From NCBI RefSeq assembly GCF_900102545.1, contig NZ_FNBN01000004.1, positions 484,680 to 548,679 of the forward strand: a stretch of DNA of 64,000 nt. The letters are read 5' to 3'. Of this stretch, positions 1 through 64,000 are shown in pieces; position 1 is the stretch's first letter, and the number at the start of each line of letters is the position of its first letter. A model generated the notes under the pieces. That model had not been told where the DNA came from. It did not search any database and saw only the letters and a list, made by a program, of their open reading frames with translations. A program made the position numbers and the translations under genes. The stretch is from Chitinophaga filiformis. GTDB lineage: Bacteria > Bacteroidota > Bacteroidia > Chitinophagales > Chitinophagaceae.

Positions 1-275
1 CTATTGATGTTTTGTTTCCCGGTTTATTGACCCGGGGTTATCACCCTGGGCTACAAACACTGAGACTCCTAACGGAGTCTATTGGCGTTTTGTTTCCCGG
101 TTTATTGTTGACCCGGAGTCAAAAACCCCGGCTACAAACAATGAGACTCCTACGGAGTCTATCGATGTTTTGTTTCCCGGTTTATTGTTGACCCGGGACC
201 GAAAACTCTGGACTACAAACAATGAGAATCCTAACGAGTCTATCGATGTTTTGTTTCCCTGGTACGAATCATCAC
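1..275. repeat. REP-like tandem repeat, about 80-bp period
   Basis: Four imperfect units begin near 1, 79, 159 and 240; the last is cut off after its start. Each begins with a CTATYGATGTTTTGTTTCCC-like core. Complete units carry two small hairpins: one built on CCCGG...CCGGG-type arms followed by GGCTACAAACA, and one built on GACTCC...GGAGTC. Paired GC-rich hairpins repeating at this period are what REP/BIME-type elements look like. The array probably continues upstream of the window. No RAYT transposase gene is visible here. Confidence 0.75.
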
Positions 276-377
276 ATTATGTTCCCGGATTTGTTTATGG
301 AATTTCTCTTCCCCCGCATCTATATCATTGAAAGCGCTTTCAGTCATTTATTTCTATACCCTTTAAACCTATTCACA

Positions 378-905
378 ATGGCTGAAATTAATACCGGCGG
401 CTCCGATCGCGGCCACAAAAGAGGAACCCGTTCAAGGAAATTAAGTACTCGTGTAGATATGACACCTATGGTAGACCTGGGATTTCTGCTCATTACTTTT
501 TTCATGCTCACTACAGCGTTAGCCAAACCTCAGACAATGGATCTGAATATGCCCGCAGATGCTGAACCACCACAATCAGTGGGGGACAGCAAGTCACTCA
601 CTATATTGCTCGGCGCCAACAACAGTGTCAGTTACTATGAAGGCATCGGTAATGATCCCCTGCATCCTCCAGTGGTACAACATTCTTCTTTTGCCAATAA
701 CCAGGGCATCCGGGACGTCATTATAAATAAACGTGAGCGGGTTATACAGCAACATAAGAAAAACGACCTGATGGTCCTGATCAAAGCAGATAAATCTGCC
801 AATTATAAAAACGTGGTGGACATTATGGATGAGATGCTGATCAATCACGTGGAAAGATATGCCATGGTTGATATTACGCCGGAAGATGAAGCTTACTTAA
901 AATGA
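378..905 (+). CDS. ExbD/TolR-family biopolymer transport protein
   Basis: ExbD-type proteins work in the inner membrane with ExbB and TonB to pass proton-motive force to outer-membrane receptors. The 175-aa product has a basic cytoplasmic N-terminus, then the signature DMTPMVDLGFLLITFFM at residues 27-43, a single membrane segment at about 31-49 that includes the expected membrane Asp (D33), and a periplasmic domain. The reading frame is open upstream to 222, but ATG at 378 gives the normal family architecture and excludes repeat-derived sequence. No exbB or tonB lies next to it, so it is an orphan copy, which is common in Bacteroidota with many TonB-dependent receptors. The ending LKADKSANYKNVVDIMDEM-like region is also typical of the family. 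Confidence 0.88.
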   Translation: MAEINTGGSDRGHKRGTRSRKLSTRVDMTPMVDLGFLLITFFMLTTALAKPQTMDLNMPADAEPPQSVGDSKSLTILLGANNSVSYYEGIGNDPLHPPVVQHSSFANNQGIRDVIINKRERVIQQHKKNDLMVLIKADKSANYKNVVDIMDEMLINHVERYAMVDITPEDEAYLK

Positions 906-934
906 GTTAACTTAGTAAGGTAAAATACATTACT

Positions 935-1891
935 ATGGCACTAACTCAATCCATTCCAGTTGTGGACCTCGCCGCATTCACTTCAGGCGACGCTGCCAGT
1001 AAACGCGCTTTCGTAGAGCAGCTTGGTAACGCGTACGAAGAAGTAGGGTTTGTAGCGGTAAAAAATCACGGTATTTCCGACGATCTCATTGCAAAACTGT
1101 ACAAGTACGTACAGCTGTTCTTCACCTTACCGTCAGATATCAAGCGCTCTTATGAGATACCTGAATTAGCGGGCCAGCGCGGGTATACATCTTTCGGTAA
1201 AGAACATGCGAAAGGGTATGATGCACCGGATCTGAAGGAATTCTTCCAGTTTGGACAAACCGTGGAAGATGATGATCCCATCGCTAACGAATACCCGCCA
1301 AATGTGGCTGTGAAAGAGATCCCGGCATTTTCACCGACCTTCTTTGATGCCTACCGTGCATTCGAAAAGTCGGGAAAAGCATTGCTGCAGGCCATCGCCA
1401 TCTACCTGGGACTGGATGAGCATTATTTTGACGAATATATACACAATGGTAATTCTATCCTGAGGGCTATCCACTACCCTCCTATTACGCAGGAACCTGC
1501 ATCTGCCATCCGCGCAGAGCAACATGAGGACATCAACCTCATTACCCTGTTGGTAGGCGCTTCTGCTGATGGCTTGCAGATACTGGACAAACAGGATAAT
1601 TGGGTGCCTGTCACTTCGCTACCAGAGCAGATTGTTGTGAATGTGGGCGATATGCTGCAAAGGCTTACCAACAATCGTCTGAAATCCACTACACACCGGG
1701 TAGTGAACCCACCCCGCGAGATGTGGCATACCAGCCGTTATTCCATTCCGTTCTTCTTGCACCCTAAATCAGAGATGCCGCTGAACGCATTGGAGAGCTG
1801 TGTAACAGATAGCAATCCGCTGGCATATGAACCAATCACTGCGGGTGAATATCTGGATGAAAGATTGAGAGAGATTGGCCTGAAGAAATAA
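935..1891 (+). CDS. 2-oxoglutarate/Fe(II)-dependent oxygenase, isopenicillin N synthase-like
   Basis: The 318-aa protein has the two-part architecture of the isopenicillin N synthase family: an N-terminal DIOX_N-like region (residues 6-130, with GFVAVKNHGI) and a C-terminal double-stranded beta-helix. Iron ligands are visible as H197-x-D199 in EQHEDINLITLL and H254 in THRVVNP. R268-x-S270 (SRYSIPFF) is the usual 2-oxoglutarate-binding pair. All catalytic residues are present, so it should be active, but the substrate cannot be read from the sequence. It lies 29 bp after exbD on the same strand and ends at a strong hairpin at 1910-1949, so it may be co-transcribed with exbD. Confidence 0.92.
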   Translation: MALTQSIPVVDLAAFTSGDAASKRAFVEQLGNAYEEVGFVAVKNHGISDDLIAKLYKYVQLFFTLPSDIKRSYEIPELAGQRGYTSFGKEHAKGYDAPDLKEFFQFGQTVEDDDPIANEYPPNVAVKEIPAFSPTFFDAYRAFEKSGKALLQAIAIYLGLDEHYFDEYIHNGNSILRAIHYPPITQEPASAIRAEQHEDINLITLLVGASADGLQILDKQDNWVPVTSLPEQIVVNVGDMLQRLTNNRLKSTTHRVVNPPREMWHTSRYSIPFFLHPKSEMPLNALESCVTDSNPLAYEPITAGEYLDERLREIGLKK

Positions 1892-1909
1892 TAACCTCGC
1901 ATAAATAGC

Positions 1910-1949
1910 AACAGGGCTGAAAAGACAGATCGTCCTTTTCAGCCCTGTT
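1910..1949. terminator. Bidirectional intrinsic terminator
   Basis: Perfect 15-bp inverted repeat (AACAGGGCTGAAAAG and its complement at 1935-1949) with a 10-nt loop. It lies between two convergent genes, so it can end the oxygenase transcript on the + strand and the hydrolase-like transcript on the - strand. Confidence 0.85.
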
Positions 1950-1974
1950 TATATTTGAGATACACTATTGTTTG

Positions 1975-3015
1975 CTAATTCACACTTTCCTGTGCCCCCG
2001 GCTGCTTTTTAGCCAATGTCTTTTCTTCTTCCAATACTGCAGGATTTCCACCAAACAGCTCTGCAAAATAATCTTTCATTTCCGGTGTCATACGATAATC
2101 ATTCCACGGAAAGTTCAGGAAGTAACTATGCTGCCGGCCTCCCTGTCCATGGAAATTGACATAATTGGCATTGACAGCCTTCCGGCGTTTGGGTTTTTCT
2201 CCCAGCTGACGCGCAAAGGTAAGCAAGTGAGCCCCCTTCAGCTGCCAGTCGGACCTGTTGTAATTGACATAGATCTTATTTGCAAAATGGATACGCTCTA
2301 CCCAGTCCTTATGACCTTTTGCCGGCACACAGGCCGCATTCAGTACAACATTGTCGATGAACGGTTCATTGTTTAGTGAGTCATAAGGTTGATGCTTCAT
2401 CATTTCCATAAAAATGATGTTCCCCATGCTATGACAGAATGTAGAGACTTTTATATGCTCGACCCAGTCTTCCCTTTCCCGGCGCGCCTGCTGGATTTGT
2501 CGCAATAAGCGAAAATAATGCGGTGCTGAGAGACGGGCATTAGTACGGGCAAACCTAAAGTTTCTGGAGGGTCTGTAAGTGGTATTGATGCTTGCGTAGT
2601 CAAACATCACGACATTCACGTTATACTGTGAACGCATGAGTAGTGCCCGTTCAACATTGCTTGTAAAGATCTTACCCATCCCTTCCGCATATACGACTAT
2701 ATCCCGTTTTTCCGGCAAGAGGCGCATGGCGTCTGTCAGGGTCGGTACCTGGAATACATTCCATTTCCCGGCCTGCTTTTGCAACACAAAGTATTTCAGT
2801 CCTGCTGTATCTACAAATTCATCCACAAAGCGCAAACTATCCTTGTGCAGATGCCTGTTGCTTACAAATACGAGACAGGTGTCTGTCAGGGCCGGCCTGG
2901 TAAAGTTGGCCTGCAGACAGAAGTTAGCCCAGTAAGCATCGCTGTTGTAATAGGACAATTGTGCATGTGCGCTTAACGAAACTGTTATGCATAGGAGGAT
3001 CAGGAATCTTCTCAT
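1975..3015 (-). CDS. Exported alpha/beta-hydrolase-like protein
   Basis: The 346-aa product starts with a clear signal peptide (residues 1-18, cleavage likely after AHA). A nucleophile-elbow-like FCHSMGN at 193-199 places a serine (S196) as in the DUF900-type alpha/beta hydrolases, which use xHSMGN rather than strict GxSxG. A strand-like VVMFDYAS precedes it at 135-142, and a late histidine (RQHSYFLNF) could complete a triad. Predicted location is periplasm or outer surface. The substrate is unknown; a lipase or esterase role is inference from the fold only. Identification rests on the elbow motif, so an inactive relative is possible. Confidence 0.7.
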   Translation of the reverse strand: MRRFLILLCITVSLSAHAQLSYYNSDAYWANFCLQANFTRPALTDTCLVFVSNRHLHKDSLRFVDEFVDTAGLKYFVLQKQAGKWNVFQVPTLTDAMRLLPEKRDIVVYAEGMGKIFTSNVERALLMRSQYNVNVVMFDYASINTTYRPSRNFRFARTNARLSAPHYFRLLRQIQQARREREDWVEHIKVSTFCHSMGNIIFMEMMKHQPYDSLNNEPFIDNVVLNAACVPAKGHKDWVERIHFANKIYVNYNRSDWQLKGAHLLTFARQLGEKPKRRKAVNANYVNFHGQGGRQHSYFLNFPWNDYRMTPEMKDYFAELFGGNPAVLEEEKTLAKKQPGAQESVN

Positions 3016-3233
3016 AAAACTATATCTATAATTAAACTATTCAATACCAGCTCCTTAAAGGCTATCCTACCAGGGTGGGCATATTGATTGACCTGAAAGT
3101 ATTGTTTATTTACAACAAGGATTATGCCTGTACGTTCTTCTCTTAACAGAAGAAAATCAATAGTTTGTCGTTTTCCTGTTTGATATTGTCAGGAATTTAT
3201 TGAAATTCGGGCAGTCGATTAATTGCCATTAAC

Positions 3234-4427
3234 GTGTTTCTACGTCATATTCCTTTCCTAAGGGCTGTATTTATGCACAGCATCACTGCGTACGGGGGAC
3301 CCCAGGGCCACCTGGCTATGATGTTGAAAACATTTGTGCACCAGAGAAGGGATGTGACTGAACAGGAGTTGATGGAATACAATGCATTCTGCCAATTGTT
3401 ACCAGGGGCGTCTTCTTCCCAGACCCTGACGCTCATTGGTTACAAGCGGGGTGGTGTGCCGCTGGCAGTAGCTACCCTGCTCATATGGATAGCTCCCGCC
3501 TGCCTGTTAATGGGATCGCTTAGCTTCCTGCTGCAATACTTCGATCAGAAAGCATTGAACACTGATATCTTTAAGTACGTACAGCCAATGGCTGTTGGTT
3601 TTCTGATATATGGTAGTATGCGGGCATTTAAGATCAGCATCCGCAACCTGGCTACTGCTATTATCATGGCGGTATCCTTGCTGACGGCTTACTTTTTCAA
3701 GTCTCCATGGACCTTTCCCGCATTGATCATCCTTGGCGGGATTGTATCCAACTTCAGCGATAAACGTATTCCTGACATCCAGGATAAGCCTAAAAAGATA
3801 CAGTGGACGAACATCTGGCTGTTTGCCTTGTTGTTCATCCTGGCGGGTTTCTTTTCTGAGCTGGCACGTACGCACAACTGGATCACACGCCGTCCCTTCA
3901 ACCTGTTTGAGAACTTCTACCGTTTCGGTAGCCTGGTGTTTGGCGGTGGGGATATCCTGATAGCGATGATGCTGGAACAGTATGTATCGCGTGCCAACAC
4001 CCGTTTTATGAATGCGGAAGAGCTACTGACCGGAGCCGGTATTATGCGGGCTTTACCTGGTCCTACTTTTTCTGTCACAGCGTATGTAGGCGGCATGGTC
4101 ATGCGCAACCTGGGACCGGGTTATCAGTTACTGGGATGTATGCTGGCACCTGTTGCTGTTTTTCTACCCAGCCTGCTGCTGGTCTTGTTCTTCTTCCCCA
4201 TCTGGCATAATCTGAAGAAATACGTGGTCATCTACCGGGCATTAGAGGGTATCAATGCCACAGTGGTGGGGATCATGTGGGCAGCCACGATCATATTGTT
4301 CCTGGCTATCCCACTTACCTGGTATAACGTTATTATTACTATCGCTACCCTCATTATTCTTCTCACATCCCGTATACCATCCCCGTTTATCGTACTTGCC
4401 TGCCTGCTATTAGGCTGGCTGATGTAA
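3234..4427 (+). CDS. chrA: Chromate transporter (CHR/ChrA) family membrane protein
   Basis: The 397-aa polytopic protein has the duplicated two-domain layout of long-chain CHR transporters. The first half carries [12 protein letters not shown] at residues 19-30 and [16 protein letters not shown]; the second half repeats this with [18 protein letters not shown] and [15 protein letters not shown]. About ten hydrophobic segments are seen. The family exports chromate or sulfate-like anions, though many Bacteroidota members are untested. The start used is GTG at 3234; ATG at 3273 would cut into the conserved first domain. It ends only 4 bp from the convergent gene's stop. Confidence 0.85.
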
Positions 4428-4431
4428 CACC

Positions 4432-4869
4432 TTATTTAGGTTTCATTGTTGTCTGATTTCTCTTGAACACCATCGCTGCCAGGGCTGCTGCCAGCAAGCC
4501 AAGAATACCATTGGTGAAAAACACATTACCGAACAGATAGATCCAGAAGTTATCCTGGTTCTGTGCACCTGAGATGAAGTGCAGGGCTATCGTCAACAAT
4601 GTCACAATAAATACCGCCCATAACGTAGTTCTCAGTCCCATGGCAAACATCGCCCAGGTGGAAGTTTTCTCATGGTGCTGGCTATTGTAATGAATAACGG
4701 AAAACAGTACCCCCAGGAACATCAGCAGGTTTCCAAAATATCCGGTCCATAAAGCGCCTGCCATATCAGTAAAGTAAAAGATCACTGTGAATACAATAGA
4801 CACAACTGCTATAATGATCCCGTAAACAGGAGCAAGATTGACATGATGATGACGATTTGCTGTTTGCAT
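4432..4869 (-). CDS. Small four-helix membrane protein, DUF4199-like
   Basis: The 145-aa protein has four predicted membrane helices (about residues 12-34, 42-60, 74-98 and 108-133) and short polar ends. Its size and topology resemble DUF4199 proteins of Bacteroidota, but I see no diagnostic motif, so the family name is tentative. Function unknown. It lies downstream of ligD on the same strand with a 25-bp gap and could be read through from it. Confidence 0.7.
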   Translation of the reverse strand: MQTANRHHHVNLAPVYGIIIAVVSIVFTVIFYFTDMAGALWTGYFGNLLMFLGVLFSVIHYNSQHHEKTSTWAMFAMGLRTTLWAVFIVTLLTIALHFISGAQNQDNFWIYLFGNVFFTNGILGLLAAALAAMVFKRNQTTMKPK

Positions 4870-4894
4870 AATTCTTCAGTTTAAAGTGAAAAAA

Positions 4895-7435
4895 TCATTG
4901 TGCTGTTGACTCAATCTGCTGGATCACTTTACGCAGATCATTCTTAGTTTTATCAATATCTTTCCACAGATCACCTACATCCTTAATCCTGTCTGCCATG
5001 TTCCCGATATGGAAATCAGCAATGGAAAGATCATCGGTCAGCTCGTCCCAGTTTAAAGGAGCGGAAACGGTAGCTCCCGGTTTCGGACGTACGGAATAGG
5101 GAGAAGCGATGGTTTGTCCGCGGCTGTTCTGCATATAATCTATATACACTTTTTTATTGCGCTTTGACTTATTGCGGATCACACTGGTGATATCCGGCAA
5201 CTCCTGTTGTACCTGTTTCGCTACATATTCCGCAAACAGGCGGCAGGTTTCATAATTATATTTTGCACCTGTTGGCACATAAATGTGCAGACCCGAAGCG
5301 CCGGAGGTTTTACAGAATGCTGTCAGCCCCAGTTGATCCAACAATGCTTTAATAGCTAATGCCGTTTCTACCACGTATTTAAAGGCGATATTTTCAGGGT
5401 CAAGGTCCAATACCAGGTAGTCCGGATTGTCCAGGTTCTTCACCCTCGACAGCCAGGGATTGATCTCTATACATCCCAGGTTGACCATATATGCCAATGT
5501 AGCCGCGTTGTTACATACAAGGTAATCCACATCACGGGAAGCTGATGCCGCATGCAGTTGCACTGTTTTCAGCCAGTCGGGGGCTGTGGCCTTATCAACG
5601 TCCTTCTGATAAAAACCAGGGTCCTTAATGCCATTAGGGAAACGGTGCAGACTTAACGGGCGATCTTTCAGGAAAGGCAGTACGTAGTCAGCCATCTCCA
5701 TATAATAGTCCAGCAGCGTACCCTTTGTAATCTTTTCATCAGGCCAGTATATTTTCTGCTGGTTGGTCAGCGTAACCTTTTTCCCATTCAGCGTTACTAC
5801 CCTTTCCTTTTCGTGTGTACGTGCAGGCGCAGTAGTAGCTTGCGCTGCCGCTTTCTTTGTGGCCATCCTGGTAGATTTTGCGGTTTCCTTATGCACATCC
5901 GTTGCCGGTTTGTCTTTCCTCAATCCCAGGAATATTGGCATACGCAGATGCCTATCGCTCGTCCAGGCATGAAACTTCACCTGGCAAACCAGCTCGGGTT
6001 TCACCCAGGTAACGGGCGTATTCGTCTTCACTTTTTCTTTGAAAGGAGACGTCTTTTGTCTGAAAGGCTGCATCTTGTCATACAGCTCATTGATCAATGC
6101 TCCATTCAATCCACCGCCACAATTACCAACATATTTCAGTTCATTCTTATCGTCATAAATTCCAAGTACCAACGATCCTATTTTCTTCCTGCTCCCCTGT
6201 GGTTCCGTATATCCGCAGATAATCGCCTCCTGTTCATCCACGATCTTGATCTTCAACCAGGACATAGACCTGCGGCCTTCAGCATACAGGCTTTCTGCTT
6301 CCTTGGCAATGATGCCCTCCCAGGCTTTCTGTTGCGCTGTTTTATACAGCTTTTCACTATCATTCAGCACATGTTCTGAGTAGATCACTGTCTTGCTGCC
6401 CAGCTGTGTAACAACATCTTTTAACAGCTCTTTCCGTTGAATAAGCGGCAATGCCTGCAGGTCCTGTCCATCCAGTTGCAACATGTCAAAAACGATATAG
6501 ACCAGATTGCCGGAGGCGTTGTTCTTATAGTTTTGCAGCGACTGAAAATCGGATGAGCCGTCTTTTTTCAGGACTACCACTTCTCCGTCCAACACAGCAT
6601 CATGTTGCAAATCCTCCAGTGCCTGCACTATTTTCGGATAGTCTTTGTTAAACGACAAATGGTTCCTCGAATACAATTCCACCTTTCCTTTCCGCACATC
6701 AGCAATGGCCCTGTAGCCATCCCATTTGGTTTCAAACAGCCAGCCTTCCCGGCTGAATGGTTTATCTACCAGCGTTGCCATCATCGGCGTAAACTGTTCG
6801 CGTTTAGTGGGCGCTGCTTTTGCCTTTGCCGGTGCTACTTTTTTTTTAGCCCCTTTCATCTTCTCTTTCTCCTTCACACCTCTATCCTTGATACGTTGCG
6901 GCGTGAAGTTCTCGCTATCGTAGGCAGTTTTTACAGCGTAGTCGTCTTTATGCTTCAGCAACAGCCAGGCATTGTCGTCTGAGTTTTTCATTTTCACCAG
7001 GGCAAATTCGCCTTTCACCTTCTTCCCCTTCATGACTATTTTCAGATTGCCTTCCCGGATCTCTTTGTTCGCCTCTTTGTCGAAATCTTTTCCGTCATCA
7101 TGCAGTAATTCATAGCTGCCCTTATCCCATACGTAGACGAACCCCGCGCCATAATTCCCTTCGGGAATGACGCCTTCAAAGTCTTTGTAATCATAAGGGT
7201 GATCTTCTACCTGCATGGCGAGCCTTTTGTCGGACGGATTCATGGAAGGTCCCTTCGGCACGGCCCAGCTTTTCAGTACACCATCTACTTCCAGGCGGAA
7301 GTCGTAATGTAAACGGGAGGCATGATGCCGTTGGATTACGAAGATGTGCTGTTTACCTGCACTCTTTTTCTTCGCGCCTTTAGGCTCGGAGGTAACATTA
7401 AAATTTCGTTTTTCATCGTATGTTCTCAGGCTCAT
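4895..7435 (-). CDS. ligD: Multifunctional NHEJ DNA ligase LigD
   Basis: LigD repairs double-strand breaks with Ku by trimming, filling and sealing ends. The 846-aa protein has the order phosphoesterase, ligase, polymerase. Phosphoesterase (about 27-170): RLHYDFRLE with H43, and EDHP with H79. Ligase (about 212-520): nucleophile K237 in TKWDGYRA, then the ligase OB fold. Lys/Ala-rich linkers separate the domains. Polymerase/primase (about 550-846): LDYYMEMADYVLPFLKDRPL, metal-binding Asp pair in LVLDLDPE, and TSGASGLHIYVP. All three active sites look intact. Start overlaps the ku stop in ATGA, so the two are translationally coupled. Confidence 0.97.
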   Translation of the reverse strand: MSLRTYDEKRNFNVTSEPKGAKKKSAGKQHIFVIQRHHASRLHYDFRLEVDGVLKSWAVPKGPSMNPSDKRLAMQVEDHPYDYKDFEGVIPEGNYGAGFVYVWDKGSYELLHDDGKDFDKEANKEIREGNLKIVMKGKKVKGEFALVKMKNSDDNAWLLLKHKDDYAVKTAYDSENFTPQRIKDRGVKEKEKMKGAKKKVAPAKAKAAPTKREQFTPMMATLVDKPFSREGWLFETKWDGYRAIADVRKGKVELYSRNHLSFNKDYPKIVQALEDLQHDAVLDGEVVVLKKDGSSDFQSLQNYKNNASGNLVYIVFDMLQLDGQDLQALPLIQRKELLKDVVTQLGSKTVIYSEHVLNDSEKLYKTAQQKAWEGIIAKEAESLYAEGRRSMSWLKIKIVDEQEAIICGYTEPQGSRKKIGSLVLGIYDDKNELKYVGNCGGGLNGALINELYDKMQPFRQKTSPFKEKVKTNTPVTWVKPELVCQVKFHAWTSDRHLRMPIFLGLRKDKPATDVHKETAKSTRMATKKAAAQATTAPARTHEKERVVTLNGKKVTLTNQQKIYWPDEKITKGTLLDYYMEMADYVLPFLKDRPLSLHRFPNGIKDPGFYQKDVDKATAPDWLKTVQLHAASASRDVDYLVCNNAATLAYMVNLGCIEINPWLSRVKNLDNPDYLVLDLDPENIAFKYVVETALAIKALLDQLGLTAFCKTSGASGLHIYVPTGAKYNYETCRLFAEYVAKQVQQELPDITSVIRNKSKRNKKVYIDYMQNSRGQTIASPYSVRPKPGATVSAPLNWDELTDDLSIADFHIGNMADRIKDVGDLWKDIDKTKNDLRKVIQQIESTAQ

Positions 7436-8229
7436 GATGCACGTTTTTTATTACTGCCACTGCTGCGGCCGGGACTACCAAGACTTGCCTTCAGCTGGTC
7501 AAACAGATCGGTGCTCTTGGTGTGTACTATCTTCATCTTCTTCACTGTACGGCGCTTACCACTTGCTTTCGCTTTTATGATATTGAGCAGTTGTTCATGA
7601 TAAGTATCCTTGAACTGGCTGATGTCAAATTCTGTAGTATAACTTTCCACCAGCTGCACTGCCATATCCAGCTCTTTCTTGCTGATCTTGCTATCGGAAG
7701 GAAGAGACAATTCTTCCGGCGAGCGTATTTCCTGTTCAAACCTCAGTTGTTGCAACATGAGGTAATTATCCCGCGGGCGGATGATGACGAGATGTTCACT
7801 CGTTCTGAGTACAAAACGCCCCAGTCCGGCCTTACCCGTTTTCTGTAATGTTTTCAATAACAGTTCATATGCTTTCACACCCGCTTTATCTGGCTCTATG
7901 TAGTAAGGAGTTTCAAAATAGATATCATCTATTTCCGCCTGTTCTACAAAAGATTCGATGGAGATGATCTTACTTTTTTCAGGTGCGGCTTCCTGGAAAT
8001 CCTCATCTTCCAGGATGACATATTCATCGTTATACAAGTATCCTTTTACGATCTGCTCCCAGGGCACTTCCTTTCCGGTATCTTCATTCACACGTTTAAA
8101 TTTGATATGGGCGTGATCTTTTTTATCCAGCATGTCCAGGTCCAGTCTACTGTCCTGCACGGCGCTGTACAATTTGATGGGTATATTAACTAACCCAAAA
8201 CCGATTGTTCCTGACCAAACAGCTCTCAT
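7432..8229 (-). CDS. ku: Ku, DNA-end-binding protein of NHEJ
   Basis: Bacterial Ku forms a homodimer ring that threads onto broken DNA ends and recruits LigD. The 265-aa product has the expected length and the family start MRAVWSGTIGFGLVNIPIKLYSA, here seen as RAVWSGTIGFGLVN with the following LYSAV segment. The conserved bridge region LKTLQKTGKAGLGRFVLR is at about 123-140, and a basic tail (KKRAS end) is typical. It is the first gene of the ku-ligD operon, with a 4-bp stop/start overlap. Only 27 bp separate its start from the divergent gene at 8257, so one of the two promoters must lie inside the neighbouring coding sequence. Confidence 0.97.
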   Translation of the reverse strand: MRAVWSGTIGFGLVNIPIKLYSAVQDSRLDLDMLDKKDHAHIKFKRVNEDTGKEVPWEQIVKGYLYNDEYVILEDEDFQEAAPEKSKIISIESFVEQAEIDDIYFETPYYIEPDKAGVKAYELLLKTLQKTGKAGLGRFVLRTSEHLVIIRPRDNYLMLQQLRFEQEIRSPEELSLPSDSKISKKELDMAVQLVESYTTEFDISQFKDTYHEQLLNIIKAKASGKRRTVKKMKIVHTKSTDLFDQLKASLGSPGRSSGSNKKRAS

Positions 8230-8256
8230 AAAAAAATAATTTAAGGGTGATATTGA

Positions 8257-8673
8257 ATGAAAACCAAACTATATGCCATGGCACGCGATTTGGATTTTTA
8301 CTCTCTGTATCAAAAACCTTTGTTTATGGAAAAGCCAGGCGAAATGACCACCCTCAGCCGGGTGATGCAAAAATTGCATGATAAGGGCCTCGATCATGAA
8401 TTAAAGATGAGTGATCATGGCAGAATGCAGAATATCGAAAAACAGAAAATATACAATCCTGAGGAACTGAAAATTATTAAAACCTACCGGTTTGAAGGGG
8501 AGTCTGATCCGGCCGATATGTCAGTATTATACCTGATAGAAGACCAGGATGGCGAGATAGGCTATGTACTGGATGCTTATGGTGCTTATAGTACGCATGA
8601 AGAATCCGGATTTGACGAATTTCTCCAGAAAATACCAGTAGAAGACAGGGAAGATCAGTTGATCTTCGCATAA
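8257..8673 (+). CDS. Conserved small Bacteroidota protein of unknown function
   Basis: The 138-aa reading frame holds a conserved core with TLSRVMQKLHDKGLDHE, then YRFEGESDPADMSVLYLIED and GYVLDAYGAY. Such proteins are widespread in Bacteroidota and are often mislabelled phosphoribosylpyrophosphate synthetase; no PRPP motif is present. Starts at 8326 or 8344 would give the more usual length of about 110-115 aa. The ATG at 8344 has AGGCG just upstream, and a later start would leave more room for the divergent ku promoter. Function unknown; position next to ku/ligD suggests a stress link but does not prove one. Confidence 0.8.
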   Translation: MKTKLYAMARDLDFYSLYQKPLFMEKPGEMTTLSRVMQKLHDKGLDHELKMSDHGRMQNIEKQKIYNPEELKIIKTYRFEGESDPADMSVLYLIEDQDGEIGYVLDAYGAYSTHEESGFDEFLQKIPVEDREDQLIFA

Positions 8674-8726
8674 CATAATCTACTTTAAAAAGCGGGGGTT
8701 AGGAAGAAGCGCCGGATGATATTTAG

Positions 8727-9821
8727 CTAATTCCTGATCCCTGCTTTCGTTTTAACCCGTTTCTTTTCCTGTGTGAGTGATTTCATAAACTTCAGCAGTA
8801 CCTTTTCATCGTTGTGAAGGCCTCCGGCAGATTCCTTATTTCTTCCTGCCCTCAATTCCTCCAGGTACGGTTCCAGGTTACATTGCTCGTAGGCGTCCAG
8901 TATCTTCGGATGGATATAGTACTTCTTACAGACGGCCCTTGTATTGCCCAGTTTTCCGGCTACGCTGTCGATGATGTGCACCAGGTTCTGTTTACATTCT
9001 GTAGCTGAGCTGAAAGGGGTAAGATCGGCGAGCAGGTTAAGGGCATTCACGGTTCCTGACCATGTTCTGAAATCTTTACAGGTATAGTCTTCTCCCGTCC
9101 AGAGCTTCAGGTATTCATTGATATCTCCGGAGTCCAGGCTCTTATGATCTTCTCCCTCGTAATACTGAAACAATTCCTGTCCGGGGATATCTTTCACCTT
9201 CTGCAATAATTTAGCTAATTGGGCGTGTTTTAGCGTTATTTTATGCAGGACGCCCTTCTTACCCTTGAACTTAAAAAAGGCGGTATTTCCGTCTATTTTC
9301 ACGTGCTGCGCATGCAGGGTGGTAAGTCCATAGGAGCCATATAGTTTTTCATAGGAGGCATTACCTACCCGGATCAAAGTTTCCTGCATGACGCTGAGTG
9401 CTATGGCCGTAACTTTCTCTTTATCAAGGCTTTTCTTACGCAGGGCAGCTGAAATATGCTTGCGCAATTGCGGTAGTTTCTCCCCAAAATGTAGCAAGCG
9501 GTCGTATTTGGTTTCATTGCGTACCCTGGCCCAGGTGGAGTGGTAGCGGTATTGCCTTCTTCCCAGGGCATCGATACCGGTAGCCTGTAAATGCCCGTTG
9601 GCATAAGGGCAGATCCATACATCTTCCCAGGCGGGAGGTAGTACCAGGCCCCGGATCCTTGCCAGGGTCTCTTCATCTGTTATAATATCTCCATGCTGAT
9701 CGCGGTACTGAAAGCCGTCTTTCACTCTTTCCCGGCTATATCCTGTAGTACCGGATTTCACATATCGTAATTTCACTGCTTTGGCAGTAGCCATCGCTTC
9801 AGCAATCAGGTCCATCGTCAA
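8727..9821 (-). CDS. DNA topoisomerase IB, poxvirus-like
   Basis: Type IB topoisomerases relax supercoils through a 3'-phosphotyrosine nick without ATP. The 364-aa protein has an N-terminal domain (about 15-105) and a catalytic domain. Active-site residues visible are R151 (IRVGN), Lys in FKGKKG (184-189), R252 in KDFRTWSGT, and the nucleophile Tyr at 301/302 in CKKYYIHP. The length is normal for bacterial members. It sits in the ku-ligD stress island but on its own transcription unit or upstream of the DNA-repair genes; in Bacteroidota it is often found with DUF892 proteins, as here. Confidence 0.95.
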   Translation of the reverse strand: MTMDLIAEAMATAKAVKLRYVKSGTTGYSRERVKDGFQYRDQHGDIITDEETLARIRGLVLPPAWEDVWICPYANGHLQATGIDALGRRQYRYHSTWARVRNETKYDRLLHFGEKLPQLRKHISAALRKKSLDKEKVTAIALSVMQETLIRVGNASYEKLYGSYGLTTLHAQHVKIDGNTAFFKFKGKKGVLHKITLKHAQLAKLLQKVKDIPGQELFQYYEGEDHKSLDSGDINEYLKLWTGEDYTCKDFRTWSGTVNALNLLADLTPFSSATECKQNLVHIIDSVAGKLGNTRAVCKKYYIHPKILDAYEQCNLEPYLEELRAGRNKESAGGLHNDEKVLLKFMKSLTQEKKRVKTKAGIRN

Positions 9822-9891
9822 TTGTTTTTCTTTCCCTCATAATTTTCTGTGATCCGGCAGCTGTCAGGTCGCCACCGGTAGTATCGGATGT

Positions 9892-9927
9892 AAAAAGGCC
9901 TCATACATTTTGTAATGCAGAGGCCTT
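9892..9927 (-). terminator. Intrinsic terminator
   Basis: AAGGCCTC at 9895-9902 pairs with GAGGCCTT at 9920-9927. Read on the - strand, the hairpin is followed by a run of five T. It lies just after the stop of the ferritin-like gene on the - strand. Confidence 0.75.
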
Positions 9928-9948
9928 CGGGTTCCCATCTGTAATGCT

Positions 9949-10611
9949 TTATTCAGCAGCAGCTTCTTCATTTACAGAAGATTCTGCCAGTTGGGTAAGT
10001 AATACGTCTGTTTCCTTTTCCTCGCCCAGGGTCTGGTCCAGCAGTCTTGCTACTTCTTCGTGGCCCATTCTGCCTGCCAGTGTACGGAGGCTACCGTAAG
10101 TGGCGATCTCATAATGTTCGATCTTCTGTGCACAGATGATCAGGCCAGCATCTCTTACGGAGCTGTCTTCTTCTGTATCGTCTATCACTTCCTGACCTTC
10201 CTCAATCAAGCCTTCCATGGCCGGACATTTTTTCGCCTTTGCTGTTTGCCCAAGAGATTCGAATACCCTTTCGAGTCGGTTTACATGTTCTCTTGTCTGT
10301 TCCTGGTGGTTGCTGATAGCATCTGCCAATTCTTCTGAAGTAGCGGCCTTTTGCATTTTGCCTAAGGCTTTCACCAGTGCTTTTTCTGCCCAGTAGATGT
10401 CTTTTAACTGATCCATGAATAGTTGATGGAATTTGGAGTTGGGCATATCTTCATTCTGGCTTTTGCTGCTCCTGGAAGAGCTGGAACGGGAAGAGCTGCT
10501 TGCTCTTGGAGCAGTACGTGAGGTGGACATGGATTTACTACCTGCAGCGCTTCTACCTGTTGTCTTGGACTGGCTGCCTGTCCGTGATTTGGATTGGGTT
10601 CTTGTTGCCAT
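9949..10611 (-). CDS. YciE/YciF-type (DUF892) ferritin-like protein with Ser/Arg tail
   Basis: The C-terminal part (about 58-210) is a DUF892 four-helix ferritin-like domain: FHQLFMDQLKDIYWAEKAL, then HQEQTREHVNRLERVFESLG, CPAMEGLIEEG and AQKIEHYEIATYGSLRTLA. The Glu and His residues are placed for a di-metal site. The first 55 residues are a low-complexity Ser/Arg/Lys/Thr tail, rich in SSSR-type runs, which is an addition to the usual 160-170-aa family and could bind DNA or polyphosphate. Family members are stress-induced. The next upstream gene on the - strand is 27 bp away and likely shares the transcript. Confidence 0.9.
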   Translation of the reverse strand: MATRTQSKSRTGSQSKTTGRSAAGSKSMSTSRTAPRASSSSRSSSSRSSKSQNEDMPNSKFHQLFMDQLKDIYWAEKALVKALGKMQKAATSEELADAISNHQEQTREHVNRLERVFESLGQTAKAKKCPAMEGLIEEGQEVIDDTEEDSSVRDAGLIICAQKIEHYEIATYGSLRTLAGRMGHEEVARLLDQTLGEEKETDVLLTQLAESSVNEEAAAE

Positions 10612-10638
10612 GTTATTTGGAGTTTAATAGTGATCAAT

Positions 10639-11004
10639 TTATTCTTCCGGAATTACCCTGGAATCGTCTTCGTCGTAGCTATTGTATGTTTCCATGATCG
10701 TTCTGTCGGGGAAAAGATCGGGCGACCTTTCCTGTACATCCTCCCTGTCCTGTTCCGCTATGAGGTCTGCCCTGTCTTCTATTATCTCATCCTCTTTCTT
10801 TTTCTTAGCTTTCGGATTAGGAGGGGAACGTTTGATATCATGGTCAGGCACCTCGTTCGGCACAGGAGGTGGAGGTCCTGGTGGCGATGGAGGAGGTGTT
10901 ATTTCTGGTCCTGATGGTCTTGGCGGTTCCTCTTTAGGAGGGGGTTGCTTTTCAGGCACCCCTCCCGGAGAAGGATTCCCCGCTGACTTATGATAATATT
11001 GCAT
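10639..11004 (-). CDS. Proline-rich acidic hypothetical protein
   Basis: The 121-aa product has a Pro-rich N-terminal half (about 10-65, runs of PPP) followed by KAKKKKEDE and an acidic C-terminus ending in DSRVIPEE. It has no membrane segment or known domain and is probably disordered. An opposite-strand frame exists over the same bases, but the - strand copy is preferred because it lies 27 bp upstream of the DUF892 gene in the same direction and has a plausible charged composition. Function unknown. Confidence 0.55.
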   Translation of the reverse strand: MQYYHKSAGNPSPGGVPEKQPPPKEEPPRPSGPEITPPPSPPGPPPPVPNEVPDHDIKRSPPNPKAKKKKEDEIIEDRADLIAEQDREDVQERSPDLFPDRTIMETYNSYDEDDSRVIPEE

Positions 11005-11319
11005 AGTCTGATTTTTTCGTGAACGATTGCTTTTACGTGTGCTGCAGTTGCCGGATGTGTTTCAACCATGTGTTGTTCAATATGAAAGACAAAGTTCATT
11101 CCATCACCGGCCAGCATAGTTGGAAGACACATATCAGACATAGCTCTATTATGTCGGAATGCCTAACAGCAAAGCGTTTCAGCACTACTACACTTACTGT
11201 GATGATTATATGAAGCGATTTAGCAGCCACGGCAGGAATGCGTGTAGAATATGCATTTCACTGTGTGGAAATTGTTGGATAGTTGTAAATTCGAAAACTT
11301 ACTACAATCAGCGGGAAAA
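11005..11319. other. Divergent intergenic region
   Basis: This 315-bp stretch separates the leftward Pro-rich gene from the rightward kinase gene and should hold both promoters. No tRNA, hairpin terminator or convincing -33/-7 pair was found. A weak TAAATTCG lies shortly before the kinase start. The reading frame of the kinase is open upstream to 11251, but this part is not protein-like. Confidence 0.4.
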
Positions 11320-12714
11320 ATGCATATACCTGTACAAAAGAAGATCAGACTAGGATTCTTCATTGCTTTTACTGTTATCATCGTTGCCTCAATATGTTCA
11401 TTCCTGGTAACAAAGACGCTATTGGATAATGCCCGGTGGCTGAATCATACCATTGAGATCTCCAAAAGCCTGGAGGTAATCACCAAGCAGCTGAAGGATG
11501 CCGAATCGGCTATCCGGGGGTACAGCATTACCGGGGATACCGCCTTTCTGCGTCCTACCATGCAGCAACGTAGTATTAAGATAGAAGAAGAGTATATGAT
11601 GCTCCGCAGGATCACCGCAGAAAGCCGGCAGCAGCAACTGCACCTGGACACCCTGAAAAAACTGCTGGACAAGAAATACCAGCAGCTGATAGCTGGGGAA
11701 GCGAAAGTAACCTCCCGCCAGAAAGATACCTCTGCCGTGCAGGAGGGGGAAAAGTCCATGGACAGGATAGACCGGAAGGTCCAGGATATGTTGAATATTG
11801 AGAACGCCAAGCTGCGGCAGAAATCGAGGTTACAGAGCTTCTTTTCGGCCATCTGGATACCGGTGATCTTTATTTCCTCGCTTATGGCGATTCTCATTGG
11901 CATCTATTCCTACGTTACCCTTACACGGGAGTTCCGGTTGCAACTGCATATTGAATCCCGTTTGAAATCTTATCAGCATGACCTGCAGCAAAACATCAAG
12001 CTGCTGAATAAATCCAATGAGGAACTGGAGCAGTTTGCCTATGTGGCCTCTCACGACTTACAGGAACCTTTGCGTAAGATCTCCACTTTCAGCGACAGAC
12101 TGCAAACCAAATACGGCGATCACCTCCCTTCAGATGCTACTGACCTGATACACCGTATGGTGGGCGCCGTAGGAAGGATGCGGATACTGATCAATGATCT
12201 GCTGCTTTTCTCCAGGGCGGGCCGTATCACACCAGAGAATATTGTAAAAGTGGATATGACCCAGCTCATACAGGAGGTGATCAGTGACCTGGAAGTAAGC
12301 TTACAGGAAAAGCGGGCGGTGGTCAATATAGCACCCATTCCGGTGATAGAAGGTACCCCTACCTCTTTTCATCAGCTATTTCAGAACATTATTGCTAACG
12401 CCATTAAGTTCGCTCATCCGGAGAGACAGCTGGTGATCAATATCAGGTCTGAACAGGAAAATAACGAATGCAAAATATTTGTAGAGGATAATGGTATAGG
12501 TTTTGACCCTACATATGCCGAGCGCATCTTTTTATTATTTCAAAGACTACACGGCATGAGCGAATATTCCGGTACCGGTATAGGACTGGCCATTTGTAAG
12601 AAAATAGTGGATAGCCATCACGGGCATATTACCGCGTTAGGAACACCTGGCCAGGGCGCTACTTTCATTATTACATTACCTATCACGCAAACCCTCTACA
12701 ATGAAGAAAATTAA
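11320..12714 (+). CDS. CHASE3-domain sensor histidine kinase
   Basis: The 464-aa kinase has TM1 (about 10-33), an extracytoplasmic CHASE3 domain (about 40-160, with LKDAESAIRGYSITGD), TM2 (about 178-200), HisKA with phospho-acceptor H245 in YVASHDLQEPLRKI, and HATPase_c with N box (FQNIIANAIKFAH), G1 (VEDNGIGFD) and G2 (GTGIGLAICKKIV). All catalytic boxes are intact. ATG at 11320 is chosen because it directly precedes TM1. The 3' end overlaps the next regulator gene by 14 bp, so the pair is co-translated. This kinase type often signals through Rcp1-like regulators, matching the neighbour. Confidence 0.93.
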   Translation: MHIPVQKKIRLGFFIAFTVIIVASICSFLVTKTLLDNARWLNHTIEISKSLEVITKQLKDAESAIRGYSITGDTAFLRPTMQQRSIKIEEEYMMLRRITAESRQQQLHLDTLKKLLDKKYQQLIAGEAKVTSRQKDTSAVQEGEKSMDRIDRKVQDMLNIENAKLRQKSRLQSFFSAIWIPVIFISSLMAILIGIYSYVTLTREFRLQLHIESRLKSYQHDLQQNIKLLNKSNEELEQFAYVASHDLQEPLRKISTFSDRLQTKYGDHLPSDATDLIHRMVGAVGRMRILINDLLLFSRAGRITPENIVKVDMTQLIQEVISDLEVSLQEKRAVVNIAPIPVIEGTPTSFHQLFQNIIANAIKFAHPERQLVINIRSEQENNECKIFVEDNGIGFDPTYAERIFLLFQRLHGMSEYSGTGIGLAICKKIVDSHHGHITALGTPGQGATFIITLPITQTLYNEEN

Positions 12715-13156
12715 AAGTGCCGGAAAAATTAGCATTCTTATTGCAGATGATGATGCTGACGACAGAGAACTGATCCGGGCGGCTTTCGAAGAGAACAGCA
12801 CGCAGCACCACATTAATTTTGTCGAAAATGGCGAAGAACTGTTGCATTATCTGAATCGTAACGGTCACTATGCGGACGAAACGCTACACCCATTTCCACA
12901 GCTTATCCTGCTGGACCTCAACATGCCCAAAAAGGATGGAAGGGAGGCGCTACGCGAACTGAAATCAAACGATCTGTTTAAGAGCATACCCGTTATAATA
13001 TTGACTACGTCGATGGAGGAAAAAGATATTGTTAGAAGTTATGAGCTGGGGGTAAACAGCTTTATCATAAAACCAGTTACCTATTCGGGCCTCGTGGAAT
13101 TTACCCGTGTGTTGGGAAAATATTGGTTCGAAATAGCGGAACTGCCAAATGTTTAG
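12701..13156 (+). CDS. Single-domain response regulator, Rcp1-like
   Basis: The 151-aa protein is one receiver domain with acidic pocket at D16-D18 (IADDDADD), phospho-acceptor D72 in ILLDLNMPKKDG, T/S at about 102 and K124 in FIIKPV. There is no output domain. The DDADDRELIRAAFE start is typical of Rcp1-type regulators paired with CHASE3 or phytochrome-like kinases. It overlaps the kinase upstream and is 3 bp before the next signalling gene, so a three-gene operon is likely. Confidence 0.93.
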   Translation: MKKIKSAGKISILIADDDADDRELIRAAFEENSTQHHINFVENGEELLHYLNRNGHYADETLHPFPQLILLDLNMPKKDGREALRELKSNDLFKSIPVIILTTSMEEKDIVRSYELGVNSFIIKPVTYSGLVEFTRVLGKYWFEIAELPNV

Positions 13157-13159
13157 AGA

Positions 13160-14593
13160 ATGACAGATCAACCCGTACACATATTGATGATAGATGATGA
13201 CGAGGACGACTTCTTCCTCGTTAATCAGTTGTTGCAGGACATTTCCCCGGGACAGTACCAACTGGACTGGGCGCCTACTTATTCAAAAGCGGTAGAGCAA
13301 ATAGACAGAAAGGTACATGACATTTACCTGGCCGACTATCGTCTGGGACCTTATACGGGTATAGACATCCTCCACCATTTCCAGCAGCTGGATTACAAAG
13401 CGCCGGTGATCATGCTTACCGGTAAGGGCGACTATACGATAGATAAGGAAGCGATGCAGGCAGGTGCTTCTGACTACCTGGTAAAAGGCGAGATCAGTGC
13501 CGACCTGCTGGAACGCTCTATCCGTTATGCACTGGACGAGGCACGCCATCTCCGTATTATCGAGGAAAACGAAAAGAAGTATTTCGGCGTATTCGAAAAA
13601 GCGCATGACCTCATCATTCTTGCCGACTGCGACAAGAATGTGATTGACGCCAATCCCTCTGCTATCAGGACTTTACAATACACTAAGGACGAAATGTTGC
13701 AGCTGAACCTCAAGCAACTCTTTTTCCAGGAGGATCAGTGCAAACATTTCTTCGATCACATCTGCGGGGAAGAATCCAGTCTGCGCACGGAATATAACTT
13801 TCTGACCAAACATGGGAAGAAGCTCGACGTGATGGTCAGCGCGGTAACACTGGATGAGCAGGAACAGATCTTCCTTTGTGTGGTACAGGATATTACTGAA
13901 AGGAAACGGGAGGAGCTGGAGAAACAGCAACAGCAGAAATTTGTTGTGACGGGCCGTATTGCCCGGGTGATTGCACACGAAGTGCGTAATCCGCTTACCA
14001 ATATCCTGCTGGCTGTTAGCCAGTTTAAGGGAGAGCCTGTTAGTGTAGAAGATAGCCAGGTATATGTCGATATCATTGAACGGAACTGTACGCGTATCAA
14101 TCAGTTGATTACAGAGCTGCTGCATTCCACCAGGATGATAGAACTTAATATCCGTCCTCACGGTATCAACGAACTGACAGATAAGGCCCTTGCGCTTGCG
14201 CAGGACCGCCTGCAACTCAACGAGATCAGTGTAAAGAAAGAATACGTCAAGCAGGATGTCATGATCCCGGCAGATGAAGATAAGGTGATCATTGCCTTGT
14301 TAAATATCATCATCAATGCAGTAGAAGCAATGACGCCGGGAAAAGGATTGCTTACATTACAGACGGCCAAACAGCGGGATAAAGCAGTGATCACTATCAC
14401 TGATAATGGTCCCGGTATTCCGGAAGAGACCAAGACCCGTTTGTTTGATCCGTTCTTTACCAATAAGCCTAAAGGAACAGGTTTAGGGTTAACGAGTACG
14501 CAGAATATCATTATGAATCATAAAGGTACGGTACATGTGGAGAGTGAAATTGGGACAGGAAGTGTATTCACCATTGTACTGCCGTTGAACTAA
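13160..14593 (+). CDS. REC-PAS-histidine kinase
   Basis: The 477-aa protein starts with a receiver domain (about 6-125; acidic pocket IDDDEDD, D59 in YLADYRLG, K109 in YLVKGE), then a PAS domain (about 138-250), HisKA with H273 in IAHEVRNPLTNI, and HATPase_c with NIIINAVEAM, DNGPGIP and GTGLGLTSTQNII. The N-terminal receiver makes it able to take a signal from an upstream kinase and pass it on, so a phosphorelay within this operon is plausible. No membrane segment; cytoplasmic. It ends at a strong hairpin at 14605-14651. Confidence 0.93.
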   Translation: MTDQPVHILMIDDDEDDFFLVNQLLQDISPGQYQLDWAPTYSKAVEQIDRKVHDIYLADYRLGPYTGIDILHHFQQLDYKAPVIMLTGKGDYTIDKEAMQAGASDYLVKGEISADLLERSIRYALDEARHLRIIEENEKKYFGVFEKAHDLIILADCDKNVIDANPSAIRTLQYTKDEMLQLNLKQLFFQEDQCKHFFDHICGEESSLRTEYNFLTKHGKKLDVMVSAVTLDEQEQIFLCVVQDITERKREELEKQQQQKFVVTGRIARVIAHEVRNPLTNILLAVSQFKGEPVSVEDSQVYVDIIERNCTRINQLITELLHSTRMIELNIRPHGINELTDKALALAQDRLQLNEISVKKEYVKQDVMIPADEDKVIIALLNIIINAVEAMTPGKGLLTLQTAKQRDKAVITITDNGPGIPEETKTRLFDPFFTNKPKGTGLGLTSTQNIIMNHKGTVHVESEIGTGSVFTIVLPLN

Positions 14594-14604
14594 GCATAAC
14601 AGTC

Positions 14605-14651
14605 ATCAGGAAATGAATGCTGCAGACATATTTAAGCATTCATTTCCTGAT
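14605..14651. terminator. Bidirectional intrinsic terminator
   Basis: A perfect 17-bp stem: ATCAGGAAATGAATGCT at 14605-14621 and its complement at 14635-14651, with a 13-nt loop. It lies between convergent genes and can end both transcripts. Confidence 0.85.
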
Positions 14652-14659
14652 TTGTTATA

Positions 14660-15142
14660 TCACATCGCATTAAGCTTTTCATCTGTATTTTCAATTGCTT
14701 CTTCCACTGAGTGGGACTCTTTCATCGCCAGTCTTTTCTTCGTCTCCTCTGACAGCTTCATGTAATAGTTATGCAGCGTATCCAGCTCTTCTTCTGTCAG
14801 ATCTTCCACTACAATGAGGCGGTTACTGGCCAGTTTATTGGCAGCTATCAGTTCATTCAGTTTCAGTTGTACGGATTTTGAATCTTTATTCTGTGATTTC
14901 TGGATAATGAATACCATCAGGAAAGTGATGATGGTTGTACCAGTATTGATCACCAGTTGCCAGGTATCCGAGAAACCGAATACAGGACCGGTAATCGCCC
15001 ATATGATAATAGCTGCCAGAGCAATAAAGAATGCCCATTGCGATCCTGTAGCCTGTGCCACTTTCGAAGAAAAACGCTCAAAGAAGCCGGCGTTCTTTTT
15101 GTCCCCATTATCTGTTTGCTGCTGATTGTTTTGCGGATCCAT
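14660..15142 (-). CDS. Low-affinity iron permease-like membrane protein
   Basis: The 160-aa protein matches the bacterial low-affinity iron permease family (PF04120) in size and motifs: a short cytoplasmic start, a first helix (about 36-58), WQLVINTGTTIITFLMVFII as the second (about 61-80), then QKSQNKDSKSVQLKLNELI, and a charged C-terminal tail. The family name comes from fungal Fet4; the bacterial role as an iron carrier is not well established. Transcribed alone on the - strand. Confidence 0.85.
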   Translation of the reverse strand: MDPQNNQQQTDNGDKKNAGFFERFSSKVAQATGSQWAFFIALAAIIIWAITGPVFGFSDTWQLVINTGTTIITFLMVFIIQKSQNKDSKSVQLKLNELIAANKLASNRLIVVEDLTEEELDTLHNYYMKLSEETKKRLAMKESHSVEEAIENTDEKLNAM

Positions 15143-15200
15143 AAATGCTAGGTTTTATCACACATAAAAATGCAAATAGCATACCGGGCAGAAATAGAAA

Positions 15201-15222
15201 AGGCCCGCTGGATAACGGGCCT
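15201..15222 (-). terminator. Intrinsic terminator
   Basis: AGGCCCG at 15201-15207 pairs with CGGGCCT at 15216-15222. On the - strand it is followed by TTTTCTATTTC. It is placed to end the sigma-54 activator transcript. Confidence 0.75.
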
Positions 15223-15261
15223 GTATGCTGAGTATAAAACAAACATTATAATTGATATCGC

Positions 15262-16731
15262 TTAATAGTTTATGTTGAGTAACCTTAATTTGTTGTATAA
15301 GGTTTTACGGTCGATGTTCAACAGCTGCGCAGCCTTCGTCTTATTGTATTTCACCTCTTTGAGTACATTGATGATCTTGTTGTACTCTGCCTGCAGCGCA
15401 ACTGTTTTCAGGTCGTTTTCATTTGTGATGGAGATCAGTTCACCAGACATATTCACCTGGTGATCTTCCTCGTATGGTTGCTGTGCAAATGACTCTTTCA
15501 TCTCCAGTGGCAATGTAGACAAGGTAATGTCTTCATGCTCGGGAGTAAGCAGGCATGCACGGCGTATCACGTTTTTCAGTTCACGGATATTACCTGGCCA
15601 GTTGTATCTGCTGAAACATTCCCATACTTCATTGGTGATCTTGCCACAGTTCTTCTGCAGTTCTCTTTCCACCTGGCGCATGAATGCATCTACAAACAGG
15701 GGCAGGTCTTCTACCCTTTCGCGCAGCGGTGGAATATAGATAGTGAACTCATTGAACCGGTGGAAGAGGTCTTCACGGAAGCGACCCTTTGCTACTGACT
15801 CAGACAGCTTTTCGTTGGATGCCACGATGATGCGTACATCTATCGGAATCTCTTTCAAGCTACCTACTCTGCGGATCACTTTTTCCTGGATCACGCGCAA
15901 TAAAGCTACCTGTATATCGTAAGAGAGGTTGGCTACTTCGTCGAGGAACAGGGTACCACCATGGGCCTGTTCGAAGGCGCCTATCTTGGTATTGATAGCG
16001 CCTGTGAATGAACCTTTCTCATGACCGAACAGTTCACTTGCTGCCAGTTCTTTGGAAAGGCTACCACAATCCAGCGCCACGAAGGGCTGGTTATGTCGTT
16101 TACTATGGTGATGGATGAGATGTGCTACAGATTCCTTACCGGTACCTGTTTCACCAAAGATGATAACACTGTAGTCGGTAGGTGCTACCAGTTTAATCTG
16201 GCGGAAGAGTTCTTTCGCGCCATTACTTTCACCGTATACGTATTTATGGCTTTTATCCAGCATTTCACCATCCGGTTCTCCATCGGATGATTCTACTACA
16301 GCTGCACTACCAGCTGAGGAGCCATTTACAGTACGCATGGGCATAGATTCTTCGCGTTCGCGTTCTGCGTCCATATGTGCAAATGCTTTATGTACCAGGT
16401 TCAATATTTCGTCCGGATAAAGCGGTTTGGAGAGGTAGTCGTAGGCACCGTTCTTGACCATATCTACAGCAACTCTGACATCCGTATATCCGGTAATGAT
16501 GATCACAATAGTACGTGGATTGATCTGAAGAATATCCTGCAGCAACTGCGCACCGTCTGTGTCTTTCAACCTGTAGTCGCATAACACCAGGTCGAAAGTT
16601 TTTTCTTTCATCATCTTCAAAGCAGTTGCACCGCTCATGGTAGTATCCACCTTGAAGCCATGTTTACCTAGAAACTTGCTTAATAACGTACAAATATTGA
16701 TCTCATCATCAATTATCAGAATATTTCTCAT
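15262..16731 (-). CDS. NtrC-family sigma-54-dependent response regulator
   Basis: The 489-aa protein has a receiver (1-120; D52 in [11 protein letters not shown]102 in YLSKPL), an AAA+ domain (about 165-395; Walker A GETGTGKE at 193-200, sigma-54 contact loop GSFTGA at 240-245, Walker [10 protein letters not shown]) and a C-terminal Fis-type HTH ([20 protein letters not shown]). GSFTGA is a tolerated variant of GAFTGA. When phosphorylated it should drive sigma-54 promoters. A glycine/serine-rich linker (about 135-160) joins the first two domains. No partner kinase is adjacent; the kinases at 11.3-14.6 kb are candidates. Confidence 0.95.
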
Positions 16732-16790
16732 AATATTTATATGTGGTGTTTGACAACTGCTAGTTTAAATTTACAAATTAATCACCGATC

Positions 16791-17219
16791 TTATTTCTGT
16801 CTTAACATATCGCTCATCAATTCATCCAGGTTCGTTACATTAAATGGTTTAGCCATAAAATAACTGGCCCCGGCATTTAATGCTTTCTGCTTTTCCATAC
16901 CGTTGTCATACGCACTGATCGTTATCACCGGCAGGGCAGGGCATTTCTTTTTGATGGCGGGCAATGCTTCCAGGCCTGAGCCATCAGGCAAGTGTATATC
17001 CAGGAAAAGCAAATCCGGTTGTTGATGTTGTAAGTATTGCATTCCTTCTGTCAGTGCGTGGACATATTTTACTTTATACCCATGTTTCACCAGGCTTAAC
17101 TGCAATAGTCGACATATATCAGGTTCATCGTCAATGATCAAAATAAACGACCCTTTTTTCCCCTCGGTCAATACTTTATCTGACGGACGGTCCACGTCCG
17201 TTTTTATATGCTGTGCCAT
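16791..17219 (-). CDS. Single-domain response regulator
   Basis: The 142-aa product is a receiver domain with acidic pocket DDE at about 30-32, D74 in LLFLDIHLPDG and K124 in FMAKPF, and no output domain. The frame is open upstream to 17339, but the ATG at 17219 is preferred because the upstream stretch is not protein-like and receiver proteins usually begin about 20 residues before the first strand. It precedes the NtrC-type gene on the same strand by 59 bp and may share its regulation. Confidence 0.88.
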   Translation of the reverse strand: MAQHIKTDVDRPSDKVLTEGKKGSFILIIDDEPDICRLLQLSLVKHGYKVKYVHALTEGMQYLQHQQPDLLFLDIHLPDGSGLEALPAIKKKCPALPVITISAYDNGMEKQKALNAGASYFMAKPFNVTNLDELMSDMLRQK

Positions 17220-17396
17220 GCGTTCACTTGTACCATTAAGTTGATTATCAAATGCTTGAAGATGTATTCGTACAAAAACCGGTTCTATAGTAATATTAAA
17301 TCCACCCTGATCCGTCCAAAATACCCATAATCTATGCATTCAAATATCAATCCATGACCAACCCCATGATTTCCATAGGGATTATATTTCGTCTAC

Positions 17397-17588
17397 ACAC
17401 GAAATTGTGGAATTATTTCCACACTATTTGTAGAGACTCCCCTATCTGCGATAAGATTTACAACACTTATCCGGGTATAGGCCGGTGGTATGGTAATTGA
17501 ATCTTTTCTTATTGAATAGAGATTTTTCATTCATAGCTGTTGTTTTAGTTATTGTCCCGGGTAGCGATTCCCGGGACAATTTTTTTTC
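17397..17588 (+). ncRNA. Candidate small RNA A
   Basis: No protein frame occupies this region, yet a strong + strand terminator ends it at 17588. A 7-bp inverted repeat (TGTGGAA / TTCCACA at 17406-17423) lies near the possible 5' end, after a -7-like TATATTTC at 17383-17390. A transcript of about 190 nt is inferred. The 5' end is a guess. Confidence 0.35.
17551..17588 (+). terminator. Strong intrinsic terminator with no upstream gene
   Basis: ATTGTCCCGGG at 17551-17561 pairs perfectly with CCCGGGACAAT at 17570-17580 over an 8-nt loop and is followed by eight T. The nearest gene to the left is on the - strand, so this terminator needs an unannotated + strand transcript. Confidence 0.85.
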
Positions 17589-17626
17589 ATTAACATCTCA
17601 TTCACACTTTTCTTATTTCAAGCATC

Positions 17627-17634
17627 TACATTTG
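17627..17634 (+). promoter_or_regulatory. Bacteroidota -7 box for candidate RNA B
   Basis: TACATTTG fits the TAnnTTTG -7 consensus exactly. The -33 region is only T-rich (CTTTTC) and is a weak match. Transcription would begin near 17640. Confidence 0.45.
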
Positions 17635-17639
17635 ATCAT

Positions 17640-17746
17640 CCAATTATGTTTAATCCATGCATCTGCGATGCAGATGTCAAATATTTTAACAGGTTGTTTT
17701 CTTGTTTTAAGTGAAGAGCCAGGTTGTTTAGCCTGGCTCCTTTTAT
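17640..17746 (+). ncRNA. Candidate small RNA B
   Basis: About 105 nt lie between a consensus -7 box and an intrinsic terminator, with an internal perfect hairpin (CATCTGC / GCAGATG, 17660-17676). No coding frame of note. The promoter-hairpin-terminator order is what a small regulatory RNA looks like. Confidence 0.45.
17716..17745 (+). terminator. Intrinsic terminator of candidate RNA B
   Basis: GAGCCAGG at 17716-17723 pairs with CCTGGCTC at 17732-17739 and is followed by CTTTTATT. Confidence 0.75.
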
Positions 17747-17876
17747 TCTTAATAATTACTTAACCTGCTTTTTTTTGCTCCTGTTATTATAACAATTAAT
17801 ATTACCAAGCTAGCTACGCCCAGAACGTTGACCTTATGCCAGCTTATCCACAACCCTCAAAGTAAATGCGACCTAT

Positions 17877-18869
17877 ATGAACGTGACTATCGAATATGGT
17901 ATAGTCGGAATTCCTGAGCACCATATTAAAATAACGCATCAGTTGCCCCCACAATATGCTGCGTACCGCTGTGATTTTGCGGATGCGGTACTCGTGAGCA
18001 GTCCTTCTATAGATATCATTTATCATACGACTACGGCTGATGGCTGTAGCCTGAGCAATAACATCTTCATTGTTAAAGAACCTGTGCAGCTGCTACCGAA
18101 AGTCAAAGAAGGAGTAAGTATGGCGTGCTGTATGATAGAAGGCAGTATCAATCTTACCTATGCAGATCTGACGACCATTCCCCTGCTCCAGGGGCAGTAT
18201 AACTGTTTTCATATTATAGGCCAGCAGCAACCTACCTTGTTTAGTCCCGGAATTTATGAAGTGCAGTATTACGGGTTTAGCCGGGATATGATTGCGACGT
18301 ATACCAGTCATTCTAAATTAGCCAAGAAATGGCTGTATAAGATGGATATGGGTATGCCTGCGCTGCTTACTGCCAGTCCGGGGATTATCTGGGAAGGGCT
18401 GTATCATCTTAATCATGAGCTGAAGTTCTCGGTGATAAATACAGGATTACGGAAGACATGGCTGTTAGGCAAACTGCAGGAACTGCTAATTCTTATTCTC
18501 GAACAACAGGATACTAATACGGTGTCCTCTTCGCAGGATGTTACTTTTAATACGATTAAAACGTTTATCCGTAATAATGTGGATAAGGAGCTGACGATCG
18601 GCCAACTTGCTTCTACGTATTTTGTTAGTGCATCAAAACTGCGGCAGAGTTTTATTAAGTACTGCGGTATGTCGTTTAGTGATTTTCAGTTGAAGGTGAG
18701 GATGGAGAGAGCCAGGGTGATGTGTTTGGAAAATGATGTGAGCATAGCGCATATTGCGTATGTGCTGGGGTATAAGAACCCGTCGGCATTGACGAAGGTG
18801 TATAAGAATTATTATGGGGAGACGCCGAGTGAAACGAGGAAGAATGGGGGGTATAACATGCTGTCGTAA
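17877..18869 (+). CDS. AraC-family transcriptional regulator
   Basis: The 330-aa protein ends in a two-HTH AraC DNA-binding domain (about 225-326): LTIGQLASTYFVSASKLRQSF, then DVSIAHIAYVLGYKNPSALTKVYKNYYGETPSETRK. The N-terminal 220 residues are a poorly recognisable sensor region and show no clear cupin motif. It is the last + strand gene before the LanC/LanKC-like operon, with a 376-bp gap, so it may control that operon, though nothing in the sequence proves it. Confidence 0.92.
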   Translation: MNVTIEYGIVGIPEHHIKITHQLPPQYAAYRCDFADAVLVSSPSIDIIYHTTTADGCSLSNNIFIVKEPVQLLPKVKEGVSMACCMIEGSINLTYADLTTIPLLQGQYNCFHIIGQQQPTLFSPGIYEVQYYGFSRDMIATYTSHSKLAKKWLYKMDMGMPALLTASPGIIWEGLYHLNHELKFSVINTGLRKTWLLGKLQELLILILEQQDTNTVSSSQDVTFNTIKTFIRNNVDKELTIGQLASTYFVSASKLRQSFIKYCGMSFSDFQLKVRMERARVMCLENDVSIAHIAYVLGYKNPSALTKVYKNYYGETPSETRKNGGYNMLS

Positions 18870-19245
18870 CTTCATTCAATAAATTTACTAGATTTCTCTA
18901 TCTTAATAGATGTAACAAAACACCACTTCACCATCCCCAACAAAAAATCGACTGCGAAAATCCTTACAGAGGATAAGTAAATATGCCTCCCCGGATAATT
19001 ATTGAAACATTTATTAACCTAACTTTAATATTGCGATAGTAAAGATCTCAACCTATAGACGAATTTGCAACCCAACTGAAGAGTACTTAACCCTGTTATT
19101 ACTACCATTGTATATTTCTAAAGAATAGGTAACAGCTTATGACAATCATGCTAAGCCCACTGGGCAAGGAATAACTATTTCTACCCCGTTAGCCCACAAC
19201 ATTACTCAGACGCTGCTACTTTTTGTTTAACCATACATTCTTTAT
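18870..19245 (+). other. AT-rich leader region of the LanC/LanKC-like operon
   Basis: The 376-bp gap has no gene of note. It contains a -7-like TATATTTC at 19111-19118, a TACTTTTTG at about 19219-19227, and a short inverted GCCCAcTGGGC around 19153-19163. An 11-codon frame starting at 19139 was seen but is not convincing. The promoter of the operon must be here. Confidence 0.35.
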
Positions 19246-20598
19246 ATGGTAACCCAGATACCAGATCGTCTTTTAAAGAGGGACGATGTAGATCAGCATG
19301 TCTTTAATCACGTTTCAGGCAACTATCCTATTTCATATGGAAAGCTGCGTGAGGCACTTTGCAACAATAAAAAGGAGGGAATAAAATTTATTAATTACCT
19401 GTTACAGGTGATTGAGTCTGCTCCATATATGAATGTTTCATTAGCGAAACATATTCTCTGTTTATGGACTGGTATATCTGCAGAGAAGTTCTCTCGCCAA
19501 ACGGATGTTAGTGTTTTTATTACTGATAGTGGTATAGCGGGATTGCTTCAATCTTATATTCGTTCAGATGAAAATAGCTATTCCGATATAAAAATTATAA
19601 GAGATGCGCTACTATCCTATAAACACGACCTAAGCAAAAGAATAAAAAGGGAAAACTCCAAACCCGGGTTACTTACAAAAGATTATCTAGCTGGCTTTAT
19701 TCAGGATAGCATTGATGACGTTTCAAATCCATCGATACAGCTTTTGAGCGCCGCCTGGAAGGCAGGGATAAGTGTTTCTAATATGCAACTTAAAACTGCG
19801 GATGCACTTTCTGTTATTGAAGATCTATTAGAGACATGTCCACCAGGTTTGTATAATGGTAGTCATGGTATAGCACGAAATCTGGCAACAGCTATAGAAT
19901 GTGGTCTTGTTCCTGCAGACCCAATCTATATAGACTGGATAAATCAATTACTCAGTAAAGAAGAAAATGACTATTCTCTCAAGCAAGGTATTGCCTGGTA
20001 TGGCATTGCTAGCATGGCTTGCAGGAATTTCATTTCTCCGGCAACTTTTGATGGAAGGCTGAAAAGGTATACTGCTACACTTGCAGATGCAATGCCTGAT
20101 AGCTCGGGATTTGCAACGGGATTAGCCGGCATTACTTATTTTTTGTTATCATATGCGCAATTATCCGGCAACAAAAAGTCGCTGCAAGCAGGGCTTGAAA
20201 ACCTGATATGTTTGACGGAGAGAGCTTATCATAAGGCAGGCACCACACATTGGCGATCTCCCCGTAATGAGCTTGTTACCCCTTGGGATGAAGACGGTGC
20301 TATACATATCTCACTAGTTTTCATTAAAGCTTATGAACTAACAGGGTCGATTGTATACAAACGATATGTGGAAGCGTCACTCTATTCACAAGAGATATAT
20401 ACTATTCATAATGATCTGAATGAGTATGCTGCCTTCGGTAACATTCTGCTTAATGCCTATCAGTCACTAAAAGAGCATTTGTGGTTAGGTAGAAGCTATT
20501 GGGGAGCCCAGGTAATTCTGCAATTGAAGGGACGAACGGATCTGGAAAAAGAAAACATGTTACAATTTCTTTTGAACTACTATAACCGACTTTCATAA
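19246..20598 (+). CDS. LanC-like cyclase homologue lacking zinc ligands
   Basis: The C-terminal 260 residues (about 190-450) have LanC-like alpha-toroid repeats: PPGLYNGSHGIARNL, GIAWYGIASM, GFATGLAGITYFLLSYAQ, ISLVFIKAYELTG and AFGNILLNAYQS. They align with the cyclase domain of the kinase protein encoded 306 bp downstream, so the two are paralogues. In true LanC enzymes a WCxG cysteine and a Cys-His pair hold catalytic zinc; here those positions read WDED and LNE, so no zinc site remains. The first 190 residues are unrecognised. It may be a pseudo-cyclase, a substrate-binding partner, or a class III-like zinc-free enzyme. First gene of the operon. Confidence 0.8.
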   Translation: MVTQIPDRLLKRDDVDQHVFNHVSGNYPISYGKLREALCNNKKEGIKFINYLLQVIESAPYMNVSLAKHILCLWTGISAEKFSRQTDVSVFITDSGIAGLLQSYIRSDENSYSDIKIIRDALLSYKHDLSKRIKRENSKPGLLTKDYLAGFIQDSIDDVSNPSIQLLSAAWKAGISVSNMQLKTADALSVIEDLLETCPPGLYNGSHGIARNLATAIECGLVPADPIYIDWINQLLSKEENDYSLKQGIAWYGIASMACRNFISPATFDGRLKRYTATLADAMPDSSGFATGLAGITYFLLSYAQLSGNKKSLQAGLENLICLTERAYHKAGTTHWRSPRNELVTPWDEDGAIHISLVFIKAYELTGSIVYKRYVEASLYSQEIYTIHNDLNEYAAFGNILLNAYQSLKEHLWLGRSYWGAQVILQLKGRTDLEKENMLQFLLNYYNRLS

Positions 20599-20631
20599 AA
20601 CCTATTCCATTATAATAATCCAATTAAGTAT

Positions 20632-20886
20632 ATGACAATCGACATTTTATATCGCCTGGAACATATAGATAATCTCATCCGTATTAAAGGGACAGGAACT
20701 CCTGATCAATTAGCACACCGGTTGGGAATGTCGAGGAGAAGCCTGTTTGATTATCTGAATCTGATGAAAGAGTATGGCGCTCCAATTAAATACTGCTCCC
20801 ACAGACAGAGCTACTACTATGAAACAGAAGGCCGTTTTATGGCAATGTGCACTTTTAAGGAAGAAGGAGAAGAAATTAACATCTAA
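20632..20886 (+). CDS. Small HTH protein
   Basis: The 84-aa protein is a single helix-turn-helix of the HTH_11/DeoR type (TPDQLAHRLGMSRRSLFDYLNLMKEYGAPI, about 22-51) followed by a short wing (YCSHRQSYYYE). Proteins of this kind are frequent in Bacteroidota next to peptide-modification and accessory gene clusters and are thought to be regulators. It sits 33 bp after the LanC-like gene and 17 bp before the kinase-cyclase gene, so it is part of the operon and may autoregulate it. Confidence 0.8.
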   Translation: MTIDILYRLEHIDNLIRIKGTGTPDQLAHRLGMSRRSLFDYLNLMKEYGAPIKYCSHRQSYYYETEGRFMAMCTFKEEGEEINI

Positions 20887-20903
20887 ACCCTCAAACTATT
20901 TAC

Positions 20904-23117
20904 ATGCGAGAAGATAAAAGTATCACCACGATCATCAATTCCGAAGCGGAAGAAAACATTAGTGAGGAAACGCCCAAGGGAAAAGTTGTAAAGAAAAGTG
21001 GGCAGCGCATTGGCTTCAATTATATCATTTATAAGAGTCTTAAGGAGAGTCAAAAGAATGATGTAATGAAGTGTTTCTATATAAAAGGGCTATTCAATTT
21101 CGGTACTTGTGTTATCAAAGAAGGCACCCTTGGAGACAGTAAGGACAAACATGGACGGGATATAAAGGATCGTTTGGTGTGGCAAAAGGAACTGCATGAA
21201 AAGCTGCAGGGTAAAGTACGAGTCCCTCGTTATTTGGGAAGTTTCGAAGAAAATGGAAACTATTATTTAGTCATTGAACGAATAAAGGGAGAATCTCTTG
21301 TACATATGTTCAAGAAACACAACAAAGAGTTAAGAGAAAGTGTGATTACCCGGAACAAACTGGGTCGAAAATTTCTTGGATATATTCTGAAGATTATTGA
21401 TCTCATGGATGAATTACATAAGAACAATGTAGTTCACAGAGATGCGTCCTCCAATAATTTCATGATTACACCTGGAGGTAAGATTGCTCTGATAGACCTT
21501 GAGCTCAGTTACTCCATTGATCAACAGTTACCCTCACCTCCCTTTCAGCTGGGCACCCATGGCTTTATGTCTCCCCAACAGATAGCAACATTAACTCCCA
21601 CTGTACAAGACGATATCTTCGCATTAGGTGCTAACATTTTCCAGATGTGGACGTATATATCTCCAAGTAAAATTGTAGATACTACCTATGAAAAACTAGT
21701 CAAGAAAATCAATTTCTTCATACCTGATCAAAAGGTGGCAGATATAGTTACTCAATGCATGCATCCGGATCCAGATGAACGCCCGGCACTACAAGCAATA
21801 AGAAAAATCATACACGAATACAAAGCAGATCACAACACAAAAATTCATAGAACTCAAAGCCATCCTCACTTATATGACAGGCAGGAAGTATTAGAGATCA
21901 TACAAAAATCCATCAATACTTATAGCACTCCTTTGCTGGCAGACCCTGAGAAAGGATGGTTTGCTGACAATATGAGAGATGCTTCTGGTGACAAAGATAA
22001 AATCAACAAAGCTTGGTTTGGCAGCTTCCACCAAGGAGTTGCCGGCGTAATTTATATGCTGAGTAAAGCAAAATACGTAGGAATGAACGTAGATGTCACG
22101 TCACCATTCGTGCAGAAAGGGCTTGATCTTATCGAACAAAAATATATTAACAGAAAGTACAGTACCTCCCCGAGCTTGCATTTCGGATCATCCGGTATCG
22201 CCGCTACTATTACTACAGCCATACACACAGGATTACTGGAATTTCAACCTAAGTATACCGATTGGATATACGCTCTATTAGAAAAAGAGAATGAAGACCT
22301 TAATATTTTCAATGGTATATGCGGGCAAGGGATTGCAAATATGATATGTACTCCTCTTATATCAGACAAGCAACTCTCAGAAAAAATACATGACTACGTA
22401 CAGCAATTACTTTCTCTGCAGCAAGAAGATGGTTCATGGATTATCTTCCCCAAAAGCAAGAAAAAGAAAGTACCTAAAGGGTTTGGGACAGGCATTTCTG
22501 GTATTATATACTTTCTACTCGAATACGCAAAACGTTTTAATGATGAGCAAGCCATCTTAGGCGCTGAACGAGGCCTGGAGTGGTTAATTGGAAAAGCTAG
22601 CCGGCATAAAGAACGAATTTGCTGGCCATCAAATTCTGGTAAAGAGCCTAACACATGGTGGACGATTGGAAATGCAGGAATAGCATTGGCATTTATTAAA
22701 GGATACGCATTAACCAATAATTTGAAGTATAAGAAGTTTGCTGCTGGCGGACTATACTATCACAAAGAAAAGGGCGTTAATAATAGTCTTAGTCAGACAA
22801 ATGGATTAAGCGGATTAGGAGAAATTTATCTGGATGCTTATCAGGTTTTGAAAGACCCTATATGGCTACAGCGAGCTGACTGGGTGGCACAAAACGTACT
22901 ACATTTGCTTAAAATCCATCCTACCCATGGTATATATTGGCTAACAGAGCATGAAAAACAACCAGCCCCCAGTTTTATGACCGGCAATAGTGGGGTGCTT
23001 CACTTTCTGTTAAGGTATTGCTATCCTGATAAGATTGGTATTCCTTTATCTGTATACAATCATATTGAAACAGAGATTCAAACTCCAAAATTTATAACAC
23101 ATATACCAATATCATGA
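20904..23117 (+). CDS. LanKC-like Ser/Thr kinase-cyclase without lyase domain
   Basis: Class III/IV lanthipeptide synthetases phosphorylate Ser/Thr, eliminate phosphate in an N-terminal lyase domain, then cyclise. This 737-aa protein has the kinase (about 35-307): K72 in CVIKEG, catalytic loop HRDASSNN (H178, D180, N185), metal Asp D198 in LIDLE, and GTHGFMSP. These are intact and LanKC-like (DLE rather than DFG). The LanC-like domain follows (about 325-715): HFGSSGIAATI, GFGTGISGIIYFLLEYA, NGLSGLGEIYLDAYQ, TGNSGVLHFLLRY. No room exists for the usual lyase of about 200 aa. The zinc positions read WTIG and TN instead of WCxG and CH. The 3' end overlaps the next gene in ATGA. Confidence 0.85.
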   Translation: MREDKSITTIINSEAEENISEETPKGKVVKKSGQRIGFNYIIYKSLKESQKNDVMKCFYIKGLFNFGTCVIKEGTLGDSKDKHGRDIKDRLVWQKELHEKLQGKVRVPRYLGSFEENGNYYLVIERIKGESLVHMFKKHNKELRESVITRNKLGRKFLGYILKIIDLMDELHKNNVVHRDASSNNFMITPGGKIALIDLELSYSIDQQLPSPPFQLGTHGFMSPQQIATLTPTVQDDIFALGANIFQMWTYISPSKIVDTTYEKLVKKINFFIPDQKVADIVTQCMHPDPDERPALQAIRKIIHEYKADHNTKIHRTQSHPHLYDRQEVLEIIQKSINTYSTPLLADPEKGWFADNMRDASGDKDKINKAWFGSFHQGVAGVIYMLSKAKYVGMNVDVTSPFVQKGLDLIEQKYINRKYSTSPSLHFGSSGIAATITTAIHTGLLEFQPKYTDWIYALLEKENEDLNIFNGICGQGIANMICTPLISDKQLSEKIHDYVQQLLSLQQEDGSWIIFPKSKKKKVPKGFGTGISGIIYFLLEYAKRFNDEQAILGAERGLEWLIGKASRHKERICWPSNSGKEPNTWWTIGNAGIALAFIKGYALTNNLKYKKFAAGGLYYHKEKGVNNSLSQTNGLSGLGEIYLDAYQVLKDPIWLQRADWVAQNVLHLLKIHPTHGIYWLTEHEKQPAPSFMTGNSGVLHFLLRYCYPDKIGIPLSVYNHIETEIQTPKFITHIPIS

Positions 23118-23899
23118 AGATACTCCAAGTTATCGACTCAGCATCTATATTATTCTCTCAAAAGATAAAAGTTATACTCGTCCATGCAGAAACCAAGGAA
23201 TTAATTAGTACACACATTCTTGACAAGAGGCAATTACCCCCTGAATTCAACAAACCTACTATATTAGAGATTGAAAATATTCGCTGGCGGGTGGTAAAAG
23301 CTAATGTCGATAGTCCAGGAAACTATTTCCGCTCACCTAAAATATCATTACACGTAATATTATCTGATCATCCACTTCCTGTAAATAAATTTTTAGTACC
23401 AACTCACGCCTTATTTAACCAATTCACAACTACAAACACAATTTCTTTATTCAAAGACTTTAGTTTGGCACTCGCTGACGAAGAGTGGCTCCAATTTGAA
23501 TTCCACCCAGTCGAAAGCATCGACTTCATACAAGAAACAACTTCGATAATCTCAACCATTATAAACTCACCAGATGAAAACGGCAACCTCCTAGGTTATA
23601 CTAGTTCTTATATAAGAGATTCTACCTGGGCTCGTCCGCTACAAATTCAGCTTGATGAATTTTGCTCATTTATGAATATTAAAGAGAAAGGGAATATCAT
23701 TATGCCGAACAATAATTTTATTGAAAATGGATTCTCACTGCGGTCCGATAATTACATTTATTATGGCATCACAAATAATGGCGCAATTAAAAAACTAGCA
23801 ATAACAGGATTTGATTGTATTGACGATGAACTTTCCGCTATATTATCAAGATTTAATCTTGTATTCGTGGATTGGTGTAATGCAAGCATATTAAGCTAA
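23114..23899 (+). CDS. Unrecognised protein coupled to the kinase-cyclase gene
   Basis: The 261-aa protein has no signal peptide or membrane segment and no motif I recognise. It begins MKILQVIDSASILFS and is rich in short hydrophobic strands, suggesting a mixed alpha/beta fold. Its start overlaps the kinase-cyclase stop (ATGA), which points to translational coupling and often to a complex of fixed stoichiometry. It is the last gene of the operon; the next gene is convergent and 30 bp away. It is a candidate accessory subunit or substrate-recognition protein. I do not assign a function. Confidence 0.75.
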   Translation: MKILQVIDSASILFSQKIKVILVHAETKELISTHILDKRQLPPEFNKPTILEIENIRWRVVKANVDSPGNYFRSPKISLHVILSDHPLPVNKFLVPTHALFNQFTTTNTISLFKDFSLALADEEWLQFEFHPVESIDFIQETTSIISTIINSPDENGNLLGYTSSYIRDSTWARPLQIQLDEFCSFMNIKEKGNIIMPNNNFIENGFSLRSDNYIYYGITNNGAIKKLAITGFDCIDDELSAILSRFNLVFVDWCNASILS

Positions 23900-23929
23900 C
23901 AATTTAATTTTCATCGCCTCGTAGGCCAA

Positions 23930-24835
23930 TTATGGCATCTCTTCTGGCTTTCCATTACTTTTAATTCTAAAAAAATGGCGTCCTTTAATTAACAGGCCAT
24001 CAGAATGTTCTTCCATATGTCCAGTATGAACATTTATAAGCTTACCGGCATAGAAGAGTTCTATCTTTTCCGCAGCCTGATAGCCACTCACTATCCGTTT
24101 TACCTTAAAACGCTTTAATATCTTATTAACTTGATCCTCATCACTCCTTACTCCTTCGCCCTCAATATTACCATTGCCCGGAAAAATATCTCCTATAGTA
24201 GGAGATTTAAATAGACTCTTAGGGTTGCCAAGGGTTTTAGCCAAACTATTAATCTCTTCGATAGTTCTAGCACCGTAAAGTACCCTCATAGAAAGGCCTC
24301 CGTGTACAAACAATGTATGTCCAATTTTCTCGATTAGATTTTTTGTTTTCAACCAACGCCATAATTCATTGCTACCATCATACAGGACAGTCGAAGCATT
24401 GCGCCCAACTTTTTCTGCCTTTGCATATTGGGGATGCCTGAATCGCCATTGACCATTTAAATTCTTTATTTCTTTATCACCCAAAATGAAATGTAGATGC
24501 CCATTCATCTTCTCCGCCTTTTCCTCAAGTGAATAAATAAGCCAAAGGCATTCTAGCACGTCTTCGTTATCCTCTAAACAATTTCCTAGTATAATGACAT
24601 GCCCTTCTTTAAAAACCCAATTAAGTTGTTTATCTATGATTTTACCACGATATAGAATCTTACAAAATTTCTGAAAATCCCCTCCGACATCAGATATTAC
24701 AAACATGCCACCTCCTCCTTTAAACACACTCCTTTCATTTATCAGCTCTCGCTTTAATCGTAGAGAAAAAAACCGATCTTGCTTATTAGGGTCTGCATGC
24801 GGTATCTGCAGGGAAATTTCTATTTTTTCTGGCAT
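23930..24835 (-). CDS. Degenerate calcineurin-like metallophosphoesterase (pseudoenzyme)
   Basis: The 301-aa protein follows the fold of the phosphatase domain encoded at 28.7-29.6 kb closely (ECLWLIYSLEEKAEK, FILGDKEIKNLNG, LKTKNLIEKIG, LFVHGGLS). Its metal motifs are changed: FVISDVGGDF keeps D49, motif II reads GN85 instead of GD, motif III reads GDKE (119-122) instead of GNHE, and the late GH reads GY in IVSGYQ. Only the HGG histidine is clearly kept. Catalysis is therefore unlikely; a binding or regulatory role is inferred. No signal peptide, so it should stay in the cytoplasm. Last gene of a three-gene leftward operon, 5 bp after the lipoprotein stop. Confidence 0.82.
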   Translation of the reverse strand: MPEKIEISLQIPHADPNKQDRFFSLRLKRELINERSVFKGGGGMFVISDVGGDFQKFCKILYRGKIIDKQLNWVFKEGHVIILGNCLEDNEDVLECLWLIYSLEEKAEKMNGHLHFILGDKEIKNLNGQWRFRHPQYAKAEKVGRNASTVLYDGSNELWRWLKTKNLIEKIGHTLFVHGGLSMRVLYGARTIEEINSLAKTLGNPKSLFKSPTIGDIFPGNGNIEGEGVRSDEDQVNKILKRFKVKRIVSGYQAAEKIELFYAGKLINVHTGHMEEHSDGLLIKGRHFFRIKSNGKPEEMP

Positions 24836-24840
24836 ACATT

Positions 24841-25389
24841 CTAATTTCTTGATCCTGAAAAAAACTCTCTTAAATCATCTCTTACTGTCACGGGTATTGC
24901 TCTTACCCTTTTATATGCATTACGATTATATGTATAATAAATCGTTGGTTTATCTTGGCATAAATTCAATCGATACGACAAATTAGAGCTATCCAAAAAT
25001 AATTTGTTCTCAATTGTTGGCAACTTGCTATTCTGCTCTTTGAAATATCCCTCAATAAATTGTCTCCCACCGTTGGCATTAATAATAATAAAATGTCGAT
25101 CCTTAATGTTGTCCTTGTGCTTAATAATACTGTCAATAGTCTTCTTCCGACAACTTGGACAACTTGCCTGGACAGGCAATATCAGAAATGCGAGAGAATC
25201 ATTAAGTTTATCATCAACAACTACATTATCTACGACTTTTAGTAGATTTTTAAATATTGAGTCGCCGCTTTCCTTTGCGACTATCATCTCGACGCTCCTT
25301 TTACTAACATCGGGCTTATCACAAGAGAAGGCGATGACTGACAATGCAATCACAAAAATAAGCGACGATTTTTTAGAATAATTTTTCAT
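24841..25389 (-). CDS. CxxC thioredoxin-like lipoprotein
   Basis: The 182-aa product has a lipoprotein signal (residues 1-23, lipobox IAFSC with C23 as lipid site). A redox motif SCPSC places C77 and C80 at the start of a helix after a strand (LAFLILPVQ), as in thioredoxin folds, and a later KPTIYYT supplies the cis-Pro-like strand. It is shorter than TlpA proteins. It probably handles thiols of exported proteins, which suits the neighbouring Cys-containing peptides. Start overlaps the stop of the upstream DUF4221-like gene in ATGA, so the pair is co-translated. Confidence 0.8.
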   Translation of the reverse strand: MKNYSKKSSLIFVIALSVIAFSCDKPDVSKRSVEMIVAKESGDSIFKNLLKVVDNVVVDDKLNDSLAFLILPVQASCPSCRKKTIDSIIKHKDNIKDRHFIIINANGGRQFIEGYFKEQNSKLPTIENKLFLDSSNLSYRLNLCQDKPTIYYTYNRNAYKRVRAIPVTVRDDLREFFSGSRN

Positions 25390-26564
25390 TTATTTTCCCT
25401 CTGGTATTGGGTTAACGTCATTTTAGCGCTTTTATCATCGGTGTAAAGCAATCTTACAAAGCGCAACTCATGTCCATCCCTAGATTTTGCCATCGTATAA
25501 ATAGCACCGTCGTCCAAAAAAAGCAAGAAATTAAATGAAAAATCATCATTGATACCAGATTCACCAATTATCTTGAAGGTTTCATCAAATACTATTATAC
25601 TTCTCTTCTTTCTACCAGATTTTGATTGGAAATCAGCCTCACTCATTTTCTGCTTTGCCAATCTCAAGTATCTTTTTCTATAAGGATCAAACAATATTTC
25701 GCCATAAGAATCACGTAAAGAATATACCTTGTAACCGTCCTCCTTTTGAAGCTGTTCTTTTGAAACTGTCTCAATTTCTCCTTTTTGAAATTTACTTCTC
25801 CCAAAATATGCCACGTGATAATTGGCTAAATCAGTTTCATAAATATTAGGATCGGCGGCAAAGCTAAAAACGAAATTCCCTCTATTATTCATGCAATAGC
25901 CATAATCTACAAAAGCATAACCTAATAAGCCATTTTGATAAATATCAGGAAGAGAATAGTAAGGAGTCTTTGTTTGGTTATTCATATCGAACTCGTACAA
26001 AGTCCTCCATCTCCTTTGAGCATCAAGAGATTTGTCATTAATCGCTGGTTTAACGGCTATATAAACCATATTACCTCTGAAAAGCATTGGAGATGTGGTA
26101 GTAGTATATGGTCTTCTACCTAAATCCTCCGAATATTTTATTCCCCTTTTTACTTTCCCGGTACTATCTACTAAAAATAATGTAGTCATCGTTGTGATAT
26201 ATATACTATCAAAATTCTTAACAAATACACTTACCTTATCAAGTTTGCTACTTCTAATCCATGTATATAAGGGCACTCTTTTGATCAATCTACCGGAATA
26301 AAAATTATACATACTAATGGATTTGGAACCACGATCATAAAAAGACATATAAGTGCTATCCCTGTTTTTAAATAAATTCAATGACTCAATTCGCTTATAG
26401 GTATGCTCAGCCAAAATAAAGCACAACGTATCCTCAGTCGGGTTTAACCGAATATCTCCATAAACAGGTGCTATGTATCTATAATCTGCCCTCACAACAC
26501 TTTCTTTCTTGTGACAACTAATGAACACTGAACATATAATAATAAACTTTGCCAGATTTCTCAT
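25386..26564 (-). CDS. DUF4221-like lipoprotein, predicted beta-propeller
   Basis: From ATG 26564 the protein has 392 residues and a lipoprotein signal (MRNLAKFIIICSVFISC, C17). The body has repeating strand-rich blocks (YRYIAPVYGDIRLN, SFYDRGSKSISMYNF, LFLVDSTGKV, IVFDETFKIIGES) as in DUF4221 and BF3164-type six-bladed propellers of Bacteroidota. These are commonly found beside small exported peptides and TlpA-like thioredoxins; their role is unknown. The frame is open to 26633, but that start lacks a signal peptide. A TGCA-box at 26654-26669 lies about 90 bp upstream, in the same arrangement as before the peptide genes. Confidence 0.82.
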   Translation of the reverse strand: MRNLAKFIIICSVFISCHKKESVVRADYRYIAPVYGDIRLNPTEDTLCFILAEHTYKRIESLNLFKNRDSTYMSFYDRGSKSISMYNFYSGRLIKRVPLYTWIRSSKLDKVSVFVKNFDSIYITTMTTLFLVDSTGKVKRGIKYSEDLGRRPYTTTTSPMLFRGNMVYIAVKPAINDKSLDAQRRWRTLYEFDMNNQTKTPYYSLPDIYQNGLLGYAFVDYGYCMNNRGNFVFSFAADPNIYETDLANYHVAYFGRSKFQKGEIETVSKEQLQKEDGYKVYSLRDSYGEILFDPYRKRYLRLAKQKMSEADFQSKSGRKKRSIIVFDETFKIIGESGINDDFSFNFLLFLDDGAIYTMAKSRDGHELRFVRLLYTDDKSAKMTLTQYQRENK

Positions 26565-26653
26565 TTTATCATTTTTATTATTTCTCTTTGGGCATTGGCT
26601 TTCCGCATCAAACTCCAAGCCTTGATAAAGCACCTACAAATTAGTTTTAGCGG

Positions 26654-26669
26654 ATGCATTTTTTTTGCA
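26654..26669 (-). promoter_or_regulatory. TGCA-box upstream of the lipoprotein operon
   Basis: Read on the - strand the site is TGCAAAAAAAATGCAT, one base different from the boxes at 26775 and 28171. It lies about 90 bp before the DUF4221-like start in the same orientation relative to its gene. Confidence 0.5.
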
Positions 26670-26774
26670 CTGAGTTTCTATAACCTCCAGTAAAACTAGC
26701 TGTATCTCAATTCAAGTTATTTTGACTACTTAGCAATCTTTTGTATACACTCCATTAACTCAAAAATTAAACGG

Positions 26775-26796
26775 TGCAAGAAAAATGCATTCCTAG
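26775..26796 (+). promoter_or_regulatory. TGCA-box upstream of the decayed peptide gene
   Basis: TGCAAGAAAAATGCAT followed by TCCTAG; the core is identical to the one at 28171. It begins 74 bp before the ATG remnant of the peptide pseudogene. Confidence 0.5.
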
Positions 26797-26848
26797 CTAA
26801 TATATTCGTATTGAAGTCTAACAACTGTTTCACTAAATACTTTTAAAA

Positions 26849-27196
26849 ATGAATTCATATAAAAAAATATCGTTGTTAACGCCCTTCTTACAGTTACGCC
26901 CATTGTTACCGAAGTTGTTATTCCAGAAAATTCACCATAAAGAGTTAATAATGGAACATTAAGAGCATTTAATACCGGTGATAGTGATAATGCCGACGTA
27001 TTATTCATGTTTAATTGTGTCAGGTGGTGGTCCACATCCTTGCGCAAAAAATCTAACAATTATAACCGGCGCTTGTGTAGTAATGGATGAAAGTAGAATC
27101 CTGATGTATTGTCTACATTATCAAACAGTAGACAATACATCAGACGCTGGAGGTCCTGGTAATAGGAATCAAAGCAGTGTATTGGATATAGTATAA
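26849..27196 (+). pseudogene. Decayed copy of the secreted CX10C peptide gene
   Basis: The sequence can be followed from an ATG at 26849 to a stop at 27194-27196 only by changing frame. At 26941 a frame reads RVNNGTLRAFNTGDSDNADV, matching the intact gene at 28268; after a 1-nt insertion near 27000 the homology continues as SCLIVSGGGPHPC, then DESR, YQTV and GGPGNRNQSSVLDIV. Earlier leader sequence is also scrambled. It is therefore a frameshifted paralogue, not an expressed protein. Opposite-strand frames over it are not real genes. Confidence 0.75.
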
Positions 27197-27320
27197 GCAG
27201 CCCCTTCTAAAAATATACTTGCCTGAAAACAAAAAATCCTGGAAATCACTCTATCCTTATACAAACTTTTCTTTTTTAGCCCTTTCAATATTTATATTTC
27301 GTACCCGATGGACTAATAAT

Positions 27321-27340
27321 AAGACATAATTCCATGTCTT
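27321..27340 (+). promoter_or_regulatory. Inverted repeat upstream of peptide gene 1
   Basis: AAGACAT and ATGTCTT form a perfect 7-bp inverted repeat with a 6-nt spacer about 70 bp before the ATG at 27410. It could be an operator. A -7-like TATATTTC lies at 27293-27300. Confidence 0.35.
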
Positions 27341-27409
27341 AATAAGAAATTGATTAGTACAATAAAAAATAAACCTCATTAGCTATTTTTTACGTTAAAT
27401 ATATGTACA

Positions 27410-27745
27410 ATGAAAAAAAACTATTTCACAAATCTATCAATATTAGGTTTAGTCCTCCTAGTTGCTTCGGCTGCGACCACGTCTATCATTCCTGATAAAT
27501 CAAACAACAAAAGAGCTAACAATGGGACATTGCGACCTAGCGACAACGAAGAGGAGCTTACCTGTATATTTGTAACAGGGGGAGGTGTAAACTCATGTAC
27601 AGTAAGCATAACCAATACAACACCAATTGGTGGATTCGAAAGTCTAGTTAAAATAGGTACTTTTTATTATCAAACAATAGGCAACACGTCAATAACCGCA
27701 GACGTTGTTGGAGATCAAAACAGTATGTTAGAAATTGTAATATAA
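27410..27745 (+). CDS. Secreted CX10C peptide 1, candidate modification substrate
   Basis: The 111-aa product has a signal-peptide-like leader (NLSILGLVLLVASAATTS, residues 8-25), then IPDKSNNKRANNGTLR, nearly identical to peptide 2. The core has two cysteines, C52 and C63, bracketing IFVTGGGVNS, and is rich in Ser/Thr (CTVSITNTTPIGG, YYQTIGNTSITAD). The Cys pair could form a disulfide, or thioether rings with nearby Ser/Thr if the kinase-cyclase acts on it; the latter is speculation. It lacks the TGCA-box seen at the other two copies. Confidence 0.7.
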   Translation: MKKNYFTNLSILGLVLLVASAATTSIIPDKSNNKRANNGTLRPSDNEEELTCIFVTGGGVNSCTVSITNTTPIGGFESLVKIGTFYYQTIGNTSITADVVGDQNSMLEIVI

Positions 27746-28170
27746 TTATGCTATCAGAGAACATTCGCTAAAAAACAGACCATTTTGCAATTATATGCTA
27801 TTGGACAAAACAAAAATCTTCAACCAGCTAAAGCTCAATTTAAAAAAGATGCGTATTAATTGTTTATCAAAAAAAAACCGTGTTCGGTTCAATTGTAACA
27901 GGAAAACAGAGTCACGTTACATCGAGTCCATCAATATTTGAAAATGGTTAACTAATATCTATAAATACTCCACCCACAAATACTACAGGATTGAGTAGCC
28001 TCTAAGGTCCAGCAGTGAAGCACGTTCAACCAAGTAAATCCAAAACAGATTTTAATGGCTAAGATATAATAATTATGTTAAAAGAGTCATCATTCACCCA
28101 TCCAGAGATAGAAATTCTAAGCAATTGACATAAGTAAAAATAAAGATTCTTTATTGTAGAATCATGCCAA
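27746..28170 (+). other. AT-rich intergenic stretch with possible decayed coding sequence
   Basis: No intact gene. One frame from about 27886 reads FGSIVTGKQSHVTSS before stops, and nearby fragments are Thr/Ser-rich (INTPPTNTTGLSSL), which might be remnants of another peptide copy or a different gene. Homology to the intact peptides is not clear by eye. Confidence 0.3.
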
Positions 28171-28192
28171 TGCAAGAAAAATGCATTTCTAG
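28171..28192 (+). promoter_or_regulatory. TGCA-box upstream of peptide gene 2
   Basis: TGCAAGAAAAATGCAT followed by TTCTAG, 97 bp before the ATG of the intact peptide gene. The first 16 bases are identical to the box at 26775. Confidence 0.5.
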
Positions 28193-28267
28193 AAGTTAAT
28201 TTTATAATAAGAATTTAATGGCCATTGAATTAAAATTTTAATTTAATAACTATCAAAAAAAATTTCT

Positions 28268-28624
28268 ATGAAAAGGGTATCTGTTAAAAACCTATCATTA
28301 TTAGGTTTAGTTTTAATGGCTGCATCTGCCGTAACGGCAGCCGTTATGCCTGATAAATCAAATAACAAGAGAGTTAACAATGGAACATTGAGAGCTTTTA
28401 GTAATGGTGATTCTGTTAATGAAGATGTTATATCATGCGTAATCGTATCTGGCGGTGGCGTAAACTCTTGCACAGTAAGCGGAACAGCTACTACAGCTGC
28501 TGGGGCTCAAATTGATGAAAGTAGAGTGCAAATCGGCAGCCTCTTCTATCAAACAGTAGGTAACACTTCCCAAACTGGAGGCCCTGCGAATGGGAACCAA
28601 AGTAGTGTGCTGGCTGTTGCATAA
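28268..28624 (+). CDS. Secreted CX10C peptide 2, candidate modification substrate
   Basis: The 118-aa product parallels peptide 1: leader VKNLSLLGLVLMAASAVTAA (6-25), then MPDKSNNKRVNNGTLRAF, then C57 and C68 around VIVSGGGVNS, followed by TVSGTATTAAGA and YQTVGNTSQTGG. Leader and linker are the best conserved parts, as in precursor families in which a recognition segment is fixed and the core varies. It could equally be a plain secreted protein of unknown role that is common in Chitinophaga relatives. It ends before a 35-bp hairpin that separates it from a convergent gene. Confidence 0.75.
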   Translation: MKRVSVKNLSLLGLVLMAASAVTAAVMPDKSNNKRVNNGTLRAFSNGDSVNEDVISCVIVSGGGVNSCTVSGTATTAAGAQIDESRVQIGSLFYQTVGNTSQTGGPANGNQSSVLAVA

Positions 28625-28638
28625 AAATAGCATCCCCA

Positions 28639-28711
28639 TTAAAATAGTAATTGAATAAAAAAAGGTGCTTGCAAAATGCAAGCACCTTTTTTTATTCAAT
28701 TACTATTTTAA
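28639..28711. terminator. 35-bp perfect hairpin between convergent genes
   Basis: Arms 28639-28673 and 28677-28711 are perfect complements around a 3-nt loop, including a GGTGCTTGCA core and flanking A7/T7 runs. The T-runs make it an intrinsic terminator on both strands. The stop codon of the leftward gene (28703-28705) lies inside one arm. Confidence 0.85.
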
Positions 28712-31333
28712 AAAAACGTACTTCTCCTCCTTTTTGAGAGTACTATTAACTTCAAGCGAAGTTTTCTTTCCTTGGGTATTAACTCGGTAAAATTCTCCAT
28801 ATTCAACCAATAACGCCTCTGATTTGCCATCTGCATGACGCGTATCTGTATTTATAACTTTGTTAGCATGATGCATGCTAACTGTATCACTCACAATAGT
28901 ATGTCCTGTAATGATATGGGAAACTGAATAAATTTTTAACGTACTATCAATATATCCAGTATTCTTTTGCCCCGTATAGTATCCCCTATACCAAAAAGGA
29001 GATTGAGAAGAACTCATTACAACATTTGCATATTCATCTGTGAGTGCATCGCCATTTCTGTCATAATACTCTCTGGCGATCCTGTTTATCTGTTCTAGGG
29101 ATAATTTCAATTTGTTGATTCCTGGAGATACTCCTCCATGGGCAAATAATAAGTTTCCAATTTTTTCGATTATATTTTTCGTCCTCAGCCATTTACCTAA
29201 TACTGCATCATTGGAATATAGCTCACTGGTTGAGCTATTCAGTATAGCCGCATTTCTTTTATACTTTTCATGGACATACCTGTTATCTCCTTGAAGATTC
29301 ATTATTTCATGATTGCCTAGTATAAAATGTACAAATCCTCCTTTCTCTTTTGCTTTTTGCTCCAATGAGTAAATCAGCCATAAACATTCTGTCACCTGGC
29401 TACCTCTATCAAACACATCACCTAAAAGAACCAAATGTCCCTTTCCGAAAGTCCAGTCATAATTTTCATCTATTACACCATTTGAACGCAGCAGATCCCT
29501 AAGCGCTTTTAAATTTCCCTCTATATCAGAGATAGCGAGTATCTTCTCGGCATCGCCAAATTGACACGGCGTCCCATGAGCTTGTTCTTTTAACTTAACT
29601 GTAAATGAGTTTCCTCCTGTATCTGAAGGGACATTAAACGATACAGCTTGTTTTTTATTTATTGTCTCGTTCATCAATGATATCCCATTTATTCGACTTA
29701 TTCTTATTGTGCTATCCCCTTCCCAAACATAAGGTCCATCCTTTATAAGCAGCAACTGCTCCTTTATCAGATTTACTAACAACCTCCCATTATCTATTCT
29801 AGGATCTATTTTTGATCGTCCGCGCACCAAATGGCCATATCCATCCATAAGAAGGATGGATGGATATGCCGCAATTCCAAAATTCTTTATCATGCTATGC
29901 TCATTCCCTTCCCCGTTTGTGTATAAATTAATACCATTCCCGGTAGTATATTTTTTCTGACCCACACTTTGAAGCCATCGATCCTTACTTTCATCTACAC
30001 ACACATTCAAAAACACAACGTCAGAATCTGTTTTAAAGGCCTCTTCCACTTTTGACAGAGCGGGAACCATTTGTATGCAACCTTTACAACCGGTAAACCA
30101 GAAATCCATAATTACCACTTTGCCTTTCAAATCTTCCTTGCTAAATATATTTCCATACATGTCTACCAGCTTAAAACCGACGTCTCTCTTTCCCATTTGT
30201 CTTTCCCGTTCCTCTACCTCATATTTACGAACTTCTTTTTTATGGTTTTCAAAGCCCGGCTGCTTGTAATAGTCTGCTAGGATTTCCTCTATCTCAGGAT
30301 AAAAGCCCAATTCATGCAGCAACCCATGTTCATGATTGAAAAAAAATGCCAGAACTTTCTCTCTAATAAGGCCTTTGTATCTTCGTTTTGCCAAATTGTA
30401 TCTAACGACATATCCATCTACCTCTTCTTTACCTAAAATTGAAGTATCTGACCTTCTATCTTTAAAAAATCGGTTTCTCTCCCTCAAAGCATAAAACTTT
30501 AGAATTGCATATAGATAATATGGATCTCCCACAAAGGAAGACTCGTATTGAAGCCATTGCGCCCCAGCGCCATTCATTGTTGAGTCAAAAATTACGCAAA
30601 GATCGCGATTAGTCAATCCGTACTGATTAACTATTAAGGAATCAGATGAATCTGATTTCACGGAACCACGACTTAAATAGGAGAAGCGCACCATCCTCTT
30701 TTCTTCTATCTCATATAAAGCTCTTTCTTTTATTGCATTGTAAGCAAAATCCGACATTCGACTTCTATAGTTATCAATCAACTCCGTCGTTTTCCTTAAT
30801 TTATCGTTCAAGTAAGTATTCCATGCAAAATAATCATTTAGATTTTTCAGGGGTTTAAACCTTCCAGACAATGCTTTAAAGGAATCCGTAAGTTCCATGC
30901 TGTCTTTAAGTAAGGCTAACTTATAAAGTAATTCCCATTTAGCAGCCCCCCTCCCTGAGAAAATAGGTTCATCTCCTTTGTAATTCACTACAATGCTATC
31001 GCCAGACTCTATATGATAACCAATCTTAGACCCATTTGCGAAAAAATCTCCTTTAATATATTTTGGCCTATCTAAAGACAACACACATTTTATTCTTTTA
31101 TTGATGACACGTTTGACAATGGTATCATACTTATCACTGGTATATGACACCACTTCCATAGGGACAGTTGCCAAATCAATCGTTTCTTTTATATAATCGG
31201 GAGGAACCATCCCCTGCAGCACGGCCCTACCTTTAGAATAATTCGTTTTCTTTTGAGCAAATCCATGATATACACTCAAAAAAAAAACTAGCGTCGTTAC
31301 AATTTTTATTCTCATCACTTTTCTATTTTTCAA
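28703..31333 (-). CDS. TlpA-like thioredoxin fused to a metallophosphoesterase
   Basis: The 876-aa product has a signal peptide (about 1-26), an N-terminal DUF4369-like strand region (about 33-125), a helical stretch, a thioredoxin/AhpC-TSA domain (about 384-528; C416-x-x-C419 in FTGCKGC, cis-Pro in AAYPSILL) and a calcineurin-like phosphoesterase (about 595-850). Metal motifs are ISDIEGN (D603, with Glu where His is usual), GD (638-639), GNHE (673-676), AHGG (H732) and TGHT, so it looks active. Predicted periplasmic. A thioredoxin-phosphatase fusion is uncommon; the phosphatase part is the closest relative in this window of the pseudoenzyme at 23930. Its stop lies within the shared terminator. 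Confidence 0.87.
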   Translation of the reverse strand: MKNRKVMRIKIVTTLVFFLSVYHGFAQKKTNYSKGRAVLQGMVPPDYIKETIDLATVPMEVVSYTSDKYDTIVKRVINKRIKCVLSLDRPKYIKGDFFANGSKIGYHIESGDSIVVNYKGDEPIFSGRGAAKWELLYKLALLKDSMELTDSFKALSGRFKPLKNLNDYFAWNTYLNDKLRKTTELIDNYRSRMSDFAYNAIKERALYEIEEKRMVRFSYLSRGSVKSDSSDSLIVNQYGLTNRDLCVIFDSTMNGAGAQWLQYESSFVGDPYYLYAILKFYALRERNRFFKDRRSDTSILGKEEVDGYVVRYNLAKRRYKGLIREKVLAFFFNHEHGLLHELGFYPEIEEILADYYKQPGFENHKKEVRKYEVEERERQMGKRDVGFKLVDMYGNIFSKEDLKGKVVIMDFWFTGCKGCIQMVPALSKVEEAFKTDSDVVFLNVCVDESKDRWLQSVGQKKYTTGNGINLYTNGEGNEHSMIKNFGIAAYPSILLMDGYGHLVRGRSKIDPRIDNGRLLVNLIKEQLLLIKDGPYVWEGDSTIRISRINGISLMNETINKKQAVSFNVPSDTGGNSFTVKLKEQAHGTPCQFGDAEKILAISDIEGNLKALRDLLRSNGVIDENYDWTFGKGHLVLLGDVFDRGSQVTECLWLIYSLEQKAKEKGGFVHFILGNHEIMNLQGDNRYVHEKYKRNAAILNSSTSELYSNDAVLGKWLRTKNIIEKIGNLLFAHGGVSPGINKLKLSLEQINRIAREYYDRNGDALTDEYANVVMSSSQSPFWYRGYYTGQKNTGYIDSTLKIYSVSHIITGHTIVSDTVSMHHANKVINTDTRHADGKSEALLVEYGEFYRVNTQGKKTSLEVNSTLKKEEKYVFLK

Positions 31334-31609
31334 AATTTCTGAATTAATCTTACTTTTTTATAACGGAATTGGATATTCATTTCTCCTTGAGCTAAGATAA
31401 CCTATCATATATCCTTACTTTTAACGACCACACTCCTATCCTATAAACCTATGCGCTCCGAATTTATTCATATATAGCAATTTACATTGCTGAATATTAT
31501 ATAAATCATACTTTCAGGCCGCCAAAAAAATGATAATCAAGCAATCAGGCAGGCATCCACGTAGCAATACTCGTAATCAATAGTTATGATAGGTTAATAG
31601 GGTATATGC

Positions 31610-33049
31610 CTAATAACCTATATTCTGTGGCAGATTCTCAAGCATTACGTCTTGCAATGGAATAGGGGATATAGCTTTGTCACTTGGATAAGGCAATTTA
31701 TTCCAATCATTATTTAAAACGTCCTTTCTGACAACTGGTTGCTGCCATCGCTGCAAATCATACATGCGCATTCCCTCAAAAGAAAGCTCTTTTCTACGCT
31801 CCTCCCAAATCGCATTAATTAATTCATTTCCACCAATAGTTAATGAAGATATCTCAGGGTCAGCTCTTTTTCTCACCGCATTTAAATAGTCTCGAGCTTT
31901 ATTTTCATCGCCCAATAGGGCGCACGATTCTGCAGCCATCAAATAAACTTCTGATGACCGTATAATTGGATGATAATAATCAGCTTCCGGAACAGTACGC
32001 ATCCCAGCGACATTTACTGGAAATTTAGTTACCTTAAACGTACCATCAGAATATGTCACCCATTTCGACCGTACATCATTAGAATCCTTCATAAGGATTG
32101 ATGCAATATCTTCTGTCGCCAGGTAATATGAAAATGTTCCCCTCAAGTATCTACCTAAGAAATTACTATTATAGAGATCTCCTGGTGTAGCTTGAAATAG
32201 AACCTCTGTTTCAACAAAATTCTTGTGATAAAATAAACCATCTGGATATCCGTTAGCAATGGTTAAAAGCGGCACCTGTTCGCATAATTTTTCCGACAAT
32301 TCTCTCGTTTGAGCATATTTGCCACTAAATAAATAAACTCTTGCCAGTAAGGCCCTAGCGGCATAGTTGTTAATATATCTTATATCTATTGATGACATCT
32401 CGGGCAATAACTGAACTGCCATATTTAAATCCGCAATTATACTATTATAAACCTCCGCCACAGATTGTCTTGTATAATGTTGCGTAACATCTGAAGTTGT
32501 AATATACGGGACGCCCATATGGCTTGCATTTGGCGTAAACTTATAGGTTTGAGCAAATATATTAACCAACTTAAAATACAACAATGCTCTTAAAGCGTAG
32601 GCCTGCCCTTTAATATTATCAGCGACATCTGGATTTTCTTTCCGATATTTCTCAATATCCTCAATTATAAAATTGCATGCCCTTATTATAAAATAACTAG
32701 ACCGCCAAGAGCCATTCATATTCACCGAACCGGTGCTTTCACTTAGGTCGGGTCTGTCTCCCTTTTGCTGAGCCCAAGTATAATGAAGAAACAGACTTTG
32801 AGGAGGTAACGCCAAAGGCTTTAAATTATCTGCAATTAGTTCTGGATATGCGTTACCGATTCCTTGCACAGAGTACTGATTGAATAATTCATATGTTCCA
32901 TTCAAAAACTCTTTCATACTACCGAGATCTCTGACATACGCCTGCCTCGTCAATACACTTTTATCAACTACATCCAGAAAATCTGAACTACATGCAGCGA
33001 TGTTTGTGCATAAAATAACCAGTATAACTAAATATTTATGGTGCTTCAT
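31610..33049 (-). CDS. SusD/RagB-family outer-membrane lipoprotein
   Basis: SusD-type proteins sit on the cell surface as a lid over the SusC channel and bind the substrate. The 479-aa product has a lipoprotein signal (lipobox AAC, C20) followed by FLDVVDKS, the TPR-like helical core (AYALRALLYFKLVNIFAQTY) and the C-terminal SusD domain (VYLMAAESCALLGDENKARDYLNAVRKRA, with GMRMYDLQRW). It lies 35 bp downstream of the SusC gene on the same strand. Substrate unknown; glycan or peptide ligands are both known for this family. Confidence 0.93.
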   Translation of the reverse strand: MKHHKYLVILVILCTNIAACSSDFLDVVDKSVLTRQAYVRDLGSMKEFLNGTYELFNQYSVQGIGNAYPELIADNLKPLALPPQSLFLHYTWAQQKGDRPDLSESTGSVNMNGSWRSSYFIIRACNFIIEDIEKYRKENPDVADNIKGQAYALRALLYFKLVNIFAQTYKFTPNASHMGVPYITTSDVTQHYTRQSVAEVYNSIIADLNMAVQLLPEMSSIDIRYINNYAARALLARVYLFSGKYAQTRELSEKLCEQVPLLTIANGYPDGLFYHKNFVETEVLFQATPGDLYNSNFLGRYLRGTFSYYLATEDIASILMKDSNDVRSKWVTYSDGTFKVTKFPVNVAGMRTVPEADYYHPIIRSSEVYLMAAESCALLGDENKARDYLNAVRKRADPEISSLTIGGNELINAIWEERRKELSFEGMRMYDLQRWQQPVVRKDVLNNDWNKLPYPSDKAISPIPLQDVMLENLPQNIGY

Positions 33050-33084
33050 TGAATTGAATTATATAATTTAATACAAAAGCTTAA

Positions 33085-36000
33085 TTAAAAAGTTGCATTT
33101 AGCCCAATGCTATAAGAACGTTGCTGTGGATACAAGAAATTTCCATTACCAAATACATTTACATTCTCGGGGTCATCACCCGAATATCTTGTCCATAAAG
33201 CAAGATTATGCGCTTGAATAAACACTTTTGCTCCATCCAAATGCAAATGTTGCAGCATTCCCTTATTTAAATTATATGTTAGAGAAATATTAGCTAAACG
33301 GATAAAATCTCCATTGAACAAAAAACGCGTTGAAGGAGCCGTGCCGTAATCGTACTCTGCTCCAGCCACTCCGTTTAACAATCTTCTAGGATTAAGCGTT
33401 ATATCACCAGGTTTTTGCCAGCGATTCAGCGCAGATTTACTTTGGTTGATATATGGATTTTGGCCATCATTCTGTAAAAATGAGCCATTATAGTAAATTT
33501 TCGATCCATATTGGTAGTACAACATTGCCGCTAGTTCAATGCCTTTCCATGAAAATGTGTTAGTAATTGAACCAAATCCATCCGGTTGGGGCTTACCTAC
33601 ATATTTTTGCTTTGCTGCATAATAATCCTCCGTATTTTTTCCTAAAGAGTCTATCCACATTGGTCTCCCATTTGCTGGATTTACCCCTGCCCAAATTGGC
33701 AAATAAAATGAATTGTATTCATGGTCAACTTGATTCACAACCAATCCTCCCCCTGCAGACATCACAGTAGAGAAAAAAGATTTTACGAGCTTATTGCTAT
33801 TTCTGCTCCAATTGGCGCTAACACCCCACTTAAAGTTCTTCAACTCGATAATGGAAGCCATTAGTGATAATTCAATCCCCGAGTTTTTCATATCTCCGAT
33901 GTTAGCGGTAATAGTGCTAAAACCTGTAGCAAGTCCTAAAGGGATGTTACTAGCAATCAGATTCTTAGTCTTTCTATTATAAACATCTACAGTCACACCA
34001 ACACGCTGTTTAAACATCTGAAGATCTAATCCGGCATTCCAGGTAAAAGTCTCTTCCCATTTAATCCCCGGATTACTAGGTCTACCACTCGTACGCGGAA
34101 AAACCGCACTCTCATTCAGAAATTGCTGCATAGAAAGGTAATCGTATCGCAAATTATCAGCTATTGCGGCTGAATTCCCTGCTGGTCCAAAACTCCCCCT
34201 TATTTTAAAGTTATCTAACCATCCTTTTGTTCGCTTGAAGAAAATTTCTTCCGATGCAATCCAGCTTCCTCCTATTGACCAATAGCTACCAAACCGCTCA
34301 TTTCTGCCAAATCGTGAAGACCCATCTGTTCTAATTGAGCTTGTTAAAAAATACTTGTTTCTGAATCCAGTATTTAGTTGACCGAAATATGATAATAATG
34401 TTTGTCTTCCATCACTGCTTGCCGCGCCAAACAATATGCCTCCTTGCGCCTGATCAAGCAATGGGTTCGTTGAAAACCCTCTTACCTCGACATATGAACT
34501 CTTAACAGTCAATATTTGTGCCTCTTGCCCAATCAAGAACTGAACATTAAGACCATTAGTGAATTGTTTGTTATACTGCAAAGTATTTGTGTTTATAATA
34601 TTGGCTGTCCTATAATTCTCTTCTCTCAGCTTTCCCCCTGCATCAGTACTACCATCAACTGCCAGCGATGGATGTATCTTCTCTTTTAATTCGTTCAACA
34701 TAAAATCTACCCCCACGCTTGAGTTCAATTTGAAATTATTCAGAAAACTGGCTTCGCCATATAATCTACTTAACCCACGATAGGCTGTATTTCTGTTAAT
34801 ATTCAGTATTGCTTCAGCTGCAGGATTAGCTGTCAAGAAACCTCCCGAGAGAGTTTGCCCCCAAGAATAATTGTAAACAAACTTACCCGAAGAATCATAG
34901 ATCGGGTTTAAAGGAGAAGAAGACTGCAGCACATCAAAAGATGCTCCATTGTTATAATTCTGAACATTATATGACAAGGCTGCATTTAGCCCTATTTTTA
35001 GCCAAGCTCTAGGGCGATTTTCATAGTTAACACGAAGAGACTTACGATCGTAACCTGTATTTTTAACTACTCCATTTTGTTTCGTATACTCGAGATTTAC
35101 ATAAAAATTGGATTTGTCATTTCCCCCCGACAATGATATTTCATTGGCCATCGAAATTTCATTATTAGAAAATAATTCTTTTCCCCAATCAGGAGCAGGA
35201 TAAAAACTAAGATTACCATCTTTATCTCTATAAGTTGGGAATTTTGGTGTGGCGGGGCTAGGCGTGATTTGTAAATCCGCAAGAATATCTGTGTCTGTTA
35301 TGCCAGGATTAGAATTCCGGTAAGCTTCAAACAATAATTCAAGATATTCCTGTTGGTTAAGTAAAGGGACTCTTTGTTTAAGGCGTGAGGAAACATCTGT
35401 TTGATGGCGGAAATTAAAAATTGTTTTACCGAGCTTTCCTTTTTTAGTGGTTATTAAAATAACCCCATTACTAGCCTTAGCTCCATAGAGCGCAATGGCC
35501 GAAGCATCCTTCAAAATGGAAATAGATTCAATATCAGAAGGATTTAATTGTGCAATAGGATCGCTCACAGGCGATGAATTGCTCGATAAGGCACTACTTT
35601 GTCTAGCAGGATCCTGGAAAACGGGAATACCATCCATAACTATTAATGGATTTCTAACTGTTGCCCCAGCATCAATTTTTCCTCCAGTTGCTATTCCTCT
35701 TAACAAAAAATTACTCGGTGCACTACCCGGCTGTCCATTTCCAGCAGTCACTAGTAGCCCAGGCACTAGCCCCTGTAAACTTTTATCAAAACTTCTATTT
35801 GGCAACGTTTGAATCTGTTCGCCTGTTACAACTGTTATTGCGCCAGTTAAAGCTCTTCTTGTTGAAGTTCCATATGCCGTCACTATAGTTTCATTGAGGC
35901 TATTATCTCCTGGCTTCAGTTGTACTTTCACATTCGTCCTCCCTGCCAGAGGCATCTCGGTCGTTACAAATCCAGTATAACTCACTTGTATAACATCATG

Positions 36001-36504
36001 CTCACCTACACGTGCCAACGTAAATGATCCATTATCTTTCGTCGCTGTCCCAAACATCGTACCCTTCAACCTCACACTCGCTCCAGGCAGCGGCATTCCT
36101 TTTTCATCCATCACCACTCCACTCACACTTACCACCATCACCGTGTCCTTCCTTCTCTCCGCAACAATCGACCTTATAAATATCTTATCCTTATTCCCCT
36201 TCACATACTCATACGTCAACCCAAGCGGCGGCAACATTTCCGCCAGGGCCTCTTCAATTGGTGTAGAAACAAACTTAACCCCAACATATTGACTAGTATT
36301 CAAATCTCCGAAACTCAGAGTTACTCCGGTCTGCTTCTCAATAACATTAAACACATCTCTTAGGGAAATTTGACTGTTCGTAATCGTCACATTACGGCCA
36401 GGTTGCACGCTCTTCTGTGCATGTAAACAAATACAAGGAAGCAACAGCCAAAGCAAGACCATTAAGCTATGCCTCGCATAGCAGTGAGTAAATTTTTGTT
36501 GCAT
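33085..36504 (-). CDS. SusC/RagA TonB-dependent transporter with STN domain
   Basis: The 1139-aa protein has a signal peptide, an STN domain (about 33-110; NSQISLRDVFNVIEKQTGV), a carboxypeptidase-regulatory-like domain (about 125-200), a plug (about 205-350; ILKDASAIALYGAKASNGVI) and a 22-strand barrel ending in aromatic F. The STN domain contacts a FecR anti-sigma factor in the periplasm, and ECF sigma and FecR genes start divergently 374 bp away, so substrate uptake probably induces this locus. Base composition appears to change within the gene, with the N-terminal quarter looking more C-rich than the barrel part. Confidence 0.95.
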   Translation of the reverse strand: MQQKFTHCYARHSLMVLLWLLLPCICLHAQKSVQPGRNVTITNSQISLRDVFNVIEKQTGVTLSFGDLNTSQYVGVKFVSTPIEEALAEMLPPLGLTYEYVKGNKDKIFIRSIVAERRKDTVMVVSVSGVVMDEKGMPLPGASVRLKGTMFGTATKDNGSFTLARVGEHDVIQVSYTGFVTTEMPLAGRTNVKVQLKPGDNSLNETIVTAYGTSTRRALTGAITVVTGEQIQTLPNRSFDKSLQGLVPGLLVTAGNGQPGSAPSNFLLRGIATGGKIDAGATVRNPLIVMDGIPVFQDPARQSSALSSNSSPVSDPIAQLNPSDIESISILKDASAIALYGAKASNGVILITTKKGKLGKTIFNFRHQTDVSSRLKQRVPLLNQQEYLELLFEAYRNSNPGITDTDILADLQITPSPATPKFPTYRDKDGNLSFYPAPDWGKELFSNNEISMANEISLSGGNDKSNFYVNLEYTKQNGVVKNTGYDRKSLRVNYENRPRAWLKIGLNAALSYNVQNYNNGASFDVLQSSSPLNPIYDSSGKFVYNYSWGQTLSGGFLTANPAAEAILNINRNTAYRGLSRLYGEASFLNNFKLNSSVGVDFMLNELKEKIHPSLAVDGSTDAGGKLREENYRTANIINTNTLQYNKQFTNGLNVQFLIGQEAQILTVKSSYVEVRGFSTNPLLDQAQGGILFGAASSDGRQTLLSYFGQLNTGFRNKYFLTSSIRTDGSSRFGRNERFGSYWSIGGSWIASEEIFFKRTKGWLDNFKIRGSFGPAGNSAAIADNLRYDYLSMQQFLNESAVFPRTSGRPSNPGIKWEETFTWNAGLDLQMFKQRVGVTVDVYNRKTKNLIASNIPLGLATGFSTITANIGDMKNSGIELSLMASIIELKNFKWGVSANWSRNSNKLVKSFFSTVMSAGGGLVVNQVDHEYNSFYLPIWAGVNPANGRPMWIDSLGKNTEDYYAAKQKYVGKPQPDGFGSITNTFSWKGIELAAMLYYQYGSKIYYNGSFLQNDGQNPYINQSKSALNRWQKPGDITLNPRRLLNGVAGAEYDYGTAPSTRFLFNGDFIRLANISLTYNLNKGMLQHLHLDGAKVFIQAHNLALWTRYSGDDPENVNVFGNGNFLYPQQRSYSIGLNATF

Positions 36505-36877
36505 AAGGACAAGACTAAAAATGGTTAGTTAAATACAGTTACAGTCACCTGACATTTTATATTAGTAATAGATTTAGGCAAAGACATAGTTACCCTTTAT
36601 AACCTAAAGAGCAGCCTCACTGAAAAAAGGGTGAAGACGTTTATCAAAAAAATTTCATCAAAAAAACTAACCCATCCGCTACCCCCCAGAAAAATGTGGG
36701 TTTTCGGGCCTATGTTAACTGATTATTAAGAAAAAAAACCAAAGAAACAGTGTAAATTAAAGTGTCTAATCTGAGGACTGGCAACAATAATTTAATAGGG
36801 AATGCTATGATATTAACTTAAAGGGGGCTAAGTTTACACGTGCTTTTAGAATTTCACACCTGAATTTATCAGCCAGC
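36505..36877. other. Divergent promoter region between SusC and the ECF sigma gene
   Basis: This 373-bp AT-rich stretch should carry the SusC promoter on the - strand and the sigma promoter on the + strand. No clear -33/-7 pair, terminator or RNA gene was found. ECF-type promoters cannot be recognised without the sigma's own consensus. Confidence 0.4.
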
Positions 36878-37426
36878 ATGCACACCGATGCGAACGAAGA
36901 ACTGCTGTTAAAAGAGCTGAAATCCGGGGATCCCAAGGCTTACAAGACGATGTATATGCGTTTTGAAAAACAATTGCTTTTTGAAGCCAGCAGGTTACTA
37001 GGCAATGTGGAAGAAGCCAAGGATGTAGTCCAGGATTTCTTTATCGATTTTTTCGAGAAACAGCGATATAAGAACATACATACCAACCTGAAGGGTTATC
37101 TGTTTATATCTATAAGATATAACTGTATGCTGATTCTGAAACGGCAGAAGAGCCTGCATAAGACCTTACAGGAATATCGTAATGCCCAGGACGAGCCAAC
37201 CGTACACCTGGAAGAAAAACAGGAACCGAGCATTTACGATTTAATAGACAAGAAAGTGAACGATATATTAGAATATATGCCAGCACAAAGGAGCAAAGCA
37301 TTCCAACTTTATGTATTACAGGGACTAAAAAGAAAACAAGTAGCCCATGCAATGGGACTCAGCGACAATACAGTGAAAACACATCTCGCCTCTGCTATTA
37401 AAACAATACGCGAAAAATTGTCATAA
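36878..37426 (+). CDS. ECF RNA polymerase sigma factor
   Basis: The 182-aa protein has sigma-70 region 2 (about 20-90; ASRLLGNVEEAKDVVQDFFIDFFEK, LKGYLFISIRYNCML) and region 4 (about 118-178; LQGLKRKQVAHAMGLSDNTVKTHLASAIKTI). There is no extra domain. With the FecR gene 67 bp downstream and the STN-bearing SusC gene divergent, it fits the trans-envelope signalling type and probably drives SusC/SusD expression. Confidence 0.93.
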   Translation: MHTDANEELLLKELKSGDPKAYKTMYMRFEKQLLFEASRLLGNVEEAKDVVQDFFIDFFEKQRYKNIHTNLKGYLFISIRYNCMLILKRQKSLHKTLQEYRNAQDEPTVHLEEKQEPSIYDLIDKKVNDILEYMPAQRSKAFQLYVLQGLKRKQVAHAMGLSDNTVKTHLASAIKTIREKLS

Positions 37427-37493
37427 TCTTTTATTAATTATCTCACCCATTTCAGGAGCAAGATACTCTTATACTTGAATTAATAATCACTCG

Positions 37494-38639
37494 ATGGAAC
37501 TAGACTGGGATCATATTCATCAACTGATGAATGAAAAAGTGATGGGGGTTATTAGCGAAACAGATGAGCAACACCTTCAAAATGCATTAAAAGAGTATCC
37601 GGACTTACAAGCCGAATTAGATGAGATCCAACTGGAATACACTAATTGGTTACAGCAGCCCGCCGTACAGCAAATAGACAGTGAAGCCGCTTTCGCTTTA
37701 ATTGAGGATGAACTGAAACGAAGAAGACAAATTCGTAAGCGGAGATGGATTACCTATTTCTCCGTCTCGGCAGCAGCTACTGTAGCGCTGCTGATATTCT
37801 TCATATATCCCCTTTTCATAAACCATTCCGATAAATCAAGCTCAAGCCCAAAACTGGCGTTCAACAAAACGCTTCAATTACAATTGTCTAATGGAGAAGT
37901 AATAGATCTCTCCACCAGACAAGACAGTATTACAGTTAATGGTGGCACTCAGCTGAACAATACCAACAACTCCCTGACATACACCACAAAAGAAAAGGCC
38001 CCGTCCCAAAGCCAGGTAAATAGTCTATGGGTGCCTCCTGGTATGGACTATCACATTACATTATCCGACGGTACTCTCGTTTTTCTGAACAGCGCCACCA
38101 CTCTGAAGTTCCCTTTCCACTTTGCGGGTAATACCAGAGAGATCACTATCGACGGGGAAGCCTACCTGCAGGTTGCCAAAGATCAAAACCGGCCTTTTAT
38201 CCTTCATACCCCAAGGGGCACTGTACAGGTATTGGGTACAACCTTTAATGTGAACACTTATGATTCCGGCAGAGTAAAAGTTTCGCTTGTAGATGGCGCT
38301 GTTTCTTTTGAGTCTGCTGCTAAAAAGACGATCCTTAAACCAGGTCAGGCTATTACATACATAGAAACAGCAGGTTCGGATGTTACAGCATTAAATGAAA
38401 ACGATCTGCTCTGGATCAAGGGAAGATATAAATTCGATCATGCTCTTTTGTCTGATATCACTACAGTATTGCCACGCTGGTATGGCATACAGGTAACAAT
38501 TGATAATAAGGAAATGGCCCGAAAAAGGTTCACTGGTACTATCATTAAATCAGAGCCAATAGGAGAATTCCTTGAATTGATCAAACTAACTACAGGAGCC
38601 CAATCTTACTACAAAGACGGTGTCTTACACATTCATTAA
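37494..38639 (+). CDS. FecR-type anti-sigma factor
   Basis: The 381-aa protein has a cytoplasmic sigma-binding N-terminus (1-83), one membrane helix (about 86-108), a FecR domain (about 172-270; LPPGMDYHITLSDGTLVFLN-type sequence and REITIDGEAYLQVAKD) and a C-terminal DUF4974 (about 302-380; YKFDHALLSDITTVLPRWYGIQV). It should hold the ECF sigma factor inactive until the SusC STN domain signals. It lies just downstream of the sigma gene in the same operon. Confidence 0.94.
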   Translation: MELDWDHIHQLMNEKVMGVISETDEQHLQNALKEYPDLQAELDEIQLEYTNWLQQPAVQQIDSEAAFALIEDELKRRRQIRKRRWITYFSVSAAATVALLIFFIYPLFINHSDKSSSSPKLAFNKTLQLQLSNGEVIDLSTRQDSITVNGGTQLNNTNNSLTYTTKEKAPSQSQVNSLWVPPGMDYHITLSDGTLVFLNSATTLKFPFHFAGNTREITIDGEAYLQVAKDQNRPFILHTPRGTVQVLGTTFNVNTYDSGRVKVSLVDGAVSFESAAKKTILKPGQAITYIETAGSDVTALNENDLLWIKGRYKFDHALLSDITTVLPRWYGIQVTIDNKEMARKRFTGTIIKSEPIGEFLELIKLTTGAQSYYKDGVLHIH

Positions 38640-38713
38640 AAACATATTCTACATCTCCTAAATAAAATTGCTATCGCGATACTTACATTGCTGTCTGCTT
38701 AAAGCAGCAGTTT

Positions 38714-40177
38714 ATGCCATTGAAAATCCCTTTTAGAAGACACCCCGATTATATCCTTGGATATATTTGCATTGTTGTAACCCTTATACAATTTGCCATT
38801 CTTAAATATTGGTATCCATGGCCAAGCTTCTGCATGGACTCCTACAATTACCTGGACAGCGCCGCTCAATCACTGAATGTGAACGTATGGCCTATTGGAT
38901 ATGCTAAACTGATCAGCTTTGTCGGTTTGTTCACTCATTCCGATACAGCACTGATTTTCGTACAGTATTTTTTCTATGTCGGAAGCGCATTATATTTTTT
39001 TTATACCATCCTGCCACTTGTATCGTTTGCCAAATGGATAAAATACGTGCTATTTATTATTTTATTCCTGAATCCGGCCATGCCGTTGATCAGCAATAAT
39101 ATTCTCAGTGACTCTTTCTTTATAGGATTAAGCCTGTTATGGATAGCTCAGCTCATCCGGTTGTATAATGGTGCACAGAGCCTATTACTACTTTTTACCC
39201 ATTCACTCGTATTATTGATGACCTTCTCGGTAAGGTATCAGGCAATGTTCTATCCTCTTATAAGCATTATAATTATTGTGCTATGTACAATGCCAGTATG
39301 GAAAAAATGGGCTGGCATCGCAATGATTGTAGTATTGATCAGCGGGTTCGTAATATTTACCGTAAACGAAACCGGCAAAGACTACACGGTTAAACAATTC
39401 TCTTCCTTTGCAGGTTGGCAAATGGCCAGCAATGCGCTACTGGCATATTCATATGTAACAGATCGGAAAAAAGTACCGATTCCTGACAAGTTTAAACCAC
39501 TCCATACTGAGGTGAACCATTACATGGATTCACTCCATCAACAAAGTTCCTATCTCAAAAGAAGATACTTTACCACCTCAGCATTTTTCCTATGGGATAT
39601 CGGATCTCCTTTACAGACATACTCATTCAAAATAAGAAATAGCCGTACACAGGCAAAAAGAATGGCGGCAGTTGGGCCATTATATAATCAATATGGACTG
39701 TTCCTGATACAACAATATCCCTGGCAATTTGCCTCACGCTATGTTTTAAAAAACATGAGGCAGTACTTCTTTCCTCCAGCGGAGAACTTTGTGGAGTATA
39801 ACTCAGGAAAACACACCGTAAGAACAGTAGCGCAGAAATGGTTCCAATACGATTCCAGGACTATTGATAAACGATACGATATAACAGGCATCAAACTTTT
39901 TACATTTTACTTTCCCCTGTTTATCGTTCTCACGGCTATTTTGTTCACCTTAGGATGTATCGGATATTTTGCTTTTGGCTGGAAACGGCTTGCATCACCA
40001 CAATTCACACGTGCACTCAAAATAGCTATTCTCTTTTGGATATTTCATTTTGCCTTCAGCGTACTGGCATCTCCTATCGTACTCAGGTATCAACTATTTA
40101 ACCTGATTCTTGGACTCTCTTTTGCATTGCCATTAACTGCGCTGTTTCTTGCTAAAAATGAACGCCCTACCTCATAA
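38714..40177 (+). CDS. Polytopic membrane protein A, possible GT-C-like
   Basis: The 487-aa protein has about ten hydrophobic helices. After the first, the sequence FCMDSYNYLDSAAQSL resembles the first-loop Asp region of GT-C glycosyltransferases, which use lipid-linked sugar donors. I infer a GT-C-like fold but no diagnostic motif is certain. It is clearly a paralogue of the next gene (PIGYAKLISFVG, SHIL-type helices, ASPIVLRYQLFN near the end). It lies 75 bp after the FecR gene and may belong to its transcript. Confidence 0.7.
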   Translation: MPLKIPFRRHPDYILGYICIVVTLIQFAILKYWYPWPSFCMDSYNYLDSAAQSLNVNVWPIGYAKLISFVGLFTHSDTALIFVQYFFYVGSALYFFYTILPLVSFAKWIKYVLFIILFLNPAMPLISNNILSDSFFIGLSLLWIAQLIRLYNGAQSLLLLFTHSLVLLMTFSVRYQAMFYPLISIIIIVLCTMPVWKKWAGIAMIVVLISGFVIFTVNETGKDYTVKQFSSFAGWQMASNALLAYSYVTDRKKVPIPDKFKPLHTEVNHYMDSLHQQSSYLKRRYFTTSAFFLWDIGSPLQTYSFKIRNSRTQAKRMAAVGPLYNQYGLFLIQQYPWQFASRYVLKNMRQYFFPPAENFVEYNSGKHTVRTVAQKWFQYDSRTIDKRYDITGIKLFTFYFPLFIVLTAILFTLGCIGYFAFGWKRLASPQFTRALKIAILFWIFHFAFSVLASPIVLRYQLFNLILGLSFALPLTALFLAKNERPTS

Positions 40178-40186
40178 ATCAAGCTT

Positions 40187-41689
40187 ATGGAACCCGAAGT
40201 TCAATCAAAGAGTAACCCCGACCGCATCTATGCTTATGCTGCTATCGTTATAGCATTTGTGCAGTTTATTATCTTTAAGTATCTCTACCCATTCCCTAAT
40301 TTCCTACCAGACTCCTACAATTATATCAGGAGTGCTCTCAGAAATATGAATGCCAATCTATGGCCTGTAGGATACTCCAAACTTATTAGCTTCGTTGGTT
40401 TCTTCAATCATTCTGATACGCTACTGATTTTTGTACAATACTTTATGTACATCGTAGCGGCACTGTATTTCTTCTTCACCTTTCTTAGCATCATCCAATG
40501 CAGCAAATGGGTGAAAATCGGGATATTCATCTTCCTATTCCTCAATCCGGCTTTCATATTCATAAGTAACTATATCTCCAGTGATATATTCTTTACGAGC
40601 CTTAGCCTAATCTGGATATCACAATTATTCAGGATAATTAAAACACCTTCCACTACGCTACTGACAGCCCATATATTCATCCTGCTGTTTGCTTTTGCTG
40701 TCAGGTATAATGCCTTGTTTTATCCTGTTATCAGCATTATTGTGATCCTAAAAACTTCAATACCAAAAGGAAGTAAAGTGTTCACAATCATCACCATCTT
40801 CCTCACCCTCGTAACCTTTGCCATGTACACATCCAATGAAAATAAGCGGATATTCGGTACCCGGCAGTTCTCTGCCTTTGGAGGATGGCAACTGGCCAGT
40901 AATGCACTGACGGCTTATGAACATGTAGAAAACAGGAAACAAGCTCCTGAGAAGTTTGCTGCACTCCAGGCAGAGGTTAACAAATATCTTGATTCCGTAA
41001 AAGCTACGGCAAATGAAGATGCAGAGCCTAAGACCCATTATGCTTTCTATCTATGGGAGGAAAAAGCCCCCTTACAAAGATATTCGCGTATTGTTACCCC
41101 AACGGGTTCAAAGAGGATGGCCACTGTTGCCCCTTTGTATAAGGATTATGGCACTTATCTCATCAGCCAGCATCCGGGAGCATTCTTTAATCACTATCTT
41201 CTCCCCAATGCAAAACAGTACTTTTTGCCCTGGCCAGAGTTCCTGAGTATCTATAATCAGGGATTAACCACCGTGAAATCAGAGGCGGTACAGTGGTTTG
41301 GATATAAAAACAACAATGTGAGTACCCGTGTCGCGAAGAGAACAAACCATCTCTTCGACTACTACCCCATCCTCATCGTCTGCATCACCCTCCTCTTCCT
41401 CGGCGGCAGCATCCTCTACTTCACAAAAAAATGGTACCTCTTTACCACCACCCAATTCCGCTCCGCACTCCTCATCACCCTTCTCTTCTGGATAACCAAC
41501 CTCTTCTTCAGCGTCTTCGCCTCCCCAATAGTCCTGCGGTATCAGTTGTTCAACATGGCTCTCGCCTTCACTTTCGCCCTCCCCCTGGTGGATTTCTTCT
41601 TAAGAGCGGAAACCCCGCCTGCAGACATAAGCACCCCACCGGAAGACGCCGAACCAGACCCCGAAAAAACCGCCCTCCAACCCCTATAA
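40187..41689 (+). CDS. Polytopic membrane protein B, paralogue of A
   Basis: The 500-aa protein matches protein A along its length: LPDSYNYIRSALRNM after the first helix, PVGYSKLISFVGFFNHSDTLLIFVQYF, and ASPIVLRYQLFNMALAFTFALPL near the end. It adds a Pro/Glu-rich C-terminal tail. A tandem duplication is the simple explanation. The last 350 bp look markedly richer in C-runs than the rest. Function unknown; GT-C-like transferase is the best guess. Confidence 0.7.
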   Translation: MEPEVQSKSNPDRIYAYAAIVIAFVQFIIFKYLYPFPNFLPDSYNYIRSALRNMNANLWPVGYSKLISFVGFFNHSDTLLIFVQYFMYIVAALYFFFTFLSIIQCSKWVKIGIFIFLFLNPAFIFISNYISSDIFFTSLSLIWISQLFRIIKTPSTTLLTAHIFILLFAFAVRYNALFYPVISIIVILKTSIPKGSKVFTIITIFLTLVTFAMYTSNENKRIFGTRQFSAFGGWQLASNALTAYEHVENRKQAPEKFAALQAEVNKYLDSVKATANEDAEPKTHYAFYLWEEKAPLQRYSRIVTPTGSKRMATVAPLYKDYGTYLISQHPGAFFNHYLLPNAKQYFLPWPEFLSIYNQGLTTVKSEAVQWFGYKNNNVSTRVAKRTNHLFDYYPILIVCITLLFLGGSILYFTKKWYLFTTTQFRSALLITLLFWITNLFFSVFASPIVLRYQLFNMALAFTFALPLVDFFLRAETPPADISTPPEDAEPDPEKTALQPL

Positions 41690-41700
41690 TAAGAAATACG

Positions 41701-41708
41701 TACTTTTG
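41701..41708 (+). promoter_or_regulatory. -7 box directly before the helicase start
   Basis: TACTTTTG followed by C fits the Bacteroidota TAnnTTTG consensus and ends 5 nt before the ATG at 41714. A start of transcription about 6 nt downstream would give a leaderless mRNA. No -33 TTTG is seen. Confidence 0.4.
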
Positions 41709-41713
41709 CCCCA

Positions 41714-43024
41714 ATGCAAAAGTACGCTAACATACTCTCCGCCTTCAAAATCGACGCGCTCAATGAAATGCAGCTCGCGAGCATTGAAGCCAATCAACAG
41801 GCTGACAACGTAATCCTCCTCTCCAATACCGGCTCAGGAAAAACCCTCGGTTTCCTCCTCCCTGTACTGGAGCTATTAGATAAAAATACTCCTGGTACCC
41901 AGGCACTGGTCATCGCGCCTTCCCGCGAACTGGCCATGCAGATTGAAAAAGTCTGGAAAACCATGAGCACCGGTTATAAAGTAACCTGCTGTTATGGCGG
42001 ACACCTAAGAGAAACAGAAGAGAACAATCTGCTGGAAGCACCGGCGCTGATAGTAGGTACGCCGGGAAGACTGGGAGATCATATTCGTAGAGAGAATATC
42101 AAAACAGAAGGTATCAAGACCTTAGTTCTGGACGAATTCGACAAATCGCTCGAACTCGGTTTCCAGGAAGAGATCGAATTCATCATTGAATCTCTCCCAA
42201 ATCTGAAGAAACGGATATTAACCTCTGCCACAGAAACCGTAGAGATCCCCGATTTCGTTGGCTTAGAATCCCCGGTAAAACTGAACTTCCTCACCGAAGA
42301 AAAATCAGAAGCACTGGCTATTCAATATGTGGAAAGCGAGGATAAAGATAAGATAGACACTCTGTTCAGGCTGATCTGCCACCTCGGCAACAGATCAACG
42401 ATCGTATTCTGCAACCATAGAGAAGCAGTAGAACGTACAAATGGCCTGCTGAAAGAAAAAGGCCTGACAACAGTATTCTACCACGGGGCTATGGAACAAC
42501 AGGAAAGGGACGCGGCATTATGTAAGTTCAGGAACGGGACCTCGAATATACTGGTCACAACCGATCTCGCCGCCCGTGGCCTCGACATTCCGAACATCAG
42601 ATACATCATCCATTACCACCTGCCACATACCGCAGAAACATACACCCACCGTAACGGCCGTACAGCAAGAATGGACGCCAGCGGTACCGCTATCCTCATC
42701 ATAGGCCCGGATGAAAAAATGCCTGCCTATGTAGAAGAAGAGGTGACGAAAATCACCCTCGCAGACAACTACGAACTACCGGAAAAACCCAAATGGACCA
42801 CCTTCTTCATCGGCGCCGGTAAAAAGGACAAGGTTAACAAGGTAGACATCGTCGGCTTCCTCACCAACAAAGGACAGCTAAAGAAAGAAGACGTAGGCCT
42901 GATCGAAGTTAAAGACTTCTTCTCCTTCGTAGGCATCAGAAAGAGCAAAGCCGCCCACACTCTCGCCCTCATCCAGAAAGAAAAGATCAAGAATAAAAAA
43001 GTCAAAATCGACGTAGCGAAATAA
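41714..43024 (+). CDS. DEAD-box-type RNA helicase with DbpA-like RNA-binding domain
   Basis: The 436-aa helicase has Walker A SNTGSGKT (37-44), PSREL, TPGR, motif II DEFD (140-143) in place of DEAD, SAT, and the second-domain motifs TDLAARGLDIPN and HRNGRTAR. The C-terminal 70 residues (KVDIVGFLTNKGQLKKEDVGLIEVKDFFSFVGI region) match the DbpA RNA-binding domain, which targets 23S rRNA hairpin 92 in DbpA. A role in ribosome assembly is therefore likely. The Q-motif glutamine at 20 and its upstream aromatic (F11) need the ATG at 41714. Confidence 0.92.
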   Translation: MQKYANILSAFKIDALNEMQLASIEANQQADNVILLSNTGSGKTLGFLLPVLELLDKNTPGTQALVIAPSRELAMQIEKVWKTMSTGYKVTCCYGGHLRETEENNLLEAPALIVGTPGRLGDHIRRENIKTEGIKTLVLDEFDKSLELGFQEEIEFIIESLPNLKKRILTSATETVEIPDFVGLESPVKLNFLTEEKSEALAIQYVESEDKDKIDTLFRLICHLGNRSTIVFCNHREAVERTNGLLKEKGLTTVFYHGAMEQQERDAALCKFRNGTSNILVTTDLAARGLDIPNIRYIIHYHLPHTAETYTHRNGRTARMDASGTAILIIGPDEKMPAYVEEEVTKITLADNYELPEKPKWTTFFIGAGKKDKVNKVDIVGFLTNKGQLKKEDVGLIEVKDFFSFVGIRKSKAAHTLALIQKEKIKNKKVKIDVAK

Positions 43025-43041
43025 GCCTTATATCATGGCAA

Positions 43042-43077
43042 CCTTGTCGGATCATGCCGGCAAGGCTGCTTCCTTTT
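43042..43077 (+). terminator. Intrinsic terminator after the helicase
   Basis: CCTTGTCGG at 43042-43050 pairs with CCGGCAAGG at 43057-43065 (one T-G pair), followed by CTGCTTCCTTTT. Confidence 0.6.
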
Positions 43078-44728
43078 AACTAATTAATGCTTTCACCTGA
43101 GCCTTAAACCAAGCCGTTTTGGCCAGATCAGATTTTGATGCATTCTGACGCTGAGGCAAGCTGGTACAGTAAGTTTTCATCGGAAGCACCTTATAATAAC
43201 GATCAAATTCATCGCTATTCAAGCAACCCGCTATAATAGCTGCCTGCTCCATATTCTCTCCTTTATTTTTAAACCTATTTTGCAAAGATTTCCCATTAAA
43301 AGTGGGTTCTCCAAAATATGGATATTCAGTTCTTTTTAAACTTAAAGAAGGAATAATACCATCCTTACAGGCATTTTTGGCCTTAGTTAGATCACTTATA
43401 TAATTTTCTTTAGAAAAGTCTTCCTTTATACCAGCATAATATTCTTGCAGATTATCAGGATGGTATAAATAGTTTTCAATGCTGTAATAATCTAGTATAA
43501 ACAGACCGGGATAGTTCTCTTTGATTAGGCGGATATCCTCATCAGTTAGGAAGTCTCTGTCAACAATACCTTTAAAATCAGTAGTTCTTACTTTATGAAA
43601 AACTCCGTTTCGATTATTTTCAGAAACAAATACCGTATTTTCTATGCCCGCAGTTGCATAGTACGCCCTGTCCATATTCTCAACAAAAAAAATCTGCATA
43701 TGTTGAAAAAGAGACCCTAACATATCTTTGCTCACCGCAATTTCGTAAACATCAGGGTTGTCTTTAGACAATGGCACCAACACCTGAGGCTTATCAAAAT
43801 CAAGATTGTCCAGATCTATGATTACAGCCTCTGAAGATTTATTAGCATATTCAATAAACCCTAATGAATGACTGGCTGTCCAAAACTGACACTTTGGAGG
43901 TATCCAGTTTTCCACGATTTCTTTAATTAGATTATACTGTAAAGTAGTATTCAAATGGAGATCAATCTCATCCATAAAGTAGACGGTATCTTGATAATAC
44001 TCCCCCCTGGCGATAAGGTTGATGAGTATAATGAACACCTCCTTTTCTCCGGCACTTAAATAATTATAGTGAAAAGCCGAATTCCCCTTTTTGAAAGTGA
44101 TTTCGGCTACTTTTCCCTCAAAAGGCGGAATAATAGCGGTAAGCGTCAACCGTGTTCCGTTCTCTTTATTAAAAATCCGAAAAAGTGCCTCATTTATAGG
44201 GTTAATAATCTTCTCTTTAATCTCCGACCGTTCTTCATTTGTATTAAAAAAATCTCTCAATAACCTAGCGAAAATATGTTCCAGATCATTTTCGAATCGT
44301 TCATCCCTGTCAATAAAACTACGCGGCCGGTCGTCATCATTTGCTATGTTAAATCTGGCTTCGCCAATTCCTCTTTTTGTAAGCCTAGGAACTTGTCGGA
44401 AACTTGTTCGCCCGTAAAAGCTATTTTGGGCCAGCTTTCCGGATCTTATCAAACTATTATTGGATACCCCCTCGACACCGTATTCATGAGTTTCAATAAG
44501 AACTTCTAAACCGATATCATCAGCTTTACTCTTACTGTACTCTGCATGAGAAATGCCCGAGTGTTTGCCATTATGTCCAGCCAAATATTCAAACGCATCA
44601 AATACACTACTCTTACCACTCCCATTACTACCTGTAAGCAATACCAGGTTGGTATCCTTAGGTATATCCTGGATTGTTAGATCGGTAAACCTTTTAAAAT
44701 TTTTGAGTTGTAACTTCTTAATGAACAT
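43076..44728 (-). CDS. AAA_15-type ATPase fused to a DUF4435/TOPRIM-like domain
   Basis: The 550-aa protein begins as an SMC/RecF-like ABC ATPase: Walker A GSNGSGKS (33-40), signature YLSAGEKE (223-230), Walker B VYFMDEID (249-256) and H-loop ASHS. From about 340 it reads FFVENMDRAYY (E350), IVDRDFL (D390, D392) and YYSIENYLYHP (E418, N419), the acidic pattern of DUF4435/TOPRIM-like nuclease domains. AAA_15 plus DUF4435 is the pairing in PARIS-type anti-phage systems (AriA/AriB), of which fused forms are known. A defence role is inferred. It is a single gene with no obvious partner. Confidence 0.8.
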   Translation of the reverse strand: MFIKKLQLKNFKRFTDLTIQDIPKDTNLVLLTGSNGSGKSSVFDAFEYLAGHNGKHSGISHAEYSKSKADDIGLEVLIETHEYGVEGVSNNSLIRSGKLAQNSFYGRTSFRQVPRLTKRGIGEARFNIANDDDRPRSFIDRDERFENDLEHIFARLLRDFFNTNEERSEIKEKIINPINEALFRIFNKENGTRLTLTAIIPPFEGKVAEITFKKGNSAFHYNYLSAGEKEVFIILINLIARGEYYQDTVYFMDEIDLHLNTTLQYNLIKEIVENWIPPKCQFWTASHSLGFIEYANKSSEAVIIDLDNLDFDKPQVLVPLSKDNPDVYEIAVSKDMLGSLFQHMQIFFVENMDRAYYATAGIENTVFVSENNRNGVFHKVRTTDFKGIVDRDFLTDEDIRLIKENYPGLFILDYYSIENYLYHPDNLQEYYAGIKEDFSKENYISDLTKAKNACKDGIIPSLSLKRTEYPYFGEPTFNGKSLQNRFKNKGENMEQAAIIAGCLNSDEFDRYYKVLPMKTYCTSLPQRQNASKSDLAKTAWFKAQVKALIS

Positions 44729-44732
44729 AAAT

Positions 44733-44740
44733 CAAAAATA
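44733..44740 (-). promoter_or_regulatory. -7 box directly before the ATPase start
   Basis: On the - strand TATTTTTG fits TAnnTTTG and ends 4 nt before the ATG at 44728, again suggesting a leaderless or near-leaderless transcript. No -33 box is visible. Confidence 0.35.
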
Positions 44741-44779
44741 ACGTATTTAAACAGGTCTTCCATGCTTTTAAATGCAAGC

Positions 44780-44818
44780 AGCGCAGCAATTACCTTGTTA
44801 ATCGGGTAATGCTGCGCT
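44780..44818 (-). terminator. Hairpin after the second SusC/SusD pair
   Basis: AGCGCAGCAATTACC pairs with GGTAATGCTGCGCT, with one bulged base and a 10-nt loop. It lies just past the SusD stop on the - strand. The trailing T-run is weak, so termination is likely but not certain. Confidence 0.5.
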
Positions 44819-44838
44819 ACAGACAATGCAAAAAGAAA

Positions 44839-46353
44839 TCACTTCGCTATCCAGGGGCGCGTATTCAGGTCATCCGCACCCTGGCGGGTAACGGCTGTAT
44901 TACGGTTAGTCCCGTTCAAGGATTGCTCTTTCTGAGGGTAAATAAATCTTACCGGCACCTTGCCGTTATTCAGGTTAGACGGTCCGGGCACGATCTCCGG
45001 CATACCGGTACGTTTCCAGTCAAACCAGGCTTCCAATCCATTGAAGTAATAAGCGATCCATTTCTGTAATGCGATCTTAGCCAGCTTCTCTGCCTGAGTA
45101 CCAGTATAGGCAACAGCAGTCTGCGTCAGGTAATTTGCCGGCATCGTTACATCAATACCATATTGAGATGGCACGATGTTCTTCCAATAGTTAAAGTTGG
45201 CAGTGATCCCATTGGCATAATAAGTAGCCGCATCGCCAGTGGAGATCATGTTACGCTCCCTTGCTTCCGCCAGGGTGAATTGCAATTCCGCATAAGTCAT
45301 GAGTAAGGCTCTTGGAGCTGCGGGGTCTGGTGGGGCCTGACCGATGTCATTACATACCAGGCAGGCAAAAGTATAACCTACCCTGGATACGCCCTGTACA
45401 CCGCCATTATATTTCAACGCATCAGCGTCGTTTAAGCCATTCGGAATACCGGATATTACCGGCGTACCATCAGCTACAGACTTCTGTGTCGGACGACCAA
45501 ACACTTTCAATCGCGGATCACCCAGTGTTGTCAGACGGTCAACCAGCGTCTTACTCACCCTGAACTCATCAAATGAACCTACACGGGCAGTATACATCGG
45601 CCATTGGTTAGGGGCGGCAGACAGGTATTTTAGTTCCGCATTGTCTTCATTACCGGTGAATACAGGATAAGTAGTAGCATCCGCAAGAATAGCAGCCATC
45701 TCCGCACTCACATCCTTCTGTTTTGACAAACGCAGCAGATAACGCAGACGCAGGGAATTCGCCAGCTTACGCCATCTCAGGATAGCAATAGCACCACCAC
45801 CATACAGGATATCTCCATCGAGATTAGGCGTCGCTTTAGCTAAAACAGTATTCGCAGTCCGCAGGTCTTTCAGGATACCTGCATAGATGTCTTCCTGCTT
45901 GTCATACTCCGGCTGATAAACACCTTCCAGCTTCGCTCTTCCTGCCTGTGAATAAGGTACATCACCATAAGCATCTGTTGCCTGGGCAAACATCCAGGAC
46001 TTCAATACCAGAGAAACTCCCAGGTAAGGATTAGTAGAGTCAGTACCTACAGCAGTAAAGATGTTCTGCAGATTACGGTAGTTGTTATATACCACATCCC
46101 AGGTGCTGTTCTGCTCTCCCCAGAGGTAACGGTCTTCGTTCACAAACTGGATTTTCGCATGATGCTGTGCAACGATGTTGCCGATACCCCAGGCGGCATT
46201 CACCTGCTGGTTCATCATATTCCTGATCACACCGCTCAGCAGCAGATCAGGCGTTACATTGGTGGGGCTGTTTTCGTTAGTGTTCGTTTCACTAAAGTCC
46301 TGCGTGCAGGCGGATAAAAGGCCGGCTAGTAAAAATATCTTAAAGAATTTCAT
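44839..46353 (-). CDS. SusD-like outer-membrane lipoprotein (SusD-like_2 type)
   Basis: The 504-aa product has a lipoprotein signal (GLLSAC, C16), then FSETNTNENSPTNVTPDLLLSG typical of the SusD-like_2 group, helical repeats (SWMFAQATDAYGDVPYSQAGR) and the C-terminal region with LAEARERNMI and AYYFNGLEAWFDWKRTGMPEI. It is 19 bp downstream of its SusC partner. The substrate is unknown; this group is often paired with SusC proteins that lack an STN domain, as here. Confidence 0.93.
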   Translation of the reverse strand: MKFFKIFLLAGLLSACTQDFSETNTNENSPTNVTPDLLLSGVIRNMMNQQVNAAWGIGNIVAQHHAKIQFVNEDRYLWGEQNSTWDVVYNNYRNLQNIFTAVGTDSTNPYLGVSLVLKSWMFAQATDAYGDVPYSQAGRAKLEGVYQPEYDKQEDIYAGILKDLRTANTVLAKATPNLDGDILYGGGAIAILRWRKLANSLRLRYLLRLSKQKDVSAEMAAILADATTYPVFTGNEDNAELKYLSAAPNQWPMYTARVGSFDEFRVSKTLVDRLTTLGDPRLKVFGRPTQKSVADGTPVISGIPNGLNDADALKYNGGVQGVSRVGYTFACLVCNDIGQAPPDPAAPRALLMTYAELQFTLAEARERNMISTGDAATYYANGITANFNYWKNIVPSQYGIDVTMPANYLTQTAVAYTGTQAEKLAKIALQKWIAYYFNGLEAWFDWKRTGMPEIVPGPSNLNNGKVPVRFIYPQKEQSLNGTNRNTAVTRQGADDLNTRPWIAK

Positions 46354-46372
46354 AATTGCTTGTTTAGGATGA

Positions 46373-49300
46373 TCATAATTTGAAGCTCAGGTTCACACCG
46401 TAACTACGGCTGCTCGGTAAACTCATGTACTCAATACCTGGTAATGCAGTACCTCCGGAATAAGACATCACCTCAGGATCTACGTGTGGTACATTATCCC
46501 ACAGGAAGAGGTTACGACCTACCAGCGATACGTTCATACCCTTAATGATCCCCTTCTTGAAAGAACCCGGGAAGGAATAACCGATCTGCAGTTCACGCAG
46601 CTTCACAAAAGATGCATCATACATCACACCCTCCGCTATATTACGACCTCCGGTCCAGGCACTATGCCACTCACGTACTGCTACCTTGGTGGTATTCTGG
46701 ATGAAAGCACCGTCAGCAGTCTGCACTACACCATAACCAATTACACCATTACCTGGTTTGGTAATATCATAACCATCTGCACGGCCTTCCAGTGTTTCCT
46801 TGATGATACCGCCTTCACGACCCACGGTCTGCGTATGGGAATAAAGCTTACCACCATGACGGATATCGAACAGGGCACTCAGTCTTACACCTTTATAAGT
46901 GAAGCTGTTACCAACACCCATCAGCCAGTCAGGATTATAGTTACCCAGTCTGATTCTCTCTGTAGTCGCTACCGGACGACCATTCGCTGCAAATACCATC
47001 TGACCCGTGAACTTACCGCTCGGATCATAGTATGCCGCCTTAGGATCTGAGCTCTGTACTCTGGCGAAACCGATACCGTACAGATCACCCATACGCTCTC
47101 CTACCCTCGCTTCTACAGATACGCTCCTGTCAGCCATCACATAGTTCTTCAGACCATCAGTCAATTCCAGTACCTTACTACGGTTGGTGGAAAAATTCAC
47201 ATAAGCATCCCAGGCGAAGTTTTTAGTTTTCACCGGAGTGACATTCAGCATCACTTCCCAACCATGGTTACGGATAGAACCAGCATTGATCACACGTGTT
47301 TCGTAACCGCTGGTGTTGGATAAAGGAATATTCAGGATCTGGTTCTTGGTATTACTCTGATAGTAAGTCACATCCAGTCCAATCCTGTTCTGCCAGAAGC
47401 GGATGTCTGTACCAAATTCAAACGCAGAGCTGATCTCTGGTTTCAGGTTCAGGTTAGATAAACGGTTGGTCTCTTCATATACCTGATATGCACCATAAGG
47501 ATCGCTACGGTTGAAGGTCTGTGTAAACGCAAAAGGATCAGTATCATTACCTACCTGCGCGAAGCTGGCTCTTAGTTTAGCGAAGCTGATCACAGCAGGC
47601 AGTTTGATCATATCACTGATAATACCGCTCAACGCTACCGAAGAATAGAAATAAGAGTTCTGCTCACTTCCGAAAGCTTTCAGATCTTCTGGTAAGGTCA
47701 GAGCACTGCTCCAGTCATTACGACCGGTTACATCCAGGAAGAGTTTGTTCTTATAAGAAACACCTGCAGAACCGTACAAACTGTTGATACGTTTACCAAC
47801 ATTATTCTGGTTATTCACCAGCGCGATCCTGGAGTTGGTCAGGCGATAGATACCCGGCAGGTTTAATTGTCCTGCGATATCTTCATTGAAACGGGAGGTC
47901 TGACGCATCTGGTTACCACCCAGGGTAGCATTCACAGAGAAGTCGCTGTTGATCTCTTTGTTCGCAGTGAACAGGAAGTCGGTGTTACGCTCCTGGTTGA
48001 TGATGTTCACCTCGCGGTACTCGCCAAATGGGAAACGCTGAGTACTGAATGCCCTGCGGTATTCCCTGCGCTCGCTGCTCCAGTCGGTAGCAGTACGCAC
48101 CTGCAGATTCAGCCAGTTGGTGAGATCATATCTTAAGATGACATTACCAATTATACGGTCGTAAAACTGACCATTGGTATTCTGGTAAACAGTAAAATAC
48201 GGGTTATCGTGATAGTTATAGTTCCAGTTGTATTGCTGTTTGCCATCCAGACCATGCATCCAGAGACGTTTCAGATCGCTTACACGTACAGAAGCAGGTA
48301 ACCAGCAGTTGAACAGATACATAATGCTTTCTGTACCATAGCTGATAGAAGGACGGTTGTCACTTTCTCCCTTGATATAACTTACAAAAGCCCTTGCAGT
48401 GAATTTAGGCGTCAGGTGATAGCCAGCAGAAAAACTGGTAGTATGCCTGTCGAGGCCTGTATTAGGAACGATACCCTTCTGGTGCAGGTTGGTATAACTC
48501 AGACGGAAATCGCCGTTGTCATTACCACCTACCACGGCTACGTTATTGGTAATAGTATTCCCGGTTTGCAGGAAGTTCTTCAGATTATCATTGTCAGGCA
48601 GCCATGCAGAAGGCGTGATCACACTACCTGCCGGTGCATTCATATCACCACCGGTATAAGGAATAGCCTGGCCATTCAGGGTACGGGGAGAATTGAACTG
48701 CGGAAACAGCTGTCCTTTGAAAGCAGGTCCCCAGCCTTCGTCAGTACCATCAGATAAACCGGCGCCACCACCGTTTACAAAGGCGAAATCACCACCACTG
48801 GCGTTACCCTGACCATATGTTTTCTGGTATTCAGGCAGCTTCAGGGCTGATTCAAAAGTGGCATTGCTGTTCACTTCCACACCCATACCTTTCTGTTTCT
48901 TGCCTGATTTGGTTTTGATCATCACCACGCCATTCGCAGCGCGGGAACCATACAATGCCGCAGCAGCAGGGCCTTTCAGTACACTCATGCTTTCCACATC
49001 ATCCGGATTGATAAAGCTGGCGCCGTTACCGAAATCCACTTCCAGGTTGTTACTACCAGATCCGCCGTTGATGGCATTGCTGATAGGTACACCATCCACT
49101 ACATACAGTGGCTGGTTCTTGTTCAGGTCTACTGAACGCTCACCACGAACAGATACCCTGGCGGAACCACCTACTCCTGAAGGACTTCCAATCACAGTCA
49201 CACCAGCTACTTTACCAGCCAGCTGATTCACGATGTTGGATTCCCTGGCCACGGTCAGGTCTTCGCCTTTTACTTCCTGGATAGCGTATCCAAGCTTTTT

Positions 49301-49654
49301 ACGCTCTTTTTTGATACCCAGCGCAGTTACCACCACCTCTCCCAGTCCCCTGGTATCGGTGGCCAGTACGATGCTGGCAGCAGCGGAAGCTTTCACTTCC
49401 TGCGTAGTGAAGCCAATGCTACTAATAATAAGAATGTCGTCATTGCCGGCGGAGAGATTGAAATTACCGGCATTGTCTGTAATGGTCTTTCTGGCAGCAC
49501 CTTTTACTTGTACGGTAGCTCCAGGTAATGGTTGCCTGTCATCTCCGGATATTACTTTCCCGGTGATGACCTGCTGGGCCATCACTCCAAAGGAAAATAA
49601 AAGGAGGAAAATGCCTGCAAGAAATGTCTTCAGGCGCAGACTGGTTGCGGTCAT
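46373..49654 (-). CDS. SusC/RagA TonB-dependent transporter without STN domain
   Basis: The 1093-aa protein has a signal peptide (cleavage likely after VMA), a carboxypeptidase-regulatory-like domain (about 28-105; VITGKVISGDDRQPLPGATVQVKG region), a plug (about 115-235; VLKGPAAAALYGSRAANGVV) and a beta-barrel ending SYGVNLSFKL. No STN domain and no nearby sigma/FecR pair, so its regulation differs from the pair at 33 kb. It forms an operon with the SusD-like gene 19 bp downstream. Confidence 0.95.
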   Translation of the reverse strand: MTATSLRLKTFLAGIFLLLFSFGVMAQQVITGKVISGDDRQPLPGATVQVKGAARKTITDNAGNFNLSAGNDDILIISSIGFTTQEVKASAAASIVLATDTRGLGEVVVTALGIKKERKKLGYAIQEVKGEDLTVARESNIVNQLAGKVAGVTVIGSPSGVGGSARVSVRGERSVDLNKNQPLYVVDGVPISNAINGGSGSNNLEVDFGNGASFINPDDVESMSVLKGPAAAALYGSRAANGVVMIKTKSGKKQKGMGVEVNSNATFESALKLPEYQKTYGQGNASGGDFAFVNGGGAGLSDGTDEGWGPAFKGQLFPQFNSPRTLNGQAIPYTGGDMNAPAGSVITPSAWLPDNDNLKNFLQTGNTITNNVAVVGGNDNGDFRLSYTNLHQKGIVPNTGLDRHTTSFSAGYHLTPKFTARAFVSYIKGESDNRPSISYGTESIMYLFNCWLPASVRVSDLKRLWMHGLDGKQQYNWNYNYHDNPYFTVYQNTNGQFYDRIIGNVILRYDLTNWLNLQVRTATDWSSERREYRRAFSTQRFPFGEYREVNIINQERNTDFLFTANKEINSDFSVNATLGGNQMRQTSRFNEDIAGQLNLPGIYRLTNSRIALVNNQNNVGKRINSLYGSAGVSYKNKLFLDVTGRNDWSSALTLPEDLKAFGSEQNSYFYSSVALSGIISDMIKLPAVISFAKLRASFAQVGNDTDPFAFTQTFNRSDPYGAYQVYEETNRLSNLNLKPEISSAFEFGTDIRFWQNRIGLDVTYYQSNTKNQILNIPLSNTSGYETRVINAGSIRNHGWEVMLNVTPVKTKNFAWDAYVNFSTNRSKVLELTDGLKNYVMADRSVSVEARVGERMGDLYGIGFARVQSSDPKAAYYDPSGKFTGQMVFAANGRPVATTERIRLGNYNPDWLMGVGNSFTYKGVRLSALFDIRHGGKLYSHTQTVGREGGIIKETLEGRADGYDITKPGNGVIGYGVVQTADGAFIQNTTKVAVREWHSAWTGGRNIAEGVMYDASFVKLRELQIGYSFPGSFKKGIIKGMNVSLVGRNLFLWDNVPHVDPEVMSYSGGTALPGIEYMSLPSSRSYGVNLSFKL

Positions 49655-49744
49655 AGCAGAATATTAGGTTTAAGTAAGTTGTTATTCTGCTACGAAGATT
49701 ACAATCCAATCTTATCAAGGCTTTAACAAAGCGTTAACAATCAG

Positions 49745-50746
49745 TTAAATAAATCCCTTTTCCAGAGACAGGAAAACTTCACGGGGATTTAAGTGCTGCC
49801 ATAACATTGTATAAACCGCCTGAGCCACAGGCATGTAAGCGCCTACTTCCATGTTCATTTCAAATAAACATTTGCTGGCATAGTAACCTTCGGCGACCAT
49901 ATTCAGTTCTAATTGAGCGGCTTTCACGGAATAACCCTTACCGATCATATTGCCGAAGGTGCGGTTACGGCTGTGGAGGGAATAACAGGTTACCAGCAGA
50001 TCGCCCAGGTAGGCGCTGGCGTTGTAATTATGTGTACCTGCTTCTGTATGGTCTTTTCCATAGGCATCCAGGAACTGCTGCATTTCCCTGAAGCAGTTGG
50101 TAATATATACACTGAGGAAGTTATCGCCATATTCCAGGCCATGGGCAATACCTGCCCCCATCGCATAAATATTCTTCAGCACCGCTGCCAGTTGCACCCC
50201 TATTACGTCGCGGTTCACAATCGTTTGCAGGTAACTGTTAGTGAACATATCTGCTATGGCCTGTGCAGACTTTTCCTGCAAGCCTGAGAACGTCAGGTAA
50301 GACAGTTTTTCATTCGCCACTTCTTCCGCATGACAAGGTCCCGTAATCGCAAAATACTGTTCCAGGGGAAGATCGAACATCTCAGATAGATAATCATTGA
50401 TCAGCAGGTTACTGCCCGGCACAAGTCCTTTCACGGCTGAAACGACCTTCTTGCCCTTCAGCGCCTCCGGCGATAATTGCAGCATTACTTCTTCCAGGAA
50501 AGCAGAAGGCACTGCCAACACCAGTACATCACAGGCAGCTACCACCTGTTCCAGGTTGCTGCTCAGATCTACTAAAGTGGTATCAAAATATACTGAGGTG
50601 AGATAATGCCTGTTATGATGACGCAGCTGCATGTAACGGATCGTATCTTCATTCCTGATCCACCAGGAGATCCTGTTCCCATTATCCGTTAAAATCTTGG
50701 CTAACGCTGTCGCCCAACTGCCGCTGCCTATAATACCTGCTTTCAC
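49745..50746 (-). CDS. gpsA: NAD(P)+-dependent glycerol-3-phosphate dehydrogenase
   Basis: GpsA reduces dihydroxyacetone phosphate to sn-glycerol 3-phosphate for phospholipid synthesis. The 333-aa protein has the Rossmann start GIIGSGSWATALAKIL (4-19), conserved VSAVKGL with K106, GPCHAEEVA, and catalytic K191 in AAVLKNIYAMGAGIAHGL. Length is normal. A -7-like TTACTTTG lies about 20-27 bp upstream (50766-50773 on the - strand). It is a housekeeping gene transcribed alone. Confidence 0.95.
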   Translation of the reverse strand: MKAGIIGSGSWATALAKILTDNGNRISWWIRNEDTIRYMQLRHHNRHYLTSVYFDTTLVDLSSNLEQVVAACDVLVLAVPSAFLEEVMLQLSPEALKGKKVVSAVKGLVPGSNLLINDYLSEMFDLPLEQYFAITGPCHAEEVANEKLSYLTFSGLQEKSAQAIADMFTNSYLQTIVNRDVIGVQLAAVLKNIYAMGAGIAHGLEYGDNFLSVYITNCFREMQQFLDAYGKDHTEAGTHNYNASAYLGDLLVTCYSLHSRNRTFGNMIGKGYSVKAAQLELNMVAEGYYASKCLFEMNMEVGAYMPVAQAVYTMLWQHLNPREVFLSLEKGFI

Positions 50747-50907
50747 GTATCTATTTCTTTTTCCGCAAAGTAAGGAATTTACGGGCGAATATTACCATAT
50801 CGTTAAGCCGTTCCCGCCAATGGTTAAAATGCCCCGGCTGTGAAACTTATTCCCGTAGTCCCTCATTATCCCGGCACTATTCATTAAAAGACAACAATTG
50901 CGAACCT

Positions 50908-51924
50908 ATGAAGACGCTCCTCCACAAACTGAGCCTGCCAGCGCTCCTATTCGTGCTGGCATCCACGATCCTCGTTTCCTGTAGCAAAGAAGATGTACAG
51001 AAAATGAAACCCGAAACGCTCGGCGCCACACAGGCTGCTGCCGTAAACTTCAATGAAGAACTGGCTTACCGCTGGGCGCCTGTTCACTACCAGGACGTTG
51101 ACCAAACTGGCGATTACGCCGTTGGTGGTAAAGCCGACTATATCACCGCTATCAATTTCGACGGTGACTGGGTTGGTACCAACAACTGGAACAACATTGC
51201 AGGTAACTACGCCGCTGCAGCCAATGTATATTATTCAGTAGCTGAAACCAGCACACACTGGTTTATCAACTACGCGTTCTTCCACCCACGCGACTGGACA
51301 GATAACCCTTTCGGTTACTACCTGGACCAGCATGAGAACGACTTCGAAGGTATCGAGGTGGTGATCAGAAAAGACGGTTCTACCTATGGTGCCCTGCAGG
51401 CTATGGTAACCACTTTCCACAGAGATTTCTATAGCTACACCGTTTCCGGTAGCTCATGGCAGAACAACCACGAGACCAACGACGGTACCCTCACTATGGA
51501 AACTTACAACAACGAATCTCACCCTACTACCGGTCATGAAGCGAAAGGCCACGGTCTGAAGGCTTACCCATATGTGAACATCGTTGGCGATGGTATCCGC
51601 TATGTGCCAGGCCGCACTGCCGGTGTTCCAACCGGTCCGGACGACCGTAACGTATCCTACAAACTGGTCGACATTTTTGAAGCCGGTGGTTTATGGGAAC
51701 AGCGTAACAACACCCAGCTGTTTAACAGCCCTTCAGGCGGTCTGGTGAGCAGCTACGGCGATGGTGGCGCTAATGCTCCATGGGCATGGAATGACGGTGA
51801 TGATGGAGATGTTCAAAGCGGTGAGATCGCAACTGATCCTGCCAAGATGTTCAACATCTACTACAAGAACCTGGGTACGTTCGATCTGACCTATATCCGT
51901 AACCAGTACAAGGGATTAAACTGA
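50908..51924 (+). CDS. Secreted lipoprotein of unknown function
   Basis: The 338-aa product has a lipoprotein signal (ILVSC, C25). The body has many aromatic and charged motifs: RWAPVHYQDVDQTGDY, INFDGDW, THWFINYAFFHPRDW, HENDFEG and GHGLKAYPYVN. The clustered His, Glu and Asp residues (HPRDW, HENDFEG) could bind metal, but I do not recognise the family. Codon use is typical of the highly expressed genes in the window. The gene is followed by the phased repeat and hairpin at 52.0-52.1 kb. Confidence 0.8.
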   Translation: MKTLLHKLSLPALLFVLASTILVSCSKEDVQKMKPETLGATQAAAVNFNEELAYRWAPVHYQDVDQTGDYAVGGKADYITAINFDGDWVGTNNWNNIAGNYAAAANVYYSVAETSTHWFINYAFFHPRDWTDNPFGYYLDQHENDFEGIEVVIRKDGSTYGALQAMVTTFHRDFYSYTVSGSSWQNNHETNDGTLTMETYNNESHPTTGHEAKGHGLKAYPYVNIVGDGIRYVPGRTAGVPTGPDDRNVSYKLVDIFEAGGLWEQRNNTQLFNSPSGGLVSSYGDGGANAPWAWNDGDDGDVQSGEIATDPAKMFNIYYKNLGTFDLTYIRNQYKGLN

Positions 51925-51985
51925 TTCTAAACCGCTCGGGTAATTGAGGCTACTCATATATAAGCTGTAGGTAACCTACATATAC

Positions 51986-52064
51986 CCCATATATAACCCA
52001 TATCTCTATAAATATGGGTTATATATGGGTCATATATGGCTTATATATGGGTTATATATGGGTT
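51986..52064. repeat. 11-bp phased tandem repeat with 18-bp inverted repeat
   Basis: Five units of the type ATATATGGGTT run from 52010 to 52064 (52010, 52021, 52032, 52043, 52054). The first part is mirrored upstream: 51986-52003 and 52012-52029 are a perfect 18-bp inverted repeat around an 8-nt loop. The 11-bp period is close to one helical turn. Confidence 0.75.
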
Positions 52065-52095
52065 ATCTCACCGAATACGCTATGGTAGGGCCCTC

Positions 52096-52135
52096 ACAAA
52101 GAGTGTTTGAAAAGCTATAGATGTACACTCTTTGT
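52096..52135. terminator. 11-bp hairpin
   Basis: ACAAAGAGTGT at 52096-52106 pairs perfectly with ACACTCTTTGT at 52125-52135 over an 18-nt loop. It lies between the lipoprotein gene and the convergent GH92 remnant. There is no strong T-run, so its role as a terminator is uncertain. Confidence 0.4.
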
Positions 52136-52171
52136 TATCAGATAATTGTATAAATGCAGAATATCCTATAT

Positions 52172-52525
52172 CTATTGTTGGCGGCCAATTTCTGCGATAC
52201 ATTTGTTACCCAGCCCCTGTTTCTCATCCGGCTTATCGCCTGTCACGATTTCCAGTTTTCCACCACTCGTGATCTCTGCATGAGTGATCCAGTTACGGTC
52301 CGGTTTCTTGCGGTTCAACCATACTTCATGGATGTAGACATTCCGGTCGCTGAAATTCCTTACATGAACGGAGAAGGGTTTGCCGCCCAGCCATTGCCAT
52401 TCCATTGACTCAAACAGCGGCACATTAAGGTAGTATACCGGCGATCCTATACAGGCTGGGAAAATACCGGATACCAGCACAAACCAGGAAGACAAAGTAC
52501 CGGCATCGTCGTCATACAAAAGCAA
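52172..52525 (-). pseudogene. C-terminal remnant of a GH92 alpha-mannosidase
   Basis: The - strand frame reads YDDDAGTLSSWFVLVSGIFP, then GSPVYYLNVPLFES, GGKPFSVHVRNFSDRNVYI and WLNRKKP, matching the C-terminal part of GH92 exo-alpha-mannosidases (normally DDAGQMSAWY, PVCPGSPYY, GKxFxI and NGKP). Intact enzymes have about 700-1000 residues; only about 115 remain, with no signal peptide and no upstream part before the hairpin at 52548. The sequence is a decayed leftover, probably of a former glycan-use locus. Confidence 0.75.
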
Positions 52526-52547
52526 AAGCCCTAAATATATATAGCAC

Positions 52548-52587
52548 ACAGCCCGCATATAACAGTTAACTGTTACAGGCGGGCTGT
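52548..52587 (-). terminator. Nested hairpin terminator
   Basis: ACAGCCCGC at 52548-52556 pairs with GCGGGCTGT at 52579-52587; the loop holds the palindrome AACAGTTAACTGTT (52561-52574). It follows the stop of the Lys/Ala-rich gene on the - strand and is flanked by AT-rich sequence. Confidence 0.55.
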
Positions 52588-52627
52588 TAAATATATATTA
52601 TCAGTATTTGCTCCTGATGAGGTGTAT

Positions 52628-52909
52628 TTACTCGGCTGATTTTGTTGTAGCCTCGGCTTTAGCAGGTTTTGCTGGTTTGGTAGCTTTCTTGGCTACTTTC
52701 TTCTTGGCAATCGCTTTCTTTTTAGGTTTGTCTAACCCTTTGCTCAACAGTTTTGCAGCCTTCCTGATCCTGTTCCTGAACTTAGTATCTCCCAGTTCAG
52801 CTTTCAGGTCAGTTAATAAGAGGTCGAGTTTCTTTTCAATGGTGGTGCGTGCTTCTTTACGTGATGCTTTAGCGGGCTTTGCAGCCTTCGCGGTATCTGT
52901 ACTTGACAT
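52628..52909 (-). CDS. Small Lys/Ala-rich basic protein
   Basis: The 93-aa product has a helical middle (EKKLDLLLTDLKAELGDTKFRNRIRKAAKLL) and a C-terminal Lys/Ala/Pro tail (KKAIAKKKVAKKATKPAKPAK) resembling histone H1-like tails of bacterial nucleoid proteins. DNA or RNA binding is inferred from composition only. It has its own terminator at 52548-52587. Confidence 0.7.
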   Translation of the reverse strand: MSSTDTAKAAKPAKASRKEARTTIEKKLDLLLTDLKAELGDTKFRNRIRKAAKLLSKGLDKPKKKAIAKKKVAKKATKPAKPAKAEATTKSAE

Positions 52910-53122
52910 AGTCTTTAAGTCGTTATTTTATTTGATAACATAAATTTAATGTTAAATTAACACAGGCCAATGTTAAGTTTTTGCAGGTAGTGACGCAATC
53001 TCACAATATCCCGGTTGTCTATAATCGACAACGCGCCCTCCAATGTTAAGTCTTCATGATAATTTGACATCCCTCTTCCTCCATGCGGCTCCTTCTGCTA
53101 TTTTTAGCAGCCGCCAGGAAAT

Positions 53123-53677
53123 ATGACAACAGATCAACCCGAGACACTACCAGATATCCTTCACCTGGGAGAGTCGCCCGCCTTTGAAAGCCTTTTTAAC
53201 ACTTACTGGGAATCCCTATACCAGTATACAGCCCGTGTATTGTGCAGTGAGGCCGATGCACAGGACCTGATCCAGGATCTCTTTACAGATCTCTGGGAGA
53301 GAAGGCATACCCTGCGTATTACTTCCCACATCCGCTATTACCTGTTCAGCGCTGCCAGAAAGGCAATACTCCGTAAGTTCAGGGACGACGGGGTGAAGGA
53401 AAAACACCTGGAAAGGTTTGCGCAGTACAAAGAACAGGGTACTGAACTCACTATGAGCACTATCATTCACAAAGACATGATCGCCCAGTTACAGGATGAT
53501 CTGCAGGCACTTCCTGAAAAGGAACGGCAGGTATTTGCCTGGTCGCATTTTGATGAATTAAGCATCCGGGAGATTGCATCGAAGACGGGAACAGCTGAAC
53601 AAACCGTACGCAACCAGTTAAACAGCGCGTATCGGAAAGCGCGCCGGGTGATGAATAAACTATTGATTGTTCTATAG
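53123..53677 (+). CDS. ECF RNA polymerase sigma factor without adjacent anti-sigma
   Basis: The 184-aa protein has region 2 (about 25-95; TARVLCSEADAQDLIQDLFTDLWERR, HIRYYLFSAARKAILRKF) and region 4 (about 120-180; LPEKERQVFAWSHFDELSIREIASKTGTAEQTVRNQL). Unlike the sigma gene at 36.9 kb, it has no FecR gene downstream. The next gene is convergent. It may be controlled by an anti-sigma factor elsewhere or by its own expression. Confidence 0.92.
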   Translation: MTTDQPETLPDILHLGESPAFESLFNTYWESLYQYTARVLCSEADAQDLIQDLFTDLWERRHTLRITSHIRYYLFSAARKAILRKFRDDGVKEKHLERFAQYKEQGTELTMSTIIHKDMIAQLQDDLQALPEKERQVFAWSHFDELSIREIASKTGTAEQTVRNQLNSAYRKARRVMNKLLIVL

Positions 53678-53716
53678 ATCCTGTTATACCTATACCATTT
53701 AACCATTTACGAACAC

Positions 53717-53750
53717 AAAAAAAAGCGGCCCCGTTTCTACGAGGCCGCCC
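53717..53750 (-). terminator. Intrinsic terminator of the efflux operon
   Basis: On the - strand GGCCGC...GCGGCC arms (53725-53730 and 53743-53748, with an inner CGT/ACG pair) are followed by eight T. It ends the adaptor gene transcript. Confidence 0.8.
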
Positions 53751-53771
53751 TTTCTTTATGCTGGAATATCT

Positions 53772-55127
53772 TTACTTACCAGTGTTTTCAAACAGTTCTT
53801 TCTTCGGTACCACTCTTACCTTTTTACCCTGGTCAAGGTCTTTGGACACAGCGGAATAAGGAGCGCTGATCACTTTGTCGCCGGGTTTCAGGCCAGACAG
53901 TACTTCGATGTGGGCATCATCCTGCACACCGGTGGTTACAGTCACCAGTTTCACCGTCTTATCTGGCTGCAGTACGAAAACAACTTCTTTCAGGTCTTTA
54001 CCAGTTTCCTTTGCAGCTGCCAGATCTTCTTTCTTAGCACCTACTGCTTTGGAACTGTCAATGATATCGCGGGTGGTCACTGCGTTGATAGGCACTGCCA
54101 GTACATTGTTCTTCCTGCGGGTCTGGATATCTACGCTAGCGCTCATACCCGGGCGGAAAGGGAAGTTCTTCGGATGAGCAGGATCGATCAGATCCTTATA
54201 GCTGTCCGGCAGAATGCGGATATGTACGATATAGCTGGTTACCTGTTCTGCAGAAGAAGTTGAGGTAGAGGTACTGGTAGCCGCACCTTTGCTGGAGCTG
54301 GCTATCTGTGTTACAATACCTTTGAATTTACGGTCGCTGTAGGCGTCTACTTCTACGATAGCCGTATCATTATACTTTACACGGGGAATATCATTTTCTC
54401 CTACATCCACCTGCACTTCCATGATATTCAGATCAGCAATACGCATGATCTCTGTACCACTCATCTGACCCGTACCTACCACGCGTTCGCCTTTCTTGAC
54501 AGGCAGCAGAGATACCACACCACTCATTGGCGCCACGATAGTAGTACGTTTGAGGTTGGTGTTAGCTTCTGTCAATCCTGCCTTTGCGCTCTGCACCGCA
54601 AAACGGTTACTATTCACCTGCTCAGCAGCAGCGTTATAATCTGCCAGGGCGGAACGGTAAGTAGCTTCGGCTGTTTCGAATTCACTGCGTGACACTACTT
54701 TCTGTGCCAGCAGTTCCTTGTTACGGTCATAAGCAGCTTTGCTCTGTTCCAGTTTGGCTTTGAAAGCATTCAATGAAGCAGCGTAATTGGCCAGCTGGGC
54801 TTGTGCCTGGCTGAGGGAAGCAGTAGCCTTATCGCGTACAGAGCCGTATACATCGGCATAGATACGCGCCAGCACCTGTCCTTTTTGCACGGAATCTCCT
54901 TCCAGTACAGGGAGGTCTACAATTTCACCGGATACGTCAGAGCTGACCTTTACTTCTGTTTCAGGGTAGATCTTACCGCTGGCAGAAACCACCTCTATAA
55001 TAGTTTTTTGAGCGGCATCATCTACTGCCACTTTAATGCTGTCGTCCTTGCCGGCTTTACTTACGGCCACAATGACAACCAACAAAATAATGATCCCCAA
55101 GATCCAGAAAAGTGTCTTTCTCTTCAT
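53772..55127 (-). CDS. Periplasmic adaptor (HlyD/MacA-type membrane fusion protein)
   Basis: The 451-aa protein has one N-terminal membrane anchor (about 6-24), a barrel-sandwich half (about 57-90; SGEIVDLPVLEGDSVQKGQVLARI), a coiled-coil hairpin (about 95-195; SQAQAQLANYAASLNAFKAKLEQSKAAYDRN region), the second half (TIVAPMSGVVSLLPVKKGERV) and beta-barrel plus membrane-proximal domains. It links an inner-membrane ABC transporter to a TolC-like channel. Last gene of the operon, 33 bp after the channel gene. Confidence 0.92.
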   Translation of the reverse strand: MKRKTLFWILGIIILLVVIVAVSKAGKDDSIKVAVDDAAQKTIIEVVSASGKIYPETEVKVSSDVSGEIVDLPVLEGDSVQKGQVLARIYADVYGSVRDKATASLSQAQAQLANYAASLNAFKAKLEQSKAAYDRNKELLAQKVVSRSEFETAEATYRSALADYNAAAEQVNSNRFAVQSAKAGLTEANTNLKRTTIVAPMSGVVSLLPVKKGERVVGTGQMSGTEIMRIADLNIMEVQVDVGENDIPRVKYNDTAIVEVDAYSDRKFKGIVTQIASSSKGAATSTSTSTSSAEQVTSYIVHIRILPDSYKDLIDPAHPKNFPFRPGMSASVDIQTRRKNNVLAVPINAVTTRDIIDSSKAVGAKKEDLAAAKETGKDLKEVVFVLQPDKTVKLVTVTTGVQDDAHIEVLSGLKPGDKVISAPYSAVSKDLDQGKKVRVVPKKELFENTGK

Positions 55128-55160
55128 ATAAAACGGCGTATTTCAAAAGGAAGGGAGCTG

Positions 55161-56615
55161 CTACAGAGAGACTTTCTGATCTCTGTAAAACTCCAGTAGT
55201 TTCATTCTAAATATATATTCGTATTGGGCTGATACCTTATCAATCTGAGCTCGGAACAGGTTGTTTTGGGTAGTAATATAGTCAATTGTATTCATTAAAC
55301 CCAGATCGAACCGCTTGGTGGCAAAATCGTACGCACGCTGGGAAGACTCCACACCTTTCGATGCTGCGGAAAACTTCTGAATAGCTGCCATCGCGTTGGC
55401 ATGGGCAGTATAAATATCCCTGCGTAATTGCTGAAGGTCCTGGTCCAATGTCAGCTTTTGCGTTTCAATATTCAGTCTGGCCTGCTTTACTGCTGTTCTC
55501 TGTTGCCATCCATTCAGGATAGGAATATTCAGCGAAAGGCCTACCGACTGACGGAAGTTGTTGTTGATCTGATCGCTGAACGGAATGGTAACCAGTTTAT
55601 AACTAGGCGTCTGACCATTCGCTTTTACCGTATAGGTGGTTCCACCTATTGCTACCTCACCAATATCCTGAGAATAAGGCGTATATCCTGTAATTACCTG
55701 GTTTTTCGCACTGTTGGCGTAACTGGTGTTCAGGTTACCGGATGCAGACAGGCTTGGATACAACAGCCCTTTCTGGGAGGCCAAAGTACGCTCCTGTGAT
55801 TTTATCCTTAACAGGTCTCCTTTTATTCCGGGATTGTTTGTCTGCGCCGCACTGAAAACCATTTCGGGGTCTACTTCATCCAGGCGGGGAATAGGTATTG
55901 ATGTAACATCACCAGGTATCTGCGGCACATAAGGCACGTCAAATCCCAGGTTCAGATAGGCTTTCATTTCTAAGGTAGACATGATCACATTGTTCTGTGC
56001 TGTGATCAGGTTTACACTGTCATTCGCCAGTTTGGTTTCCAGGTCAGCCTGGTCACTTTCCGGTTTGGAACCGGCAATCACCAGTTTCTTAGTATTCTCC
56101 AGCTGGGAAGCGGTTAGTTTTACCTGCAGCTCGCTGATATGCACCTGTTCCATATTGAGCAGGATCTGTAAAAAAGCTGCCGCAATATTGAAGGCCACAT
56201 TATTCTTAGCTCTCTCCAGGTAACGATTCTGTGCCTGTGCTTCATAACTGTTGGCGGCTATCAGGTTACGACGGTAGAACCAGTTGAAGATATTCACATT
56301 GGCACTCACCCCGGCGCCGAGGTTGAAATAAGACTGGGTAATGATCGTATTGGTATACGGGTCAATGTTACGGCCGGAACCATAAGTGGCCTGCACTCCT
56401 GTGCTGAGGGTAGGGATCTGCGCCAACTTGCTCTGCTGGTACGTCAATGCTGCAAAACGCTTTTGCACGTCTTGTTGCTTGATCGATATGTTGTTTGCCA
56501 GCGCATAATCTACAGAACGTTGCAGTGTCCAGGTGTCCTGCGCCTTAACGGTCGCAGAGTTAGCAAACAAGATGCACAGTGCCAGGATACATCCCGGGAT
56601 TTTGGATATTTTCAT
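55161..56615 (-). CDS. TolC-like outer-membrane efflux channel
   Basis: From ATG 56615 the 484-aa product has a signal peptide (MKISKIPGCILALCILFANS, cleavage near VKA) and two OEP repeats of long helices and strands (WTLQRSVDYALANNISIKQQ near the start; GLSLNIPILNGWQQRTAVKQA and AYDFATKRFDLGLMNTIDYI later). It forms the outer-membrane part of the tripartite exporter with the adaptor downstream. The frame is open to 56651 but that start lacks a signal peptide. Confidence 0.92.
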   Translation of the reverse strand: MKISKIPGCILALCILFANSATVKAQDTWTLQRSVDYALANNISIKQQDVQKRFAALTYQQSKLAQIPTLSTGVQATYGSGRNIDPYTNTIITQSYFNLGAGVSANVNIFNWFYRRNLIAANSYEAQAQNRYLERAKNNVAFNIAAAFLQILLNMEQVHISELQVKLTASQLENTKKLVIAGSKPESDQADLETKLANDSVNLITAQNNVIMSTLEMKAYLNLGFDVPYVPQIPGDVTSIPIPRLDEVDPEMVFSAAQTNNPGIKGDLLRIKSQERTLASQKGLLYPSLSASGNLNTSYANSAKNQVITGYTPYSQDIGEVAIGGTTYTVKANGQTPSYKLVTIPFSDQINNNFRQSVGLSLNIPILNGWQQRTAVKQARLNIETQKLTLDQDLQQLRRDIYTAHANAMAAIQKFSAASKGVESSQRAYDFATKRFDLGLMNTIDYITTQNNLFRAQIDKVSAQYEYIFRMKLLEFYRDQKVSL

Positions 56616-56694
56616 GACCTTCCAAAAATATAATAATTGTGATGATAACATAAATAAATTCTTTATGAATGGCGTAAAATATTCTTAAACAAAC

Positions 56695-56772
56695 AATTCC
56701 CGACACCGGGATCATTACCAGACCCAGTGCCTGCGCACAACAGCTTGATAAGATTACCTGACGTCGGGAATT
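56695..56772. repeat. Long-spaced inverted repeat between ATPase and TolC genes
   Basis: AATTCCCGAC at 56695-56704 and GTCGGGAATT at 56763-56772 are perfect complements 58 nt apart. It lies in the 169-bp gap between the ATPase stop and the TolC start on the - strand, so it could be an attenuator or mRNA-stabilising structure that sets the ratio of the two halves of the operon. Confidence 0.5.
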
Positions 56773-56784
56773 ACCTGTAAGAAA

Positions 56785-57447
56785 TTATGCGATTTTCCCG
56801 TCACGGATCTGTATGATCCTGTGACCGTAAGTTGCATTAAGTTCGGAGTGCGTTACCTGAACTATCGTAATCTTATCTTTTTCGTTTAATTGCTTGAAAA
56901 GTTCCATGATCTCTTTCGCCTGGTCTGAATGAAGGTTACCTGTTGGTTCATCCGCCAGGATCACTTTGGGTTCTCCTACCAGTGCGCGGGCAATGCCCAC
57001 CAGCTGCTGCTGTCCACCTGATAACTGATTAGGGAACAGGTCTTTCTTAGCCACAATATTGAAGCGGTCCAGGATATCGGCTACACGGCTTTTCCGTTCA
57101 GCTGCCGGCATGTTCTTATACAATAAGGGCGTCTCAATATTTTCATACACCGTCAGCTCGTCTATCAGATGGTAGGCCTGGAATACAAATCCTATAGCGC
57201 CACGGTGCAACTGCGTACGTTTCTTTTCATTCATTTTATGCACCGGCTCCCCGTCAAACAGGTACTCCCCCTGAGAAGGTTCTTCCAGTAATCCTAATAT
57301 ATGTAGCAGGGTAGATTTGCCGGAACCCGAAGGTCCCATAATAGATACAAACTCTCCTTCAAAGATTCTGAGATCAATATCTCTTAATATTTCGTTCTTA
57401 CCAAATCCTACCGGATAATGCTTGGAGATATGCTTTAACTGTATCAT
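56785..57447 (-). CDS. ABC transporter ATPase, MacB/LolD type
   Basis: The 220-aa ATPase has Walker A GPSGSGKST (38-46), Q-loop FVFQAYHL, signature LSGGQQQ, Walker B VILADEPTGNL and H-loop VTHS. The QLSGGQQQLVGIARAL and ADEPTGNL combination is typical of MacB/LolD mechanotransmission exporters. It is the only ATPase in this part of the window and probably serves the large permeases upstream. Start is ATG 57447, 73 bp after the first permease. Confidence 0.93.
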   Translation of the reverse strand: MIQLKHISKHYPVGFGKNEILRDIDLRIFEGEFVSIMGPSGSGKSTLLHILGLLEEPSQGEYLFDGEPVHKMNEKKRTQLHRGAIGFVFQAYHLIDELTVYENIETPLLYKNMPAAERKSRVADILDRFNIVAKKDLFPNQLSGGQQQLVGIARALVGEPKVILADEPTGNLHSDQAKEIMELFKQLNEKDKITIVQVTHSELNATYGHRIIQIRDGKIA

Positions 57448-57520
57448 TAGTATATGCTGTTTTAGTAGTTTAGCCGGCCCAGTCCTCCCCGGTTGCCGGT
57501 CGTTTATGTTTCAATATAAT

Positions 57521-59863
57521 CTATTCTGTTCTTAATGCCTTTACAGGATTCATGGATGCCGCTTTTACTGATTGTATACTCACAGTTAGCAGCGCTATCA
57601 CAATGGCAATCATACCTGCCAGCAGATAAATCCACCAGTCCATTGATATCCGGTAAGTATAATTCTCCAGCCATTTCATCATAACGTACCAGGCTATGGG
57701 ACTTGCTACCAGGATAGCTATCAGCACCGGTTTCAGGAACTCTTTTGACAGCAGCACCGTTACCTGCGCAATGCCGGCTCCCAGTACCTTGCGGATACCT
57801 ATTTCCTTCTTTCTGCGGGCGGCAGCAAATACAGACAATCCTAACAGACCAAGACAACTGATGATAATAGCCAGCGTTGCAAATACGTTGATCAATGCTC
57901 CCAGTACCTGTTCGTAGGCGTATTTACGTTTGTATGTCTCGTCAACGAACGTATATTCAAATGGATAGTCTGGATTAAAAGAGTGGTATACCTTTTCTAT
58001 CCGCTGCAGACATTCACTTACAGACAACTGCGGATTGAGCTTCATGGTGATACTACCTCTCCATGAGGGATTGAATGGAATAACAACAGGTGATGCCGGC
58101 ATATAGGATTTCATCCATACAAAGTCTTTTACGATACCTACAATAGTTCTATCTTGTCCATTTATGCGTACCTGCTGTCCCAATACTGGCTCCTTAAGAT
58201 GCATGGTCTTTACGGCGGTTTCATTCAGCATCAGCGACAGCGAATCGCCGGCAGAAAGGAAGTCGCGTCCTTCCTTTAAAGTAAGGCCAAACGTTGAGAT
58301 GAAATGTTCTGTTGCTGTAACAACACCGAAATTGATATTCTCTTCACCAGCTAACTGACCTGGCCATTTCAGCGCCCACATACTGGCGCCGGCATTTGTG
58401 ATGGGAGACATCAGCACACTCCCGTTCACAGCAGCACCAGACCTGATCGCTTCCTGCAGGAAGGCATCATAGTTTTCATAGACCTTTCCTTCCAGCTGTA
58501 CATCTACCAGTCCTTTAGGATCATACCCTATCGGCTGGTTACGTATAAAGCTGATCTGCCTGTATATTACGATGGTTACAATGATTAATATAATAGCCAG
58601 GGTGAACTGGAACATCACCAACACCTGCCTTGGCCGGGAATTACCCCTGACCTCTACTAACCCTCCTTTCAATACCTTAATAGGTTTGAATGCAGACAAT
58701 ACAAAGGCGGGATAACTACCCGAGATGGCAGCGGTAAACAATGCCAGTATTATAATAGCCAGCCAGAAAGAGAGTGGCGCCTGTGATAACTTTAGCGAGC
58801 TTCCGGTAAGCGTATTAAATGTTGGCAGCATGCCCCACATCAGTAGCAACGCCAGTATGAGGGAGATCATTACGAGTAGCATCGACTCACTCATAAACTG
58901 CCCGATCAGCATTTTCCTGTTAGCCCCTACCGCCTTTCTCACACCTACTTCCCTGGCACGACGCTCACTCTGCGCTGTACTGAGATTCATAAAGTTCACA
59001 CAGGCTATCAGCAGGATACCTAATCCCAGTAAAGCAAACAAACGTACAGATGCTATCTCTCCGCCGGTAATTTTACCTCCCTTTATCTCGCTATATAATC
59101 TCCATTTACTCATGCCATGCAGCAAAAGATAACTGGTAGCAGGAATAACTGCGCTCTGTTCGTGCAGTACATTCCTGATTTTGCGTTCAACTACTGCAGG
59201 ATCGACCGCTGGCGGCAACTGTACAAATGTGTTAACACCAAAATTCCCCCATTCTTCGTTCCGCACCCATAACTCCATGCTTCTGAACAGGGCCCAGCTT
59301 GCTAAGTAGGAGAACTGAAAAGTAGAATTTCGGGGCGGGTCTTTTACCACTGCTGTAACAATCAACGGACGATGTATATCGACATTTACTATCTGGCCTA
59401 CCGGCTCTGCATTGCCAAATAATTTCCGGGCGGTACTCTCCGTAAGAATAATGGAATTTTCTTCTGTCAGCTTTGCCTGTCCTTTTATAATCGGGAAGGT
59501 AAATACCTCCAGGAAGGTAGGATCGGCATAGAAACCTGACAGCTTTAAAGACTTGTCGCCCACTTTCAGCAAGTGAGGAGTCGGATAAGATGTGCGTATT
59601 ACCTCTTTGATCTCCGGCGTACTCTTTTGCAGGAAAGGACCTAAAGGAACCGGCGTATTAGCGCCTCCATCATCCCCCACCTTCAGCTGATAGATATAGC
59701 GGTTATTTTTATGAAAGTCGTCATAACTGAACTGGAACAGAACGTACAGGATCAGCGTGAAACTTACGGCCATTCCAATGCCAAGGCCTGCCATATTAAT
59801 GGAAGAGAACACGCGGTTCCTCCATAAATTCCTCCAGGCTATTTTCAGATAATTCTTTATCAT
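57521..59863 (-). CDS. Large MacB/FtsX-type ABC permease 1
   Basis: From ATG 59863 the protein has 780 residues and starts MIKNYLKIAWRNLWRNRVFS, the usual start of these Bacteroidota permeases. It has two copies of a MacB periplasmic core plus FtsX module: TM1 near 20, three TMs at about 270-400 (EVGVRKAVGANRKMLIGQF), TM near 425, and a C-terminal three-TM block with KEIGIRKVLGAGIAQVTVLLSKEF. Such permeases move lipids or peptides from the periplasm using the partner ATPase. The frame is open to 59923 but the homologous starts of permeases 2 and 1 support 59863. Confidence 0.9.
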   Translation of the reverse strand: MIKNYLKIAWRNLWRNRVFSSINMAGLGIGMAVSFTLILYVLFQFSYDDFHKNNRYIYQLKVGDDGGANTPVPLGPFLQKSTPEIKEVIRTSYPTPHLLKVGDKSLKLSGFYADPTFLEVFTFPIIKGQAKLTEENSIILTESTARKLFGNAEPVGQIVNVDIHRPLIVTAVVKDPPRNSTFQFSYLASWALFRSMELWVRNEEWGNFGVNTFVQLPPAVDPAVVERKIRNVLHEQSAVIPATSYLLLHGMSKWRLYSEIKGGKITGGEIASVRLFALLGLGILLIACVNFMNLSTAQSERRAREVGVRKAVGANRKMLIGQFMSESMLLVMISLILALLLMWGMLPTFNTLTGSSLKLSQAPLSFWLAIIILALFTAAISGSYPAFVLSAFKPIKVLKGGLVEVRGNSRPRQVLVMFQFTLAIILIIVTIVIYRQISFIRNQPIGYDPKGLVDVQLEGKVYENYDAFLQEAIRSGAAVNGSVLMSPITNAGASMWALKWPGQLAGEENINFGVVTATEHFISTFGLTLKEGRDFLSAGDSLSLMLNETAVKTMHLKEPVLGQQVRINGQDRTIVGIVKDFVWMKSYMPASPVVIPFNPSWRGSITMKLNPQLSVSECLQRIEKVYHSFNPDYPFEYTFVDETYKRKYAYEQVLGALINVFATLAIIISCLGLLGLSVFAAARRKKEIGIRKVLGAGIAQVTVLLSKEFLKPVLIAILVASPIAWYVMMKWLENYTYRISMDWWIYLLAGMIAIVIALLTVSIQSVKAASMNPVKALRTE

Positions 59864-59966
59864 AAAGTCGCTTTTTTTTAAGTAATTAAAAGCTATGGGC
59901 GGGTAGACACCTGCCCATGACACATTTCACTTGTCATATTTAAACGTAACTACTAAAGAAACTTTC

Positions 59967-62354
59967 TTACTCGGTGCGTAATGACTTCACCGGATTGGTC
60001 ATTGCTGCCTTCATGGTTTGTATGCTGACCGTAGCCAGTGCGATAACCACCGCTACACAACCAGCTGCCAGGAATACCCACCACGGTACATCAATACGGT
60101 AGGCGAAATCCTTCAACCACTGGTACATCAGGTACCAGGCCAGTGGTGTGGCCACCAGCAGGGCAATGGCTATCAGCTTAATGAAATCAGTAGACAGCAA
60201 CAACAGAATATTGTTAACGGAAGCCCCCAATACTTTCCGGATACCAATCTCTTTGGTGCGCTGTATTACGATATAAGAGATCAATCCCAACAATCCCAGT
60301 GTGGCAAGGAAAATAGCCAGGATGGCGAATGTCAGTACCAGCTGACCGAAACGGAAGTCGCCCCGGTACTGGCGGTCGAAATCATCATCCACAAAGAAAT
60401 AATTAAACCGTCCTTCCGGTACATACCTGTTATATATAGCTTCTACACCGGCAATAACCTTTTTGGCATCTTTAGGACTAACAGTAATCGTCATGGGAAC
60501 AAACGCTTCCGGCTCAATACGCAATGTCAGTGGAGACACAGCCTCTTTCAGGGAGCGGTAGTTAAAATTCTTAATCACGCCAATGATGGTTCCCTTTCTT
60601 CCCCACTGGTCGAATTTCTTTCCAATGATCTCTTCCGGTTTGCTATACCCCAGCGAGGATACAACCGCTTCATTTACAAGCATCGCCTGCGTACTGTCTG
60701 TCGCCATTTGAGGAGAGAATGCACGTCCGGCCAGCACTTTGATCTCGTATTGCTTGATGAAGTCATAGTCTATAAAGTACAGGTTAATGTTGCTGGCCTG
60801 CATTTCGCCATTCTTCATCTCGATATTACTATATGCAGAGTTCTGGAACCTGCCCGGTATGGCAGATGAGAACGTGGCGCCGGAGACACCCTGTACATTC
60901 AATACCTGTTGCCTGATATCAAACCATTTCTCTTTCATATTATCGACACCACCAAACTCCACTACCAGCTGTTGGTCTTTCTTAAATCCGAGATCGCGGC
61001 TCTGCAGGTATAATAACTGGTAATAAACGATCATTACGCCTGCTATCAATACAATCGTGATAACGAACTGGAACACCACCAATCCTCTTCTCAGGAACAG
61101 TCCTTTGTTACTGCTGCTGAAAGCGCCTTTCAGCACGACTACCGGTTTATAAGAAGACAATACGAGTGCAGGATAAATACCTGCCAGTAAGCCCACAGCT
61201 ATCGCAATGAACAGAAACCATCCGATAGTGCCGGTAAGGAATATATTGTATGCTATTTCTTTTCCCGCCAGCAGGTTAAAAGGTGGCAGCAATAACTGGC
61301 TCAGGGCCACTGACAACACAAAAGCGAATAAGCTGAGCAACAAAGTCTCACACAGGAACTGGAAGGTGAGCTGTGACTCATAAGCCCCTACCGATTTCCG
61401 TACCCCTACTTCTCTTGCTCTCTCTGTTGCCCTGGCAGTAGCGAGGTTCACAAAGTTGATAACAGCTATCAGGAGGATGAAAACAGCCACGATGGAGAAT
61501 ATGTATATATTGGTAATACTTCCCTTTACAGCAGCAGGTCTTTTCGAAGTCATGTATACATCTTTCAGGCGTTCCAGGTGTAATGTGTAATACATGTTGT
61601 TCCTCTTCATCGTGCTTCCTATATGGCTTTCCATAAAGGCAGGCAGCTTCTTCTCCAGTTTGGCGGCATCAGCACCCGGTGCCAGCAGCAGGTATGTGAG
61701 CATACCAAAATTGCCCCATGATTCGGTAAGGTTCTGTCCCATTCTTTCGGCAGTAGCCATAGAGATCACCATGTCAAAAGGCAGATGGGAATTCTCAGGC
61801 ACGTCCTTCATCAATCCTGTTACCTTGATGGTGACTTTTCCTCCATCCATCTGAAAAGTCTTACCCATAGGATCTGCTGATCCGAAATATTTCTTTGCCT
61901 TGCTTTCTGTCAATACAGCGGTAAAAGGCTCTGCCAATGCATTCTTTGCGGTGCCTCTTATCAGCTGGAATGAGAATATATCAAATAAGGTAGAATCAGC
62001 CATCGCCACTCTATCCTCATCGTACTTATTACTGCCGATGGTGACCAGTGCATTTTGCAGGTTTATCCTGACAGATGAAACTACTTCTGGGAAATCTGCC
62101 TTGATATTAGGTCCCATGGGCGCAGAGGTGATGTCTGCTTCTATCAGTTCAGTCGGTGTCTTTACATCTGTCACCACCCTGTAGATCCTGTCTTTATTCT
62201 TGTGGAACGAGTCATAGCTTAACTCAAAACGCACGTACATAAATATCAGGAAGCAGCAGGTCATACCTATTGTCAGCCCCAGTATATTGATGAAGGAGTA
62301 GAATTTCTGTTTTCGAATATTCCTCCAGGCAATCTTCAGATAATTCTTGATCAT
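59967..62354 (-). CDS. Large MacB/FtsX-type ABC permease 2
   Basis: The 795-aa paralogue of permease 1 starts MIKNYLKIAWRNIRKQKFYS. It has the first FtsX block with REVGVRKSVGAYESQLTFQF and the last with KEIGIRKVLGASVNNILLLLSTDF, and ends NPVKSLRTE like the others. It lies 103 bp upstream of permease 1 and 20 bp downstream of permease 3 on the - strand. Confidence 0.92.
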   Translation of the reverse strand: MIKNYLKIAWRNIRKQKFYSFINILGLTIGMTCCFLIFMYVRFELSYDSFHKNKDRIYRVVTDVKTPTELIEADITSAPMGPNIKADFPEVVSSVRINLQNALVTIGSNKYDEDRVAMADSTLFDIFSFQLIRGTAKNALAEPFTAVLTESKAKKYFGSADPMGKTFQMDGGKVTIKVTGLMKDVPENSHLPFDMVISMATAERMGQNLTESWGNFGMLTYLLLAPGADAAKLEKKLPAFMESHIGSTMKRNNMYYTLHLERLKDVYMTSKRPAAVKGSITNIYIFSIVAVFILLIAVINFVNLATARATERAREVGVRKSVGAYESQLTFQFLCETLLLSLFAFVLSVALSQLLLPPFNLLAGKEIAYNIFLTGTIGWFLFIAIAVGLLAGIYPALVLSSYKPVVVLKGAFSSSNKGLFLRRGLVVFQFVITIVLIAGVMIVYYQLLYLQSRDLGFKKDQQLVVEFGGVDNMKEKWFDIRQQVLNVQGVSGATFSSAIPGRFQNSAYSNIEMKNGEMQASNINLYFIDYDFIKQYEIKVLAGRAFSPQMATDSTQAMLVNEAVVSSLGYSKPEEIIGKKFDQWGRKGTIIGVIKNFNYRSLKEAVSPLTLRIEPEAFVPMTITVSPKDAKKVIAGVEAIYNRYVPEGRFNYFFVDDDFDRQYRGDFRFGQLVLTFAILAIFLATLGLLGLISYIVIQRTKEIGIRKVLGASVNNILLLLSTDFIKLIAIALLVATPLAWYLMYQWLKDFAYRIDVPWWVFLAAGCVAVVIALATVSIQTMKAAMTNPVKSLRTE

Positions 62355-62374
62355 ACAGTTCTTTTTACGGTTGG

Positions 62375-64000
62375 CTATTCAGTTCTTAAAGATCGTACGG
62401 GATTAGCCAATGCAGCTTTCACCGCCTGGAAAATTACTGTCAGCAGTGCTACCATGATAGCCAGGCCGCCGGCCATTATAAATACGCCCCAGTTGATAGT
62501 GATGCGGTATGCATAGTCTTCCAGCCACTTGTTCATGATATACCAGGCAAGCGGCACAGATAATGCTATTGATATCATGACGATCTTCAGGAAATCGCTG
62601 GTTAATAGTGTTATGATGTTGGTGACAGAAGCACCCAGTACTTTCCTTACACCTATTTCCTTCACCCTTTGTCCGGTGGCAAACGTAGCCAATCCGAAGA
62701 GACCCAGGCAGCTGATAAAGATGGCGATGCCTGCGAAATAGTTAAACAGTTTACCGGTACGTCTGTCCAGTTTGTATATCTTGTCCAGATTATCGTCGAG
62801 GAAGTTATACCTGAAAGGAAAGCCAGGATTGTAGCGTTTATAGAGCCGCTCTGCGGATGCCACTGCCTTGTCCATTTCTCCCGCTTTTGTCTTTACATAT
62901 ACCATAAAACTAACAGGACTGTAATGGATCACCAGCGGACCAATTTTCTCGTGGAGGGAGGCATAATGGAAGTCTTTGATGACACCAATGATAATACCGT
63001 CCTTATCCCATAGTTTGAATTTCTTTCCCACAGGGTCTTTCATTCTCATCATTTTTGCAGCCGTTTCATTGATGATGAAATGTGCAGAATCAGCCTTTGA
63101 ATTGGTAAAGTTTTGTCCCCCGACAAATCTGAATTTCATCATTTGCACGAAGTTCTTATCTGCAGAGAATGCATGTACAATCAGCGATTCGTTCTTTTCT
63201 TTACCGTCCCAATAGGTATCGCCGGTACTGGCATCAATGCCGGTCATACTTTGATTGGCCGTTGCCGCTGCTGCAATACCGGGAGAGCCTGATAACTCTT
63301 GAGTAGCAGCTTCCAGGTGGTCGTACATCTGACCGGAATAAAAGGAAAAGATATTCTCCTTGTCGTAACCGAGCGCTTTTGATTTTATATACCGCAGCTG
63401 CTGGCCCACTACCAGTGTACTGACAATCAGCACGGTGGCAATGAGGAACTGCACGACTACCAGGACACGACGGAAGGACACGTTACCGCCGGAAAGGGTC
63501 AGTCCTCCCTTTAATGTTTTCAGGGGGTTAAACGAGGATAAAATAACTGCAGGATAAATACCCGCTACTATCAGGGTTACCAGCATGGACAGACCGATGG
63601 CAAATATCATTTGCAGGTTCTTCAGACCGAACGAAAGATGTTTGTCAGTAAGATTATTATAGAAAGGGATCAGTAAGAGGATCATAATCACAGCCAGTAC
63701 CAATGCCAGTGCAAATACCAGCACAGATTCCCATATAAACTGGATAAACAGCTGTCTCCTGCTGGCGCCTACTATTTTACGAACGCCCACTTCAGCAGCT
63801 CTTTGCATAGCCCTGGCGGTAGACAGGTTTACATAGTTCACACAAGCAATCAATAGTATCACTATGGCAATGATCAGAAATATCCGCACTATTTTGATAC
63901 TGCCTTCACTCAGATCGGGGTTATACAGGTGCACATCATACAGCGGCTGTACGTTATATTTTATGGCTGCCTCCTGCTGACCGTCCGGACGCAATCTGGC
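62375..64000 (-). CDS. Large MacB/FtsX-type ABC permease 3 (partial at window edge)
   Basis: The frame is open to the end of the window, so the N-terminus lies beyond 64000; about 541 residues are seen. It has the first FtsX block (AEVGVRKIVGASRRQLFIQF), a periplasmic core, and the C-terminal block KEIGVRKVLGASVTNIITLLTSDF, ending NPVRSLRTE. It is a third tandem paralogue of the same permease type, with a 20-bp gap to permease 2. Confidence 0.92.
   Translation of the reverse strand, partial: ARLRPDGQQEAAIKYNVQPLYDVHLYNPDLSEGSIKIVRIFLIIAIVILLIACVNYVNLSTARAMQRAAEVGVRKIVGASRRQLFIQFIWESVLVFALALVLAVIMILLLIPFYNNLTDKHLSFGLKNLQMIFAIGLSMLVTLIVAGIYPAVILSSFNPLKTLKGGLTLSGGNVSFRRVLVVVQFLIATVLIVSTLVVGQQLRYIKSKALGYDKENIFSFYSGQMYDHLEAATQELSGSPGIAAAATANQSMTGIDASTGDTYWDGKEKNESLIVHAFSADKNFVQMMKFRFVGGQNFTNSKADSAHFIINETAAKMMRMKDPVGKKFKLWDKDGIIIGVIKDFHYASLHEKIGPLVIHYSPVSFMVYVKTKAGEMDKAVASAERLYKRYNPGFPFRYNFLDDNLDKIYKLDRRTGKLFNYFAGIAIFISCLGLFGLATFATGQRVKEIGVRKVLGASVTNIITLLTSDFLKIVMISIALSVPLAWYIMNKWLEDYAYRITINWGVFIMAGGLAIMVALLTVIFQAVKAALANPVRSLRTE

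Follow-up and report, generated by a model that had tools for sequence, protein, structure and literature searches.

A kinase-LanC fusion without a lyase domain in Chitinophaga filiformis and other Chitinophagaceae: a candidate peptide kinase derived from lanthipeptide synthetases

A 64,000-nucleotide stretch of the Chitinophaga filiformis genome (the window) encodes a 737-amino-acid protein, P0002 or KC (20904..23117, forward strand), in which a LanL/LanKC-type kinase is fused to a LanC fold, the N-terminal lyase domain is missing and the zinc ligands are absent. We propose, at a probability slightly under one half (about 0.48), that KC is a lanthipeptide-synthetase-derived peptide kinase whose exported products keep their phosphate, and that a thioredoxin-metallophosphatase fusion encoded nearby is its counterpart.

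Domain Composition of KC and Comparison With Known Synthetases

A Pfam scan places Pkinase at residues 95-300 (1.9e-19) and LANC_like at 374-710 (5.4e-25) and, at E up to 1, finds no RamC_N lyase domain in P0002, bearing out the original prediction of a kinase-LanC fusion without a lyase. As a control, RamC_N was present in all five full-length or lyase-kinase relatives scanned with Pfam, and an annotated LanL (L136) matched at 9.5e-58. The kinase had been called intact on the basis of K72 (in VIKEG), HRD 178-180 and D198, and these residues are not only present in P0002 but, together with N185 and E200, show no variation in any of the 18 aligned KC members. A LanC fold is seen in the predicted structure model, and the former zinc positions read W-T-I-G and T-N-G, with T and T-N in place of Cys and Cys-His. 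The kinase part is better conserved than the cyclase (58.8 vs 44.9 percent), and on its own scores 132.6 bits with the LanL model vs 50.3 with PknB. A phage-defense role for this kinase is not favored: the 25 PADLOC matches listed, out of 34, all fall within the kinase part (best 2.1e-23), and for the anti-phage kinases concerned (PD-T4-6 / MAD6) the database gives no cut-off here.

The nearest solved structure is CuvL (PDB 8car/8cav; to 8car, Z 42.4 over 577 residues, rmsd 3.2), which we take to be a class IV LanL, the PDB entry itself naming a trifunctional synthetase. Like class IV enzymes, P0002 has a kinase with a DxE motif followed by a LanC fold, and it matches NF038150 (LanL) with 268.5 bits over 31-706, below the curated cut-off of 650 bits; unlike them, KC has no lyase domain, and the zinc triad is complete in only one of 21 KC proteins (L114), the positions otherwise being very mixed. 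The class III enzymes ThurKC, SalKC and PneKC share with P0002 a kinase and a LanC domain without zinc ligands and match it structurally at Z 28.6 to 33.9, but they have the lyase domain that KC lacks, and KC is also set apart by the variety of residues found where zinc ligands used to be; the score with NF038151 (LanKC) is 160.4 bits, under its curated cut-off of 575 bits. Class V systems carry an APH-type kinase and a HopA1-type lyase (LanY) as separate proteins (PMC9486802), from which KC differs in that its kinase is of LanL/LanKC type and in that HopA1 had zero matches across all 10 genomes with KC. Among the matches listed in a search of titles and abstracts of the open literature, no description of a lyase-less kinase-LanC clade or of its peptide cluster was found.

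Other Genes of the Operon

The LanC-like protein P0001 (19246..20598, forward strand; 450 amino acids) had been described as a separate LanC-like paralogue. It is LanC-like, with a weak Pfam LANC_like match (17.0 bits, under the cut-off of 23.2) but with homology to P0002 (E 7.5e-33, 36 percent over 197-427). Its reading as a plain free LanC does not stand: residues 66-172 weakly match the C-lobe region of the P0002 kinase (E 6.1e-4), and in an alignment of the two proteins the kinase catalytic loop is absent from P0001, with neither the HRD nor the DxE part present. By sequence, P0001 looks like a shortened kinase-cyclase copy. With W-D-E-D and L-N-E at its zinc positions it lacks the ligands, as predicted for both proteins. 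A fresh pseudogene is ruled out by an orthologue in L103 that is 68 percent identical with dN/dS 0.15.

Between these two genes lies P0003 (20632..20886, forward strand), a small helix-turn-helix protein (HTH_29 8.2e-5, under cut-off) with a weak WYL match in PADLOC (2.3e-4, 18.8 bits) and a homologue in 18 of the 18 named KC loci; P0001 and P0004 have zero PADLOC matches. P0004 (23114..23899, forward strand; 261 amino acids) starts four bases inside the end of P0002 and belongs to no assigned family: Pfam, NCBIfam and PADLOC all gave nothing at E up to 1. A PDB search with its predicted model (pLDDT 87) gave no hit that reached E 0.001, and its best VIA Z is 5.6, covering residues 11-86. Homologues occur in 11 of the 18 named loci and are absent from the available DNA of the other seven; by genome, relatives are found in 10 of 10 with KC and in six of 234 others, the relative in G229 being only weak and away from KC. 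Upstream of the operon is an AraC-family regulator (17877..18869, forward strand; Pfam HTH_18 8.2e-20), with neighbors 88 and 89 percent identical in L103 and L115.

Distribution and Phylogeny

A scan of genome contigs, with patterns derived from KC itself, identified a lyase-less KC at 18 named Chitinophagaceae loci; a single 22 percent match in a Lentisphaerae MAG was dropped. As for KC outside the family, a phylum sample of 395 genomes gave, among the rows listed, only G000 and the lyase-kinase of G029; with at most two candidates per genome scored in those rows, this is weak evidence of restriction to Chitinophagaceae. In an unrooted kinase tree with long branches, all 21 KC rows form a single clade (support 99/99), and three ordinary Ser/Thr kinases form a separate one (100/98). 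Since the 18 loci share this clade, the lyase-less KC is not a truncation confined to one genome. How the kinase groups had been set as a test of the original prediction, and KC joins the LanKC-like kinases of its own family: full-length and lyase-kinase proteins of Chitinophagaceae lie on the same side as KC, with the caveat that one branch places the annotated LanL and LanKC rows together with the ordinary kinases. Left out of the tree are a split KC (L116), P0001, two short proteins (L059 and L062) and the stretch L134 of S. clavuligerus, in which the match was not covered by a long forward frame. D-x-E is present in 21 of 21 KC kinases vs DFG in three of three ordinary ones. The KC of G153, a genome 84 percent complete, lies in two frames.

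Small Peptides, Phosphatases and Outer-Membrane Genes

Downstream of the operon, the two CX10C peptides of the original prediction are present at 27410..27745 and 28268..28624 (forward strand), each with a signal-like leader and a Ser/Thr-rich core, along with what is left of a third, broken peptide gene (26863..27190, forward strand) carrying a stop and frame changes. Small Ser/Thr-rich peptides with signal-like leaders, located partly by the leader motif, recur in all 16 KC loci of sufficient length, so peptide genes do accompany the operon in relatives. Homologues of the second peptide (E below 1e-5) were found in eight of 244 genomes, every one with KC. Thirty KC-locus peptides (L053, on the same contig as L106, left out) are all Ser/Thr-rich, with 25 percent Ser+Thr in their cores vs 19 percent in a small kinase-less control of seven MauE-linked peptides; eight more, found close to lyase-bearing or short relatives, also reach 22 percent. 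Two core cysteines are present in 25 of the 30, and the L109 peptide has none.

The seven MauE-linked peptides are encoded in the same genome as the window cluster and are DUF6520-like. They resemble the cluster peptides in having signal-like leaders and several core cysteines (two to four), and thioredoxin-like and SusC/SusD genes neighbor some of them; unlike the KC cluster, their loci have no match to a LanKC-type kinase or LanC. Two cysteines alone therefore do not indicate lanthionine. Neither cluster peptide matches DUF6520 (PF20130) in Pfam at E up to 1, and four of the five kinase-less relatives that were scanned, like the peptide of L122, match it only under the cut-off. In the full-length and lyase-kinase LanKC-like proteins of Chitinophagaceae (L054, L056, L058, L060, L064 and L122) the N-terminal lyase-type domain is kept without the K of K-x-H; L054, L056 and L122 also adjoin MauE and small signal-like peptides, and no phosphatase match was found in the stretches L054-L064.

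The thioredoxin-metallophosphatase fusion (28703..31333, reverse strand; Pfam Metallophos 7.2e-17, Thioredoxin_8 5.1e-9) has a CKGC motif, intact phosphatase motifs and, by eye, a signal-like N-terminus. It is present in 16 of 16 KC loci of sufficient length; frames of this length occur in nine of 10 KC genomes and in none of the 234 others, 23 of which have phosphatase frames of only 331-424 amino acids. In an alignment of 17 fusions the phosphatase motifs are kept in all and CxxC in 12. The first phosphatase motif is D-x-E, where classical metallophosphatases have D-x-H. The fusion phosphatase may act on something other than peptides.

A stand-alone metallophosphatase-like protein (23930..24835, reverse strand; Pfam Metallophos 1.6e-7) has altered metal-site motifs (ISDVGGDF / GNCLEDN / GDKE). 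Next to it, on the same strand, are a 182-amino-acid protein with a CPSC motif, a lipoprotein-like N-terminus by eye and no Pfam match (24841..25389), and a DUF4221 protein (25386..26633; Pfam 4.3e-19), each with a homologue in 15 of 16 KC loci of sufficient length. The cluster continues with a SusD-like outer-membrane protein (31610..33049, reverse strand; SusD-like_3 1.1e-29), a SusC-like TonB-dependent receptor (33085..36504, reverse strand; Plug 6.5e-18), an ECF sigma factor (36878..37426, forward strand; Sigma70_r4_2 7.2e-10) and a FecR-type anti-sigma factor (37494..38639, forward strand; FecR 1.1e-18). As the genes of the cluster travel together, finding them in the same genomes does not independently prove that they form one pathway.

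Fate of the Phosphate

The original prediction offered two options, elimination carried out elsewhere or phosphate left in place, and our results favor the second and leave the first less likely. A search of 244 genomes with lyase profile A3, built from ten Chitinophagaceae rows and with at most 13 candidates scored per genome, so that a far-diverged lyase could escape it, gave no match to a LanKC-type lyase in eight of the 10 KC genomes (the 84 percent complete G153 among them), which argues against a lyase in trans as the general answer. The lyase domain does occur elsewhere in the KC genomes G000 and G214, and the association with KC is weak (two of 10 vs nine of 234 others, p 0.07). Of 11 lyase domains examined from the family, all have lost the K of K-x-H and seven the H. 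Together with the absence of HopA1, the invariant kinase residues and a thioredoxin-phosphatase fusion found only in KC genomes, these observations support a kinase whose product keeps its phosphate.

A variant lanthipeptide system, which we consider rather unlikely, would have KC phosphorylate and eliminate in its kinase site, as LanM does, or would assign elimination in trans to a lyase-kinase or P0004, with the zinc-less LanC closing rings as in class III. Lanthipeptide synthetases are the best profile and structural relatives of KC, the L114 triad is intact, and 25 of the 30 peptides, all of them Ser/Thr-rich, have two core cysteines; also in its favor, a lyase-kinase lies inside the cluster in two of 18 loci (L103 and L105), another is located outside the cluster in the window genome, and relatives of P0004 are found in every KC genome, on which ground the missing activity could sit in that protein. 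Published accounts leave chemical room as well: elimination in LanM enzymes takes place in the kinase site, CaoY is active without the K and H of the lyase motif (both PMC9486802), and class III cyclases close rings despite absent zinc ligands (PMC10604976), so that the missing ligands do not exclude cyclization. Against this stand the eight genomes without a lyase match and the loss of both K and H in the four lyase-kinases examined. P0004 is itself judged unlikely to be the missing lyase, since two 12-row alignments show no Lys or His that is invariant, although K17 comes close in the second. No lyase fold was listed among its structural matches, which does not rule one out. Moreover, the L109 peptide has no cysteine to cyclize, similarly built Cys-containing peptides exist without such enzymes, and a phosphatase partner is unexpected if phosphate is eliminated.

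A Proposed Role for KC

Under the peptide-kinase reading, we infer the catalytic and transport steps, the cellular places of the proteins and the use of the peptides as substrates as follows. In the cytoplasm, KC would probably bind the small peptides from its own cluster by their conserved leader and phosphorylate Ser/Thr in their variable cores; as KC has no lyase, the phosphate would remain. The LanC fold may have been retained as a binding or architectural element and not to close rings with zinc, and P0001 may be a helper or a decoy. The peptides would then be exported via the signal-like leader, and the thioredoxin-metallophosphatase fusion would act outside on their phosphates and, where CxxC is kept, also on the two cysteines.

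The cluster may instead be a regulated outer-membrane system in which KC is a signaling kinase with a non-peptide target (the helix-turn-helix protein, P0004 or the sigma/anti-sigma pair) and LanC a sensor. The constant presence of a P0003-like gene, P0004 in 11 of 18 loci and the AraC, ECF sigma and FecR genes of the window cluster are consistent with this, but P0004 is missing from the DNA available for seven loci and has relatives in six genomes without KC, peptides are present in every locus long enough to show them, and both its profile match and its DxE motif mark the kinase as LanKC/LanL type; we regard such a role as distinctly unlikely. That KC and P0001 are functionless, decaying remnants of a lanthipeptide system is highly improbable, since the losses of lyase and zinc ligands, the broken third peptide gene and the split KC of G153 are set against kinase residues unchanged across all 18 members, a fusion in 16 of 16 loci and the low dN/dS of P0001.

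More tentatively than the peptide-kinase reading itself, we suggest that a lanthipeptide synthetase lineage has turned into a pure peptide kinase, that the leader guiding phosphorylation inside the cell doubles as an export signal, and that dephosphorylation and redox processing by the fusion outside complete a phosphorylation cycle across the envelope. We know of no counterpart to such a cycle among bacterial peptides.

Under a mining rule described in PMC7268733, a LanC-like protein is assigned to class III or IV whenever it has a kinase domain, and KC-type clusters would accordingly be counted as lanthipeptide synthetases. If the proposal is true, a natural product enzyme has dropped its defining chemistry and its first half-reaction has become an end in itself, and exported ribosomal peptides would carry phosphate as a lasting tag.

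Gene cluster and descent of the kinase-cyclase

The cluster lies on contig C14 of the 8.6-Mb window genome, and its nearest named relative at the locus is that of Chitinophaga filiformis, where the lyase-less kinase-LanC fusion (hereafter KC) is 71 percent identical. A forward-strand operon runs from an AraC regulator (17877-18869) through P0001, a second LanC-like protein (19246-20598), the small HTH protein P0003 (20632-20886) and the window KC, P0002 (20904-23117), to the 261-aa protein P0004 (23114-23899). Facing it on the reverse strand are a stand-alone metallophosphatase-like protein (23930-24835), a 182-aa protein with CPSC, and a DUF4221 protein, beyond which lie forward-strand peptide genes (two intact and one broken copy), followed on the reverse strand by a thioredoxin-metallophosphatase fusion with SusD and SusC genes and, beyond these, by a forward-strand ECF sigma factor and FecR.

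P0002 descends from lanthipeptide synthetases. In profile searches it scored 268.5 bits with the LanL model, where its alignment begins at position 182, and 160.4 bits with that of LanKC, while its kinase alone scored 132.6 bits against LanL, 96.0 against LanKC and 50.3 against PknB. Residues 57-720 of its predicted structure (pLDDT 81) match residues 233-861 of the CuvL chain (Z 42.4, 577 residues, rmsd 3.2), and the kinase carries D-x-E, as in the LanL and LanKC references, rather than DFG; the D-x-E of the ThurKC kinase is discussed in PMC10604976. A kinase tree built from 40 rows places all 21 KC rows in one clade (support 99/99). One of its branches (97/96) separates KC, the full-length and lyase-kinase proteins of the family, and the Haematobacter and L. 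paracasei references from the annotated LanL and LanKC proteins (two and one) and three ordinary kinases, themselves one clade (100/98). The tree has no root, good support at 13 of its 37 inner branches, and several long branches, which makes the branching order among KC, LanL and LanKC uncertain; were the root placed with the ordinary kinases, KC would fall inside the LanKC-type set.

Loss of the lyase domain and proposed working

KC is encoded at 18 named loci, all Chitinophagaceae, six of which are the same contigs as genomes of our 244-genome survey. In the 17 KC aligned with P0002, the part ahead of P0002 residue 31 is 23 to 74 residues long, which is too short to hold a lyase domain. At L116:944-3081 / L029:824-3108, from a metagenome-assembled genome, the KC gene, closely preceded by the HTH gene, is split over two frames, either by a genuine disruption or by a fault of assembly. 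KC has parts in common with class III and IV synthetases, but their defining lyase is missing, as is the class IV zinc site, and it is therefore filed in neither class. Searches of mainly open-access papers listed no description of such a system.

The most likely reading, given the invariant kinase and the missing lyase, is that KC would phosphorylate peptide cores in the cytoplasm. Linkage further suggests that the phosphate would not be eliminated, that the peptides would be exported through their signal-like leader, and that outside the cell the fusion would take off phosphate and handle disulfides. Elimination might instead occur in KC's own kinase site, as in LanM, or in trans, by a lyase-kinase (a lyase-type domain and kinase without cyclase) or by P0004. 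A lyase profile built from Chitinophagaceae rows matches 11 of the 244 family genomes, among the ten KC genomes only the window genome and G214, and HopA1 has zero matches in those ten; a lyase-kinase shares the cluster at two of the 18 KC loci (L103, L105). The lyase-kinase of the window genome (L122:7690-9889; contig C11, about 625.7 kb) heads a cluster of its own, which also holds genes for MauE, a thioredoxin-like protein, a signal-like peptide with two cysteines, and SusD- and SusC-like proteins; its lyase has neither K nor H of K-x-H. The K is replaced in all 11 aligned Chitinophagaceae lyase domains and the H in seven, including all four lyase-kinases, while both are present in 5/5 reference enzymes; this alignment left out other family lyase domains (e.g., G015, G060, G114, G214), and we infer that the aligned residues are the lyase K and H of the literature. 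As CaoY is active without K and H, according to PMC9486802, the loss is a hint and no proof. Shorter kinase-LanC proteins with a degenerate kinase and no lyase occur at L059:6832-8613 (593 aa) and L062:8120-9871 (583 aa), the latter near five 83-92-aa peptides of repeated plan.

Relatives of P0004 occur in 16 of 244 genomes, all ten with KC and six without; that of G229 is weak (25 percent) and away from KC, and that of G209 is also apart. The family is found away from KC at L030-L037 too, and the P0004 model is confident with no close solved fold. P0004 might regulate, bind or catalyse.

Cysteine peptides

Peptides were found at all 16 KC loci long enough, counting L118 (L104 and L116 stop short of the peptide position); those of L109, L110, L113 and L118 were recognised by eye from the leader. 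Homologues of peptide 2 at E < 1e-5, a limit chosen after the list was seen, occur in eight of 244 genomes, all with KC, and none was found at this limit in KC genomes G150 and G153. That KC is a signalling kinase with a target other than the peptides is a rival reading. The 30 KC-locus peptides, 22 collected by leader motif (one duplicate dropped) and eight by eye, have in common a leader of the type MKKxSxKKLSxLGLVLMAASAVTAA and carry exactly two core cysteines in 25 cases, more in four and none in one (L109). Pairwise identity averages 48 percent for the leader (19 loci), a value inflated by the leader-based way of finding peptides, and 16 percent for the core, compared with 17 percent for 14 phosphatase-fusion N-termini and 28 percent for seven kinase-less leaders.

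Cysteines also characterise a wider group of peptides. MauE occurs at ten places in the window genome, and the nine outside the lyase-kinase cluster fall in eight stretches. These encode seven small peptides of the signal-like kind, each with two to four core cysteines; KC, P0001 and lyase-kinase have no match in the stretches with these peptides, and no small signal-like Cys peptide was seen at L155 or L159. Of five of the seven scanned against DUF6520, three gave E values of 2e-4 to 4e-4 and a fourth 0.15, none reaching the cut-off. Core Ser+Thr averages 25 percent in the KC-locus peptides, 22 percent in eight others encoded near relatives of the full-length, lyase-kinase or short type, and 19 percent in these seven (p 0.004 for 25 versus 19 percent, the rows not being independent). 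The genome also has two likely class I lanthipeptide clusters (L125:9025-13655 and L124:8011-13028; contigs C11 and C17), with LanC-like genes beside large proteins judged LanB-like by eye and small leader peptides.

Proposed phosphatase partner

Relatives of the fusion's phosphatase domain occur in 33 of 244 genomes. Fusion-length frames (823-896 aa) are confined to nine, all with KC; in G153, the one KC genome without such a frame, the match falls at the start of a contig. In the remaining 23, frame lengths are 331-424 aa; that of G205:C417 begins close to the end of its contig and might therefore belong to a fusion. Stretches L054-L064 have no phosphatase match except at L057, a KC locus. 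Fisher values for co-occurrence overstate independence, as all genes travel as one cluster. The motifs D-[IL]-E-G, GDxFDRG and GNH[ED] are kept in 17/17 fusions (16 named loci and the window) and the thioredoxin CxxC in 12. Stand-alone phosphatase-like proteins of these loci keep the motifs in six of 17 (L105, L107, L111, L118, L119, L120) and have them altered in 11, including the window copy; none was found at L109. The window copy, with dN/dS 0.11 against C. filiformis at a high dS of 2.1, is possibly a pseudophosphatase, binding rather than cleaving.

LanC domains and the zinc site

The similarity of P0001 to KC covers the LanC domain (E 7.5e-33) and, at a weaker level (E 6.1e-4), the C-lobe of the kinase; P0001 lacks the HRD and DxE parts and has a dN/dS of 0.15. 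Among the 18 named loci its orthologue is found at L103 only (633 bits), the others scoring 106-167 bits, which is what KC itself scores. At eight of the 18, its place before the HTH gene is taken by a MauE-like gene; a search of the window for the CSCGG motif of MauE found none.

The KC cyclase has lost its zinc site and kept its fold. Within the clade the kinases resemble one another more closely than the cyclases do (58.8 versus 44.9 percent), and zinc-position residues are very mixed, apart from both cysteines at L109 and the histidine at L118. The GFAHG histidine of the three zinc-site references is kept in two of 21 KC, but the two zinc-less references lack it too. The complete triad is found in one of the 21, that of Chitinophaga barathri (L114:9944-12049; WCEG, CHG), which makes it a good candidate for asking whether zinc-dependent chemistry can survive without a lyase.
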